DNA of 64,000 nt from Kingdonia uniflora (Eukaryota > Streptophyta > Magnoliopsida > Ranunculales > Circaeasteraceae). The DNA is taken from the NCBI GenBank assembly GCA_014058105.1, contig JACGCM010002647.1, positions 1,426,001-1,490,000 of the forward strand, written 5' to 3'. Under the pieces are notes generated by a model. It did not search any database and was not told the origin of the DNA. It saw only the letters and a list, made by a program, of their open reading frames with translations. This document shows, piece after piece, positions 1-64,000 of the stretch (position 1 is the first letter of the stretch; each line of letters opens with the position of its first letter). Both the position numbers and the translations under genes were made by a program.

Positions 1-717
1 AACACTGAGAAATCAAGCCTTTAAAACCAACAGTCATCAATAAGCATGATCTTATGTTTAAATAACCCAAGTCTAGGACTGTCGAATACACGAGTAAGTG
101 TTATTCAATACTCCCATTTAACAATGCAGAAATACTCTGAACCTTATCACAAAAATCAACGATATTACAGACAACGCTGCGATGCCTGCCATTTTGATTT
201 CAATGGGCATTTGATAGAGTATATCTTCCTAAAAATAAACTCTCTAAAATTAGCACCTAGGTCTCAACTCCTCAATGAATGACCCTTATATTCCTAACTC
301 TTCAAAGCCCTAATTTATCCCCATAAATCAATAATTTGACAAAGGGATCAAGCTAACACTTTGACTACAACAACCAAACAAACCCAAACGATATAGATCG
401 AATTGGGGAGGAAGAACGAAGGAGAACAAGCACCAATTACCCAATTCTTGAAACCCATCATCATACCTCCGTACTTCGAATAACTATAAGAAATGAAACA
501 CTTAAGCACCAATCTGAATATTGTGTCTTGGACTGACCATTCACGGTGAAGATTGGGAAAGTCTTGATAATCCTCTCATGCCATTGAATTCTTCTAAAAT
601 TTTCTTCTCTGCCTTATATTTTTCTTCTTTAAAAAATACAGTCTTTCTCCGGCTCTACAAGTCTTTCACTTTCTTTTGGGAATCTCTCTTTAGTAGGGAA
701 AGTTCACCCTCAATCAC

Positions 718-793
718 TCACAGAAATGAAAAGCCACTTTCCTTTAAGTCACTATCTTCAACTCCAAAGAACTGTTCAATAAGAGGGTCATGC
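718..793 (-). CDS. Possible 3'-terminal exon of a host gene
   Basis: On the minus strand a T-rich tract ends in TTTTACAG at 794-801, a good plant 3' splice site. It is followed by 24 codons and a TGA stop: HDPLIEQFFGVEDSDLKESG then FSFL. The acidic, non-repetitive composition is unlike the transposon ORFs around it. I do not recognise the protein and found no upstream exon. It may be a relic or chance; the case rests on the splice context and codon content only. Confidence 0.25.
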
Positions 794-1462
794 CTGTAAA
801 AAATAAAAATAAAACAAAACTCTATGTTGCCATGCGTTTAGTAGTGATATTTAGTTTACATCAAAATATGAACACACTAAAAAGATATTAATTTGTCTTA
901 AGATTGTTGTTAGCTTGTATTCAAAATCGGCAGTATCAAAAACAAGTTAATGAGATTATAAAGATATCAAAACACTTATCAAGATATGATAAAGTCTAGT
1001 TCATGCATACTATCTCCCTTAAGAAAGATTCGCCCCTACCTTAGTGTTTTGCAGGAAATAATCAGCCCTTGTCACCCAAGATACAATGAATAGACACGAG
1101 TAAAAGAAATCACTTTAATCAACCCATCAATCGAACCTTAATTACGTTGGATGAAAAAGACTCAAAGAAATTGTAAAACCTATTTTAAAACAATAGAAAT
1201 AAAGCTAGGTTATATAGAGTATTGGTGCATCTTCACCAAGGATCATACCTTGAGTTGGTGTCTCTTCACCAAAGGTCACACCTAAAGATGTGTCTGTTAG
1301 AGACAACTCAACAACTCACACACATTACAACTCATAAGTAAATTCTTACTTATAATCTAGAGTTGTGTAACCCACATACCCAATGTGGTACAAAATAAAC
1401 CACTTAGATATCAACCATTCAAACTAAAGATAAAACCACAAGGTTTTTTCCAACAAGAAGTA

Positions 1463-1605
1463 GAGGAGGTGAAGGAGAAGAGGGTAGAAAGTTAAAAACC
1501 TTAGTATGGAGAGGAGGAGAAGAGTGATTGAGATTAAGGGAAGAATAAAGAGATAGAAAGATTAAAACCAACTTCTGGAGAGGAGTAAAAGAGGTAAAGT
1601 GAGAA
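1463..1605 (+). repeat. Purine-rich imperfect tandem repeat
   Basis: Three imperfect GAGGAG-led units rich in A and G follow one another. Two end in a TTAAAACC-like stretch followed by TATGGA or TCTGGA. No coding capacity was recognised. Confidence 0.4.
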
Positions 1606-2226
1606 GAGGAAGCAACAACTTCTCATGGTGCCTTTTGCTCATGATAGAAATTTTGTGATTAATACCAAAAATAAATTAGTTGTGGAATTAAAGTTGAATG
1701 ATTGTCAATGAATTGTTGTTTACTATCTACAAACAAATACCAAAAGTTCTTTTGTTTTTGAATATTTGGTGTACTCCTTTACCTTTGATATCCTTTAAGG
1801 ATTTGTTCTTATAGTTACTTCGAATTTGTAAATTGAAACGACAAGCCATGATATTTAACAATGTTTTCCATTTCAAAGGTAGTTCTTATATTTTAGGTGC
1901 ATAACCGAACAACCTTGTCAATCGCTCCGTAAGAATTTGATTACAACATAATTGAATGGAGCTTCTCAGAGCCTTATCTCAAGGTCTAAAGTAACAAATG
2001 TTCTTTCCTCAATATCTTTAAGCATTGAGTTCAAGACTCTTTGTGATTATGATATCTTGATAAAGAGATGTATATTAGTTTTCTATAAATACCTCAAAAG
2101 CTTCATTATAACCACACTATGGCTTCCACAGTCTTTAACAGATTGGGCTTTACTATAAAAACTAAAGACTGCATATCAACAGAAGATAAAATTGCATTGT
2201 TCAAGTAAACTTAGCCCGATAAAACT

Positions 2227-2231
2227 GATAT
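2227..2231. repeat. Target-site duplication of Tat-1, left copy
   Basis: GATAT directly before the TG of the 5' LTR. It is identical to 16217-16221 after the 3' LTR. Confidence 0.9.
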
Positions 2232-2832
2232 TGAAGGAACCTATCCCTCGACCTAGTCCAAATTCGAACTTCCTCAGTATCAGACTCACGCGTTCTTCAC
2301 GTAACATGAATAGTTAGTATTAAATCCTATACCATGAACTGATAAAGAACGTAGATCGAGCACAACAAAATAATAAAAACAAGTCAAAGACACATGTCTC
2401 CCATGAACTCAGCAGTTATACAGTCAACTACTACTTACCTCATTATTCGGAGAATGTGCTTCAACACGATAACGAGTTGTGGGTAAGGTCTATATAAAGA
2501 AAAAGTTTTGGGGGAGATAGGGATGAAGAAAAACCATATTTTCTAGACTTTGACACATGAATTTCTAGATTCTTAACATTACAAAACTTCTTATTTACAA
2601 GATCATGCATTTCTAGTTTGAGAGATTTCTTGTAGTAAGATATCAGCCTCAAGTACTAAAAGTTACTGTTACTAAAACCCTTAACTCGTGGTCATGGTTT
2701 TTTACCTAATCAAAGGTTTTCCACGCCAAATCACTAGTGTCATTTCTTGGTTTACATTTATTTTTGTCACAGGCATATTTGGTGTAAGAGCTAATTTTGA
2801 GCCATTTTAAGCTACGGAATTCGGCCATTACA
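2232..2832 (+). repeat. Tat-1 5' LTR
   Basis: Starts TGAAGGAACC, ends GGCCATTACA. A TATA box (TATATAAAG) lies at 2491-2499. Downstream are the GGTTTTTTACC and GGTTTTCCACG blocks that recur in the other Tat LTRs. It aligns along its whole length with 15612-16216, with visible substitutions. Confidence 0.95.
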
Positions 2833-2851
2833 TTTGGTGTCGTCTGTGGGA
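2833..2851 (+). other. Tat-1 primer-binding region
   Basis: TTTGGTGTCGTCTGTGGGA directly after the LTR. Tat-2 keeps the better version TTTGGCGCCGTCTGTGGGA; the two differences here fit C-to-T decay. The primer tRNA was not identified. Confidence 0.75.
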
Positions 2852-2910
2852 AAGAAGACATTTCAACAATATCCTAAGGCATACATTCACTCTACTATCC
2901 ATTTCCAATC

Positions 2911-4660
2911 ATGGTCACTTCCAAGCGACTAACAACAAGAATCCAGTTTGATCTTTTAGTTGAGCCGAAATAGCTTGCAGAACTTTGGGCAAATCTCCAC
3001 GTCGAGATAGAGAAACACAACGAACTCGAGCATCCATTAACTCTTAACCGAGGGCTTAACGACAAAGAGCTTGAAATTGAGCGACAAGCTTGTTTCACAA
3101 CATTCAAATGACATGAAGAGTAGATGACAACCATGCAGGCTGCATTACAAGCTTTTTAGGATACTCAATAGGCTCCCCAAACCCAAGACCATGATCAAGT
3201 TCCAGAGAACTCCTGAGTTTCTTTACGAGAAAGGTTAGGACCTCGAGGAGTCACCAACAAAGCCATTTCCCAAAATATTCAGTACGAACTTCAACCTTTC
3301 ATTTATTTGGGCAGCAAAGTTCAATCCTATATTAGTAGAGGTCCCCAGCCTTCCAAGCGTCACGAGAAAGGGCAGCAACCTCAACCTCGGATTCTAGTGC
3401 GTGATCGCATGAGTGAAGGCACCGACACTCATAATCCTCGGCTACCTCGCCAAGCCACTCAGGCCACGTATTAGTACGCCACACAAGAGCATATAGATCA
3501 ACGTATCAAGAAGTTTATTAAAGCTCAAGCTCTAGGAATAAAGACGATCTTACCAAGTTGCAAGGTAGTCTGATTGCGAAAGAGTTATTCGATATAGAAG
3601 TACCGAAAGGTTTCTACACTCCAAAAATACGTAAATACAAAGGCACCGATCCAAAAGAGCACATTTAACAATACTGTGATTCATTGGGGTTGTACTCCAA
3701 TCTCAACCACATTCTCTGTCGTCTGTTCACAATGAGTCTACAGGGGGAATCACTCTAGTGGTTCTACTCTCTACCTGAAGATTCCATCCTCACATTCGAG
3801 AAGCGATAAAAGCAATTCATCAAGACGTATACTCTCAACAAGACAAAGAAGAGAATTTATATTCTCTTATTAGTCTTAAACAGTCACAAGGGGAGAAGCT
3901 CGAGGCCTTTGTAAAGAATTTTTTGGAGCTCGCACAAAAAGTAGATAATCTTGATAAAAAATTAGTTGTTACTGCTTTTACCAACCCGCTCCAGCTCGAC
4001 ATTAATGCCAAAGAGCACATTTTCTTAAACAAACCAGCGACCTTGGAGGATTTGATCACCAAGGTTAATGGGTATGTCCGAAAGTCATAAATCTACTAAA
4101 TCTGTCCTAACCATTAAAGGTTCAAATACAAAGCAAAATAATGAGCGAAAGGAAGATCAAGGTAATCAAAAGCATTCCAAGGCCTACACTGGCACACCTC
4201 GGAAAGGCAATTTATTACCCTAGCCAGTCCTCCCAAATTTGAATGTCCAAATCTCCGTAATTTTTCCAATTCTCTCAACGGACAAGTTCTACCGTCAATC
4301 TTAAACACTGGAACCAATCGAAGGCAAACCATACTATATGCATCACAAGGTAAATCATCATGCTTCTGACAACTGCTACACTTTACAGAAGTTGATGGAA
4401 TTTATTTTCAAAGATGGAAGAATGTATGAATATATGGCTGATCTGGAATCATACAAGAATAAAATCTATAAGACACATGTCAAAATAGCCTAGGTTAAAG
4501 ATCAAGCTGAGGAGAAATATCTGTACCATATGTACCATAACATGATCGAGATTCATCAGATCAACAACTCTTGCAGATTCAAGCACAAGATATTATCAGA
4601 ATGTTGCGATCTCACACCTCAAGAAAAAGAAGCTAAACTTCTTCCTGAAATGAGCAATCG
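2911..4660 (+). pseudogene. gag: Tat-1 gag (degenerate)
   Basis: Gag would form the particle and package element RNA. The start ATG at 2911 reads MVTSKRLTTRIQ. Internal stops and frameshifts follow. A Retrotrans_gag-type core is readable near 3670-3830 in fragments such as GLYSNLNHILCRLFTMSLQ and SLPEDSILTFEK. Near 4340-4420 a zinc-finger-like HHKVNHHASDNCYTLQKL segment aligns with CxxHx4Hx4C in Tat-2. Similar gag stretches occur in Tat-2 and Tat-4. It cannot give a full protein in any frame. Confidence 0.85.
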
Positions 4661-4699
4661 CTAGCTTGGGATTTCATTAAAAAATTGCGACATCAGTCA

Positions 4700-7600
4700 T
4701 GTAAAATTTTTACATCATGATGCATTAGTAATAATGCTCAAGATGAAGAAGTTTATCATGCATATAATAATGATCGATACTGGAAGAAGTATTGAGATTC
4801 TTTTTTAGAATACGATAAATCAAATGGGATTGGCCGATCAAATCATTCCAAATGACACCAATTTCAGTAGATTTAATGGCTCTAAATAAGAACGAGTATG
4901 CAAGATCATCTTACCTATCACCGCTGGACCAGCCACAATTAACGTCGTATTCTACATCATCAATACTAAATTCTGTTATCTTAGGATTATGGGCCGCTGC
5001 TGGATTCACAATATGGAAGAAATTACTTTTACTTATCATCAAACACTTCACTTTAAATACAATGATAGAATCTAGGAAATCAAAGGTAGTCAAAAGCTTT
5101 CCAGAGCTTGTAAGAATACCGTCTCTGCCATCCTAGATACATCAGATAGATATGCTGTATAACAATTACAGAAAGCTAGTCACATCGATGATCAACCTTC
5201 ATCAAAAGAACCTATAGAGTACATAGACATTGATGGACCCAGCCGAGGTACTTTCATCAATATAAAGATGGTCCAACACGGTAAAGATGATCTTGTTCAT
5301 TTCGTACGAATGAATTGAGACATCTTTGCATAGACTTTTGAAGAAATGCCTGGGGTCGATTCATCCAAGGCGTATCATAGATTGGCCATCAACATCAACG
5401 TTACGGTGGTCAAACAGAAACAATGACGACACTCACCTCATCTTTGAGATGAAGTCAACACTGAGATCGACAAGTTGATCAAACTGGGGTTCATTCGAGA
5501 AGCCAAGTATCCAGATTTGATCTCCAACATCGTCACAGTTCCTAAGAAGAATGAAAAGGTTCGAGTTTGTGTAGATTTGACCGATCTAAACAAACATACT
5601 CCAAAGAACAGTTTCCCACTTCCCATAATCTATCAAATTCTTGATTCCACGATAGGACATGAGCAATTAATTATGGATGCTGCTTCTGGTTACAATCAAA
5701 TACCTCTCTTGGAGGAGGATCAGGAAATGACCACTTTCATCACTGAAAGAGGACTTTACTGCTACAAAGTTATGCCCTTCGGATTAAAGAATGCAGGCGC
5801 AACTTATCAACGGCTAATGATGACTATGTTCAAAGCGCACCTTGGGGAAATTGTTGAAGTCTACATCGATGATCTCCAGTGCAAAAGCATACAGTCAAAT
5901 GACCACATCATAGATCTAACCACAATATTTAACATTCTATGATCTTATAGGATGATACTTAATCTAGATAAGTACCAATTCGGTGTATATTCAGGCAAGT
6001 TCCGCAGCCATCTTATCAGGAAGAAGGGGATCGAGACTGATCCAGATCAAATTTGAGCTATCTTCAACATGCCATCTCCAAAAACATCGAAGGATGTACA
6101 AAAACTTACATGCAAGAATGCTGCTATTAACCGATTCATTTCTAAGTCTTCAGATCGCTATTATTGGTTATTTCTACTACTCCGAGGTTATACCAAACGA
6201 GGAAATGTTTAGTCCAATGGACATCAGAATGCAAGGCAGCTTTTTAGGAACTCTAAACCTATTTGGGGAAGTCTCCCATCATGATAACTTTGGTAGATAA
6301 TGGGGAACTGATCATCTACCCAGAAGTTATAAACACTTCTGGAAGCTCAGTTCTTATTTGATTTGAGAAAAAAGTAGAAAAGTCAGTCTATTTCATTAAT
6401 AAAACCCTCACTCCTGCAGAAATGTGGTATTCTAAAATTGAAAGACTCCTTCTAACTCATGTTTATACTTCACAAAAGCTTAAGCACTACTTCCAAGGTC
6501 ATTCAGTCAAAATCATGACGAACTACCCACTTCGGTAAGTTTTGTCCAAAAAAGAAAAATCATGAAGAGTGCAGCAATGGTCAGTCAGTTTGGAAGAACA
6601 TGATATCAAGTTTGAACAACGCCATTTCAAAAAGGTTCGGGCCATTGCCAATTTTCTTATAGATTTTTCAGTGGAAGATCCCAATTGGGAGGAACACGAT
6701 CCTGACCTTATAGAAGAATTTACAGGAGATCCACCTACCAAAGCATTTGACGAGCGAGCTGAATGGATTACAAGAAAAGGGTGGAGACTTCTTACAGATG
6801 GTTCAGCAGGACCCGCAGGGTTAGGTATTAGAATTGCATTGATTACCCCCTTCCAACGACAGAATCGGTAAATCAATCCGTTTGGATTTTGATACCACCA
6901 ACAATATCACAGAATATGAAGCTCTAATTCATGGACTCAACCTCGCACTCAAGCCTGGCATCACAGAGCTCTCAGTCTACATAGACTCTCTATTCATCGT
7001 CCACCATTACTCAGAATAGTATAAAAGGAATGGCATGATGATTGCATATCCAACCCTCGTTGCCGATAGGATGAGCAAATTTTTGAAAGTAACTCTGGAC
7101 TATCTACCTTGAGGTGAAAACACACGCGTCAATTCTCTGGCTTATTTAGCTAGGGTCTTGGGTACAAAAGCAAAATATATATTAATCAAAGTGATATCAA
7201 CCCTAAAAATTGATCTCCATTATGTATGCAAGATCAACATTGGGAGCGATGAAGAGGAGGACGACGATTGGCGAAGGCCCATTATTGCCTATCTTGACCC
7301 AGACAACAAATATAAAGGGCCATTTCCAACAACTCCAAAGGAACACCGACAGTTAATTGAAAACTCAAAGTGTTGCCCAACTCAGAACGGTCATTTATAT
7401 TGCCTCATTGTCACAAGGCCTTATCTTAAGTACCTCTCAAAAAAGAAAGCCGATGGAATGCTCATAGATTTACATGATGGAAGTTGTGGCTCCCACGCCG
7501 TAGGTCGATCACTTTTTAATAGAGCAATTACATAATGAGTATTCTTTCCATGAATTCACAAGCAAGCAGAAGAGTACTCACACAAATGCGACACTTGTCA

Positions 7601-8494
7601 ATGACATGGACACATGATCCGTACCCCTACACTCAAACTACATGCAAGCAAGGTGTTCTGAACATTCAACCGGTGGGCGCTCAATCTCGTCGGAGAATTT
7701 CCTACGATTCCTACTCGTAGCAACAAATTATTTTATGAAATAGGTTGAAGCAGATCTACGCTATCAAACTAGAGAAGAAGAGGTCATTTCTTTTATCTAG
7801 GAATATATCATCACCCGGTTTGGATGCTCCTACCTGATTTGGATCAATAATGGGCCACAGTTAGTTGGCAAGAAAGTCGCAGCCTTCCTCAACAAACATA
7901 ACATCATCCATTCCCTATCCAATCCATACTACCCTCAAGGCAATGAGCAAGCCAAAATCTCAAGCAAAACCATAGTGGATGGACTCAAGAAAAGGCTTCA
8001 ATCATAGAAAAAAGAAAATTAGATACGGGAACTTCCTCACGTCTTATGGGCATACCGTAGGACTCTATGTCAATCAACCGGTTATTCCCCCTTCCTCCTT
8101 GCTTATGGTATAAAAGCTGTCATTCCAACAGAATACCACCATCCCTTCAGAGATCACGAGCTTACAAACGAAGAAAATGAGTTCGAATTTGCCTGCAATA
8201 TGAATTGGATTGATACAACTAGGGAACGCGCTATTGCCAACCTAGGTCGATATCAACATATGCTTGCCAACTCTTATAATAGAAGAGTTCAAAGCCGTAA
8301 ATCCTAAATTGATGATCTCATCCTCAGAGAGATCCCACAACACAAAAAAAAGTAAATGCCGGGAAGGTGACAGAAAATTAGGAAGGTCCATTCCTCATCA
8401 TTGGTCGAACTGGTCTGGGATCATACTAACTCATGACGGAGCAAGGAGTTTGAATCATAGAATACTAGGCGACTGAAACGGTACTATCGTTACG
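4700..8494 (+). pseudogene. pol: Tat-1 pol: protease, RT, two RNase H, integrase (degenerate)
   Basis: Domain order is readable across frames. Aspartic protease: MIDTG near 4769. Reverse transcriptase: 5475-6060, with VCVDLTDLNKHTPK, YKVMPFGLKNAGATYQR and the catalytic YIDD at 5862-5873. First RNase H: about 6360-6540 (INKTLTPAE, YSKIERLL). Second RNase H: about 6780-7160, starting LLTDGSAGPAG. Integrase: about 7430-8494, with GPQL/NIIHSLSNPYYPQGN-type motifs and a C-terminal NTRRLKRYYR. Stops and frameshifts occur throughout, several as TAG or TGA at positions where sister copies have CAG, CGA or TGG. A second RNase H is typical of the Tat clade. Confidence 0.9.
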
Positions 8495-8963
8495 TCCTTA
8501 GTTTCGCCATTTCAATATTCTCGTTCTTTCTATTCTACAAGTGAGATTTCAATCTCCATACAGTATACATTCTATTCTACTCAATGAAAACTTCAAAGTT
8601 TTTCCCACATTACTCTCAACTTACGTAGATTCTACTAAATCCCATAGATTAAAGTAAAGGTAATACTAGCTTTCAATTGACCCTCTAGCACAGATTAAAG
8701 CAAAGGTAATACTAACTTTTAATTGCCTATCTAAACAGATTAAAGTAAATATAATACTAGCTTTCAGTCGACCTCTATACATAGATTAAAGCAAAGGTAA
8801 AACTAGCTTTCAATCGCCCATCTATACATATATTTGTGATTAAAACAAAGGTAATACTAGTTTTCAATCAAAGATCTTTAACAGACATACGATAAAGTAA
8901 AGGTAAAACTAGCTTTTATTTCTCAATATGTTTGTAACTACAGGTTACTTCTATAAGCCACTT
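8495..8963 (+). repeat. Tat-1 tandem array between pol and antisense ORF3
   Basis: From 8645 to about 8925 a unit of roughly 46 bp, AGATTAAAGYAAAGGTAATA followed by CTAGCTTTCAATYG, is repeated about six times with drift. It sits where the plus-strand pol gene and the minus-strand ORF3 converge. Tat-2 and Tat-4 have longer arrays at the same place. Confidence 0.8.
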
Positions 8964-11900
8964 TTAAGGGTTCATCTCTGTTGATGGGAGGTCAGTTACG
9001 CCTTCACCTACAACAGGAGGACGTTCAGCCATAAAATCTGGAGCTCGAGTAGCTACAATAATCCTACCTTACTCTACCAATTTAACAGGTTGAGAACCTA
9101 GCTCCATTTCTATGGCATTCATACAATTTCCTCGATCTATATTGACTTTACAAATACATCCTTGGGACGACAGACAGTCGTGCATGGTATCCCTCTTAAA
9201 CTCAAGTGTTCTTACTTCCTCTACAAAATAGGCAATAACAACCATTAACTCCTGTGAGTAAAATATTTCTTAGATAAAAGAGTTTCGATCGAGCATAACT
9301 ACCTCAGAAAAATCCTTTTGTAATCTCTGGTGACGATCTTTCAAGTTTTTATACCGTTCGTCTTGCCACTCCATGTGCTTATCTGCGTGTGACATAATCT
9401 CATTGTGCTCCTTCATCTTTTCCATTTCTTTATCTTAGTCTTCCTTGTTCGTCGTCCTCAACTCTGCCACCTGAGCACGAAATTGCTCAACCTCCTTATC
9501 TTTACCTACACTTCCCCCAGCAGGAGACTTCTTTAGAAACTCATCTTTCTTCCTTATCAACTGATACTTACCTCTAATCACCTCCTCTAACTCACGCTCT
9601 CTACAAAGAGAAATATCTTACTTATCTTGACTCGCCCTTAAACGTTTATTTTCTCTTTGTACATGAGCCTGAATTCAGACTACATCCTCCTACAGTTCTT
9701 GAATTTGAGCTAATAGGTCAACCACGTCCCCTTATACAATGGAGACCCCGGTATTGCCTTTTTTCTTCTTAGACCGCTCTCCAGCCTCGGCCTTCTTAAT
9801 ACGCGAATTGATCATAGCCAAATTTTCCTTCAATTGGGCCACCCTCTCATTCAATTCATCACATCGTCTTTGAACCATCTAGAAATTCATATCTTTAGCA
9901 TGTAAAGCCTCACTTAGTTGATCAGCCACACTTTCAGATTGGGTTAGGTCAGCTCGAGCTTTTCCAAGCTCATTTTCTTTCCTAGTCAGTTTACTCCTCA
10001 ACTCCACAGCAGCACTTATAGAATTGGCCAAATCAGCTCGTGCTTTCCAAAGCTCGTCCATTTTCCTGGTCACTTGACCCTTCAAACTAGCCACAAAATC
10101 TTGTAATGATTTTTCTGATACTTCTAACGACTGAATACGGTATCGAACCATGCTAGCCTATTTACATTTCACCATCAATGCATCAATCTGGATTTTGAGC
10201 TTCGTTGTATCCTCCTTCGCCTCTGCGGGATCTTTTTGCACTTTTTCTTATTTAAGCATCTTTCATCTCAATCTTCTAAGTCAGGTCATCAACAGTTTTT
10301 GTCGCCTCGACAAACCAAAAATGTACCTTAACATGTTGATCCTCCCTATCTTCAGTTGCCTCTCTAATCCAATCAAACTCCTTCACAAACTCTGGATTAC
10401 ATTGAAGCGTCTGCTGTTCACTCAAGCGAACAATCTTCAATTTGACCTACATCACAAATATAATATGTCAAACTCAAATTAGCAATACTACACGAGTACA
10501 ATCAAATCAAAATACAGGTGGCATTTAAAATTCTAACAGCTTTCTATTTTCTGACATTCTACTGTTGTGAGACCGCTTTTAAACCTAAGGTCAAAGAATG
10601 ATCTCAGTTCGTTGGCAATAACATCTACATCCAATTTCAAGGTACACATTTTCTATGTTTTAAATTTTCTAAACACTTTGGTATTATCTGGACATGCTCG
10701 ATTACCGTCGCCCCTAAACTTCTAGCACATTTTTAGTCTATCTATATACTATAATTTTTACTTTATAGCTCTAATGTAGTGCAACATACAAGTTAAATAT
10801 TTCGTGCTCTTCTCCGACTTGTAGCTCTGCTTGCAAAGTCAACAGGGACGTTGAGGTGTCTTTCTCCTTAGCAAGCTCATTCTCTAACTCCTCAATTCTG
10901 AGGCGCATATCCTTAAGTTCCTACAAACAATGTTTATAAACATTCTTTAGCCTATCCAAAATTTATCCTACAAAACAATATTCCATATAATTATAGTTTC
11001 TTAAACCACCAAAAAAAAAGCACACACAACTAAACTCCAACAAACTTTACACTACCTTCTCATTATCTTCCCCCGATTATCTAGATCAGTCCTGGGAGAA
11101 ACCCCATCCAGCCCTGTTACTACACCTTCTTCAGTAGGGACATCTTCTTCTACCTCGTCCTCTTCGACGAAGGTACCAGCCATATTGGCTTTAATATCAG
11201 CTTTGGTGTACCCCACTACAAGGAGTTGGCGCCCAAGTCTGTCGCGCTGAACTACAATATCATTCAGGTTCTTCTGAGCCTCCACTGTCAGCTCGCTAAT
11301 CAACACCTTCTGCGCAGCCTTCGCAGCAACCAGCCTCTCCCCCTCTAGAGCCAAGTCAGACTTTAGTCGAGCCACTTTCATATCGAGCTCGACCTTCCCA
11401 TTCTCGAGCTCAGCTTTTCCCTCCTCTATCTCGAGGCAGATCGCTTTCAACAAATGAATAGTCTACAAACAAAAAAACAAAAGTCAAATACATTTTAAGC
11501 TCAAATCCAAATACAAAGTTCGGAAATAGAAATTTCACCAACTTACCATTCTGCTCAACTCTAACTGTGCAGAGGCACTCAATTCCTCAACGCCCTTGCG
11601 AGCTATAAGCCTCACCCAATCCTCTATAGCTCGCAGCTCATCTTCCTCAGCAGGTCGGCTCTCCCTGACCTTTGCTCCCATTACCTTAGCCAGAGGATCT
11701 ATCCTCCTCTTATTTATAGTCTTTTCGACCTTCCACTCATCATGGTTTTGGAGGTCGAGCCACCCTTCCCAATCTTCTTCTTCGGAAATCTCAGAGCTAA
11801 CTTGCTAAAAGTGGTCACTTCCGGAACACCTCAAAATCCATATCAGTAGCCCTCGACAAAACCGGATGCTTCTCCTCATCTGCCCCTCTCTTCTTGCTAG

Positions 11901-13654
11901 CTCCAACACCCGTCATTAGTCTCTTCGCCTGAGACTTTTATACCTTCACGGACCTACTATTAACTCTTTTATTTCTGTTGATGCCGAGCTATTTTAGAAC
12001 TATCTCAAGCTCAACCCCTTCTCGACCAACAGTATCTAGCAATGACTCCTACTTTGCCACCTTCGACCATGGACCTAAAAAAGAAATACAACACATTGTC
12101 AGACCAAAGAACAACCTTCAATTACAACAGTTTTATATTATACAATATTACTTACTTTTCTTTAAAGTTCTATAAAAAAGTTTCATTGGTTATTCATCCT
12201 CTCTCTGAAGGCAATCACTCTTCACCCATATCACATTATCATTCCAAACACGACTTGTTGAATTCAGATTGAAGAAAAGCGGTTGAGACGAGCTCGAACA
12301 GAAATACGCGCCTCCAGTTGTAGCATAATGTTTCACATCGTAATATTGCAAAATGTCCTCAGGAGTTATTCTCTTCTCCACTTTATTTTTTCCTATAATC
12401 TATTGAGAGTCTCACAAATAATGATCACCCCCCACATGTTCCCATTCAGTTGGGCAAGATAAGCCTTTACAATATTCATTATCCCTTTAACAAGATTATT
12501 ATGGGGCAAACTTAGTCCATATTCCAATTGAGATAGATAATACGAGAAACCCTCGCTTAGGTCACCTCGAACATTCCCATCGATATACTCAAGAGAGATC
12601 GATTCATCCACTCCCCTATCCAATTTTTCCTTTTTTAAGTCAGGCAACAAGAAGAAATGCACTTCTCCAGATGCTACAATACAACCTCTAAACTGCCTAT
12701 CATCATATTCTATAATATTGCCCCATTTTCCACCAACAAGAGCTTTGGATTTGCAGAACTCTCTAAACACATCGGAGTTCGGAGGGTATGATACCAATTT
12801 ATCAGGGAAGTCTGGATATTGAACAAGTACTACTTCGTCCTCCCTATCAGACTTTACATTAACAGATTCTACATGCTCAGACTCAATCGAACGACCAGAG
12901 GTCGACATCTCAATATCAATTGAAGTCTTCATCTCAAATATAAAGCTTAAAAGTGAGGTTTGATTCTATAACAGATATTCCTCACGCTCGACCTACATAC
13001 AGGTCCAGGTATTTCCTCATTATCTTCTATCTACATACATCCATCTACACATATACCATACATACATCATACATATACGTCTATTATGCATATATCTCTT
13101 TTAATAAAAAAAAAACAAAAATCAAACAGATTTTTATAAAATTGCTATAAACAGGAATTTTTCAAAATTTGAAACCCACAAAATCTTTCAAACCCACATT
13201 CACAAAATCATAAATCAGTTACTAACCTTCAACGTCCGAGTATGAATTGTCAAATCCTTCCATCATAATGCTGTTATACAACCACCGTCCTGTTTCTTTC
13301 TCCCCAACTTTTTCTCTCCTTGAGGGTTGATCACTCTCGTCTAATCTTTCACGCAAATCTCTGTAATTTTTTCTCTCCTCTCTCCCATTGTTCTTTTGCT
13401 TTTCAAAAGTTAATAAACATTTGAATGAGGAGGATGAACTATTATATATATTTTTTCTCCCTCCAACTGCTGGCAGTTATTGGGCCTCGTACGAGCCGCC
13501 CTTAGTTTTGGAACTGAGGCATCCTTCCATAATTAATATAAGACGTTTTACACCTTTTTGGTGAAAATGCCTTCCCATTATTACCTCCTAATCTATATTT
13601 TAATATATTCTCATCTCTCCTACATAAATCTCTCTCTGACCTTCCCACACTCAT
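8964..13654 (-). pseudogene. Tat-1 antisense ORF3: spliced coiled-coil protein gene (degenerate)
   Basis: Exons inferred by comparison of four copies: 13227-13654 (ATG in a TCATGA context; motif GKAFSPKRC), 12156-12932, 11547-12074, 11056-11462, 10819-10920 and 8964-10446. Donors include GTAAGT at 12150-12155 and at 11541-11546; the intron at 12075-12155 is 81 bp. Exon 2 codes for a globular part (YPDFPDKLVSYPPNSDVFRE, later CSSSSQPLFFNLNS). Exon 3 has a basic NKRRIDP motif. Exons 4 to 6 code for heptad-like coiled coil (for example KARADLANS). The C terminus has YFVEEVR, NIDRGNC and GRIIVATRAPDFMAE, then TAA at 8964. Stops in several exons and the lost donor of exon 5 (GTCGG) make this copy a pseudogene. 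The family is unknown to me; it resembles plant proteins loosely labelled putative gypsy-type transposon proteins. Confidence 0.75.
10819..10920 (-). other. Tat-1 ORF3 exon 5 (102 bp)
   Basis: TTTGTAG precedes the exon; it codes for ELKDMRLRIEELENELAKEK and more, 34 codons in all. The following donor is mutated to GTCGG. Tat-3 (60235-60336) and Tat-4 (54186-54287) have exons of exactly the same length and phase. Confidence 0.75.
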
Positions 13655-13748
13655 GATGACTCGATACTCACACGCAATGGAACTTTCCCTGTAATTATAG
13701 AAGAGACAAAAATCAAAGCTCACCTGCTTTTTCATTTCCTACTTCTAC

Positions 13749-13756
13749 TACTTATA
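13749..13756 (-). promoter_or_regulatory. TATA box of Tat-1 antisense ORF3
   Basis: TATAAGTA about 100 bp upstream of the ORF3 ATG. The same octamer, or TATAAGTT, lies upstream of ORF3 in the other three copies. Confidence 0.55.
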
Positions 13757-13968
13757 GAACTGCTGCTGTCATTTCCAAAGGTATTAAATTTTAAAACTCA
13801 AATTCTTTATTCATAACTGTTCCAAACCACATTTACAACAAAATAGGACAGATTCAAAGAAAAACATCTGCCTACAATTCAATTACAGTTATTCGACCTC
13901 ATTCAATTTCCTCCATTACATATAATTACACATAAAACATCCCAGATGTCCTGGAAGGCCACACCTAA

Positions 13969-14160
13969 TTAGTTTTCCCCGGCAATCCTCACATCTTCCT
14001 CCTTGATCTCTTCTACAACAATTTTCCTTACAACCTCTTTTCGAGCTGTAGGCTCAAAAATCGCTTCCCGGAATATCTCCGAGTAGAAATGACGTCCTAT
14101 CCCAAGTTCCCTCATCCACGAATCTAAGCCATCAAACTGCAATTCAGATTCAGGTAAGTC
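13969..14160 (-). pseudogene. Tat-1 antisense ORF2, N-terminally deleted
   Basis: The C-terminal half of ORF2 is preserved: GIGRHFYSEIFREAIFEP and EEIKEEDVRIAGEN, then TAA at 13969-13971. Compared with Tat-3, about 300 bp holding the TATA box and the MxKTRS start is missing, with the junction near 14160. A conserved leader equivalent to 42360-42550 of Tat-3 remains at about 14160-14340. Function unknown. Confidence 0.65.
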
Positions 14161-14721
14161 AGATATCTATACAAATCGGCCTCGTTGGATTCGTCCACTC
14201 ACGTTTCAACCTACTCCTTACAATCTCTCCACCTATACAACATTTCCAAATATAGATTCCAAAAGCTCAAAATTTTCAATTTCTCATCTGGAAAGATATT
14301 CTTCCCCCATGATTCTAGAATTTCTTCAATTCGATACATATTTTTACACATCTACATATTTTCACAAACACATCTTTCACATGTATTAACTTATATTTTT
14401 CACAGTTCGACTAATAAAACTTTATTTTTTAGTTTGACTTCCAATATTTCATTTTCGTCCTCTAAATATACATATCTATACTTCTTATAGCTCAATTTCA
14501 ATCACAATAGCTAATTTTATCTATCAACATAGAGTTTGAAAAAAAAAATTCATTAACTCGAATCAAAGTTATAGATACTTTACAGATAACAAGTCTTTCA
14601 GATACTTTATAGATAACAAGTCTTTTAGATTCTATTACAGATCATTCGACAGGTTACATGTCACTTTTCAGTGATGTTTTACACAAAGAATCTTCTAAAG
14701 CAAAGTTGGAACTGGAAATCA

Positions 14722-15275
14722 CTAGGACTCCTTCTTCCATCGCACCATTTGCGTCCACAAGAAACTGAGGAAGCTAAGGGTGTCAGTGCTTGAACCAACC
14801 CTCCAACAGAAGGCCTTATTCACGCCATGAGACAATGATTGCGTAGGGGGAAAATTTAAATATCCGTCTTCCTCCCCCACCACCATCGTCTCCTCCTCCA
14901 TAACCCCTACCAACGGAGAGTTGCTAGAGATTAAAGGAAGTCCTACCTTAAAATCCAGTCATTCACAGGATACCGGCGATACTGCCACGCAGATACGCTG
15001 GCCCTCACATCTATCTCCTCAACCTTATCCTCCACAAGGATGAGAAGACACCTTCGACATTGTCCACCTGTCAAGACAACGTAATGAAATCTCCATATAT
15101 AGTAGAAGTTATCCTCAGCTTCAGCCGCTTCATCTTCAAACATCCCATGATTCGTCGATGGTACGGGAATTGGGGTGGGCATCTCCAGCGATTGATCCCC
15201 AAAATATCTTAACTTTAACCTCTGCAATTCAGTAAAATCTTTCTCTTCATACACCATTCGCCTGGTCTTCACCAT
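14722..15275 (-). pseudogene. Tat-1 antisense ORF1: small protein with Gly-rich tail
   Basis: An open frame at 14943-15275 starts MVKTRRMVYEEKDF, continues through FGDQSLEMPTPIPVPS, an acidic EDEAAEAEDNFYYIWRF segment and VEDKVEEIDV, and ends at 14943. Beyond the stop a Gly-rich stretch (GRGYGGGDDGGGGGRR, about 14857-14902) and TQSLSHGVNKAF (near 14800) match the in-frame continuation in Tat-3 and Tat-4, so the ancestral protein was longer. Its ATG is 75 bp after a TATA box, just inside the 3' LTR. No known domain is recognised; the tail is RGG-like, which would fit RNA binding (inference). Confidence 0.65.
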
Positions 15276-15342
15276 TATAACTCAGAGAATCTAGAAAATA
15301 TTTCAACCACAACGTACTTCGCCAAAGCTCCAATACATGTAC

Positions 15343-15350
15343 TATTTATA
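15343..15350 (-). promoter_or_regulatory. TATA box of Tat-1 antisense ORF1
   Basis: TATAAATA on the minus strand, 75 bp before the ORF1 ATG. Tat-3 has the same octamer at the same distance. Confidence 0.6.
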
Positions 15351-15600
15351 TCTTACTTATATTTAATACGCAGGTACGTTTCCAACACAATCATCATTCA
15401 AAGCAGAGCCACTCTCAGAACCCTGAGCATTAAATACATTAATCATTTCCATCGCCATAAATACAAGATACATCCCTTCAACAAAAATACCGAGTACCCA
15501 AACAGTCAAATCACCATTAAATACCTCCTATCTTTTCAACTTCTAACACCAATAATGAAAAAGTTTCTTCTCAACCAAAGCCATTCGCGTCTTCAGTTGT

Positions 15601-15611
15601 GAGGGGGCGAT
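15601..15611 (+). other. Tat-1 polypurine tract
   Basis: GAGGGGGCGAT abuts the TG of the 3' LTR. The same motif precedes the 3' LTR in Tat-2 (GAGGGGGCAAT) and Tat-3 (GAGGGGGTGAT). Confidence 0.85.
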
Positions 15612-16216
15612 TGTAGGGACCTATCCCTGGACCCAGTCTAAATTTGAACTACCTCAGTATTAGACTCACGCATTCCACACGTGACATGAATAGTCAGTAT
15701 TAGTACCTAGCTAGACCATGAACTGATAAAAAACGTGGATCAAGTACAACAGAGGAATAAGAACAAGTTAAAGGCATATGTCTCCCACAAAATCACCAGT
15801 TACACAGTCAACTACCACTTGCCTCATTTTTCAGAGAACATACTTCTGCACGATAACGAGTTTCGGGTAAGGTTTATATAAAGAAAAAGTTTTAGAGGAG
15901 ATAGGGATGAAGAAAAACCAGATTTTCTAGACTTTTACACAGGAATTTCTAGATTCTGAACATCACAAAACTTCTTATTTACAAGATCAAGCATTTCTAG
16001 TTTAAGAGATCATTTTTAATAAGATATCAGCCTCAAGCAATAAAAGTTATTGTTACTAAAACCCTTAACTCAAGGTCGTGGTTTGTTACCTATTCAGAGG
16101 TTTTTCACGCAAAATCACCTTTGTCATTTCTTGTTTTACATTAGTTTTTGTCACAGGCATATTTGGTGTAAGAGCTAATTTCGAGCCATTTCGAGCTACA
16201 GAATTAGGCCATTATA
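15612..16216 (+). repeat. Tat-1 3' LTR
   Basis: Starts TGTAGGGACC and ends GGCCATTATA, the final CA having decayed to TA. It aligns with 2232-2832. Followed directly by the target duplication GATAT. Confidence 0.95.
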
Positions 16217-16221
16217 GATAT
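16217..16221. repeat. Target-site duplication of Tat-1, right copy
   Basis: GATAT, identical to 2227-2231. Confidence 0.9.
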
Positions 16222-16781
16222 CAGGATTATAACTTACAAAAATGGAGGGAAATAATAATAATAATAATAATAATAGACATCCTTGTGCAAGCAAAACTGT
16301 GGAACCAATCAGAAAGTAGGGGTTTGTACCATGATGAAATTCATGGGAAATGTCCTCTACTAACTACGTAATTCATAACTCATGATATTGCTTTCTGATG
16401 AAAATGAAGTTTACAATAAAAGCAACAACAGTTGTAGAGAAGTAGGGTTTTGTACATTAGTTTTTATTTTCAAGGGGGTGCACATAGTACAACCCGACCA
16501 AACTTTAATGAGTAAATTTCTTGCTCCTTTTGTATTGTTTGATATAGAGGGAACATGTTAATTATTTGCCTAATTTTGATTATTATGTTTCAAGTTTAGG
16601 CACGATAAAACTGAGAAGCCAAGGCAACAAGTGTCTAACTTTTGTTGGGTTAGTCACCCCTTTGCCTAACAGCTGCCGGCCTGACAACCTTCTGTTAGTC
16701 TTTCTTATCCTTAAGTTAGGTTTGTGCAATGGATACAAGAATAACTCCATCAAACTAATCTTTGAAGGCCAAGGAACATAG
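16222..16781. other. Spacer between Tat-1 and Tat-2
   Basis: About 560 bp of non-transposon DNA, contiguous with 1-2226 before Tat-1 inserted and with 31029 onward before Tat-2 inserted. It holds an (AAT)n microsatellite at 16251-16275. No gene is recognised. Confidence 0.5.
16251..16275 (+). repeat. (AAT)n microsatellite
   Basis: About eight uninterrupted AAT units. Confidence 0.9.
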
Positions 16782-16786
16782 TATCT
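16782..16786. repeat. Target-site duplication of Tat-2, left copy
   Basis: GTATC, identical to 31024-31028. Confidence 0.9.
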
Positions 16787-17383
16787 GTAAGGACCAGATT
16801 TTGCAAAGCTCGAAATAGCTTGAAATCGATCCTTACACCAAGAACTACTATGGCAAGAATTAAATAAGGGATAACACTTCACACAGGGGATTTAGCATGG
16901 AAAACCTGTAAATAGGTATAAAACCACGACCTCGAGTGAAGGATTTTGTTAAAGTAGTATTATTGCTTGAGAGAGGGAGTATCTGATTATAAGAGTTAAT
17001 CAAAGAAAAAATAGCTAAAGATCAGATAATTGTGTGTATAGAATTGTCTATCGACTGTCCTGTTCCTTAGGAGCTCTGCCCTTTTATAGACCCTGCTCTC
17101 TTCTTAACATCGTGCTTGAACACGTTCTCCTGAAAGTGGGAGTCATGGGCAGTTGAGTGTGTAACTGCTAGCTCGTGGGAGATAGGTGTATGTTGACTTG
17201 TTCTGTTTACATCTGTTGTGGATGACCCACGTTCTGCTTGAGTTCGTGGTTGATGTGTAACTATTGACGTGTATGTAACGTGCTTGTTTATGCGTAAGTC
17301 TGGTACTGGATAGGATCGAGTCTTTCAGAGCTTGAGGTATATATGAGATCGAGTGTCCATAGCTCAAGGGATAAGTCCCTACA
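16787..17383 (-). repeat. Tat-2 3' LTR
   Basis: Plus-strand ends are TGTAAGGACC and AAGTCCCTACA. A TATA box (TATAAAAG on the minus strand) lies at 17081-17088. It aligns throughout with 30425-31023. Confidence 0.95.
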
Positions 17384-17394
17384 ATTGCCCCCTC
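17384..17394 (-). other. Tat-2 polypurine tract
   Basis: GAGGGGGCAAT on the minus strand, directly abutting the 3' LTR. Confidence 0.85.
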
Positions 17395-17595
17395 GTAACT
17401 GAAGTCATGTGTGGCTTTAGTTGAGAAAAATCCTAAACTCAGACCCTGTGATGATGTAAGCGAGAGTTTAAAAATTGGAACTTCTGTATTGATGAACGTA
17501 TTGTCATTATGACGCGTGAGTGTTATGGGCAGACTTGTGGTTTTCTCGAGCGGATGACTATCTAGGGAAACAACGTGCGTTAAATGCGGTATCTC

Positions 17596-17603
17596 TATAA
17601 ATA
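17596..17603 (+). promoter_or_regulatory. TATA box of Tat-2 antisense ORF1
   Basis: TATAAATA, 71 bp upstream of the ORF1 ATG at 17667. Tat-1 and Tat-3 have the same octamer at 75 bp. Confidence 0.5.
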
Positions 17604-17666
17604 ATGGTCAGATCTGATCGCCGAATAACCTGCAACAAATCTTTACTTTGTAACATCTTGGTTAAG

Positions 17667-17983
17667 ATGAGGAATCGAGTGTATCATACCCGGTTTTCTT
17701 TCATCATTGAAGAATCCCGGATACGGTATTTTTGATATCAGAGTAGGGAAACTCCCTTTGTTGTTTTGTTGAAAGAATGTTATTTGAAAAATTTATGGGT
17801 ATTATGTAGCGTCCGATTTAGCGGTTGGGGTGTATGCGATACAAAATCCCTGGCCTCTAATGACGCTCTGATTTCTAAGGTAGGAGTCCTCTTCAAGCTC
17901 TACTAACTTTGGGTTGGTGGGGATAATAAGGAAGAGACGGCGGTGGTGGAGGTGGTGGAGGTGGCGTATGGAAGATGGATCGC
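17667..17983 (+). pseudogene. Tat-2 antisense ORF1 (degenerate)
   Basis: Identified by position and promoter rather than strong similarity. The ATG reads MRNRVYHTRF, then stops and frameshifts follow. Near 17932-17972 a Gly-rich stretch (GRDGGGGGGGGG) matches the tail of ORF1 in the other copies. The central FGDQSLEMP block is not recognisable. Function unknown. Confidence 0.4.
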
Positions 17984-18553
17984 TTCCTTCGGCACAATCG
18001 TCATTTCTTTTAATTCTTCTTACAGGGAAATTAAGGGAAAAGAGGTGTTTGACCTGTTGCAGTCTTGCATTTTTCTAGCTGTGGCTGAGGTTTCTCTGGA
18101 AGATCAGCATTATCTTGGCAACGAGAAAAGAACTAGAGACCTGTCCTCGTGCTTTAGAATGTATCTGTAATATCGAGTTTCTAAAAGCTGGATTCTATAA
18201 TTATAAAGCAATGCTGTAGGGGTAGTCCTGTAACAAACTTATTTGATGAAAATCGAGCGTAATAAAAGAATATCGCGTTTGTTTCTTATTAGCAAAAAGC
18301 ATAAATAGTTGACACGTCATCGAGCTGTAATAATATGGGAGTAAATAGTTGGTGGGATAACATACCTTATCCTACCTCGTAAACGAATCGAGCTTAACAG
18401 ATGTAAAGATAATGCTCAAAATGTAACCTTTAGATAGCTCGATTAAACACGAAAAGATAATAGTAAGTAGTTTGATCCCGAGAAGAGTGGGTTATAGAAA
18501 CTAAAATGCGTTGCGTATAGTCAATCGAAAAATTAGTCTTGTTAACTGAACAG

Positions 18554-18560
18554 TATAAAA
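18554..18560 (+). promoter_or_regulatory. TATA box of Tat-2 antisense ORF2
   Basis: TATAAAA 42 bp upstream of the ATG at 18596. ORF2 in Tat-3 and Tat-4 has TATAAATA 47-48 bp upstream of its ATG. Confidence 0.5.
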
Positions 18561-18595
18561 ATATGACTAATTCTTTAAGAAGGTTATTCATAAAA

Positions 18596-18973
18596 ATGGT
18601 GAAGACTCGCTCTCATAGGGCTATTGAAGCGCGTGCGTTGAACGACTTGAGCTTAGCACTCAAGATTGATGAAATAAGGGAACCTATTTTCGGGCAGCAA
18701 GGTTCTGATGCAGTTCTGCTCGAGACCCGTGCAAACTACGATGGTATGACTGATGTAAAAAGGGGCAAGGAAATGAACCGCGTGTACTGGTCTGAGTCTA
18801 TTCGTATCAATTGGCGGTCTGTTGAAGATCGCAAAGAGTTCATTATGATGATGGCAAGGGAGGAGATCATCAATGAGGATAAGCATATCGCCTCAGGGCT
18901 ACTGAAAGCTTGTGGTGTCGAAGGGCACACCGGTTGCTTCAAATGCAAGTATCTCGGAGATTGGAGTGATTGA
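18596..18973 (+). CDS. Tat-2 antisense ORF2, uninterrupted small protein
   Basis: A complete 125-codon frame starting MVKTRSHRAIEARAL, without a stop until TGA at 18971-18973. The start was chosen because MVKTRS recurs at ORF2 of Tat-3 (MMKTRS) and Tat-4 (MVQTRS); an in-frame ATG at 18539 would add 19 residues but would overlap the TATA box. The middle is charged (NRVYWSESIRINWRSVEDR), and the C terminus has CGVEGHTGCFKCKYLG, a Cys/His cluster that might bind zinc (inference). The body is poorly alignable with ORF2 of Tat-3. It is the only antisense small ORF here that stays open. Function unknown. Confidence 0.6.
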   Translation: MVKTRSHRAIEARALNDLSLALKIDEIREPIFGQQGSDAVLLETRANYDGMTDVKRGKEMNRVYWSESIRINWRSVEDRKEFIMMMAREEIINEDKHIASGLLKACGVEGHTGCFKCKYLGDWSD

Positions 18974-19122
18974 CTGCTTTATTTTTGAATTTTTGAAATG
19001 TAACTGCCTGAATTTACTTGAAGAAAACTCTGTTCATGAAAATAAGCTATGACCAGGATTGCTATTGAAACTAAATTTTTGAATTTGTGCTGCTAATTGA
19101 TATTGACGTTAAAGTCAATGTG

Positions 19123-19130
19123 TATAAGTA
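19123..19130 (+). promoter_or_regulatory. TATA box of Tat-2 antisense ORF3
   Basis: TATAAGTA 54 bp upstream of the ATG at 19177. The same octamer precedes ORF3 of Tat-1 and Tat-4. Confidence 0.55.
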
Positions 19131-20657
19131 GGGCAAACAAAGGTACGTGGAATTTTAAAATAGATAATTCAGAATCATGAGTTTGGGGCATTGTGAAAAG
19201 AGTGGGACCAAGAGGCTGAGAGATACGCTAAAGTATAATATTTGGTGTTATGATGGGAAGGTGGTTTCACCGAAGCGGTACGACATGTCTGACAGGTTCA
19301 GACGAATAGACGGCTTGGTTCAGGAATCGAGGACTATTTATTCGAAAGCTCAAAACTGCCAGCGGTTCGGGGAAAGGTGTCCCTCTCTTCCCTTTCCAAA
19401 TACAAAAAACTAGAAACATAAAAGAAGGGTTAGGGAGATAGAGATCTCGACTGACGATTCCATTACCGCCGAAGGAGGAAAGGATAAAAGGAAAACAGTA
19501 TCTAGGAGTCTCTATTGCAAACAGCGAGAGGAGGCTGAGATCAAGAAAGGTTTGAAGAAGGTACAAAAATTAAGCAAACTGGTGAGGACCAACGCTGTAG
19601 ACTCTCACTCGGGTGTTGAAGGTAAGTCTTTCTTTGTGTTTATAAGAGTTTTTGTATAAAAATCTTTATTGTGTTGGGATAAGGATGTAATTCCCACCCA
19701 AACACAAAATAAAAATAATAAGGGGAATAATGACTACGGGGCGAGAAAAATCATTGTGTGATAATTGTGATTGTAGAAGTGATCTAGTAGTATGAGCTAA
19801 TAATTGATATATATACCTCGACCTATCTATAGGTTTTGTTGGAACAACTTCTTGTATAATAGATCCTTTACTGTAGATAAGTATGGTTTCAACCTCCGGT
19901 TGTGCAAAGGCTGATGAAGTAGACCTAGTAGGGTATTTATCTCCCTTCATTGGAGTATGGGACAAGGAGGATATTGTAGTAGAATTGGTAAAATGGCATC
20001 GTTTGAAGGGTTCTCGAGTTGAGTACCCTATGGGTTGTAGTCGATTTAGGGAGTTCTGTAAGGCCAAAAGTTGTGTAGATGGGATCTGGGGGTACGCCTT
20101 CGGATATAAGGGTAATTTCTTTAGGACTTGCAGTGTCAGACAAAGAGGGGATTAGCTATATTTTCTACCTGATTTGGCTAAAGAAAAGAAGTGCAGGCAC
20201 TTGGGGGACGAAGTGTCCTTGGAGTACGTTCAAGGCGTGGTGAAGGAGAGTCGAACTGATGGTTTTTGTTATTATTTAGCCCAGTTCGACTATGGGTTGA
20301 CGATGTATTTGAGCAATTTGGCTAAGAGTGTTATGAATATGATTGGGGCTTGACCGATGCAGCTAAATTCCAATTTATGGGAAGTTATCCTTGTATGCAA
20401 AACCCTTAATGAGAGATGGGCTGCATCTGGTAGTGAGAGTAGGATTACTGCCAAGGATTTTCTGGAGTATTTCGCTGTGAAGTATGTCACAGCAACTGAT
20501 GGTGCATATCTATTTTCTAGTTCTTCAAGACCATGCTTCTTCGACCTATCTTTAGCAGGGCGAGTGTGGAACGACAACCATTTATGGGTGTTTGGTGAAT
20601 GTCTTCAGCGGTCTGATAAGGAACCCCTGGAACTTAATAATAGAACTATAACAAAGG

Positions 20658-20750
20658 GTAAGTATACCATTGAAAATCAAACTATCATTTGTATGTTGAA
20701 CCATATTTCTATAGTTGATTTGTATCTTACGTAGCCTATCTTTTATGCAG
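20658..20750 (+). other. Tat-2 ORF3 intron 2
   Basis: 93 bp from GTAAGT to TTTTATGCAG. Removing it keeps one open frame from 20355 to 21304. The equivalent introns are 81 bp (Tat-1), 82 bp (Tat-3) and 86 bp (Tat-4). Confidence 0.75.
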
Positions 20751-21304
20751 GAATTAGCTACAAAGTTTCGAGGAAGGAATTCTTCATAGATTTTGTTGTC
20801 AAGGAAAGCACTGAGCTCGAGGTCGTTCTCAAAAAGTTAGGGATAAATAGGTTCAAAAGGGTAGCTGGTAAGGATGACAAGGTCAGGAGATCTCAAGCGA
20901 AGAGGAGAATGGCAGGGAAAACTCCAGGCTCTATGGAAGAGAATTTGTTAACTCTTGAACTTAATACTCCTTTGAAGTTTGCACAGCTTAACAAAATGCC
21001 AGATGGGCCAGTAGACATGGCCACTGTGTCCAACACCGTTGTACACAATCTTGCGAAGAAGATGGCTGTGAAAAGGGGGGCTGCTTCTCGTTCTGCTACG
21101 TCAGACAGTGTGGATGATAGCAGTAAGAGGAGGAAGGTAACTCCTCCCGCAAAGTCGCAGGTGGTGTTAGAGGAAAGCGTTAAGATCGCTGAGGGGGCTG
21201 ACTTAAGGCCGCGTTTTGAGGTTGAAACCGGTCTCATGGAGGAACACTGTCGAGCTAAAGCTCGAGAGAAGGGGGTTACTGTTGCTGAAGATGAGTTTAA
21301 GAAG

Positions 21305-21369
21305 GTTAGTAAATATTTGGTTTTTTCGTATTGTTTTGTTGTCTCGAGCTGACTTATTTCTTAATGCAG
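21305..21369 (+). other. Tat-2 ORF3 intron 3
   Basis: 65 bp from GTTAGT to AATGCAG, phase 0; exon 3 ends EDEFKK and exon 4 begins FARALRGAQLG. Equivalents are 84 bp in Tat-1 and 74 bp in Tat-3 and Tat-4. Confidence 0.7.
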
Positions 21370-23626
21370 TTTGCTCGTGCTTTGAGGGGGGCTCAGCTTG
21401 GTCTCCAGGATAGGTTTATTGAGCTGGAAAGGAGGATCTCCCAGCTTGAGGGAGAAAAAAACTAGTTTGAAGAGAGCTTGACTCGGGAGAGGGAAGCTTT
21501 TCAGTTGGAGCTGGAGAAAGAAAGGGAAGCTGCTGCCCTAAAGCTGAAGGAAGTTAGGGCCGAAAGTGTAGCTGAAGCGGAGTGATTGGTTTTCACATCT
21601 GCTACTTCTCGAAACAACCTTGCAGTGAAGCTCTACCAGCTGAGGTATTCAAATGCAGAGATTTTGGCATTTAACAAAGGGAATTTTGAGGAGAAGAAAA
21701 TTGTGGATGAAGAGGAGGTTGAGGAAATGAAGGATGATCTGAATGTTGCTGAAAAGGCAGTTACCGATAATGAGAAACTATTTATCAAGTAGGATGATCG
21801 TGTAATGTAACATCGGTTGTGAAACATGAACTTGACCTTTATAATATTATACTGTTGTTTGATGCCAACAACGTTTTTCTTATGAAACCTCGTATTGTAG
21901 GAGATAGAAAGCTTGTGTCGCAGAGTTGTAGACTTAGAGGGCCTGCTTGAAGTGGAGAAAAACTCCTCTGGCGATTTGCATGTTAGATAATTCAGATAAA
22001 TTAATAACTAGATGAGCATGAATTTAATAGAATAAGGGATATGTACCTTGTAAGTTTGTTCTAGTTTAGGATGTTTGTGTATGTACACTCTGCCTTACGA
22101 CCAAAGCTTGTTTCTTTGCCGGTAGGCCAAGGGGGCACTGGCTCTCTTGAGCCTGCAGGTGTCTGTTCTGCAAGTTTGTTAGTATGCTTTTGTCGATATG
22201 TTTCCCAATTAGGTACTGATGTTGTGAGTCCATGCTAACTGTTATGCAGAAGGAGCTAGATATTGCTAGAGAGAAAGGAACAGACTCTTTTGTATAATGC
22301 TGAGTATGTAGAAGAATATGAGGCTTTGATCTCTCAGTATGAAAATCGATTGGATGATAATTTGAAGCTTTCTCTATAGCTCGAAGAAGCTAAGAGCCAA
22401 GTCGAGGATAAGACTGTAACCCTTTTGAGCAAGGATTTGGCTTTGAACCAACTTATCAGCGAACTTGCCGAGTTGAAGGAAAGAGTGGCGTCAGGTTCTC
22501 GGCATGATGCTGAGTTAGCCAAATACTGAATTAGAGCATTGAATGATGAAATATCTGATATGAAATGTAACATTCGTTCTATGAACGAGCAGTTGTTAAA
22601 GAGAGAGATCGACCTGGATACTGTGCGAACTAACTTGGCCGTGTCTGAGGCCGATTTTGAAAAATTGAGCAGTAGTATTATGGGCAAAGATTTATAGTTG
22701 TATAACTCTGCACAAATACGTGATAGTTTGATCGCCAGGTTAGATCATTTGAATGCTGATTTACGTCGTTTAAAATAGAGAGGCTCAGAGCGGGGCTGAT
22801 TTAGCAGAGGTTCAAGCCAAGAACAAAATTTTGGTAGACGATTTGGCCCACGTCCGCAGAAATGTGGGGAGGGGTGCAATGTGATAAAGAGATGAATGAA
22901 AGAATTAATCAACTCTGTGCTCAAATTACCAAATTGTAGCAGGAATTACGTGTACGAGAAATGAAGTATGAGAAGGATCTCAAATTGGAATTGGATAAAA
23001 GGAATAGTGAAATTGCTTCTGGCGAGGGGAGTCGGGAGATGAAGAAATTTCTTCGTCGAAAAGAAGAGTTAGTGGAGAATATGTGTATTGATCTCACAAA
23101 TTCTCAACAGAAGTCGATAGATCTTACAAAGCAGATGAGTAAACGTATTGATCAATTAACAACCAAATTGGCTGATTTGAAAGCCCGTCGTTTGAGGGAT
23201 AACAAGTGCGCTGCTGTTACTCACCAATCCTTTAAGGAACTAGTAGTTCATGAGCAAGAAAAATGTGACGGTAAAGCTTTGTATCAATGGCAATTAAGCG
23301 CATTGGTTGCATTTTTTGTCGAGGAAATAAAATTTCTGCAGGTTTAGATGGATTTGATGCAAGATTGCTTCTTTGGGAGGACTTGTGTATGTAAACTCGA
23401 TATCTCGAGCATAGATCAAATTGGGGTTATGGATTGTGGTATTGGGACCACGATGGCTGAACAGATAGCTCGAGGGAGAGAAATTATTGCTGAACGAGCT
23501 CCAGAATACATGGCATCCAGGACTGAAATAGGGGGAAGCTCGAGTGCAGTCTCACCTACTCCTGCTGTGGGAAGAAGGTTGACTGCTCTCCCATCAAGAA
23601 AATCCAGTAGAATTAAAAAGAAATAG

Positions 23627-24532
23627 AATTGAATTATGATAACGAGTACCTTGTGTAATTAGCAGATGTTGATGCTTCAGTGACCGATTGAATTGATCAG
23701 TGTTTTTTGTAAGCCCTTGAGAGGAGCGTTGTAATATGAAATGTTGATATTGGAAACTAACATTTTCTTCGCCTGCAGTAGATGTTATTCTCTGGTTCGA
23801 CCCATCAAATTAGAAGAAGTCCGTGGGTGTAGAAGTAAGTATTATCTGTGCTTTAACCCTTGGACTATAGAAAGGCTTAGCAGCATCGAGCAAGTTTTTT
23901 CCTCACTCGTGCTTTAGGCATGTTATCTTCAGGCTAAGAGATTCGTTATGGTCCCCGCCTTCAGATGTATGAGTATCCTCAGGAGTTAGGCTAGTATCAT
24001 CTATGCCATTACCAATATTGGATGTTGGAGCATATCGGCAGCTAACAAGTTTTTTCCTCACTCGTGCTTTAGGCTTGTTATCTTCAGGCTAAGAGGTTTG
24101 TTATAGCCTCCGCCTTCGGATGTATGAGTATCCTCAGGAGTTAGGCTAGTAGCATCTATGCCATTACCAATATTGGATGTTGGAGCTTATCGGCAGCGAG
24201 CAAGTTTTTTCCTCACTCGTGTTTTAGGCTTGTTATCTTCAGGTTAAGAGGTTTGTTATGGCCCCCGCCTTCAAATGTATAAGTATCCTCAGGATCTAGG
24301 CTAATATCATCTATGTCATTACCAATATTGGATGTTGGTTTTACCCTTAGGTATCAAGCAAGTATAAACTGCACTTTAACCCTTGGGTGGAGATGGATGG
24401 AGATGAAGTGGAACTGTATAGCAGGGATTCTTGTGATAAAAAAGAGATTTCATTGATTAAAAAGAGTTTGTACATACATTGGAGGTAAAACCTCGAGGTG
24501 GATTGGGCGTTGCTGAGCGACGGAGGAGCTGT
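23627..24532 (+). repeat. Tat-2 tandem array, 155-bp unit
   Basis: Three head-to-tail units with starts (CAAGTTTTTTCCTCACTCG) at 23891, 24046 and 24201, so the period is exactly 155 bp; the array ends near 24340. Flanking parts share TTTAACCCTTGG. It lies between the convergent ends of ORF3 (23626) and pol (24533). No ORF is supported here. Confidence 0.9.
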
Positions 24533-27500
24533 TCAGCGTCGATATAACTTTAATCTTCTTGTATTCCATGGATTTGGAATTTTGTCACGGGCTTCCGTCA
24601 TGAGATAGTATGAACCCAGACCAATTTGACCTATGACCATGAAAGGACTTTCCCAGTTTTCTGCTAGTTTCCTAGCATGTAGATCTTTTATGTTATCTGG
24701 GATTTTTCGAAGGACGCAGTCGTTGATAGCAAACTCCCGAGTGCGAACTCATTTGTTGTATGAATTTGCCAGTGTTTGATGATATCGACCAAGATTTGCG
24801 ATAGCTCGATCTCGTGTCTCATCGATCCAATTGAGGTTGCACGCCAATTCAAACTCATTTTCTTCGTCTGTAAGCTCGTGGTCTCTTACAGGATGGTGGT
24901 ACTTTGTTGGGATCACTGCTTCAGTTCCATAGGCAAGTAGAAAAGGAGAGCACTGTGTTGACTTTCGGGGCATAGTTCAATAAGCCCATAAGACGTGAGG
25001 TAATTTACGTATCTAGTTTCCCTTCCTCTGTGACATAAGGCGCTTTTTGAGACCATCCACGATGATTTTGTTTATGATCTCCGCCTGTCCATTTCCCTGG
25101 GGGTAGTACGGGTTTGATAGAGAATGGATTATGTTATGTTTGTTGAGAAATGCTACGACCTTGGCTCCAGCGAACTTTGGACCGTTGTCGATACGGATCA
25201 AATGGGGATAACTGAATCTTGTGATGATATGCTGCCAAATGAAAGAAATGACCTCTTCTTCTCGAGTTCTACATAGAGGAACTGCTTCTACCCATTTTGT
25301 AAAGTAATCCGTGGCAACAAGGAGAAATTTCCTGCTATCAGGAGTATTGGGGAATTCACCAACTAGATCGAGTGCCCATCACTTGAATGGCCAGTACACC
25401 TTCCTGGCATATAGTTCGAGGGCAGGGGCCCAAATTTCATTCCCATGACGCTGGCATGCATCGCATTTTCGTGAGTATTCTTTAGCTTGTTTCCGCATCC
25501 CTGGCCAGAGCACTCCTTGGGTAATAGCTCTATTAGCAAGAGCTCATCTTGCGGTATGCGTTCCGCAGGTACCTTCATGTAGATCTCAAAGCATCTTGTC
25601 AGAAAGTTCCTTAGAGAGGCACTTGAGGTATGGACCAGTGACTGAACGTTTGTAAAGATTGCCATTTAGCTGGACTGTGTAGCGCTTTGAATTCTCGATG
25701 ATGTGTCTGCGCTGCTGTGGATCATCTGGTAGTGGCCCGTTGTATGAGTTATCCGGACCGAGATAAGTAACAAATGGTTTCCTCCAATCATCTTCCGCCA
25801 TCTCATCGCCCCTAGTGTTAATTGCATATATTGTAGTATGATTAATACTGGGGCTAGAAATAACTTCGATTTGAAGTTGTCTTGATTCTGTACCCAATAC
25901 TCCGGCTAAGTAAGCCAAGGAGTCGGCGTGGCAATTCTTTCCTCGAGGGAGGTATTTGAGCGTAACTTTGTGAAATTTGTTTATCTTTTCTGCAACTAGA
26001 GCTGCATAATCGACCATGATGCTGTGTTTCTTGTAATGTTCTGAGTAGTGATGAACGATTAGAAGAGAGTCTGTGTAAGCCAAGATTTCAGTGATTCCGA
26101 GTTCGAGAGCCATATCCAGACCATGAATGAGTACCTCGTACTCGTAACATTGTTCGAGGCTTTGAAGTCAAGATGGATGGATTTCTCGATTCTGTCGTTG
26201 GAAGGTGTAATGAGAACGATCCCAATTCTTGACCCTGCGGGTCCTGCTGAACCATTGGTGAGGAGCCTCCACCCTTTTTGAGATATCCATGATGCTCGAT
26301 CATCAAAAGATTTGGAGGGTGGAAACTCATCTGCTGCATCTTCGGCGAGATTTGGATCATGTTCTTCCCAGTCAGGATTTGAAACTGGAAAGTCTGCTAG
26401 GAAATTAGCAACTGCTTGACCCTTTTCTGAAATTCGCTGCTCGAATTTGATTTTGTGCTCCCCCAAACTGACGGACCACTTCTGTATTCATCTGGATTTC
26501 CCTTTCTTAGACAATACTTCTCGAAGTGGGTAGTTTTTCATGACTTTGACAGGATGTGCTTAAAAATAGTGCTTGAGCTTTTGTACGGTGTAAACGAGAG
26601 TTAAAAGTAATCTTTCAATTTTAGAGTACCTCGTTTCCCCTGGAGTAAGTGTTTTGCTGATGAAGAAGATCGGTTTCTCAATTTTTCCTTCGAGCCGAAT
26701 GAGAACCGAGCTGAGAGATGCATCAATAACTATGAGGTAGATAATCAGCTCCTCATTGCCTATCGAGTACTCATGATTGGAGCCCTCCCTAGGTAAGTTT
26801 TGAGTTCCTGAAAAGCTACTTCGCATTCTGGTGTCCAGTTGATATCTTCGTTCTTTGAACCATTGCCTCATTGAGTGGAACCTCTAAGTAGCATAAATAA
26901 CCATCTGCATCGGTCTGAGGATTTGGATACAAATCTGTTGATTGCTGTAATCTTTCCTGCGAGCTTTTGTACATCCTTCTTTGTTGATGGTGAAGGCATG
27001 TCCAGAAGAGCTCGAATTTGATCTGGATCTGCTTCTATCCCTTTCTTGCTGATAAGATAGCCCAAGAACTTGCCCGAGTGAACACTGAACTGGTATTTTT
27101 GGGGATTAAGCTTCATTTTGTAGGATCGTAATATACTAAATATTGTAGAGAGATGAGAGATGTGATCTTCTTTCTTTAGGCTCTTGCAAAGTATGTCGTC
27201 AATCTAGACATTGACTGTTTCTCCCAAGTGTTCTTTGAACATACTTGTGACCAGCCTTTGGTAAGTGGTTTCAGCGTTCTTAAGGCCGAATGGCATGACC
27301 TTGTAATAGTAGAGACCTCTTTCTGTAATAAATGTAGTATTTTCTTGATCTGCTTCCAAGAGTGGAATCTGATTGTACCCCGAAGCGGCGTCCATCATGG
27401 ACAAGAGTTCATGACCTGCTATAGAGTCGAGGATCTGATGAATGATCGAAAGAGGGAAACTTTCTTTTGGCGTGTGTCTGTTAAGATCTGTAAAATCCAC

Positions 27501-28580
27501 GCAGACCCGAACCTTCCCATTTTTCTTTGGAATAGCAACGATATTAGAAATCCAGTCTGGGTACTTGGCTTCTCGAATGAAAACGGCCTAGATAAGTTTG
27601 TTGATCTCCTTGTTCACGTCGTCTCTAAGTCTTGGAGATAACCTGCGTTGCTTCTGCTTAACTGTTATGGCGCCTTCGCAGATATTTAAAATGTGGCAAG
27701 ACTTTGAGGGGTCTACGCCTGGCATTTCTTGGAAGTTCCATACGAAAACGTCTTTGTTGGATTGGACAAAAGAAATGGGAGCTTCTTTCTCTGTTTGAAT
27801 TAATTTTGAACCAATATAAGGACCTCGGTTAACTCCATCGATCTGGATGTATTCCATGGGCTCGGCTGGAGAAGACTAATCATCGAGGTGATCAGCCCTC
27901 TCTGATTGCTATGCAGCAATCTGGTCGAGAACTGGCGAGACTATATTCTCGCAAGCTCGGGAGAGTTTCTACTTCCTTTGATTTCATAAATACCGTTGTT
28001 ATGTTTGAAATGGAGTGCTTGGTGGAACGTGGACGGGATGGCCTCCTTATTGTGTAGCCAACAACGTCCTAGTATCCCCAATTACTTTGATTTGGCATTG
28101 ATGACGTAAAAAATAACGTTGATAGTGGTAGGCCCTGCTGTGATCGGGAGTGTAATCTTTCCAACTCATACTTCTTTGGACTCATTAAACCCACTGATGT
28201 CTGTCTCGCTTTGAACGACCAGATCTGAGAGTCCCATCTGGTCAATCGTGCTCTGGAAAGGGATCTCAATCCCACTTCCTATGTCCACCATCATGGTGTG
28301 CATTACGAAGTTCCTCATTTTAAGCATAATTACTAGTGCGTCATGATGAGGATACTTCATATGTCTTGTGTCGCAGTCTTCGAAGGAGATTCCCTTTCAA
28401 TGACTGCTTGACTCTGGGAGGAGCTTGGCTTCCTTGTCCTGGATGGCAAGGTCACAGCACTCGCCCAACTTCCTCCACTTGACTCTGTTGGAATTCAAAA
28501 CCTGATTGATCTCGATCATATTGTTGCAGTAGATATGATATAGATGCTTCTCCTCTGCTTGTTATGTTTCTTGAGTCACG
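24533..28580 (-). pseudogene. pol: Tat-2 pol: protease, RT, two RNase H, integrase (degenerate)
   Basis: Read right to left. Protease: MMVDIGSGIEIPFQST near 28280, with the catalytic D-T/S-G now DIG. Reverse transcriptase: about 27100-27650, with DFTDLNRHTPKESFPL and YYKVMPFGLKNAET; the YIDD box at about 27200-27211 has lost Tyr to a TAG. First RNase H: about 26560-26800 (ISKTLTPGETRYSKIERLL). Second RNase H: about 25900-26290 (LLTNGSAGPAGSRIG, LAYTDSLLIVHHYSE, HADSLAYLAG). Integrase: 24533-25665, with CQRHGNEIWAPALEL, RIDNGPKF, NPYYPQGNGQAEI and the terminal NPWNTRRLKLYRR. Several stops and frameshifts. Confidence 0.9.
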
Positions 28581-28585
28581 TCACC

Positions 28586-30340
28586 TTATTTCAGATAGCT
28601 CTCATCTTTATAGCTGGAAAGATCGATGATGTATTCGAGCATCCTCCCTTCCTTGAAAATGATATCCAGGAGCTTCCTCAAACCATAGCAATTGTCGGTG
28701 CTGTGGTGCTTAAACTTATGATATTCGCAATAAGGCCGGCCTGCTATTGGATCTAGAGGTCGAGCTGGACGGAAACATTTATCTTTCTGGAGAACAGGAT
28801 AGATCACAGAAAGCTTGGAATTCAACTTTGGTATGACTGTTCTGGATGGTTTCTGCGACCTCTGATTGTTGTCTCTTCCTGGTTCTGTCTTTGCTCGCTT
28901 AGGATCGCCTTGATCGCTCGAGCTGCGGTTGTTGCTGGAATCTGTAGAAGGAACCTTGGTGTTGTGGACTGCCTTTACCAGTTTATTCGGTTCGAGTATC
29001 ATCCACTCCAGATCAATGTAATTGTTAACTTTCTCGATCATATCTTTGAGAGTTTTGGGCTTCTTCAGGAAGAAATACTCTTAAGCTTTGCAATTGAACT
29101 GCAGAGCATTTGTGAATGCGAACACGGCTGTCTTCTGATCTAGATTGTCAACCTTCCGAACCAGTTCGAGAAACTTCATGGAGAACTCCTCGACCTTTTC
29201 CCCTTGTGCTTGTTTGAGACTTATAAGAGAATGTAAGTTCTCTTCTTTGTCTTTGCTGTGGGCATAAGCCTTGATGAAAATTTTCTGTAATTGCTCGAAG
29301 GTATGAATCGAACCTTCCAGTAAAGAGTGGAACTAACGGAGAGGTTTATCCTGGAGACTGGTAGTAAAGAGCCGACAAAAGATGTGATTCAGATTAGAAT
29401 ACAAACCCAATGAATCGCGGAATTGTTGAACATGTTGGCCAGGATCGATTCCTTTGTATTTGATGATCTTGGGTGCATGAAAACCTGTTAGGACATTCAT
29501 ATCAAATAATTCTTTAGCAATTGGACTACCTTGTAATTCTTTAGCAATTGGACTACCTTTGTATTTGATGATCTTGGGTGCATGAAAACCTGTTAGGACA
29601 TTCATATCAAATAATTCTTTAGCAATTGGACTACCTTGTAATTTATACGAGTCATCCTTCGCGTCTAAAGCAGTTGCTTCGATGATCTCCCTGGTACGCT
29701 GGTCCATGAGCTCCTGAGATATATAATGCTGAGGGATAGGAGCTGCTGGAACTATTAAAACTACTGGAACTGTCGGAACTATTAGAACCGCTTGATGTAT
29801 GAGTCTGGGAACGTGGTTACCTGTTTCCTCGCTCATATGTTTAGGAAGTGGAGCTCAGTAAAGAGGTCGCAGGACTTCCTCAGGTTGCTTGGAAGGCCTG
29901 CGATCTCTGCTGATATCTGTCTGCACCTCCTGTCCAAAATGAATTGAGACTATCGGTGTTTGTGGATCCTCACAAGGAATCCTGGAAATGTCTATACTGC
30001 GTACCTCATGTGGCCCTAACCTCTCGTGAACGGAAACCCTTCAGGTCGCTGGTACTATCTCGCGTTCTCTCTGGGCTGGTGGTGGTTGGCTACTCTGTAA
30101 TGCTTTCAGAGCTGTTTGAAAAGCTAATATCCGAGCTTCTTGTTTCTCTGTCTCCATAACTCGAGCTTGACGCTCTCGTTCTAACTCCTTCTCGCGGAGC
30201 TCTTGATCTGCCAATAGTAGACGTTCGAGCTGACTCTAGTTCTCGGCTTCGGCAATTAAGCTCGCCTGAAGTTCAGCAACCTGATCTGTCCCCCTTGAAC
30301 TTTCTGGCTGAGCTCCCAAAGATTGACGTGTTTGAACCAT
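28586..30340 (-). pseudogene. gag: Tat-2 gag (degenerate)
   Basis: ATG at 30338-30340 reads MVQTRQSLGAQPESSRG, followed by a coiled-coil-prone N-terminal part (QELREKELERERQARV). The Retrotrans_gag-type core includes RDSLGLYSNLNHIFCRLF. Near 28700 a CEYHKFKHHSTDNCYGLRK segment gives the CxxHx4Hx4C finger intact. Only a few stops interrupt it. A 105-bp in-frame duplication lies inside (29451-29643). Its N terminus resembles those of antisense ORF1 and ORF2. Confidence 0.85.
29451..29643 (-). repeat. Exact 105-bp-period duplication inside Tat-2 gag
   Basis: Positions 29451-29538 recur without change at 29556-29643. The 105-bp period is 35 codons, so the frame (FDMNVLTGFHAPKIIKYKG) is kept. A third partial copy of AATTCTTTAGCAATTGG lies between. 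Confidence 0.95.
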
Positions 30341-30405
30341 AATTGAATATTGCTTGACTGATGAGTATTTATCATGGCTCTTAAGTACGTGGAAAAACTG
30401 TGTGT

Positions 30406-30424
30406 TCCCACAGACGGCGCCAAA
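30406..30424 (-). other. Tat-2 primer-binding region
   Basis: TTTGGCGCCGTCTGTGGGA on the minus strand, abutting the 5' LTR. It is the best preserved in the window. The primer tRNA was not identified. Confidence 0.85.
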
Positions 30425-31023
30425 TATAGGGACCAAATTTCGCAAAGCTCGAAATAGCTTGAAATCGATCCTTACACCAAGAACTACTATGACAAGAATT
30501 AAATAAGGGATAACACTTGACACAGGGGATTTAGCGTGGAAAACCTATAAATAGGTAAAAAACCACGACCTCGAGTGGAGGATTTTGTTAAAGTAGTATT
30601 ATTGCTTGAGAAAGGGAGTATCTGATTACAAGAGTTAATCTAAGAAAAAATTGCTAGAGATCAGATAATTGTGTGTATAGAATTGTCTGTCGACCGTCAT
30701 GTTTCCTTAGGAGCTCTTCCCTTTTATAGACCATGCTCTCAGCTTGACATCGTGCTTGAACACGTTCTCCTAAAAGTGGAAGTCATGGGCAGTTGAGTAT
30801 GTAACTGCTAGCTCGTGGGAGACAGGTGTATGTTGACTTGTTCTGTTTACATCTGTTGTGGACAACCCACGTTCTGCTTGAGTTCGTGGTCGATGTGCAA
30901 CTATTGACGTGTATGCCACGTGTTTGTTTATGTGTAAGTCTGGTGCTGAATAAGATCAAGTCTTCCGGAGCCCGAGGTATTGATGAGATCAAGTGTCCAT
31001 AGCTCGAGGGATAAGTCCCAACA
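30425..31023 (-). repeat. Tat-2 5' LTR
   Basis: Plus-strand ends TATAGGGACC (TG decayed to TA) and AAGTCCCAACA. A TATA box lies at 30721-30728. It aligns with 16787-17383. Confidence 0.95.
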
Positions 31024-31028
31024 GTATC
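31024..31028. repeat. Target-site duplication of Tat-2, right copy
   Basis: GTATC, identical to 16782-16786. Confidence 0.9.
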
Positions 31029-31283
31029 ATCTATCGGCATTTTATCTGTTCTTCCAGGCATACCTTACTTATCAAGAAAATTAACTCCTTTTTGAACCGG
31101 TACCCCTGAGATCTTTTAAAGCTTTCTTGAGCATTTGTAAGGTAGACACTTTTTTTTATGCTTTGATGCCGATATAGAGTCATCTTAGACAATTATATGC
31201 CCAAGGCAGCAACCAGTTCATCTGGAACTCCTATTGAAATGAGAAATGAAAAGCTGGTAACCAAACCATTCTAAAGAAAGCAA
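31029..31283. other. Spacer with possible disrupted exon
   Basis: On the minus strand, near 31029-31061 and across the Tat-2 insertion point, a frame reads MPGRTDKMPIDDT. Just upstream another frame reads MLKKALKDLRGTGSKRS. These could be relics of one host coding segment split by a frameshift and by Tat-2. I do not recognise the protein. Confidence 0.2.
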
Positions 31284-31291
31284 GCTGCATT
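31284..31291. repeat. Target-site duplication of the hAT-like MITE, left copy
   Basis: GCTGCATT, identical to 31545-31552. An 8-bp duplication is the hAT superfamily norm. Confidence 0.85.
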
Positions 31292-31544
31292 CAGGGCCGG
31301 CCCTGAGGGTGTGAGACCACATGGGCCCAAGAATAAAAAGGCCCAAAAAAAATTTCCCAAGGGTTTGAAGAAAAAAATAATTTTTTTTGTGAATAACAAA
31401 TATGATGAAGACTTAACTTAGTTGGTTCGTGTTTTGTCTCTTGAGAAAGAGGTCAAGTGTTCAAGCCCCTAGCAAAAAAAAAAAAAAAATTAGACCCTTT
31501 TTGTATTTTTGCAAATGGCCTTAGAGGTACTTAGGTCAAGCCTG
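31292..31544. mobile_element. hAT-like non-autonomous MITE
   Basis: 253 bp starting CAGGGCCGGCCCTGAGG; the reverse complement of the right end reads CAGGCTTGACCTAAG, which aligns with one gap and several transitions. It is flanked by a perfect 8-bp duplication. No transposase. Its interior has tRNA-like promoter boxes and a poly-A run (31413-31489). Confidence 0.8.
31413..31489 (+). repeat. tRNA-like (SINE-type) segment with poly-A inside the MITE
   Basis: TAACTTAGTTGGTTCG resembles a pol III A box; GTGTTCAAGCCC at 31458-31469 fits a B box; an A-run of about 17 follows at 31473. It may be a SINE head captured by or inserted into the MITE. No separate target duplication was found. Confidence 0.4.
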
Positions 31545-31552
31545 GCTGCATT
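31545..31552. repeat. Target-site duplication of the hAT-like MITE, right copy
   Basis: GCTGCATT, identical to 31284-31291. Confidence 0.85.
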
Positions 31553-32343
31553 CCTCATACTTCCAAATTTTATGCAGGTGACACCCTAAGATAATGTATT
31601 TCTTCTAGTGTGTGAAAAACAAAGATACACATCCAAGGCTTGCTTCATTTGCTTGAAGTTTCAAGGTATGCATTTAGGCATTCTGCAACAAACATATCTG
31701 GATTGCAGCTGTTGGAAATCTTCAGGAGTAAGAGAAGTTCGCAAATCTAAGCAATTCTTCTATTCAGATTTTGCAGTTGAAAATACCAAAGCATATGTGA
31801 GAATGTATATTTAATAACATTAACAGTGTTGCAAATACCTCATTCTCTACTTTGCAGTCCAAGATCTAAAGTTATTATCATAAATTGTAGATAGAAGCTG
31901 CATAATATTTATGGAAAGGTAAAGATTATATACAATTGGTTATTTTAAAGGAAGCCTGGAGATTTAGGTATTAGATTTAATATCAAGAGACAGCGGACCC
32001 AAAGTTCTTGGGAGTTTCCTAATATCCAGAGACAGTGAAGGCAACTACTTGACTACAATGCTGCACATTATGATATATCCATCTTATGGCATACTAATTT
32101 TCATGGCATTTGGTTTATTCTCATGTTTGGAGATCATCCTCACAGTACTCATTTATCAAATATGCATTAAGATACTTGTAAAGAAAGGTAAATCCTTTAT
32201 CAAATGATCAACTCACTTGGAAAGAATAGGATAACCAAAAGTACAGAGGTAAAATCAAAAGTTCACACATGAACTTTCTGTTGTCTATTTTTCAAGTATC
32301 GATAAGTTGAAGATTACAAGGTTATAAATTCAATAATAATGTT
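31553..32343. other. Spacer between the MITE and Cop-1
   Basis: AT-rich, with no recognised gene or repeat. Removing Cop-1 joins it to 37559 onward. Confidence 0.5.
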
Positions 32344-32348
32344 AGATT
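32344..32348. repeat. Target-site duplication of Cop-1, left copy
   Basis: AGATT, against AAATT at 37554-37558: four of five bases match. Confidence 0.6.
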
Positions 32349-33012
32349 TCTTGAGAATTGAGGTAGTTAATCTCTCTTCTACGCCAAAAATGATAAGCGA
32401 AATAAGCCCAACAAGAAAATAATCAAGCAAGAACAATAAAGAACACAATAATTTCCCAAAGGAGGGAAGTAGAAAACTCTTATGGATAAAAAACCACTCC
32501 CCACGAACAATCCACTAAATCAAACAAGTTACACGATCTCTCCAAGCTTCTCAAGCTTTAATGGAGTCTCTCAAATTTTAGCTCTCTAGAATTAAATTTA
32601 CACAGAGAAAATATAGATTAACTAAATAGCCTAAGTTCTCTTTATATACTAGAGGACTAATTACAAGTAGAAATGAATCTCGAGGCAAACTCAATGTTAC
32701 AGACAATCTTCCAAGATAACCAACGTATATCTTATTCGAACGAGAGCCAAGCTCCTTCGAACAACTTTTATGATTAAAGGTTTCTAGCCCTGGAAAAATG
32801 TAACTTGTTTGAACGACATCCAAGCTCGTTTGAATGACATCCAAGCTCGTTCGAACAACTATGACGAACCAAGTTCCAAAATGTTAAAACAGAGATCTCG
32901 TTCGAACAAAATCCATTCTCATTCAAACGACTCGTTCGAACGACTTCCATTTTCGTTCGAACGACTTCCACAATTTCAGTTCTTTTTCGACAATTTGAAT
33001 TCGCACTCAACA
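32349..33012 (-). repeat. Cop-1 3' LTR (664 bp)
   Basis: Aligns with 36966-37553. The expected TG start has decayed to TC at 32349; it ends CTCAACA. It is 76 bp longer than its partner, mainly because of extra GTTCGAAC-containing repeats at about 32890-32970. Confidence 0.9.
32735..32970. repeat. Cluster of TTCGAA-centred palindromes in the Cop-1 LTR
   Basis: The motif TCGTTCGAACGA, or close variants, recurs at least seven times here and four or more times in 37340-37510. It lies upstream of the element's transcription start on the minus strand, in the U3 part of the LTR. Confidence 0.7.
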
Positions 33013-33023
33013 ATCTCCCACTT
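33013..33023 (-). other. Cop-1 polypurine tract
   Basis: AAGTGGGAGAT on the minus strand, abutting the 3' LTR; a usual plant copia sequence. Confidence 0.85.
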
Positions 33024-33085
33024 GAAATTGAATCTCGTAACCCATCTCTAGATCTCTAAATGAATTGATCGCACTACCCGTACCT

Positions 33086-36000
33086 TCAATCTTGAAGACC
33101 CACAAAAGTTATAGATGTCGTCAACTTCTGAAAAGTTGCCACCCACATAAACATATCGCCCGGATTCATATCAGTATGATTCATCACAAGCTTCAACACA
33201 CCGTCCTCAAGGAACGAGCGAATATAATGATACCGAATATCAATATGCTTGTCCTAGAGTAAAAAATGGAATTCTTCGTTAATTGTATAGCGTTTTGACT
33301 ATCACTATACACCTTAAGAGAAAATTGTTCTCTACCAAGCTCTTTCATCAACCCTTTAAGCCAAACTATATCCTTGCACGTTTTCGTAGCCGTAACATAT
33401 TCCGCCTTCGCCGTAGACAAAGCTACAATCTTCTGTAGCCTAAAAACCCATGTAACCGTACCGCTTCCCAATATAAATACACAACTACTAGTGTTCTTTC
33501 GCCTATTAATGTTACCAGCTATATCAGAATCAACAAAACCCTGTAAGCATATCTGAGAAGCCCCATAGCATAATGTCATATCTTAAGTTCCCTTTAGATA
33601 CCTCAGTATCCATTTCACAGCTCTCTAATACTCATTGCCTAGATTACTCATATACCTACTAACAACTCCCACTGCTTGGGCAATATCTGGTCTTGTACAC
33701 ATCATAACGTACATTAGGCTACCAACTGCAGATTGATAAGGAACCTTCCGCATCTTATCATGATCCTTCTGCGTCTTTGGACAATAATCCGTTGATAATT
33801 TAAAGTAACCTCCCAATAGTGTACTATTAACTTTAAAACCATTCATATTAAATTACTTAAGTACTTTGCCGATGTACTCAACTTGAGGTAACTTCAATTC
33901 TCTCCGCTTTCTGTCCCTTGTAATACTCATACCAAGAACTTGTTTTGCGGCACCCAAGTCCTTCAAAGAAAACTCTTGGGATAACTGTTCCTTCAACTTG
34001 ACAATCTCTCCCATGTCAGCACTTGCTACCAACATATCATATGTATACATAAGTAGAATAATATACTAGTTCCCCATATTTTTGATAAAATAGCAGTGAT
34101 CCGCATTGCTCTTCGAATAACAATTTTTGGGCAAGAATTTCTCAAACTTCAAATACCACTGTCTTGGCGCTTGTTTCAAACCATATAAGCTCTTCGTGAG
34201 CCTACACACAAGATCTTCTTTCCCTTTAACCAAATACCATTTTCACTACTTCATATAAATTTATTTATCAAGGTTACCATGAAGAAATGTTGTCTTGACA
34301 TCAAGTTGCTCACGATGAAAATATTCAACTTTAACTATATTCATTACAACCTGAATAGTAGACATCTTCACAACAGGAGCAAAGATCTCACCAAAATAAA
34401 TGCCTTTTTTCTGCTAAAAGCCCTTTACCACAAATCTAGCCTTGAATCTCCTTGAATCGTCAAATTCCTATTTTATTCTATATACCCACTTGTTGTGAAG
34501 TGTTCTCTTCCCTTTTGGTAACCGAACTAAGTCCTAAGTTCGATTTACTGATAATGACTGCATCCCATCATCCATAGCAAGCTCCCACTTGCTTTTGGCT
34601 TCCACATCTAAAGCTTCCTTATAACTTTTTGGTTCACCACTATCCGTAAGTAACAAGTAATTTAGGGAGTTAATGTACCTAGCCGGAACTCATGAAATTC
34701 CCGGCTCCTTTCGAAGTAATATTGGAATGTCTAGATCATTAGGTTCCTTACCTTGATCTGGTGTATCGGACTTAGCCGCGACTTCTTCATCAACCTCTCG
34801 AGAGGGTTTAAATTCAATATCGGCACTTTCCAATGCTTCACTTTGATTCTTTTTACCGGGTACTTTGAAGTCTTTATACAAAACTTTCTCATTGAATGTA
34901 ACGTTACGTCTCTGGATAACTTTCTGATTCTTTGCATCCCAAAATCGGTACCCAAACTCATCACCACCGTATCCAATAAATATGTACTTCGTTGACTTTG
35001 CATCTATCTTTGTCCTTGTATCTGAATTATCAAGCACATATTAGGTACAACCAAAAATATGCAAGTGAGAAAGGTTTACCTCTTTACTAGTCCATGCTTT
35101 TTCAGGAAGTCCAAAGTCCAAAGCCGTTAAAGGCCCGTTGTTAATCAAGTAGACTGCCGTACTAACCGCATCCGCCCAAAGACATTTTGGCAATCTAGTA
35201 TTGAGTCTTATACTCCTTACTCTTTCGCTTATTGTTCGGTTCATGCGTTTTGCAATACCATTTTGTTGTGGCGTTCTAGGAATAGTCTTATGTCTCCTAA
35301 TTCTGTTTGATATGCAAAAGTCTTAAAACTTGTCGCTATAGTATTTTCCCCCATTATCCGACCTGAGACACTTCAGTTTCATACCAATTTCATTTTTAGC
35401 TAGAGCCCTCTATCTCTTGAATTTATTGAACACATCTGACTTATTCTTTACGAAGTAGACCCACAGTTTATGAGTAGCATCATCAATGAAAGTAATGTAA
35501 TAATGAGAACCACCAAGAGAAGACACCTTGGTTGGCCCCCAAACATCTGTATCTCCAAGATCCATCTTTCTAGGTTACCTTGATCTTCCTGTTATCTTGA
35601 AACTACCTTTTTCTGCTTTGCAAGAACACACTCTTCACAAAACTTGAGACCAACCTCATCAAGACCCTCTAGCTTTCCCTTAGCTACCATCATCTTCATC
35701 CTCTTTTTACTTATGTAAATGTGTAATTTCTGCCATGTCCTTGTATTAATCCCCGGAGTGGCCGTACAAATAGTGGAAATTGTACTTTGTATTGTATACA
35801 ATGTTCCTTATCTTAAGCCTTGAGATACTACCATAGCTCCCATTTTAACCTTCCAGAAGGTTATACCAAAGGTGATTAGATATCCGTCATCATCTGCCAA
35901 TTTGCTAACCGATATAAGGTTACGCCCCAATTTGGGTGCAAGTCGTACATTCTGTAAAACCAATGTTCCCCCTGAAGGTAATATCAACCTAGCATTTCTC

Positions 36001-36921
36001 TTTTCAGTAATATAGCATGCACTCTTATCTGCAAGAAAGACCGTACCGAAGTCCCCTTTAACAATATTGGTTAGGAAACCTATGTTTGCAGTAGCATAGA
36101 AAGAGGTACCCAAATTAACTATTTAAGATTCATAAACATCGTCACACGAAAGTAGTAGAGCCTCGTCAGAGCTAACCTCCTCAGTAATGTTTATTGTATC
36201 TTTTTCCTCATCATCTTTCTTAGAAGAAGAGTTACAATCTCGCCTGAAGTAACCCTTCTTTCCACAAGTCCAGAACGTGCTGGGCGGCTTAGACTTTCTT
36301 CATGACTGTGATCAGCCCATTCCATATTTCGAAGAGACTGTGATCAGTGACCCTCTTTTGTAAGATCCCCCTCTTTCCTCAACATTCAACACAATGTCAT
36401 TTGAACTCGAAGAGGATTTAGATGTTTTACTCCTATTCTCTTCACTCATAATCAAAGAGACTATAGTGTCAAATTTAATGTCTTCCTTCCTCAATGAATT
36501 GCTTATAGCTGTAATGAACCCTTCCCAGCTCTCTGGCATCTGCTTTAGAAGACCCCACACTCTCACCTCCTCGGTAAAAGTAATTTTCATAAATTCTAGT
36601 TGAGCATGAATGGTATTGAACTCACTGATATGAGCTTGCACACTACCATTATCCTTCATCTTCAAAGTAAACAAGCGCCATAAAAGATGTACCTTATTTG
36701 CCCCGGACGGTTCTAAGTACATAGCGCACAAAGTCTTAATCAAACCCTTTGTTATCGTAACTTTGGAGATCATGTGTATCGTAATCTGCTGGCTTCATCT
36801 CAACTTTACCCAGTGATAAATCAAGATCCTTCTGATCGAGATAATATTTTATCTACATCTTCCATACTCTAAAATTAGATTTATTAAACTTCGTGATTTT
36901 CAACTTTTCCTGATCGGCCAT
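33086..36921 (-). pseudogene. Cop-1 gag-pol polyprotein (degenerate)
   Basis: Starts MADQEKLKITKFNKSNFRVW at 36921. Copia gag core at 36312-36773 (AHISEFNTIHAQLEFM). The zinc knuckle reads TFWTCGKKGYFRRDC, so two of four CCHC ligands are gone. Protease-region remnant: LISVSKLADDDGY. Pre-integrase part: LKFCEECVLAKQKKV. Integrase end: KYIFIGYGGDEFGYRFWD. RT at about 33850-34600, where the usual YVDD reads YTYD. RNase H at 33110-33580 (GFVDSDIAGNINRRKNTSS, STAKAEYVTATKTCKD). It ends near 33086 after NHTDMNPGDMF. Stops and frameshifts throughout. Confidence 0.9.
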
Positions 36922-36947
36922 CGCTCTTCACCATATAAGCCCTGTAA

Positions 36948-36963
36948 CCTGGCCCTGATACCA
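36948..36963 (-). other. Cop-1 primer-binding site
   Basis: TGGTATCAGGGCCAGG on the minus strand, two bases inside the 5' LTR. It matches the initiator-methionine tRNA type of PBS (TGGTATCAGAGC) with one change. Confidence 0.9.
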
Positions 36964-36965
36964 AT

Positions 36966-37553
36966 TGTTAATAATTGAGATAGCTAATCTTTCTTCTATG
37001 CTAAGAACGGTATGCGAAATAAGCCTAACAATGGAACAATCAAGCAAGAACAATAAAGAACACAAGAATTTCCAAGACGAGGGAAGTGGAAAACCCTTAC
37101 GGATAAAAAACCACTCCCCGCAAACAATCCACTAAATCAAACTAGTTACGCGATCTCTTTAAGCTTCTCAAGCTTTAATGGAGTCTCTCAAATTCTAGCT
37201 CTCTAGAATTAAACTTACTCAGAGAAAAGATAGATTAACTAAATAACCTGTGTCCTCTTTATAAACTGGAGGACTAATTACAAGTATAAATGGATCTCGA
37301 AGCAAACTCAACGTCACAGACGATCTTCCAAGACAACTAACGTATATCTCGTTCGAACGAAAGCCAAACTCGCTCAAACAACTTTTACGATAAAAGGGTT
37401 CCATCCCTAGAAACATGTAACTCGTTCGAATGACATCTAAGCTCGTTCGAACGACTTTGATGAACCAAGTTCCAAAACGCAAAAATAGAGATCTCGTTCG
37501 AACGATTTCGACAATTTCATTTCTTCTTCGACAATTTGAATTCACACTCAACA
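36966..37553 (-). repeat. Cop-1 5' LTR (588 bp)
   Basis: Plus-strand ends TGTTAATAATTGAG and CACTCAACA. It shares with the 3' LTR the GTGGTTTTTTATCC block and the GTTCGAAC palindromes. Confidence 0.92.
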
Positions 37554-37558
37554 AAATT
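37554..37558. repeat. Target-site duplication of Cop-1, right copy
   Basis: AAATT, one mismatch to 32344-32348. Confidence 0.6.
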
Positions 37559-38439
37559 TATAAGAGTTTTAAAGCAATGCATATTCTTTTCATATAAAAT
37601 ACAAATGGAAAAACCAAATAGCATTGAGTCGAATATGAAACGTAATCGATAGAAAAATAAAATAACTTCGCAAAACTATATTGATGTACCTTGGATCACC
37701 ACAGCTGGTGGAAAGATACAAGAGAACCCTCAAACACTTATAGCTCTTTGGAGATCACCCTAGCATTTCTTCATTCAACTTATATCATGAGTATTTTCAT
37801 GGCGGAGTAACACATTTCTTTTGATGCTTTGGCAAAACTTTATCTAGTATCTGCAAAAGTACACAATTTGGTTCATCTACTGCTAACGGTCATGATCAAC
37901 AAAAGTTGATTTTTGCCAGAAAATAGCTCGAAGATGGCCGTACCTTAGTTGACCACAACATCCTGAAGGAAAATCATCGAAATCGTTAAAACAACATATC
38001 TGAACTTTAATTAAGAACCAAATTGATTTTGAAGCCCTCAGATTCAAATCAAACTCGAAACCCTCATCAATTGAAATCAAAGTCGAAACCCTTAAATTTC
38101 ATATCGAAATCAGTTTAAATCGATAAGATGCTGCTGCGGTGCAAAGTAGGTCGATGAGTTGTTTTTTGTTAAAGGGTTCAAGAAGCTTTGTTAGATCTTC
38201 ATCTTTGACTTTGTCATTGTTTCTTTGATCGTTGCTATTGTTTCTTTTGGAGGTTTTGGGGCTTTATGGTGTACCTAGAAGAAGAGGACTAGAAGAGGTA
38301 ATTTGTGAAGGGGAGTGGAGGGCTTATATTGGCTTTATAATTAACGGTTAGGATCAATTCTTTTGGCATTTAATTTTGGTTATATAATCTTAAACCTTTA
38401 ATCCACATCTACACAAAAAATAACGTAGTAATTGACGGT

Positions 38440-38566
38440 GTTGCCTCGTACCAAATGTTGAGGTTTTTCATTATAAATAGAGATATTTTACATGACTATT
38501 GGCATTTGCGGTTGTGCCTCATACCAAATGTTGAGGCCTTTCTTTATTAATAGATATATTTTACAT
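38440..38566 (+). repeat. Local duplication, about 54-bp units
   Basis: Two copies of GCCTCRTACCAAATGTTGAG leading to ATATTTTACAT, at 38440-38493 and 38512-38566. Confidence 0.75.
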
Positions 38567-38575
38567 CACAGATAA

Positions 38576-38705
38576 TTTTCACTTATTACCGCCAAAAGTA
38601 CAAGAAAACAGTCTTCATGACGCCAAAAGCATAATACTATGATTTTCACTTGTTACCGCCAAAAGTACAAGAAAACAATCTTCATGAAGCCGAAGACATA
38701 ATACT
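38576..38705 (+). repeat. Local duplication, about 63-bp units
   Basis: Two copies of TTTTCACTTRTTACCGCC, leading to CATAATACT, at 38576-38638 and 38643-38705. Confidence 0.8.
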
Positions 38706-39514
38706 CTTATAGGGGGAAACTAAAGTAACATGAATCACATGAAATCCCTAATGTTTTTCTTTAAAATTTTATCAGTCTGCAATAACAATCAATCATTTGC
38801 GAAAAAGGTATAAACCTTTTTAAGAGTATTTTGAAGAATTTAAGAAAAATCCATTGTTAGTTACTGTGAGATAAGAATAGCCCATTAACAAACAAAGCAG
38901 TCATGATAGACAAGGGGAAGGACCCTCAGAGCAGTGGTGTGGTCGGTATTGTAGCGTTTAACCATTGTTGTACGAACGATCGTCTCTACTTCATGACATG
39001 AATTTTGGTAGTAATCGTACTCGATGAGGTCATTCGGTAGCAATGGAATTACAAATTTCCTTGCGGAGGGGAGAGTGAGGGAGACGGTGATGAAACCGTA
39101 AGAAGAACTCCAATCGTCATTGTTAATGAAGGAATTTAGAAAGAGAAAATGAGAAATCTAGAGAGAAAAAGTTAGGATTGAAACTCCCACTAAAATCATC
39201 AAACATTTCCTCTATTTCAAACTGAGTTGAAACTCCCCGTATAAGGATTTGCTCTATTTCATTGTCTATGTCTTCTCTCTCTCCGTGCATAGCAATTTGG
39301 TCAAACCTAAGTCTTCATCATCACTGTGATCTTCATCCCAATCCATAATCCACAATACGATTGAGAAGCTTTAGTTAGCTGAAAAGTACGAAGAACACCA
39401 ATTGATTGGGAAAATAAAATTTTCAATTGCTTAAAAATGAGTAATTACAATGAATCAATCCAAAACCCTAGGCTCTTCCTCAGAACTTTTTCTAGATCTA
39501 ATATCCTAACAATG

Positions 39515-39655
39515 CCTAGCCTTGCCCCATTTATAAGGGTTACAAGTTCTTAGTTAGAATAGGACTTGGTTACAAGTTCCTAGTCCTAATAGGACTTGCC
39601 TAGCCTTGCCCCTTTTATAAGGGTTACAAGTTTCAAGCTACAATAGGACTTACCT
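39515..39655 (+). repeat. Local duplication with TATA-like core
   Basis: CCTAGCCTTGCCCC, then TTTATAAGGGTTACAAGTT, occurs at 39515 and 39599. Shorter GTTACAAGTTCCTAG and AATAGGACTT pieces lie between. It could be an LTR remnant, but no partner was found. Confidence 0.55.
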
Positions 39656-39953
39656 AGATCCTCCTTGATCAACCCAAACTAAAATAATACAATGACTGCA
39701 GATGTTCTTAAACACTTCTGTAGATAGATAAACAATTTTAGTTTAATCGTTTGTTATGAATCATGCCCAGTCTACGTGAGGTTTGTGAGATGTCATTGGT
39801 TATGAAATCTCATTTAGAGCATCTCCAGTAGTTGGGTGTGAGCTAGCAGTGGGTGATAATCTTTATTTGAGGAAAATTACAATGAAGTGCTAAATTTTTT
39901 GAGAAAAGAAATTATAGTATAATTATTTTTTTTCATCTTAATTCTAAATAGAA

Positions 39954-40012
39954 GTTGCTCAATTGGTTAAGAATTTTGGCATTAATCATTTTGCCTGAGG
40001 TTTAATTCTTGG
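39954..40012 (+). repeat. tRNA-like (SINE-type) segment
   Basis: GTTGCTCAATTGGTTAAG resembles an A box and GGTTTAATTC a B box, spaced as in a tRNA. Neither element ends nor target duplication were found. Confidence 0.35.
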
Positions 40013-40535
40013 TAAGCTATTTAATTTATATATTTTTCTTTCATTTTCCATGAAGTTAGTATTTCAATTAAACTACTATAATAAGAAAATAAAAAAAATA
40101 AAAAAACTCAATTATTAACCAAGATTAGGTTTTAATTTGATATCTAGTAACCTAAACAAAAAATTCCCTTAAACCCATTCTGCTTAACTTTTACCCCCAC
40201 CGCCCTAAACCTCAAATCCTAGCTCGACTCCTGGATACAAGTTTATGGCAACATTGGTGCTCGAGCTTCAGTCGCACACCATCTCATAGTAAACTAGTGT
40301 ACTTCCGTTGTTGCTCTCTATCGAAAATACAAAAAATTGATCCAATCAATCAAGCTTAGGAAATGATTTTACAATTTGCATACTTCAAATATAAAAATGT
40401 CACTGGTAAGATTAGATAACCAAAGAAGAAAGTGTAAAATAAGAAATTAACTTAATTTATTCTTCTTCATCTATGGTGTTTATATACACAAAATACATGT
40501 AACAACCATATGATAAGGGAAGGAGAATTCCACAC

Positions 40536-41119
40536 TGTAATGGCCTAATTCTGTAGCTCAAAATTAGCTCTTACACCAAATGTACCTGTTATAAAAATTA
40601 ATGTAAAGTAAGAAATGGCACAAGTGATTTAGCATGGAAAACCTTTAAATAGATAAAAAACCATGACCTCGATTTGAGGGTTCTAGTATTATTAACTTTT
40701 ATTGCTTGAGGCTGATATCTTATTACAAGTGATCTCTCGAACTATAAATACTTGATCTTGAAATAAGAAGTTTTCTGGTGCTTAGAATCTAGAAATTCCT
40801 GTGTTAGAATTTATAAAATTTAGGTTTTTTCTGAGTCACAATCTCCTCTGGAACTTTTTTTTTATATAGACCTTACCCGCGGCTCGTTATCGTGTTGAAG
40901 CACCTTCTCCGAATAATAAAGTAAGTGGTAGTTGACTGTGTAACTATTTAGTTCGTGAGAGACAGGTGACTTTTACTTTTTTATATTTTCTGTAGTACTA
41001 GATTCACATTCTTTATCAGTTCGTGGTCTAGGTGGCAATGTTGACTGTTCATGTCATATGTAGAATGCGTGAGTCTAATGCTTTGGTAGTTCAAGTTTGG
41101 ACTAGGTCAAAGGGTTCCA
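40536..41119 (-). repeat. Tat-3 3' LTR
   Basis: Plus-strand start TGTAATGGCC, end GGGTTCCA. It aligns in reverse complement with the Tat-1 LTRs, including the CTAGTCCAAA region. The partner LTR is outside the window. Confidence 0.88.
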
Positions 41120-41130
41120 ATCACCCCCTC
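41120..41130 (-). other. Tat-3 polypurine tract
   Basis: GAGGGGGTGAT on the minus strand, abutting the LTR. Confidence 0.8.
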
Positions 41131-41380
41131 GCAACTGAAGGCATGAGTGGCTTTGGTTGTGAAAGAACCTGTAGATTATTGGTGTTAGAAGTTGAAAAGA
41201 TATGATGTATTAATGCAGATTTGACTGGTTCGGTACTCGATATTTATTTATGGACAGATGTATCTGGCATTTATGATGATGGAAAGGATTGATATATTTG
41301 ACGCTTGGGGTTCTGAGAGTGGTTCTGCTTTCAATGATGACTACTTTAGAAATGTACCTGCACATTAAATGTGAGTTTAA

Positions 41381-41388
41381 TATAAATA
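41381..41388 (+). promoter_or_regulatory. TATA box of Tat-3 antisense ORF1
   Basis: TATAAATA, 75 bp upstream of the ORF1 ATG, as in Tat-1. Confidence 0.6.
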
Positions 41389-41455
41389 GTACTTTTACCA
41401 AGGCTTCTATCAAAGTACTCTGCTGTATAATATTCTCTATATTCTCTGAGTGATA

Positions 41456-41959
41456 ATGGTGAAGACCCGGTGAATGGTATATGAAGAGAGAGTGTCTGCT
41501 GAAATACAGAGATTGAAGTTGTGATAGCTTGGGGACCAATCTCTGGAGATGCCCACGCCTATTCCCGTACCGCCGACTTACCATGGGATTTCAGAAGACG
41601 ATACAGTTGAAGCCGAAGATGACTTTTACCATATGTGGAGATTTTATTATGATATTCTAACAGGTGAGCAGCGTTGGAGATGCATTTGCATCCTTGCAGA
41701 GGACAAGATTGAGGCGACAGATGTAGGGGCCAACATATATGCAAGGCATTACTACTGGTATCCTGCGAGGGACTAGGTTTTAAGGTAGAACCTCCTTTTA
41801 CCTCTACCAATTCTCTCAGTTGGTGGGGGTTATAGAGGAGGAGGAAGATGGTGGTGGAGGAGGAAGATAGAGATTGAAAGTCTTGCCCATACACAATCAT
41901 TATCTATTGGTGTGAAGAAAGCCCTCGTGCGGAGGGTTGGTTCAAGCACGACACCATAG
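41456..41959 (+). pseudogene. Tat-3 antisense ORF1 with Gly/Arg-rich tail
   Basis: One frame runs from ATG 41456 to TAG 41959 with a few stops. One is TGA at codon 6, where Tat-1 has CGA; two are TAG, the first where Tat-1 has TGG. It reads MVKTR, then GDQSLEMPTPIPVPPTYHG, an acidic EDDTVEAEDDFYHMWRF block, LAEDKIEATDVG, and in the same frame the tail VGGGYRGGGRWWWRRK and THTQSLSIGVKKALVRRVG. The frame is shared with Tat-1 and Tat-4. Function unknown; an RGG-like tail would fit nucleic-acid binding (inference). Confidence 0.65.
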
Positions 41960-42648
41960 CTTTCTTAGTTTCTTGAGGAACTAAATGGTATGAAGGAGGG
42001 ACCGAGATCAGTGATTTACAATACCAACTTTGCTTCAGAAGATTCTCGGAATGAAACAGCACTGAAAACTGACATGTAACCTGTAGAATGATCTGTAACA
42101 GTATCTGAAAGACTTGTTATCTATAAAGTATTTTGTAATTGATATTCGAGCTAATGAAAAAAAATTTGTTCAAACTCTGTGTTAATAGATAAAATTAGCT
42201 ATTTTTATTGAAATCGAGCTAGAAGAAGTATATATATGTATGTTAGAGGACGAAAATTTAATATTGGAAGTTAAACTAAAACATTAAGTTTTGTTTAGTC
42301 AAACTATGGAAAATATATGTGAATACATGTGAAAAATAAGTTTATGTAAATATGTAAATGTGTAAAAATATGTATCAAATTGAATAAATTATAGAATCAT
42401 GGGGGGAGAATATCTTTATAGAATATGCATAAATTGAAAACTCGAGCTTATGGATATCTCGCTTGGAAATGCTGCATAGGGGGAAAGATTGTGAGGAGTA
42501 GGTCGAAACGTAAGTTGACGAATCCAAAGAGGTCGATGTGTACAGATAAGTTCAAATATCTTTCTATCATGATCTTAGGGTTCTCAGTTATGGAAAAATA
42601 TATTATAATATATGGAATGTGAGGTATTTAAAGTGGTCTTAAAATGTG
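41960..42648 (+). other. Inter-ORF region of Tat-3
   Basis: Between antisense ORF1 and the ORF2 promoter. The stretch about 42360-42550 is conserved in Tat-1 (14160-14340) but no consistent frame was found; it may be a 3' untranslated or leader sequence. Confidence 0.4.
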
Positions 42649-42656
42649 TATAAATA
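42649..42656 (+). promoter_or_regulatory. TATA box of Tat-3 antisense ORF2
   Basis: TATAAATA, 47 bp upstream of the ORF2 ATG at 42696. Confidence 0.55.
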
Positions 42657-42695
42657 TGAGGGAAATGTGATGCAAAGAGGATGAAGAAAGAGAAT

Positions 42696-42995
42696 ATGAT
42701 GAAGACTCGCTCTGAGAGAGTTTGTCATGCTGTTGAGGGATGATTGTCGATAAAGATTGTAGAAGTGAGGGAGAGGATTTTTGGGTTGTTCGATTACGAT
42801 TCTAACTTGCCTGAATCTGAAATGCAATTTGAAGGCTTGGATGTGAGAGAGAAGAAACTTAAGATCGGGCGTCATTTTTACTATGAGATATTCCATGAAG
42901 TGATTCTGGAACCTGCAGATCAAAAAGAGGTCGTAAGGCAAATTACTGAGGAAGAGGTCGAGGAAGAAGATTTGAAGATTGATGGGGCAAACTAA
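42696..42995 (+). pseudogene. Tat-3 antisense ORF2
   Basis: 100 codons with a single in-frame TGA near the start: MMKTRSERVCHAVEG, stop, then EVRERIFGLFDYDSNLPESE, IGRHFYYEIFHEVILEP and an acidic end EEEVEEEDLKIDGAN. The RHFYxEIFxExxxEP core is kept in Tat-1, and partly in Tat-4 (YARYFYESFFRVFI). Function unknown. Confidence 0.65.
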
Positions 42996-43208
42996 TTAGG
43001 TCTGGCTCTCCAGGATATCTGGGATATTTTATATGTAATTATATGTGAGGGAATGAACTGAATGAGGTCAAATAACTGTAATTGGAATGTATGTAGAATG
43101 TTTTGCTTGAATATATTCTTGTATTGTTGTAAATGCTGTTTTGAACTGTTGTGAATAAAAAACTTAAATTTTGAAATGCGATATTGTTGTAAATGACGTC
43201 AATAGTTT

Positions 43209-43216
43209 TATAAGTT
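43209..43216 (+). promoter_or_regulatory. TATA box of Tat-3 antisense ORF3
   Basis: TATAAGTT, 104 bp upstream of the ORF3 ATG at 43313. Confidence 0.5.
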
Positions 43217-45185
43217 GCAGAAGTTTGAATGGAAAAAGGATAGTGGCTTTCATATTTTGTCTCTTGTGAAATTTGTAGGGAAAGTTTGATTGCGTGTGAG
43301 TATCGAGTCATCATGAATGTAGGAAGGTCAAAGAGAGATTTGGGTAGGAGATATGAGAATATATTGAAATATAGGACTTGGGGTAATGATGGGCAGGTGT
43401 TTTCACCGAAAAGATGCGAAACGTCTTACATTAATTATGGAATGGATGCCTCAGTTCCAAAATCGAGGGAGACTCAGGCGAGGCTCAATAACTGCCAGCA
43501 GTTAAAGAGAAAAAATATAAATAATAGTTCATCCTCCTCATTCAAGCGTTTATCAACTTCTAAAAAATGAAAGAATAGTAGGAGAGAAAAGAAAAAAAAA
43601 TTGTAGAGATTCATGTGAAAGATTAGACGAGAGTGATCATCGCTCAAGGAGAGAAAAGGTCTCGGTGACAAAGTCACGACAGTGGTTGCACAACAGTATT
43701 GTAAATGAAGGATTTGGTGGTACTTCAGATTCATACTCAGACGTTGAAGGTAAGTGAACGAATTATGATTTTTTTTAATGTGAGGTTTGAAAGATTTTAT
43801 GGGTTTTTTTTAAAAATTTTGAAAACTTATTGTTTATAGTAATTAAATTTTTTATTTGATTTAGGTGTAAAAGGAGATATGTATAAAAAAATTATTAGAT
43901 TTATGAATAAAAAGAAAAATGTAAATGATATACGTATATATATGATGGATGTATGGTAAATGTGTGCATGGATGTGTATAAATAAAAGATAATGATAAGT
44001 TGACAAAATACTTGGACCCGTATGTAGGTTGGGCGTGAGAAATATTTGTTATAGAATCAAACCTCATCTTTAAGTTTATAATTAAGATAGAGACTTCACC
44101 TGATATGGAGACATCGACCTCTAGTCATACGATTGAGTCCGAGAATGTAAAATCTGTAAATATAAAGTCTGAGAGGGAAGACGAAGTAGTACTTGTTCAA
44201 TTTCCAGATTTCCCTGGAAAATTGGTATCGTACCCTTTGAACTCTGGTGTATTCAAAGAGTTATGTAAATTCAAAGTTATTGTAGGTGAAAAATGGGGCA
44301 ATATTGTAGAACATACCGGTAGGCTGCTCAGAGGTTGTACAGTATCATCTGGGGAAGAGCATTTCTTCTTGTCGCCTAACTTAGAAAAGGAGAAATTGGA
44401 TAGGGGAGTGGATGAATCGATCTCTATTGAGTATTTTGATGGGAATGTCCATGGTGACCAGGACGAGGGTTTTATGTGTTATCTGTCTCAGTTGGAATAT
44501 AGACTAAGTTTGCCCCTTTGGATTATTGCTACCATAGAGGATTGTCCTGCCCAACTGAATGGGAACATGTAGAAGGTGATCAATGATTGTGAGACTTTGA
44601 ATAGATTGTGAGACTTTGAATGAGGTGGAGCGAAGAATAACTTCTGAGGACGTTTTACATTACTACGCTATGAAACATTATGCTGCGACTGGAGGTGCAT
44701 ATTTTTGTTCGAGCTCGTCTCGACCACTTTTCTTTGATCTGAATTCAGTAGGTCATGTTTGGAATGATAATGTGATATGGATGAAGGGTGATTGCCTTCA
44801 GAGAGATGATGAAGAACCAATGGAACTTTTGTATAGAACTTTGAAGAAAAGTAAGTAATAGTGTATAATATCAAACTATTGTAATAGAAGGGTTATTCTG
44901 TTGTTTAATAATGTATTATGTTTGTGTTACAGGTCCTCAATCAAAGGTGACTAGAAAGGAATATCACTGCTAAATATTGTTGCTCGAGAAGGTGTTAAAC
45001 TCGAGATAGTTCTGAAATAGCTCAGCATCAATTAAAATAAAAGAGCTAACATTAGGTCAGAGAAGGTGTAAGAGTCTCAAGAGAAGAGACCAATGACGGG
45101 AGTTGAAGCTAGCCAGAAAAGAAGAGCGAACGGGGATGTGTGTCCGGTATTGCCGAGCACTTTGAACATAGATTTGGAGGATGTT

Positions 45186-45190
45186 TCGGT
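45186..45190. repeat. Target-site duplication of Tat-4, left copy (degraded)
   Basis: TCGGT, against CCTGT at 59403-59407: three of five match. Nesting is supported independently by the coding frame of Tat-3 ORF3 across the site. Confidence 0.55.
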
Positions 45191-45767
45191 TGTAGGGGCT
45201 TATTTCTCAACCCCACTCATGATCGAGCTCACTCAGTTCGAATTACCTCCATCTCAGGCTCACACAATTTCAACACGCAACTTCCAGGCAAACATTCTAA
45301 CCAACCCTACGAACTACATAAGAAACTACATCGAGCTAAATCTGGAAAATGATATTCAGTCAAAGACACCTGCCTTCCACGAACTCATTAGTTATTCAGT
45401 CAACCGCCACTAACCACATTATTCAGAAGACGTGCTCCAGCACGACAAAGAGTTGTGGGAAAGGCCTATAAAAAGGAGAAGTTTCAGAAGAAACAGAGAC
45501 CAGAAAAATTACTCAAACTTCTTACTTGTGAGATCAAAGGCATTTCTATATTCTAGAGATCACTTGTAATAAAGATATCCACTCAAAGCTATAAAGAGAC
45601 TTTTACAAAAATTCTCCATACGAGGTCGTGGTTTTTTACCTATTCAGAGGTTTTCCACGCTAAAACACCATTTTCAATTTCTTACTTTCCATTATCATAT
45701 TGTTACAGGATCATTGGTGTGATAGCTAATTCCAAATCGTATAGAGCTAGAGAATTTGGCCATTACA
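45191..45767 (+). repeat. Tat-4 5' LTR
   Basis: Starts TGTAGGGGCT and ends GGCCATTACA. TATAAAAA at 45467-45474 is the likely TATA box. The GGTTTTTTACC and GGTTTTCCACG blocks are present. Confidence 0.95.
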
Positions 45768-45786
45768 TTTAGCACCTTCTGTGGGA
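45768..45786 (+). other. Tat-4 primer-binding region (decayed)
   Basis: TTTAGCACCTTCTGTGGGA, three changes from the Tat-2 version. Confidence 0.65.
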
Positions 45787-45839
45787 AAGATTGCATATCC
45801 ACGATATCCTAAGGCAGTCTTTCATTACAATTTTTAACT

Positions 45840-47580
45840 ATGGTTTCTTCCATATGATAGGCCGCAGGAACTCAGCATGAAATTTCTGTGGATCTGGGAC
45901 AACTCACCGAGTTACGAGCGAATCTCCACGCCAAAGCAGAGATACGCGCCAAGCTCAAACATCAATTGACGAAAGATTGTGAGCTCCAGGAGAAAGAGCT
46001 CGATGCTGAACGGCAAGCTCGTTTGACAGCGCTCAAACGACACGAAGATCAGATGACAATGATTCTGAATGCACTCGAGGCTCTGTAAAATACTCAGTAG
46101 GCCCCTCCTGCTTGAGGCCACGATCAACTTCCAAAGACCTCTTGGATCTCGGCAAGGGAAAGGTTGGGACAAAGGGGGGTCACCAGTAATGCAATCTCCA
46201 GAAATCCACCACATGGGCCACAACCTTCCATCCATTTAGGAGGAGAAGTCCAATAGAAAATCAGTCGGGGCCACCAGATTCCCATTCATCAGGAGGAAGA
46301 CCAACGATCTCTCCATCACGTTCCAGTACGAGACCTTTTGAGTGAAGATACAGGGACTCATTATCCCCTGCCAGCACGTCCAACAGTTCAACCAACACGT
46401 CATTACGTCACAAAAGAACATATCGATAAACAAATTAAGGAGCTAATCGAGGCTCAAGCTTTGGGTGCTACCGGCGACACTACAACGTTACAAGGAAGTC
46501 TGATTGCCAAAGAACTGTTCGATATGGAAATACCGAAAGGTTTCCTTACTCCCAAATTCACAAATATAAAGGTACAGACCCAAAGGGGCATATCCAGCAA
46601 TACCGCGATTCATTGGGGTTGTATTCCAATCACAACCATATTCTCTGCCGACTGTTCGCTACAAGTTTGCAGGAAGAGCCACTCTGATGGCTCCACTCTC
46701 TTCCTGAGGAATTTATCTACACATTCGAGCAGCTATAGAAACAATTCATCAAAACATATGCCCACAACAGACACAAAGAAGAGAACTTATATTCACTAAT
46801 AGGTCTTAAACAGTCACTAGGGGAGAAGCTCGAAAAATTTTCAAAGAAATTCTAGGAGCTTGCACGAAAGGTAGATAACGTTGACCAAAAGACAGTTGTG
46901 ACCGCATTCATCAATACTCTATGGCTCGATTGCAAAGCCAAGGAGTGCCTATTCTTTAACAAACCTACGACGTTGGAGGAGATGATCACCAAAGTCAACG
47001 GTTACGTCGACTTAGAGAGGATGATGTCTGAACGACAAAAGTCTACTAAGTCTGTCCTTTCCACCAAATCCTCACCTGCTGAATGAACTAGCGAGCCTAA
47101 GGAGGAACAAGGAGATCATAAACGCACCAAGGGAAATGTTGAGTACCCTCAGAGAAGCGGTCTGCAGAACAAGCCCGTACTCCTGAAGCTGAACGTCCGA
47201 GTCTCCGCACTTTTTCCACTACAGTTAAAGGACCCGCTTTACCACGCCTCTCGACCACTGGAGCCCATTGAGGGTCAGCCATTATGCTTACACCACAAGG
47301 TAAATCACCATTCTACTAACAATTGCTTTGCTATACAGCGGATGCTCAAGCTCATTTTTAAGGAAGGATGAATGCTCGAATACATTGTCAACCTAAAGTC
47401 ATACCAGGATGGCAACCATAAGCAACAAGTTGAGGTTGTTCAGGTCAATGACAAGGCTGAGAAGATGCATCTCTACAACATGTACCTCACCAACATGATC
47501 GAAATCAACCAGATCGATAATTCCAACCGATCAAAACGCAGAAGGCTCTCCGAATGATGTGATCTTACACCTCAAGACAA
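45840..47580 (+). pseudogene. gag: Tat-4 gag (degenerate)
   Basis: ATG at 45840 reads MVSSI then two stops. A charged N-terminal part follows (LTELRANLHAKAEIRAKLKH). GSLIAKELFDMEIPKGFLTP at about 46495 is the block that also occurs in Tat-1 and Tat-2. The finger region near 47295 reads HHKVNHHSTNNCFAIQR, with its first Cys still present upstream (CLHHK). Frameshifts and stops throughout. Confidence 0.85.
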
Positions 47581-50500
47581 AGAAGCCAAACTTCTTCCCA
47601 AGTCAAGCACTCGCAGGCTATGAATCTCTTTCGAGGGCTGTGATACTACTCATGTCAAATTTCCACACCATGATTCATTTGTCTTTATGCTCAAGATGAT
47701 GCAGTCCGTCATGCACATAATGATGATCGATACTGGAAGTGGTATTAAAATTCTTTTTCAGAGTACAATCGACCAGATAGGATTGGCCGACCAAGTCATT
47801 CAGAGTGATACCGACATCTGCGGATTCAACGGCTCCTGAGAAGAATGAGTAGGCAAGATTATCTTACCTATTACCGCAGGGCCAACTATCATCAACGTCG
47901 TTTTCTATGTCATCAATGCCAACTCTTGCTATCTTAGAATTATGGGCTGCTGCTGGATACACAACATGGAAGCGATCACTTGCACCAATCATCAAGCACT
48001 CTGCTTCAAGTTTGACAATAGTATTTACGAGATCCGAGGTAGCCAAAAACTTTCTCGAGCTTGTGAAAATACTGTCTCAGCTATCCCCAATACTTCAGAT
48101 AAATTTACGGCATAGAAATTACAGAAAAGAGGTCACCTCAACGACCAACCACCAACAGAAGAACCCACAGAATACGTCAACATTAATGGACCTAGCAGAG
48201 GCACATTCATCGGAACTAAGTTGGTTTAACGCGAGAAAGACGCTCTCATCCTATCCCTAGAACTCAATCGAGACATTTTTGCTTGGTCTTTCGAAGAAAT
48301 ACCTGAAGTCGATCTAGCTATGGCTTGCCACAAACTCGCCATCAACGTCAACGCCCAAGTAGTCAAACAGAAATAGCAACGACTCTCACCACGTGTTCGA
48401 GGTAAAGTTAATACAGAGATCAAGAAATTGATCAAATGGGATTCATTCGAGAAACCAAGTATCCAGACTGGATATCCAACATTGTCGTTGTCCCCTAGAA
48501 GAACGGAAAAGTTTAAGTTTGCATAGATTTCACAGATCTAAATAAGTACACCCCAAAAGACAGTTTCCCTCTTCCCAACATTCATCAAATCCTCAACTCC
48601 ACTGCATGCCATGATCTCCCATCTATGATGGGCGCAGCCTCAGGATACGACCAAATACTACTTCTGGAAGATGATCAAGAAAAAACAACATTCATAATCG
48701 AAAAAGGCCTTTACTATTACAAAGTCATGCCCGCCGGGCTCAAGAATCCGGGGGCCACATACCAAGGATTGATAACTGCTATGCTCAAAGCACACCTAGA
48801 AAAAATTGTTGAAGTCTACATCGATGATCTCTTGTGCAAAAGCATACAGTCAGAAAATCACCTCTCAGATCTGAACACAATTTTCAACATCCTTCGATCT
48901 TATAGAATGCGTCACAACCCAGATAAATGTCAATTCGGAGTACATTCTGGCCGCTTCCTAGGCCACCTCATTAGCAAGAAAGGGATTAAAGCCGACCAGA
49001 TCAAATCCACGCTCTCCTCGACATGCCTTCTCCAAAGACAACGAAAGACGTCCAAAAACTCGCCAGCAAGATTGCAGCGATCAGCCGTTTCGTATCCAAA
49101 TCTTCAGACCGCTGTCGTTGGCTATTCCTGTTACTCCGAGGATGTACAAAAAGAGGTAAGATCCAGCCAACCATGGAAGTCACATGGACACCATAATGCA
49201 AAGTAGCTTTTCAGCATCTCAAAATCTATTTGGGGAGGTCTCCCATAATGAGTACTCCAGTAGGTAATGAAGAACTGATTATCTACCTAGCAGTCACTGG
49301 CACTTCTCTCAGCTCGGTTCTCATTCCTCTGGAAGGGAAAATCGAGAATTCAATCTTCTTCATCAGCAAAACACTTACACCAGCAGAAACAAGGTACTCT
49401 AAAATTGAGAAACTTCTTCTCACCCTTGTTTACACTTAGCAGAAACTCAAGCACTACTTCCAAGCGCATTTCGTCAAAGTGATGACGAACTAACCACTTT
49501 TGGAAGTTTTATCCAAAAAAAAGAAGTTACGAAGAGTGCAACAGTGGTCAGTCAGTTTGGGCGAACGTGATATAAAGTTCGAACAGCGTCATTCAGAGAA
49601 AGGTCAGGTCGCTGCCGATTTCCTTACAGATTTTCCAGTAGAAGATCCCGAGTGGGAGGAGCACGATTCGGACCTTACTGAAAGCACGCCAGAAAATCTA
49701 CCCCCAAGCCATTCGAAAAATGAGTTGACTGGATTACCACGTCAGGGTGGCGGTTTCTCACCGAAAGATCACCAGGATCCGCAGGATTAGGAATCGGGAT
49801 CGTTTTGATTACCCCTTCAAATGATAGAATTGAGAAATCAATCCACCTGGACTTCGAGGCCTCAAATAATGTCACCGAATATGAAGCTCTCATTCACGGA
49901 CTTGACCTCTCTCTTGAGCTCGACGTCCTTGGAGACTCAGTTTACACAGATTCATTACTCCCCGTTTATCATTATTCCGAATAGTACAAGAAGAATGGGA
50001 AGATGATTAAATACGTGGCCCACGTTGCAGATAGGATGAGTAAGTTCGGGAAAGCGACTCTCGAATATCTTCCTTGGGGGGAGAACAGACACGCCGATTC
50101 CATGGCGTACCTAGTCGGGGTCTTGGGTACAGAAGCTCGATATCTCCAGATCAAAATCATTTCAACCCCCAGCATTGATCGCATATTAGTATGCACGATC
50201 AGCACTGGGGGCGATAAAGGGGAAAACAACGATTGGTGAAAGCCTTTCTTAGATTACCTCAGTGTCGACAACAAATACAACAAACCACTTCCAACAGATT
50301 CGAAAGAATGCAGACAGCTGATCAAAAACTCGAAACATTATATTACTCAAAATAGAATACTTTACCGTCTATCCGTTATAGGGCCATACCTTAAGTGCCT
50401 CTCAAAATTGAAAGTAGACGAGCTGTTCCGTGAATTATACGAAGGAACTTGTGGCTCCTACGCCGCAGGAAGATCATTAGCAAACAGAGCGATAACTCAT

Positions 50501-51484
50501 GGAGTATTCTGGCCTGGCATGCGCAAGCAAGCAGAAGAGTATTCCTGCAGATGTGACACCTGCCAAAGACATGAAAATATGATGTGCGCCCCTGCGCTCG
50601 AGCTCCATGCAAGCAAGGTTTTCTGGCCATTCAAAAGATAGGCACTAGACCTCGTCGACGAATTCCCTAACTCTCCAGGGAATCACTGCCACCTACTCGT
50701 AGCTATCGATTACTTTACAAAATGGGAAAAAGCAATCCCACTATGTTGAACTAGAGAAGAAGAGGTCATCTCTTTTATCTGGAACCACATAATCACTCGA
50801 TTCGGGTGCCCCCACCTAATTTGTATCGATAACGGGCCCCAATTCTCGAGAGAAAAGGTCGTAACCTTTCTAAATTACCACAATATCATCCATTCACCAT
50901 CAAATCTATACTATCCTCAAAGCAATGGCCAAGCTGAAATAACCAACAAAACCATCGTGGATGGACACAAAAAACGGCTTCACTCACAGAAAAAAGGAAA
51001 TTGACTCCGCGAACTACCTCACCTCCTGTGGGCGTATTGAACTACTCCCTGGCAGTCAACGGGGTGTACCCCATTCCTCCATGCTTATGGCACTGAGGCA
51101 TTCATTCCTTCGGAATATGATTATCCAGTTCAGGATCACGCGCTAACGAACGAGGATAATGAGTTCGAGTTGGCTTGCAACCTCAATATGATAGATAAAA
51201 CAAGAGAACGCACCATCGTTAACCTAGGTCGATGCCATCATATGCTGGCCAGGTCTTACAATAACCGAGTTAGGAGCCGCACCTTCCAAATTAAAGATCC
51301 TATTATACGGGAAATTCCTCAACATCGCAAAGAGCCTCACGCTGGAAAATTAGCCGACAATTGGGAGGGTCCATTCATTATCAAAGGCCTCTCAAGCCTG
51401 GGATCATACTATCTCATGACAGAAGAGGGAATCCCCATTTCAAATCCTTGGAACACTAGGCGACTGAAGCGATACTATTGTTAG
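47581..51484 (+). pseudogene. pol: Tat-4 pol: protease, RT, two RNase H, integrase (degenerate)
   Basis: Protease with intact DTGSG near 47728 (MMIDTGSGIKILFQSTIDQ). RT about 48440-49000, with GLYYYKVMPAGLKNPGATYQ and YIDD at 48817-48828. First RNase H about 49270-49500. Second RNase H about 49740-50130, whose usual TDGSAGPAG reads TERSPGSAG, so its first catalytic Asp is lost; HADSMAYLVG remains. Integrase 50380-51484, with RCDTCQRHENMMCAP, CIDNGPQF, YYPQSNGQAEI and the end NPWNTRRLKRYYC. Stops are often TAG or TGA at conserved Trp, Gln or Arg codons. Confidence 0.9.
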
Positions 51485-52495
51485 ACGCCTCACTACTCCA
51501 TTTCCATGTTTCGCTATTTGTTATCAATTCCAAAAGTGAGATTCTTATCTCTATCCAATGTAATTTCTAAACTTATCAATGAAAGTTTTTTTTTAACATA
51601 ATGTCAATCTCTTCACAAAACAGCCGTTCATATTCCACAGACTCAAGCATAGATAATACTAGCTTACAATCAACATTTTATAAGTTCGATCGAGGAACTT
51701 CGTTGGCTTCTGCCACTACATATCGGCGAGGGAGGCAAGTGTAAAAACTTGTCCAACTTTAAAGAGCCAAGCAAGAGATAAGACATAGGTAATACTAGTC
51801 TTCATCTTTTACAACTTGTTTGGTCTACACCAGTAGGCCGGATCGAGCATACAACTTGGTTAAGTTAAATCTCTACATATCGGCGAGGGAGGCAAGTGTT
51901 AAAACTTGTCCAACTTCAAAGAGCCAAGCAAGAGATAAGACATAGGCGATACTAGTCTTCATCTTTTACAACCTGTTTGGTCTACACCAGTAGGCTGGAT
52001 CGAGCATACAACTTGGTTCAGCTGAATCTCTACATATCTGCGAAGGAGGCAAGTGTAAAAATTGGTCCAACATCAAAGAGACAAACAAGAGATAAGATAT
52101 AGGTAATACTAGTCTTCATCTTTTACAACTTGTTTGGTCTACACCGGTAGGCTGGATCGAGCATACAACTTGGATTAGTTGAATCTCTACAGCTCTGCTA
52201 TTGTGACCAGTGTAAAAGCTCGCCTCACATCAAAGACACAACCAGGCATAAGATAAGGTAAAGGTCATACTAGCTTTCATCTCTTTTAATATGTCTGCGA
52301 CATTTCTATAAGCCTGGGCCAAGGATAACACTTGGTCTAGCGACCTCTCTACATTTCTGCGATTAGAACGAATGTAAAAAAAAAAAATTATATCAAGGGT
52401 CCCGCCAGACACATGATAAAGCAATGGTCATACTAGCTTTCATCTATAACAATGTGTCTACAACATTTTTTACTTATTTTCAGGTTAAAATCATA
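51485..52495 (+). repeat. Tat-4 tandem array, 157-bp unit
   Basis: Units begin (TATCGGCGAG or variant) at 51721, 51878 and 52035, period exactly 157 bp, with more diverged units near 52191 and 52351. Each carries GGTAATACTAGTCTTCATC or a variant; the Tat-1 array has a similar GGTAATACTAGCTTTCA. It lies between convergent pol and ORF3. Confidence 0.9.
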
Positions 52496-55400
52496 TTACA
52501 AAAGATTCTTTTCTACCGATAGAGTGTCAGCAATGCTTTCCCCCACATCATCAAGAGGCCTATCTTTCAGTTCACAGGCCACAGCAACCCTACCTCGTTC
52601 GACTAAGTCAGCAGTTCGAGGGCCCAGTTGGGTCTCCATGATGCCCAAACAGTTACCACGATCTATCTCAACTCCACAAGTATATCCCTTATCTGACAGA
52701 GTTTTGAGCAAGGTATCTCCTTCTGACTCAAGCATTTTAACTTCCTCTACAAAATATGTAACGATCACACTCAACAAGGCAGATCAAGCCACATCAGGTG
52801 CTACCGCTTTTGCAAATCTAGCCTTCAACCTCTCGTGACGCACCTTTACACTCGCATAAGTATCCTTCCAAGCGTTTCTATCCGCATCAATTCTATCATA
52901 GCGAATGGCATCTTCTTTTAATTTGGCAATATACTGCTCTGACTCCGCCAGATTCATGGCTTGTAATTCTACTACCCGAGCACGAAGCATCACAAGCTTC
53001 GCATTCAACTCCTCTCTCGCAGGCAGATCCTTTAGCAATTCATCATTTCTCTTCACTAGCAAATCCTTAGTTCTTATCTCCCCCTCTAAAACTTTCTCCA
53101 AGATAAGAGCAGCGTCCAGCTTATGCTGGCATTCCCTCAAGTCTGCATTTCCCCTCTGAACAGGCCCCTGAATTTGATATACATCACCTTCTAGCTCTCT
53201 ATTACGATCTGAGAGACTAACGACATCCCCCCAAACTAGAGGAGCCCTATTCCCAGTCCTACTTCCCCCAGAGCACTCTCTAGCTTCAGCTTTCTTTGCA
53301 CAAGCAATGGTGCGATCCCTTTCGACTTTAAGTCGAGCGACTCTCTCATTTAAGCTATCACACCTGTGCTGTATTTCTCGAAATTCCATATCTTTGGCAG
53401 GGAGGACTGTTTGCAAATGTTCAGCTGTAGCCTCCGACGCCGATAGGTTCTCTCAAGCTACCCTCAACTCGTCATCTTTTCCAATGAATTCTTGTCTCAT
53501 TTGCTCCAGCTCGATCCTAGAGCTATTAAGATCAGATTGACATAATTCCTCAGTTCGTTCCAACGCCCGAATTCGGTATTGAGCCATATCCACCTGTTTA
53601 GCCCTCGCAGCCAACGCATCAACCTGACATTGAAGATTCTCAGGACGCTCTGTTGCCTCAGATAAATCTTTTAATCCCTTCTTAATCCCAAAATCTTTCT
53701 CCTCAACTTGACGAGTCAGATCCGAGACAACTTGATTCAACTTCTCTAGTCTGAAGTGTACTTTTAGGAACTGATCCTCCCAGTTCTCATTCGCCTCCTT
53801 CATCCTATAGAACTGTTCCACAAATTTCTGATTGCACATGAGTGCATGATCCTCGCGCACGGGAGATTCATCCAATTCGACCTGAGACATTTAACAATGT
53901 TTTAGTACAGTTTGATTCAGAAAGTATCATTTCTACATATACATACAACATTTTGAGAGAATACTTAGGTTCTAGGCATCAGGTTTCCAAATACTTTCAG
54001 ATTAAAATGTTTGGGGTCCATTCTCAGATGAATACTTCACTAATATTCTTTCGGCATACAAGGTACACACTTTCAATGTCCTACTTAGTATTAATAGCGT
54101 TAGATTTTTGCTATGAATTTCTATCCTATTTACTTAATTAGCGTTGGTATAGCACGAAGATTGAGCAACCTATTTCAAATCTAACCCGCAACTCCGTTTG
54201 CGCAGACAACAGGGCCTTTGAGGTCCCTATTTCCCTGGCAAGTCCAGATTCTATGTCATTTATCCTAAGACTCATCTCTTTAACTACCTACAAAAGATTT
54301 ATAAACAAAGTCAACATACAGCAGTTCCTTTACCGCATAAAAGTTTACAATTTACAAATATTCAGAAAACACATGTCTACCCTACCTTCTCACTCCCATC
54401 TTCAGGGACCTCCACATCATCCCCTTGGTTATCAAGCACTATTTGAGGGGAAACACCATCCAAACCGTCCACAACCCCTAGTACTCCAGCATCCTCCTCT
54501 TCTTCCTCGGTTTAGGTGTTAGCCTTAATAACATCCACCTCCTCCTGAGAGTAACCCTTCAGTATCAGGTGACAATCTAGTCTGCCACGCTCCTCATCCG
54601 TCTTGTCTAAATTGGCTTTTTCCTCGACCTGCAACTAGCCGATCGCCACGGCATGAGCGGCCTTCAGCTGTTTGACTTCTTTCAGGGCGTCAGTCTTGGC
54701 TCGGGTCAGATTTTTCTCCAGTTCGCTCTTCGCCTTTTTCAGCTCGAACTCCTACTTTCTATACCAAGCCAAATCCACTCGACAAGGCAACCAACCTGGA
54801 AAAATCATATCGAGCTCAGTTAATAGTTTGAAGTATATTAAACATTTATATCTCATAATATAAACTTACCATCTGACTCGTATCTTTCTTCCCTTGCAGA
54901 ATTCCTAACTTAGCCCTTACCTCGACCTCCTTGAGGTCATCCACTGAAACAGATTGCCCCTCAGCAACCTTCTCTCCTGAGCCCCCCAAAGACTCAACCC
55001 TCCTCCTCTTCCCTTGCGTGACCTCACCACTGACTGTGGCACTGAAAACTGACAAAACCTTTTTTATCTGTCTCTTCGAAAACTTGTGGGCTATCTTGCT
55101 CGTCGTAAGGTTCGGCTGAGCTGACCTGCCCGACCTAGGAGTCTTAGCTCGAACTTCGTCCCCACTTGTTTGCCTCGTTCCTTCGTTGACACCCATCATA
55201 GACCTAGCAGACTGAGCCTTTGCAACCATTTTAACTTACTTTCAACTATCTTATTTCTACTCAGGCCGAGTTCCCCCAAGACCAGTTCAAGTTTACTCTC
55301 CTCCTCTACTGCCTCGTCCAAAAGAGACTCTTTCCTTTTCACTGTAGACTTCACACCTGCAATAAACACAATTTTCTATCAACTATACTTATCAAAGAAA

Positions 55401-56804
55401 CATAACGATAATTTTATTTATGCATGTTTTTATTTGCTTTACAGATCTAAATCGGAGGTCCAAAAGTTTCTCGTCATCTCTTTGTAGGCAATTACTCTTC
55501 ACCATATGATGTTGTCATTCCATGTTCGACCTGCTGAATTCAGATCGAAAAAATAACGTCGAGTAATACTCGCACAGAAGTACGACCCCCCACTGGCCAT
55601 AAAATTCTTCACCCCATAAAACTGTAGAATGTCCTCAGGGGTTATCCTCCACACTTTTTTCTCCCTTCCCACCTATCATTCAGATGGTCACATACAGTTA
55701 TGACCTCCCACATATTCCCGTTCATTTGAACGGGACATGCCCCAATTGTATTCATTACCCCCTTCGCCAAATTAGTAAGGGAGGGCACAACCCATACTCT
55801 AATTGAGATATGTAACACAGAAAACCCTCTGAAATGTCACTCCGGATATCTCCATTAAAATACACGAACGAGATCGATTCGTCTATACCCCTATCTTATT
55901 TTTCTGCGACCAAATTTGCCAAAAGGTAAAAATACTCCTCCCTTTCCGCTACCGTACAACCCCTAAACTGCCTGCTGGCAAACTCTGCACATTTACCCCA
56001 CTTACCTCTTATAGCCCCCTTGGCTTTACAAAATTCTCTGAAAGCATCAGAACCCGGATAATAAGATACCAACTGACCAGGGAAACCTGGAAATTATTCC
56101 AATCCTCCTTCTACTTTGCTATCAGACTCATTCGTCCTACCAGAGGTCGAAACCTCATTAACAGATGACCAACCAATCTTAAAAATACTCTACAAGACTA
56201 TTTCGAACTACACAGATGCCTCTCACGCTTGACCTACATACCAGTTCAAGTATTTATCATTCTTCCATCTATGTATACGTATATATCTATATATTTAGCA
56301 TATATCTCTGATAAGTCAGTCATGCATAACGCATATTTACACTATAGAATATCAAAGTATATTGCATACATATCTCTGCTAGCCTTCAATTTCCGGATGC
56401 GAATCAGCAAAAGAGTCAAGCTTCCTCCTCAATACACTGTTATATTCCTACCTACGAGATCCCGAACCTTTTCCCCTTTTTAACCGTTTATCGTCTCCCA
56501 AAAATTCTTAATTTATTCCCCTGATCTTTTGCTTTTCTCTCTGTTTTCTCTACAAGTCTTTTGTGGTAAAACAATTATTAGGAGACGAAGAACTGTTTAT
56601 CTTTTCTCTCTCATGCGGCAGGCATTTATTGCCCTTCGCACAAACCATCCTCGATTTTGGAATCGAGACGTCCTTTCTACTCTCCATGTCAGACTCCTTG
56701 TACCTTTTCGATAGAACCACCTTTCCATCATAACAACTCTCCTCATTTATTAACATGTTTTGTTGCCCTATTTTCATATCTTTTCTTAACGCCCCTTCAC
56801 TCAT
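52496..56804 (-). pseudogene. Tat-4 antisense ORF3: six-exon coiled-coil protein gene
   Basis: Inferred exons: 56384-56804 (YDGKVVLSKRYKESD; donor GCTAGC), 55443-56170 (globular part with several stops; SSGSYFCAS-type block and FFDLNSAGRTWNDN), 54870-55356 (basic GKRRRVESLGGSG), 54386-54795, 54186-54287 (102 bp) and 52496-53881. The last exon is a single long frame with only two stops, MSQVELDESPVREDHALMCN onward. It is nearly all coiled coil and ends with TYFVEEVKMLESEGD, VEIDRGNCLGIMETQLG and LVERGRVAVA. Donors ATG|GTAAGT at 54864-54869 and acceptors TTGCAG, TTCCAG and TTGTAG fit plant splicing. Same architecture as Tat-1 to Tat-3; function unknown. Confidence 0.75.
54186..54287 (-). other. 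Tat-4 ORF3 exon 5 (102 bp)
   Basis: TTTTGTAG precedes the exon, which codes for VVKEMSLRINDIESGLAREI and more, then GTTAGA. Length and phase equal those in Tat-1 and Tat-3 although the sequence has diverged strongly. Confidence 0.75.
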
Positions 56805-56910
56805 GATGACTTGCACTGTGAGATGTTAAAACTCTTTTTCATTTTTAATACAAAACAAAACTAGAAGCTTCTGCACTCACGTATTTTTGTTTCACAGTAC
56901 TTGTTTATCA

Positions 56911-56918
56911 TACTTATA
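56911..56918 (-). promoter_or_regulatory. TATA box of Tat-4 antisense ORF3
   Basis: TATAAGTA about 110 bp upstream of the ATG at 56804. Confidence 0.5.
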
Positions 56919-57124
56919 GTGATTGACATCAATTTCAAAATCGTACAAACAATAAAATTTATTCAAATTGCTTGCTGAACAGTCTCAAAACAGACTCCCC
57001 CTATTGAGGATCCAATTGACTTATATTATTTCTATTGCATTCCAGCATTTAGCTTATTCATAAGAACATCTAAACAGTATCCATCACAGCCTTGGAAAAC
57101 TTTAGTAATCTGCATTTGATCACA

Positions 57125-57418
57125 TCATTCACCAATTCTCGTATCCTCAAAATTGATCTCCACTTTAGCAATCAAACCCAGCACCCTTTCTCGTTCTGCC
57201 AAATTCCTTATGAATACACGAAAAAATGACTCATAAAAGTAACGAGCATACTCAAGTTCTCTACTCCTGATATCTAACCCTTCGAGCTGGCACACCCTCA
57301 TTGGTAGTTCAGCATCGTAACCAAGCAAGCAAAAAATTCTCTTTCGTACCTCAGCAGTTTTTATGGCTAATTAACCTTTTGCAGTATGACGAATCCTCTA
57401 AGATCGAGTCTGCACCAT
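57125..57418 (-). pseudogene. Tat-4 antisense ORF2
   Basis: Start MVQTRS at 57418, with stops shortly after (an early TAG and a TAA), then an open stretch from 57328: LGYDAELPMRVCQLEGLDIR, SRELEYARYFYESFFRVF and a charged end EINFEDTRIGE. The LEGLDxRxxE core is shared with Tat-3 (FEGLDVREKK). Function unknown. Confidence 0.6.
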
Positions 57419-57458
57419 CTTAACCTTCCCCTGACCTTTTACAGGTCACCCTACATGT

Positions 57459-57466
57459 ATTTATAA
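57459..57466 (-). promoter_or_regulatory. TATA box of Tat-4 antisense ORF2
   Basis: TATAAATA, 48 bp upstream of the ORF2 ATG. Confidence 0.55.
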
Positions 57467-58163
57467 GATTTCCCAATTACTTCCTCCTTTCGCTCAATTT
57501 TTTCCCTAGTATCGCGTAACAGAAACCAAAGATCTTAGACTCACTTATTATAACTTATCCCTTCATTAGTACACTCACTAGTACGATCGACCTTATGAGT
57601 AGTACCTCTATCGACCTTTAAACAGCTCGAATTAACATATTTCTACAATTTCTATTTCATTTCCTGTTAAAACCTGGATCTTTTTTATCAAATATTCATC
57701 TCAGTCCAAACATTGTTTCAGCACTTATTAAACAGTTATTCAACTAACACACTTAGGGTCGACTCAAGAAAAAATTTGTACACAAAATGCGTGAGAATCA
57801 ATTTTTATTCATATTACTCATAACACGATTTACAAATAACAATTTTTCACACAGGAATACAGGAGCATGTTATCGTCCAGCACCGAACTTCAAGTACTTT
57901 GCAGATAACAATTTTTCCCTATTTGTTCAAAGCTACAGGTCAACCAGGCCTGGCGAGGCATCATCCCTTCCAGTTCTTCTTACTTCAGTGATGTTTCACC
58001 CTGACGTGAAGAAAATAGTGGAACCAGCAAAAAACCCTCCTCTCATGACTTGGTTGAAGCACAGCCCAACTCCAAGCACAAATTATATAAGTAGTAGACT
58101 CAGTGTGGCTCCCACAAAACAAGATGGAAGATCTTCAGAGCACAAAACCATGATAAAAATGCC
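57467..58163 (-). other. Inter-ORF region of Tat-4
   Basis: Between the ends of ORF1 and the ORF2 promoter. An open plus-strand frame here (57787-58221) opposes the Gly-rich tail of ORF1 and is judged a shadow. No other feature is seen. Confidence 0.4.
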
Positions 58164-58592
58164 TCAGCAAAATCTTCCTACCAGTTTTCCTCCTCCACTG
58201 CCACCACCGCCTCTTCTATAACCACCACCACTGTAGAGTTGGTAGAGATAAAGAGGGCCCAACCTTAGAATCCCTGGCACCATAGAAAATTAGTGCATCT
58301 GCCCCGCAAATACATCTTTCCCACTATATGAACCCCTAACCCTGTCTTTCGCAAGGGTGCGGAGACAGGCCCAACGCTCCTCGCCCATCAAGACAAAGAC
58401 ATTAAATCTCCACTTACAGTACAAATCTTCATCAGCTTCAACCGCTTCCTCTCCCGATAAGCCTCGATATGTCGGAGGAACAGGCGCTGAGACCGCCATT
58501 TCTAGGGACTGGTCACCAAAGTACTTCAACTTCAACCGCTGCGCTTCAGACGCAATTTTCACTTCAAGAACCATACTTCGTGTTTACACTAT
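58164..58592 (-). pseudogene. Tat-4 antisense ORF1 with Gly/Arg-rich tail
   Basis: The ancestral start appears as ATA at 58590-58592 (I-V-stop-T-R-S for MVxTRS). From 58574 the frame is open: MVLEVKIASEAQRLKLKYFG, DQSLEMAVSAPVPPTYRG, an acidic EEAVEADEDLYCKWRF block and LAKDRV, to a TAA at 58290. The same frame then continues through LYSGGGYRRGGGGSGGGKLV to TGA at 58164. Tail and core match Tat-1 and Tat-3. Function unknown. Confidence 0.65.
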
Positions 58593-58646
58593 TTCAGAGA
58601 GCGTTACGCATGCAAGAATTTACCCAAACAAGGTGATAAAGGTACT

Positions 58647-58655
58647 TTTTATATA
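58647..58655 (-). promoter_or_regulatory. TATA box of Tat-4 antisense ORF1
   Basis: TATATAAAA about 55 bp upstream of the ancestral ORF1 start. Confidence 0.5.
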
Positions 58656-58826
58656 ACCCTAACTTTACTGTACATGTACGTTTTCCCAAGCGCTGTCATT
58701 GATTACGGACGCGACTATTCAAACACAAACTGTCACATACATCCGCACCAACATTTAATAGCCATCACTTCCCAAATCCACATAACTTCTACCCAGTCAA
58801 GTGCCATAATTGCCCCGTTTCGAGAT

Positions 58827-59402
58827 TGTAGGGGATTATTCCTCGACCACACTCGTGATCGAGCTCACTCAGTTCGAATTACCTCGATCTTAGGCTCACA
58901 TAATTTCAGCACATAACATTCAAGGCAAACATTCTAACCAACCCCACGAACTACATAAGAAACTACATCGAGTTAAATCTGGAAAACGTTATTTAGTCAA
59001 AGACACCTGTCTCCCATGAACTCATTAGCTATTCAGTCAACCGCCACTAACCACATTATTCAGAAGACATACTCCAGCACGACGAAGAGTTGTGGGAAAG
59101 GCCTATAAAAAGAAGTTCCAGAAGAGACAGGGACAAGAAAAATTACCCAAACTTCTTACTTACGAGATTAAAGACGTTTTTATATTCTAGAGATCACTTG
59201 TAATAAAGATATCCACTCAAAGCTATAAAGAAACTTTTGCAAAAATCCTCCATGCGAGGTCATGAATTTTTACTTATTCAGAGGTTTTCCACGCTAAAAA
59301 CACTTATTTCAATTTCTTACTTTCTATTATCATATTGTTATAGGATCATTGGTGTGATAGTTAATTCCTAATCGTATCGAGCTACAGAATTTGGCCATTA
59401 CA
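58827..59402 (+). repeat. Tat-4 3' LTR
   Basis: Starts TGTAGGGGAT, ends GGCCATTACA, and aligns with 45191-45767. The usual GAGGGGGCRAT polypurine tract is not present just before it. Confidence 0.95.
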
Positions 59403-59407
59403 CCTGT
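59403..59407. repeat. Target-site duplication of Tat-4, right copy (degraded)
   Basis: CCTGT; see 45186-45190. Confidence 0.55.
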
Positions 59408-60234
59408 AATAACCACTTCGAGCAAGTTAGCTCTAAAGTTCCCGAAGAAGAAAACTCTGAAGGGTGGCTCGGCCTCCGTAACCACGGTGAGTGGGTTGGT
59501 CGAAGTGAATACGAAAAAGAAGAGGGTAGATCCTCCTACTAAATTTTTAGGGGAGAAGGTCGTGGAGAGCCGATCTGCTGATGAAGATGAGCTGCGAGCT
59601 GTAGAGAATAGGTCGTGAAGTTGAGTACCTTCATACAGTTAGAGTTGAGAAAAATGGAAAGTTGATGACTTTTTTATTTTTGAACTTTGTATTTGGATTC
59701 GAGCTAAAAATATGTTTGGCTTTATTGTAGACTGCTCGTTTGTTAAAGGGTATCGACCTCGGGATCGAGGAGGGAAAAGCTGAGCTTGAGAAGAAGGTTG
59801 CCCAACTTAAATCTGACTTGGCTCTAGAGGTGAAGCAATTAGTTGCTGAGAAGGTTGTACATATGGTGTTGATAGGTGAGCTACTTAGGAGGCAGAGAAG
59901 AACGTGTATGATGTTGCAGTTCAACGCGGCAGACTTGGGCGCCAACTCCTTGTAGTGAGGTACACAAAAGCTGACCTCAAAGCAATTATAGTTGGTACCT
60001 ACGTCGAAGATGACGAAGGGGAAGAAGAGGTCCCTGCTGATGGAAGTGTGGTAACAGGGCTGGATGCGGTCTCTCCTAGAACTGATCTAGAGAACTGGGA
60101 GGAAAATAATGAAAAGGTAAAATAAAGTTGTTGAAGTTTGGCGGTGTGGCTTGAAAAACTACAATTATATGAAATATTGTTTTAGATGATAAATTTCGGA
60201 TAAGCTAAGAGATGTTTATAAACATTGTTTGTAG

Positions 60235-60336
60235 GAACTTAAGGATATGCGCCTCAAAATTAAAGAATTAGAGAATGAGCTCGCTAAGGAGAAATGCACC
60301 TCAGCGTCCCTGTTGACTTTGCAAGCGGAGCTACAG
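60235..60336 (+). other. Tat-3 ORF3 exon 5 (102 bp)
   Basis: TTTGTAG before and CAG|GTAAGA after; codes for ELKDMRLKIKELENELAKEK and more. Same length and phase as in Tat-1 and Tat-4. The best-preserved splice sites of this exon. Confidence 0.78.
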
Positions 60337-60552
60337 GTAAGAGAAGAGCAAGAAATATTTAACTTGTATGCTACATTACTTTAGAGCTACAAAGTTAAAT
60401 TAGGAAATAAAAATAAATCATAAATATATTAGCAGTTTAGGGGCGATGGTAATCAAGCATGTCCAGATAATACCAAAGTATTTAGAAAATCAGAACATAA
60501 AAAATATTTACGTTGAAATTGGATGTAGATGTTATTGCCATCGAACTGAGAT

Positions 60553-60557
60553 CATAT
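60553..60557. repeat. Target-site duplication of the solo LTR, left copy
   Basis: CATAT, against CATAC at 63945-63949: four of five match. Confidence 0.7.
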
Positions 60558-61464
60558 TGTTACGCCCCCAAAATCGGCTTCTTAATTAACCATTAAGAAT
60601 GTGGATCCTGAGGTGTAACGAAGGCCAACCTGTACCCCACAGACAACCTAGACATAGACAAATTCAGGCCTAAATGTCTATGAGAGCACAGCACAGAGAT
60701 ATATAGAATGAACAATCGAGCCATAGATAAATTCTGGCTCGATCCTTCACTTAGCACAAACGGAGCAAAATATAATAATAGCGAAAGGCAATAACAATAG
60801 CTAACAGAAGGTATACTACAAACCTTAACAGGTTAAATACAACAATCTCAATAAATAAACTATCTCAAAGATACAACCAAACCGATCCAAAATATCTAAC
60901 AGAGAATCAGGCCTACAGCTTGAGCTCTCCCACTGGATCACCATAGCAGCAGCTACAGATCTAAAATGTTGTTATGCGAGAGTGAGCAAACCACAGCTCA
61001 CTATAACCCCACAAGGCTAAACAACATACTAATCAACGAATTGATAATAAATAATAACAAGATATAACAATTTTTAACGATACAATAATATATACCGAAG
61101 ATACTAAAAATATTTAATAGAGATAAGCAATAAGTCTAATAAATCTATTAGACTAAACAATATGTATATCTAAAGTTCAAAGGAGTGCTAAGAACCTACA
61201 CTCCAATCACAGTTGTGGCTCTCAGCGCCCTACACAACTAACCTGCCTCAGAAATACAATAACATGCAAGAGTGCTAAAAATACATTAACACTAAGAGAA
61301 GATGAGTTATAGATAAGAGAAGAGGAATAGGAATGGAGGAATAGAGTAGGAATTAGATGAATTATAGACCTATGATTACATTGGTTGATCAACCGCTAGC
61401 ACAAGATACATTATTGGATACAAGGAGTTTGATTTGTTTCAAGCTCGACCAGGCTAGGATATTA

Positions 61465-61775
61465 ACATAGGTGTTTCAACCTCGCAGGAGAAGTCTGGGC
61501 ACCAGGAGAGCTATCTCATACCATCCTAATTAGGTATGATAGTATCCAACCATAACTTCACTCGCAGGAGAAGACTGGGCACCAAGAAATAGTATCTAAC
61601 CATATCTTTCCTCGCAGGATAAAACTGGGCACCAGGAGAACTAGTCCAACCATACCTTCACCTCACAGGATAAGACTGGGCACCAGAAAATAGTATTCCA
61701 ACCATATCTTTCCTGGCAGAATAAGACTGGGCACCAGGAGATACCATTCCAACCATATCTTCACCTCACAAACTT
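61465..61775 (+). repeat. Tandem repeat in the solo LTR
   Basis: Five imperfect copies of CTCGCAGGAKAAGACTGGGC followed by ACCAGGAG, spaced about 50-90 bp, with CCAACCATAYCTTC between them. Confidence 0.85.
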
Positions 61776-61984
61776 TGACCCGATCTAGGAATCCTATTAA
61801 CCTATCGAGGGTCAGCTGATTTGAGTAGTTTATGTATCCGATCTCATCACGATAAGAGGAAAATATTATAATCTGATCAACAGACCCGAAACATATCCGT
61901 CAGAGATCAAAACACTGCAACCGCTAACCTGGCATACACACGTAGGATAACCACATACTAAGAGAAAGTAGTAAACAATCCTAT

Positions 61985-62215
61985 CACTGACGAACAGTGA
62001 CTCAGTCGTAACATCTGACCCGATGGCCAGCGACTTACTGGTCACATGTTAACATAACAGATGCACTATGACTAACCCGTCACAACATCAAAACAACAAA
62101 TGAGCAATGACTCATAACCAGTCACAACATCAAAACAACAGATGGACAGTAACTAACCCGTCACAACATCAAAGTACAGATGCTTAGTGACTCTATTGTC
62201 ACAACATTAAAATAA
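61985..62215 (+). repeat. GTCACAACATCAAAAC repeat cluster in the solo LTR
   Basis: About five imperfect copies of GTCACAACATCAAAACAACA or shorter, alternating with CAGTGACT-like words. Confidence 0.7.
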
Positions 62216-63576
62216 CCTCAGTCTCTAAGAGACAAAAAGGTATTCAAGGACAAAGCCACGAGAATACAAAATAGAATGAGTACTAAGACTAACAACAACT
62301 CTATGCTCAGGATAAACTGTTAGTCCACGACAAACAGCTAAACAGTCCAAGATAACCACACTCTATAATAGAACCCAAGGTTCACGTATCAAGTACCAAA
62401 TCCAACTACCGTGCTCAAGGAAAAAGCCACGAGAGCACTACAAATGCACAACTTCATAAACAACAAAAGAGAAACACAGTTCTACATGTCCTAGGATACT
62501 GACTTGCTATAAGTAACCACTCGGAATAACTCAAGAGTAATTATGTCTTTAAAGTTCAAGGACGAAGCCGCGAGAACAGGCGTAATAACCTCCAACTAAT
62601 TCTCGAAGTCCAATTACAAACAAGCAACTAAGCTATTATACCCAACGTAGTATTAACAACTATCAGAGTAAGAATACAATCCAGACTAAGAAAATAGCAT
62701 CTACGTCAACTAGTATTACTCTAAATCAATTATCAGTAAACTAGTAATGAAATTTAATAATGTAGGGAAACTCGCCTGCTCAACCACGCTCAATGATGAC
62801 GAATCCGGCAAAAACATCCAAACAGCACTCCATCGGTAATATACTTTGCGAATAGACTTCCGGAACCCGAATGAGTCACCGGAAGGAACAGGAACACCAT
62901 AACATCAGCCTCTACGAAGTACCGGAACCCAATTACAAAATCAATAAGGGATTCTTGCCCGAAACTGATTTCAAATCAGCGCTACATCTGAAATTCAGCA
63001 GCAGCTACATCTGAAATTCAGCAATACAAACTGCGATACAACCCACAATTCATCATGCTACACTACGCTATCATGATCACCCACAATTACATAGGATATA
63101 CAATTCTACACCCATCGAATCAGCCGCCTAATCAGCCACAACACCGCTGAAATTAGCCACAACACTGCTGAACCCAAAACCAGAAATCAAACACACTCCT
63201 ATATCAAAAACCCCCAATCCATTCTCCACTCACAAAACCTAAGCTATGGGTTTCCCCAACCACTGAAATCATACAATAGCATACCCTATTACCGAAATCA
63301 GTAAACAGCAATGGAGTGGCGATCACGGTTCAACTTTTACGGAGGGAGTGGCCGAGTCCGGAACGCAGTCGTCTCTCCACGCCCAAAATCAGCAGCACCA
63401 ACCACCACCCTCGCGAACGATAAAGGATGATCGCCCAAACTCTATAAGGAGCCGAGATGAGCAAGGGAGGAGAAGGTTTTTGAGTCCGTTTGAGAGAGAA
63501 AGAGTAGGTTGTGAGAGAGAAGAGAGTTAAAGTCGGTTTTGTTAGAGAAATCCTTTTGAAAATGAAAGAGTGTTTT

Positions 63577-63598
63577 TATATATATATATATATATATA
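63577..63598 (+). repeat. (TA)n microsatellite
   Basis: About 11 TA units near the 3' end of the solo LTR. Confidence 0.9.
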
Positions 63599-63944
63599 GA
63601 GGGGAAGCCAACACTCATCTCGAGGCAAAATCCAACGCTCGAGAACGTCTGAACTCGCCCTTTGTTCGAACATCTCTATATAGTCCTGAAGCAAAGCAGT
63701 TGGTGAAAAAGAAATCTATCCGTGGAAAATAAAAAAATCCAAGGCTAACCAATGATTCCCTGGAATCACATCCACATCACCACACCACCATAAAACACTA
63801 TCACCAACCCACACAGGGTTTCCCAAGGTCACCATATAGTCTAATCCGCCCTAAACCACTGAAACCATAGAACTGGTAGAACACCAAACTCCAAATCACC
63901 ATAATCATCATATATTAACATAAGCAAATTTCTGGGTCATTACA

Positions 63945-63949
63945 CATAC
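63945..63949. repeat. Target-site duplication of the solo LTR, right copy
   Basis: CATAC, one mismatch to 60553-60557. Confidence 0.7.
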
Positions 63950-64000
63950 TTCGATTTTAAGTTTATAAGCAGTCTCACAGCAATAGAATGTCAGAAAATA

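Follow-up and report, generated by a model that had tools for sequence, protein, structure and literature searches.

Background

An antisense ORF with a Transposase_28 domain was carried by 97% of the Retand clusters surveyed by Vicient (2025; PMC11963269), a survey in which ORFs of at least 600 bp were examined and shorter ones were considered only for Transposase_28. The main text of that survey has no mention of introns, the promoter and splicing passages shown from it belong to its reference list, and TATA occurs there only within the plant name tridentata. Gene23 of the maize element Grande is an antisense accessory gene of the 3' internal region with its own promoter and a nuclear protein (Gomez-Orte et al. 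2013, via PMC7264820), and HBZ of HTLV-1 is mentioned as a retroviral antisense gene in both PMC11963269 and PMC7264820. The role of the antisense genes in Retand-type elements is treated as an open question in the same two papers, which also put in print what a sequence-only reading of the present DNA had given as known, namely that extra antisense ORFs occur in some Tat-clade elements such as Retand.

Elements and copies

The window is a stretch of 64,000 nt of Kingdonia uniflora DNA, in which four Tat/Retand-like elements (E1-E4) have antisense genes between pol and the 3' LTR. This antisense block is real and more than chance. The region from pol to the 3' LTR is approximately 7 kb long (about 7.2 kb in E1, E2, and E4, an estimate in which the end of pol was placed where similarity between the elements stops); a long region of this kind with antisense coding units is a character of Retand/Tat elements. 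A second character, a tandem array beside pol or the 3' LTR (seen in about half of the clusters), was found at 8646-8828, 23883-24338, and 51716-52191. The reverse transcriptase matched RVT_1 only (PF00078, E 7.3e-17). The LTRs of E1 are as follows.

E1, 2230..2830, plus strand: 5' LTR, 86% identical to its pair at 15610-16214
E1, 15610..16214, plus strand: 3' LTR, pair of 2230-2830

Because LTR identity is 86-92% in the three elements with both LTRs inside the window, these three are old, and many antisense frames in the window elements are broken. Rfam gave 0 matches at gathering scores, no tRNA was found, and the defence-gene library gave no match.

Twenty long genomic loci (L031-L050) were picked from the best gene-a matches and are biased to relatives of E1; eight later loci (L051-L058) were picked as stop-free gene-a rows. 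On one strand, b lies after a in 18 of 20 loci, and exon 1 of the long gene keeps its position in the order in 18 of 20. Conservation was measured in an alignment of E1 with 13 of these twenty loci, and one exon/intron alignment added E3 to the same set.

Genes a and b

Gene a (ORF1, 110 codons) is clear in E1, E3, and E4, and gene b (ORF2, 117 codons in related copies) was found in all four elements.

E1, 15342..15351, minus strand: TATA-like box of gene a, ATATAAATAG, 75 bp upstream of the ATG, its columns ranking 1 of 324 windows
E1, 14943..15275, minus strand: gene a, open frame of 110 codons plus stop, the stop overlapping a conserved AAG|GTAGGA, a possible splice donor
E3, 41456..41785, plus strand: gene a, broken by stops; TATAAATA begins at 41381
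E4, 58266..58592, minus strand: gene a, start codon altered; TATAAAAA begins at 58653
E1, 13917..14163, minus strand: gene b remnant, lacking through deletion its promoter and roughly the first 35 codons
E2, 18554..18561, plus strand: TATA-like box of gene b, 42 bp upstream of the ATG
E2, 18596..18973, plus strand: gene b, open frame
E3, 42696..43045, plus strand: gene b, broken; TATAAATA begins at 42649
E4, 57131..57418, minus strand: gene b, broken; TATAAATA begins at 57465

In E2 the gene-a profile search returned only a trace (17661-17783, iE 0.0087, profile positions 2-42), and no TATA was seen where the gene-a box would align. The constant order of ORF1, ORF2, and ORF3 that had been described for all four elements therefore holds for ORF2 and ORF3 throughout, but for ORF1 in E2 only as this trace. 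The loss of the promoter and start of gene b from E1 corresponds to positions 42549-42800 of E3, which are missing from E1. Stop-free frames were found in 35 of the 150 gene-a matches scored, a share that is not a genome rate because L051-L058 were selected as stop-free. The AAGGT at the gene-a stop is invariant in 14 of 14 aligned sequences (E1-E4 and ten chosen loci), including E2 with its decayed gene a, and since this stop overlaps the possible donor, gene a might be an exon.

Genes a and b look intronless and both start MV[K/R]TR. Their profiles align end to end (1-91 to 1-94) with a score of 32.1, whereas 200 column shuffles reached no more than 20.7; without the N-termini the score was equalled by 1 of 200 shuffles. 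This end-to-end alignment suggests that the two genes are likely a tandem-duplicated pair. The AlphaFold models (mean pLDDT 46.4 for a and 44.9 for b) were too poor for a fold comparison, and the search of solved structures gave nothing significant for either gene (best E 0.34 and 0.16). Toward its C-terminus gene b has a C-G-x-x-G-H-x-G-C-F-x-C stretch that is possibly metal-binding; the C-H-C-C pattern was seen by eye and is broken in some copies (e.g. L022/L050). Five members of gene b had no Pfam match at E<=1, known zinc-binding families included.

The long gene

The third reading frame, ORF3, was rejected as a separate single ORF: it runs into a conserved donor, with further exons beyond, and is predicted to be the first exon of a long gene that has six or more.

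E1, 13749..13756, minus strand: TATA-like box of the long gene, TATAAGTA, 102 bp upstream of the ATG
E1, 13227..13654, minus strand: exon 1 (ORF3), frameshifted here, ending at the donor GTTGAAG|GTTAGT; open or near-open in other copies
E1, 12156..12965, minus strand: exon 2, frameshifted in E1; sub-threshold Transposase_28 match in three other copies
E1, 11547..12074, minus strand: exon 3
E1, 11056..11462, minus strand: exon 4, coiled-coil-like by eye
E1, 10819..10920, minus strand: exon 5
E1, 9072..10446, minus strand: exon 6 region, coiled-coil-like, broken in E1; 3' end approximate
E2, 19123..19130, plus strand: TATA-like box of the long gene, TATAAGTA, with TGACGTTA upstream
E2, 19177..19410, plus strand: exon 1, first part
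E3, 43313..43567, plus strand: exon 1, first part; TATAAGTT begins at 43209 and TGACGTCA at 43194
E4, 56553..56804, minus strand: exon 1, first part; TATAAGTA begins at 56918

Splice dinucleotides were counted in copies with homologous exon flanks, where the baseline, taken over all E1 dinucleotides, is a mean retention of 0.62. They are kept at donor 1 in 14/14, donor 2 in 13/15, donor 3 in 7/8, acceptor 4 in 10/11, and donor 5 in 11/12 copies; at acceptors 1 and 2 the canonical dinucleotide is kept in just 10/14 and 8/12. Acceptor 3 (14/15) and donor 4 (11/15) are unfiltered counts, both sites being unscored under the homology filter. The local reading frames flanking an intron match in phase in 9/11, 10/12, 9/10, 9/11, and 6/7 decided copies for introns 1-5, a total of 43/51 against one third by chance. 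The predicted GT-AG introns thus keep their phase, as in a host-type spliced gene. When a copy is read through all its exons, indels soon destroy the frame: in exon 2 the frame continued from exon 1 is the one with fewest stops in 12 of 15 rows, but this drops to 6 rows in exon 3 and 4 in exon 4.

The Transposase_28 (PF04195) matches score 12.2-15.0 bits in three copies (L031, L033, L036), below the curated cut-off of 26.2; their place is constant (profile positions 2 to 42-43), and for these pieces this is the sole Pfam match at E<=10. The window pieces scanned had no Transposase_28 match.

TATA-like boxes

The distances measured from box to start agree with those of the sequence-only reading, including the deletion of the ORF2 box from E1. 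For gene a the distance is 75 bp in E1 and E3 and about 61 bp in E4; for gene b it is 42 bp in E2 and 47 bp in E3 and E4; for exon 1 it is 102 bp in E1, 104 bp in E3, 114 bp in E4, and 54 bp in E2. Boxes resembling core promoters are therefore found at a conserved distance ahead of the starts, as for a gene of the gene23 type. The motif TATA[AT][AG][AT] is present within the expected interval in 33/36 copies for a, 14/18 for b (without L032, whose start is deleted), and 15/16 for exon 1 (without L037, which has a promoter insertion, and L039 and L050, whose starts are unplaced), counts that are not readable as probabilities because the copies are related. It occurs in 8.9% (a), 7.2% (b), and 17.3% (exon 1) of width-matched windows drawn at random from the spacer, and in 15%, 12%, and 20% of shuffled promoters, respectively. 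Among eight-column windows upstream, conservation of the box ranks 1 of 324 for a, 12 of 492 for b, and 28 of 292 for exon 1. Just upstream of the third box, many copies have a TGACGTCA-type site, which is suggestive only; its columns show no special conservation (rank 84 of 292). A TATA-like and highly conserved sequence at 13441-13450 was rejected as a promoter, being inside exon 1.

Coding constraint

Between E1 and E3, dN/dS is 0.17-0.31 for gene a, 0.41 for gene b, and 0.23-0.29 for exon 1. Over copies the median is 0.35 for a (n=33; 35 unique copies minus L016 and L054, which have indels), 0.46 for b (n=16), 0.39 for exon 2 (n=13), and 0.41 for exon 4 (n=8), with 0.55-0.94 in the six frames of the a-b spacer as a control. 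The next antisense frame of gene b has 0.50 against its 0.46 (16 copies), and the pairwise value of exon 1, 0.57, is scarcely below its other frames (0.62-0.75). When shared and singleton changes were compared, amino-acid changes were rarer among the shared ones, in the right frame only, for gene a (OR 0.21, p 0.00064) and exon 1 (OR 0.41, p 0.005); for gene b the test was not frame-specific (p 0.10, 0.05, and 0.11 in three frames), and exon 2 gave p 0.084. Fewer amino-acid changes than in controls thus appear to have accumulated in a, exon 2, and exon 4, and less clearly in b and exon 1. The comparison of dN/dS across copies that had been called for bears out constraint for a and the long gene, but more weakly for b.

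Interpretation

The block probably holds at least three antisense genes, each with its own TATA-type core promoter, which host polymerase II would transcribe independently of the LTR, and which would encode accessory proteins. These would benefit the element, most probably by acting in the nucleus, where the 2020 review places the Grande gene23 protein. The antisense placement would let introns survive retrotransposition, because in the sense genomic RNA they stand in an unspliceable orientation, and escape from removal on that strand is offered as a reason for the placement. The layout suggests that some of the elements' genes are expressed without dependence on the main promoter. The earlier proposal of three polymerase II genes in place of one accessory ORF keeps its three antisense units, with TATA-like boxes at fixed spacing and coding constraint; what does not survive is the picture of three single ORFs as the whole block, which is larger, ORF3 continuing into the long gene with its predicted introns. 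Rather speculatively, and with less expectation of being right, the block could be a small regulon of three host-type genes, each independently promoted and two of them forming a novel protein family that arose by duplication, in which the antisense position keeps introns and permits expression with the LTR promoter off, e.g. of early regulators or anti-silencing factors.

A single antisense unit, starting at the promoter of gene a and giving one long mRNA in which a and b are exons or upstream ORFs while the later TATA-like boxes are AT-rich coincidence, is unlikely. The invariant AAGGT within the conserved AAG|GTAGGA over the gene-a stop speaks for it, as do the third TATA's place only in the top tenth for conservation and the scarcity of AATAAA within 220 bp past gene a (6/20 loci). 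It accords poorly with TATA boxes at fixed spacing ahead of all three starts and with AATAAA within 220 bp past gene b in 10/15 copies (raw count), seven of them at +103 to +106, ahead of the third promoter; moreover, if gene a were spliced at that donor, two bases would remain, a mismatch with the phase of acceptor 1. It is likewise unlikely that the units act mainly as RNA, regulating or silencing the element, with proteins that matter little. Vicient and Casacuberta (2020; PMC7264820) raised this possibility, and the stops in many copies, with the stop-free share of gene-a matches, fit it; the retained intron phase does not, nor does the constraint specific to the right frame that was seen in a, exon 2, and exon 4 and, with the shared/singleton test, in a and exon 1. 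An RNA role and a protein role can coexist.

That these are simply the known antisense accessory ORFs of Retand elements in a new host species is somewhat improbable, although the frequency of antisense Transposase_28 ORFs (PMC11963269) and the own promoter of Grande gene23 (PMC7264820) both favour it. Against it, genes a and b (about 330-350 bp) would go uncounted in the 2025 survey because of its 600 bp limit, and its main text is silent on introns (PMC11963269); with such a cut-off missing a and b, the block may be more widespread. Captured host genes carried by the element are very improbable: their intron-bearing, TATA-promoted structure would be host-like, but in the protein database gene a matches only a fragment within a Kingdonia gene model and gene b matches nothing at E<=1 (two alignments used), and Pfam gave no match better than E 0.06 for either. 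Such absence is a weak argument against capture, since protein databases frequently omit plant repeat proteins. For the preferred reading of separately promoted genes, the promoter, gene-pair, and intron evidence gives predicted start sites, junctions, and proteins that can be checked with existing RNA reads.

Comparison with known systems

HBZ of HTLV-1 is likewise encoded on the antisense strand at the 3' end of a retroelement; it has its own transcript and a nuclear regulator as product, as is predicted for the present genes. The HBZ promoter lies in the 3' LTR, in contrast to the internal TATA promoters predicted here, and HBZ mRNA is spliced. With the Retand elements of the 2025 survey (PMC11963269) the present ones share antisense ORFs between pol and the 3' LTR, the Transposase_28 domain, SMC-like ORFs, and tandem repeats adjoining pol; they differ in a multi-exon gene whose Transposase_28 match is sub-threshold, in two short genes under 600 bp, and in an estimated pol-to-3' LTR length of about 7.2 kb, against at most 6,556 bp in the survey's table. 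Silene Retand ORF4 and other antisense ORFs (PMC7264820) are alike in orientation and in Transposase_28, and weak ubiquitous expression is reported for them; in the account of these ORFs given there, separate promoters and introns are not described, whereas both features are predicted here. Maize Grande gene23 is alike in being antisense, 3' internal, and served by its own promoter, which here is predicted, but one gene with one promoter is described for it (PMC7264820), against three promoters and an a/b pair here. No published report of three promoters, an a/b pair, or introns in such elements was found in the parts of the literature searched. Antisense Transposase_28 ORFs, and an own promoter for one gene (Grande gene23), are already known (PMC11963269, PMC7264820); the layout with two small related genes and a long intron-bearing gene, each with its own start signal, may be new.

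Elements and order of the antisense block

Four elements (E1 to E4) were delimited in the window and labelled Tat/Retand-like because of their layout and a weak Transposase_28 match. E4 sits within E3 as an insertion. E1 and E3 are near kin (77-78% across the antisense block, which lies between pol and the 3' LTR on the strand opposite to the element), and E2 and E4 are remoter than this pair. The tandem repeat arrays lie between pol and the antisense gene end.

Elements and tandem repeat arrays in the window
2230-2830 and 15610-16214, plus strand: LTRs of E1, 86% identical
8646-8828: tandem repeat array of E1, unit about 46 bp
~16788-17383 and ~30427-31023, minus strand: LTRs of E2, 92% identical
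23883-24338: tandem repeat array of E2, unit about 155 bp
~40536-41108, minus strand: 3' LTR of E3, whose other end is beyond the window
45190-45767 and 58826-59402, plus strand: LTRs of E4, 90% identical
51716-52191: tandem repeat array of E4, unit about 157 bp

Direct repeats at 32348-32907 and 36965-37503 (84% identical) flank pieces of a Ty1/copia-like polyprotein (32348-37503, minus strand), a call made by eye from translations.

Among the matches listed in a translated comparison of E1 to E4, the antisense strand, from the 3' LTR towards pol, carried gene a first, then gene b, then a series of pieces. In profile searches, every one of the four elements matched gene b and the third gene's first piece; gene a was recovered in E1, E3, and E4, with only a trace in E2 (iE 0.0087). 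The sequence-only reading had reported ORF1 to ORF3 in constant order in four elements; this holds for ORF2 (gene b) and ORF3 (exon 1 of the third gene), and ORF1 (gene a) is a mere trace in E2. The promoter and first third of gene b are gone from E1, which bears out its statement that the TATA box before ORF2 is deleted in this element. The finding is genuine, but corrections are needed.

Gene a was also searched for in the same genome (1.003 Gb assembly), yielding at least 150 matches (150 scored among 16,044 first-look candidates), each with E <1e-37; 35 of those scored were free of internal stops. Twenty loci of 8 kb each were retrieved, selected by likeness to the gene a of E1. Gene b followed gene a in 18 of the 20, as did exon 1, and strand and order were constant wherever the parts exist. 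One locus (L046) carries gene a only, another (L047) lacks gene b and exon 1, and three (L037, L040, and L041) have wider gaps between the parts, as if from insertions.

Coding signal

When E1 was compared with E3 in the correct antisense frame, dN/dS dropped as low as 0.17-0.31 for gene a, 0.41 for gene b, and 0.23-0.29 for exon 1. Medians over copies were 0.35 for gene a (n=33), 0.46 for gene b (n=16), 0.57 for exon 1 (n=12), 0.39 for exon 2 (n=13), and 0.41 for exon 4 (n=8). The spacer between genes a and b gave 0.55-0.94 over six frames and therefore serves as the baseline without codon structure. Single dN/dS values are not to be pressed, because the neighbouring antisense frame of gene b is almost equally low (0.50) and the sense frame with the same third positions gives low values for each of the genes (0.43-0.65 in all sets except the spacer).

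A sharper test was the contrast between changes seen in one copy, mostly post-insertion, and shared changes, which arose mostly in the active lineage. From singleton to shared changes, N/S moved from 46/5 to 69/36 in gene a (p 0.00064) and from 75/19 to 56/35 in exon 1 (p 0.005), in both cases in the right frame only. By this test neither exon 2 (p 0.084) nor gene b (p 0.10, wrong frames giving similar values) reached significance. Better evidence that gene b may be coding comes from residues common to the remote E2, including CG..GH.GCF.C near its end, and from comparisons with E4 and E2 (three sequences each), in which median dN/dS was 0.28 and 0.31 and pooled pN/pS 0.52 and 0.59, respectively. 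Taken ORF by ORF, as the earlier reading had proposed, the signal is clear for gene a and less clear for gene b and ORF3 (exon 1).

Predicted exons and introns of the third gene

In most copies examined, exon 1 forms a single frame, about 146 codons long and interrupted by some stops, with its end at GTTGAAG|GT[T/A]AGT. ORF3, previously taken as a single gene, is instead exon 1 of a putatively spliced gene with five predicted introns in E1. Splice sites were counted only in copies with homologous exon flanks, a filter under which acceptor 3 and donor 4 were unscored.

Predicted introns in E1, with canonical dinucleotides across copies and phase fit in decided copies
13226-12966, minus strand: intron 1; donor 14/14, acceptor 10/14, phase 9/11
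12155-12075, minus strand: intron 2; donor 13/15, acceptor 8/12, phase 10/12
11546-11463, minus strand: intron 3; donor 7/8, acceptor 14/15 without the filter, phase 9/10
11055-10921, minus strand: intron 4; donor 11/15 without the filter, acceptor 10/11, phase 9/11
10818-10447, minus strand: intron 5; donor 11/12, acceptor 8/10, phase 6/7

As a control, the mean retention of E1 dinucleotides in the region was 0.62. The fairest frame test compared the local open frames flanking each intron; six cases were undecided, and in 43 of the 51 decided the two frames fitted, against one third by chance. When exons 2-5 were read through, one locus (L039) kept the frame with 2, 2, 0, and 0 stops, where the two alternative frames had 25/29, 17/13, 10/11, and 2/4; a second (L050) kept it with 4, 1, 0, and 1. 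In both, the exon 1 tail has three stops in the read-through frame. A third (L031) held the frame through exons 2 and 3 (0 and 1 stops) but not through exon 4 (12 stops), and most other copies had lost it to indels. In three copies exon 2 gave a weak Transposase_28 match, always at the same position (12.2-15.0 bits against a cut-off of 26.2). By eye, exons 4 and 6 have a coiled-coil-like look, and an exon-6 piece gave weak coiled-coil-type matches.

Candidate promoters and 3' signals

In upstream alignments, a TATA-like box lies 72-80 bp before the gene a start and 42-51 bp before that of gene b in most copies; for exon 1 the distance is 99-107 bp in most copies, 54 bp in E2, and 114 bp in E4. 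Boxes at the expected spacing were present in 33/36 (a), 14/18 (b), and 15/16 (exon 1) copies, which bears out the earlier claim of similar distances before all three starts. TATA occurred in 8.9%, 7.2%, and 17.3% of random spacer windows of equal width, and in 15%, 12%, and 20% of shuffled promoters, respectively. Conservation rank is the better control because the copies share descent; the boxes ranked 1 of 324 windows for gene a, 12 of 492 for gene b, and 28 of 292 for exon 1.

The third promoter contains TGACGTCA, a bZIP-type site, in 8/16 copies, and a relaxed form 4-22 bp before TATAA[AG]T in 11/16, the remote E2 and E4 among them; the TGACGTCA columns showed no unusual conservation within the family (rank 84/292). 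AATAAA was found within 220 bp after gene b in 10/15 copies, seven of them at +103 to +106, ahead of the third promoter, and after gene a within 220 bp in 6/20 loci and within 450 bp in 12/20, both as raw counts. A TATA-like stretch inside exon 1 (13441-13450, minus strand) is among the most conserved 10-base windows; it is probably coding and could be an alternative promoter.

Genes a and b

Genes a and b are likely, though not certainly, a duplicated pair, judging from profile scores against shuffles with and without their shared MV[K/R]TR start. Their profiles align from residue 1 to 91/94 (E 4.7e-5, single comparison) with a score of 32.1, against a maximum of 20.7 in 200 column-shuffled controls; without the start the score was 22.2, equalled by 1 of 200 shuffles. 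Against exons 1 and 2, both profiles scored at most 15.5. MVQTRQS, close to this start, occurs in a frame of E2 (30239-30544, minus strand) at the inner edge of the 5' LTR; the frame is a probable gag start, and the likeness may be coincidence.

Block at the end of gene a
14880-14965, minus strand
17858-17950, plus strand
41768-41855, plus strand
58205-58295, minus strand

This block carries AAGGT in 14/14 aligned sequences, plus a CTCTACCAACTC-like stretch, is recognisable in E2 despite the decay of gene a there, and is a possible splice donor. The sole database protein matching gene a was P0001 (Kingdonia uniflora GIB67_003075), whose gene model fuses a portion of gene a with a tail labelled PF00450, a peptidase family; it is probably an annotation artefact or chimera.

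Proposed mechanism and comparison with known elements

In the antisense block the order of the genes is constant, the frames show coding constraint, and both the TATA boxes and the introns are conserved. Host polymerase II may produce separate antisense transcripts from it, the third of which would be spliced, and the products would act as accessory proteins. Genomic RNA is the opposite strand, where introns of antisense genes are in unspliceable orientation; on general splicing knowledge they would therefore survive retrotransposition.

Transposase_28 was reported in 23% of Retand elements by Neumann 2019 (PMC6317226). In Vicient 2025 (PMC11963269), 97% of recent Retand clusters had a Transposase_28 ORF in antisense, and the antisense ORFs, examined at ≥600 bp, numbered 104 altogether. 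Literature searches at listing level, aimed at more than one antisense promoter or at introns and splicing in genes of this kind, returned nothing closer. According to Vicient and Casacuberta 2020 (PMC7264820), gene23 of Grande has a promoter of its own that drives its transcription and encodes a nuclear protein; the authors also called for antisense and spliced transcripts to be sought. An own promoter for an antisense gene appears to be common to Grande and, by the TATA-like boxes, to the elements described here, and the antisense block is best called a variant on already known antisense accessory genes.
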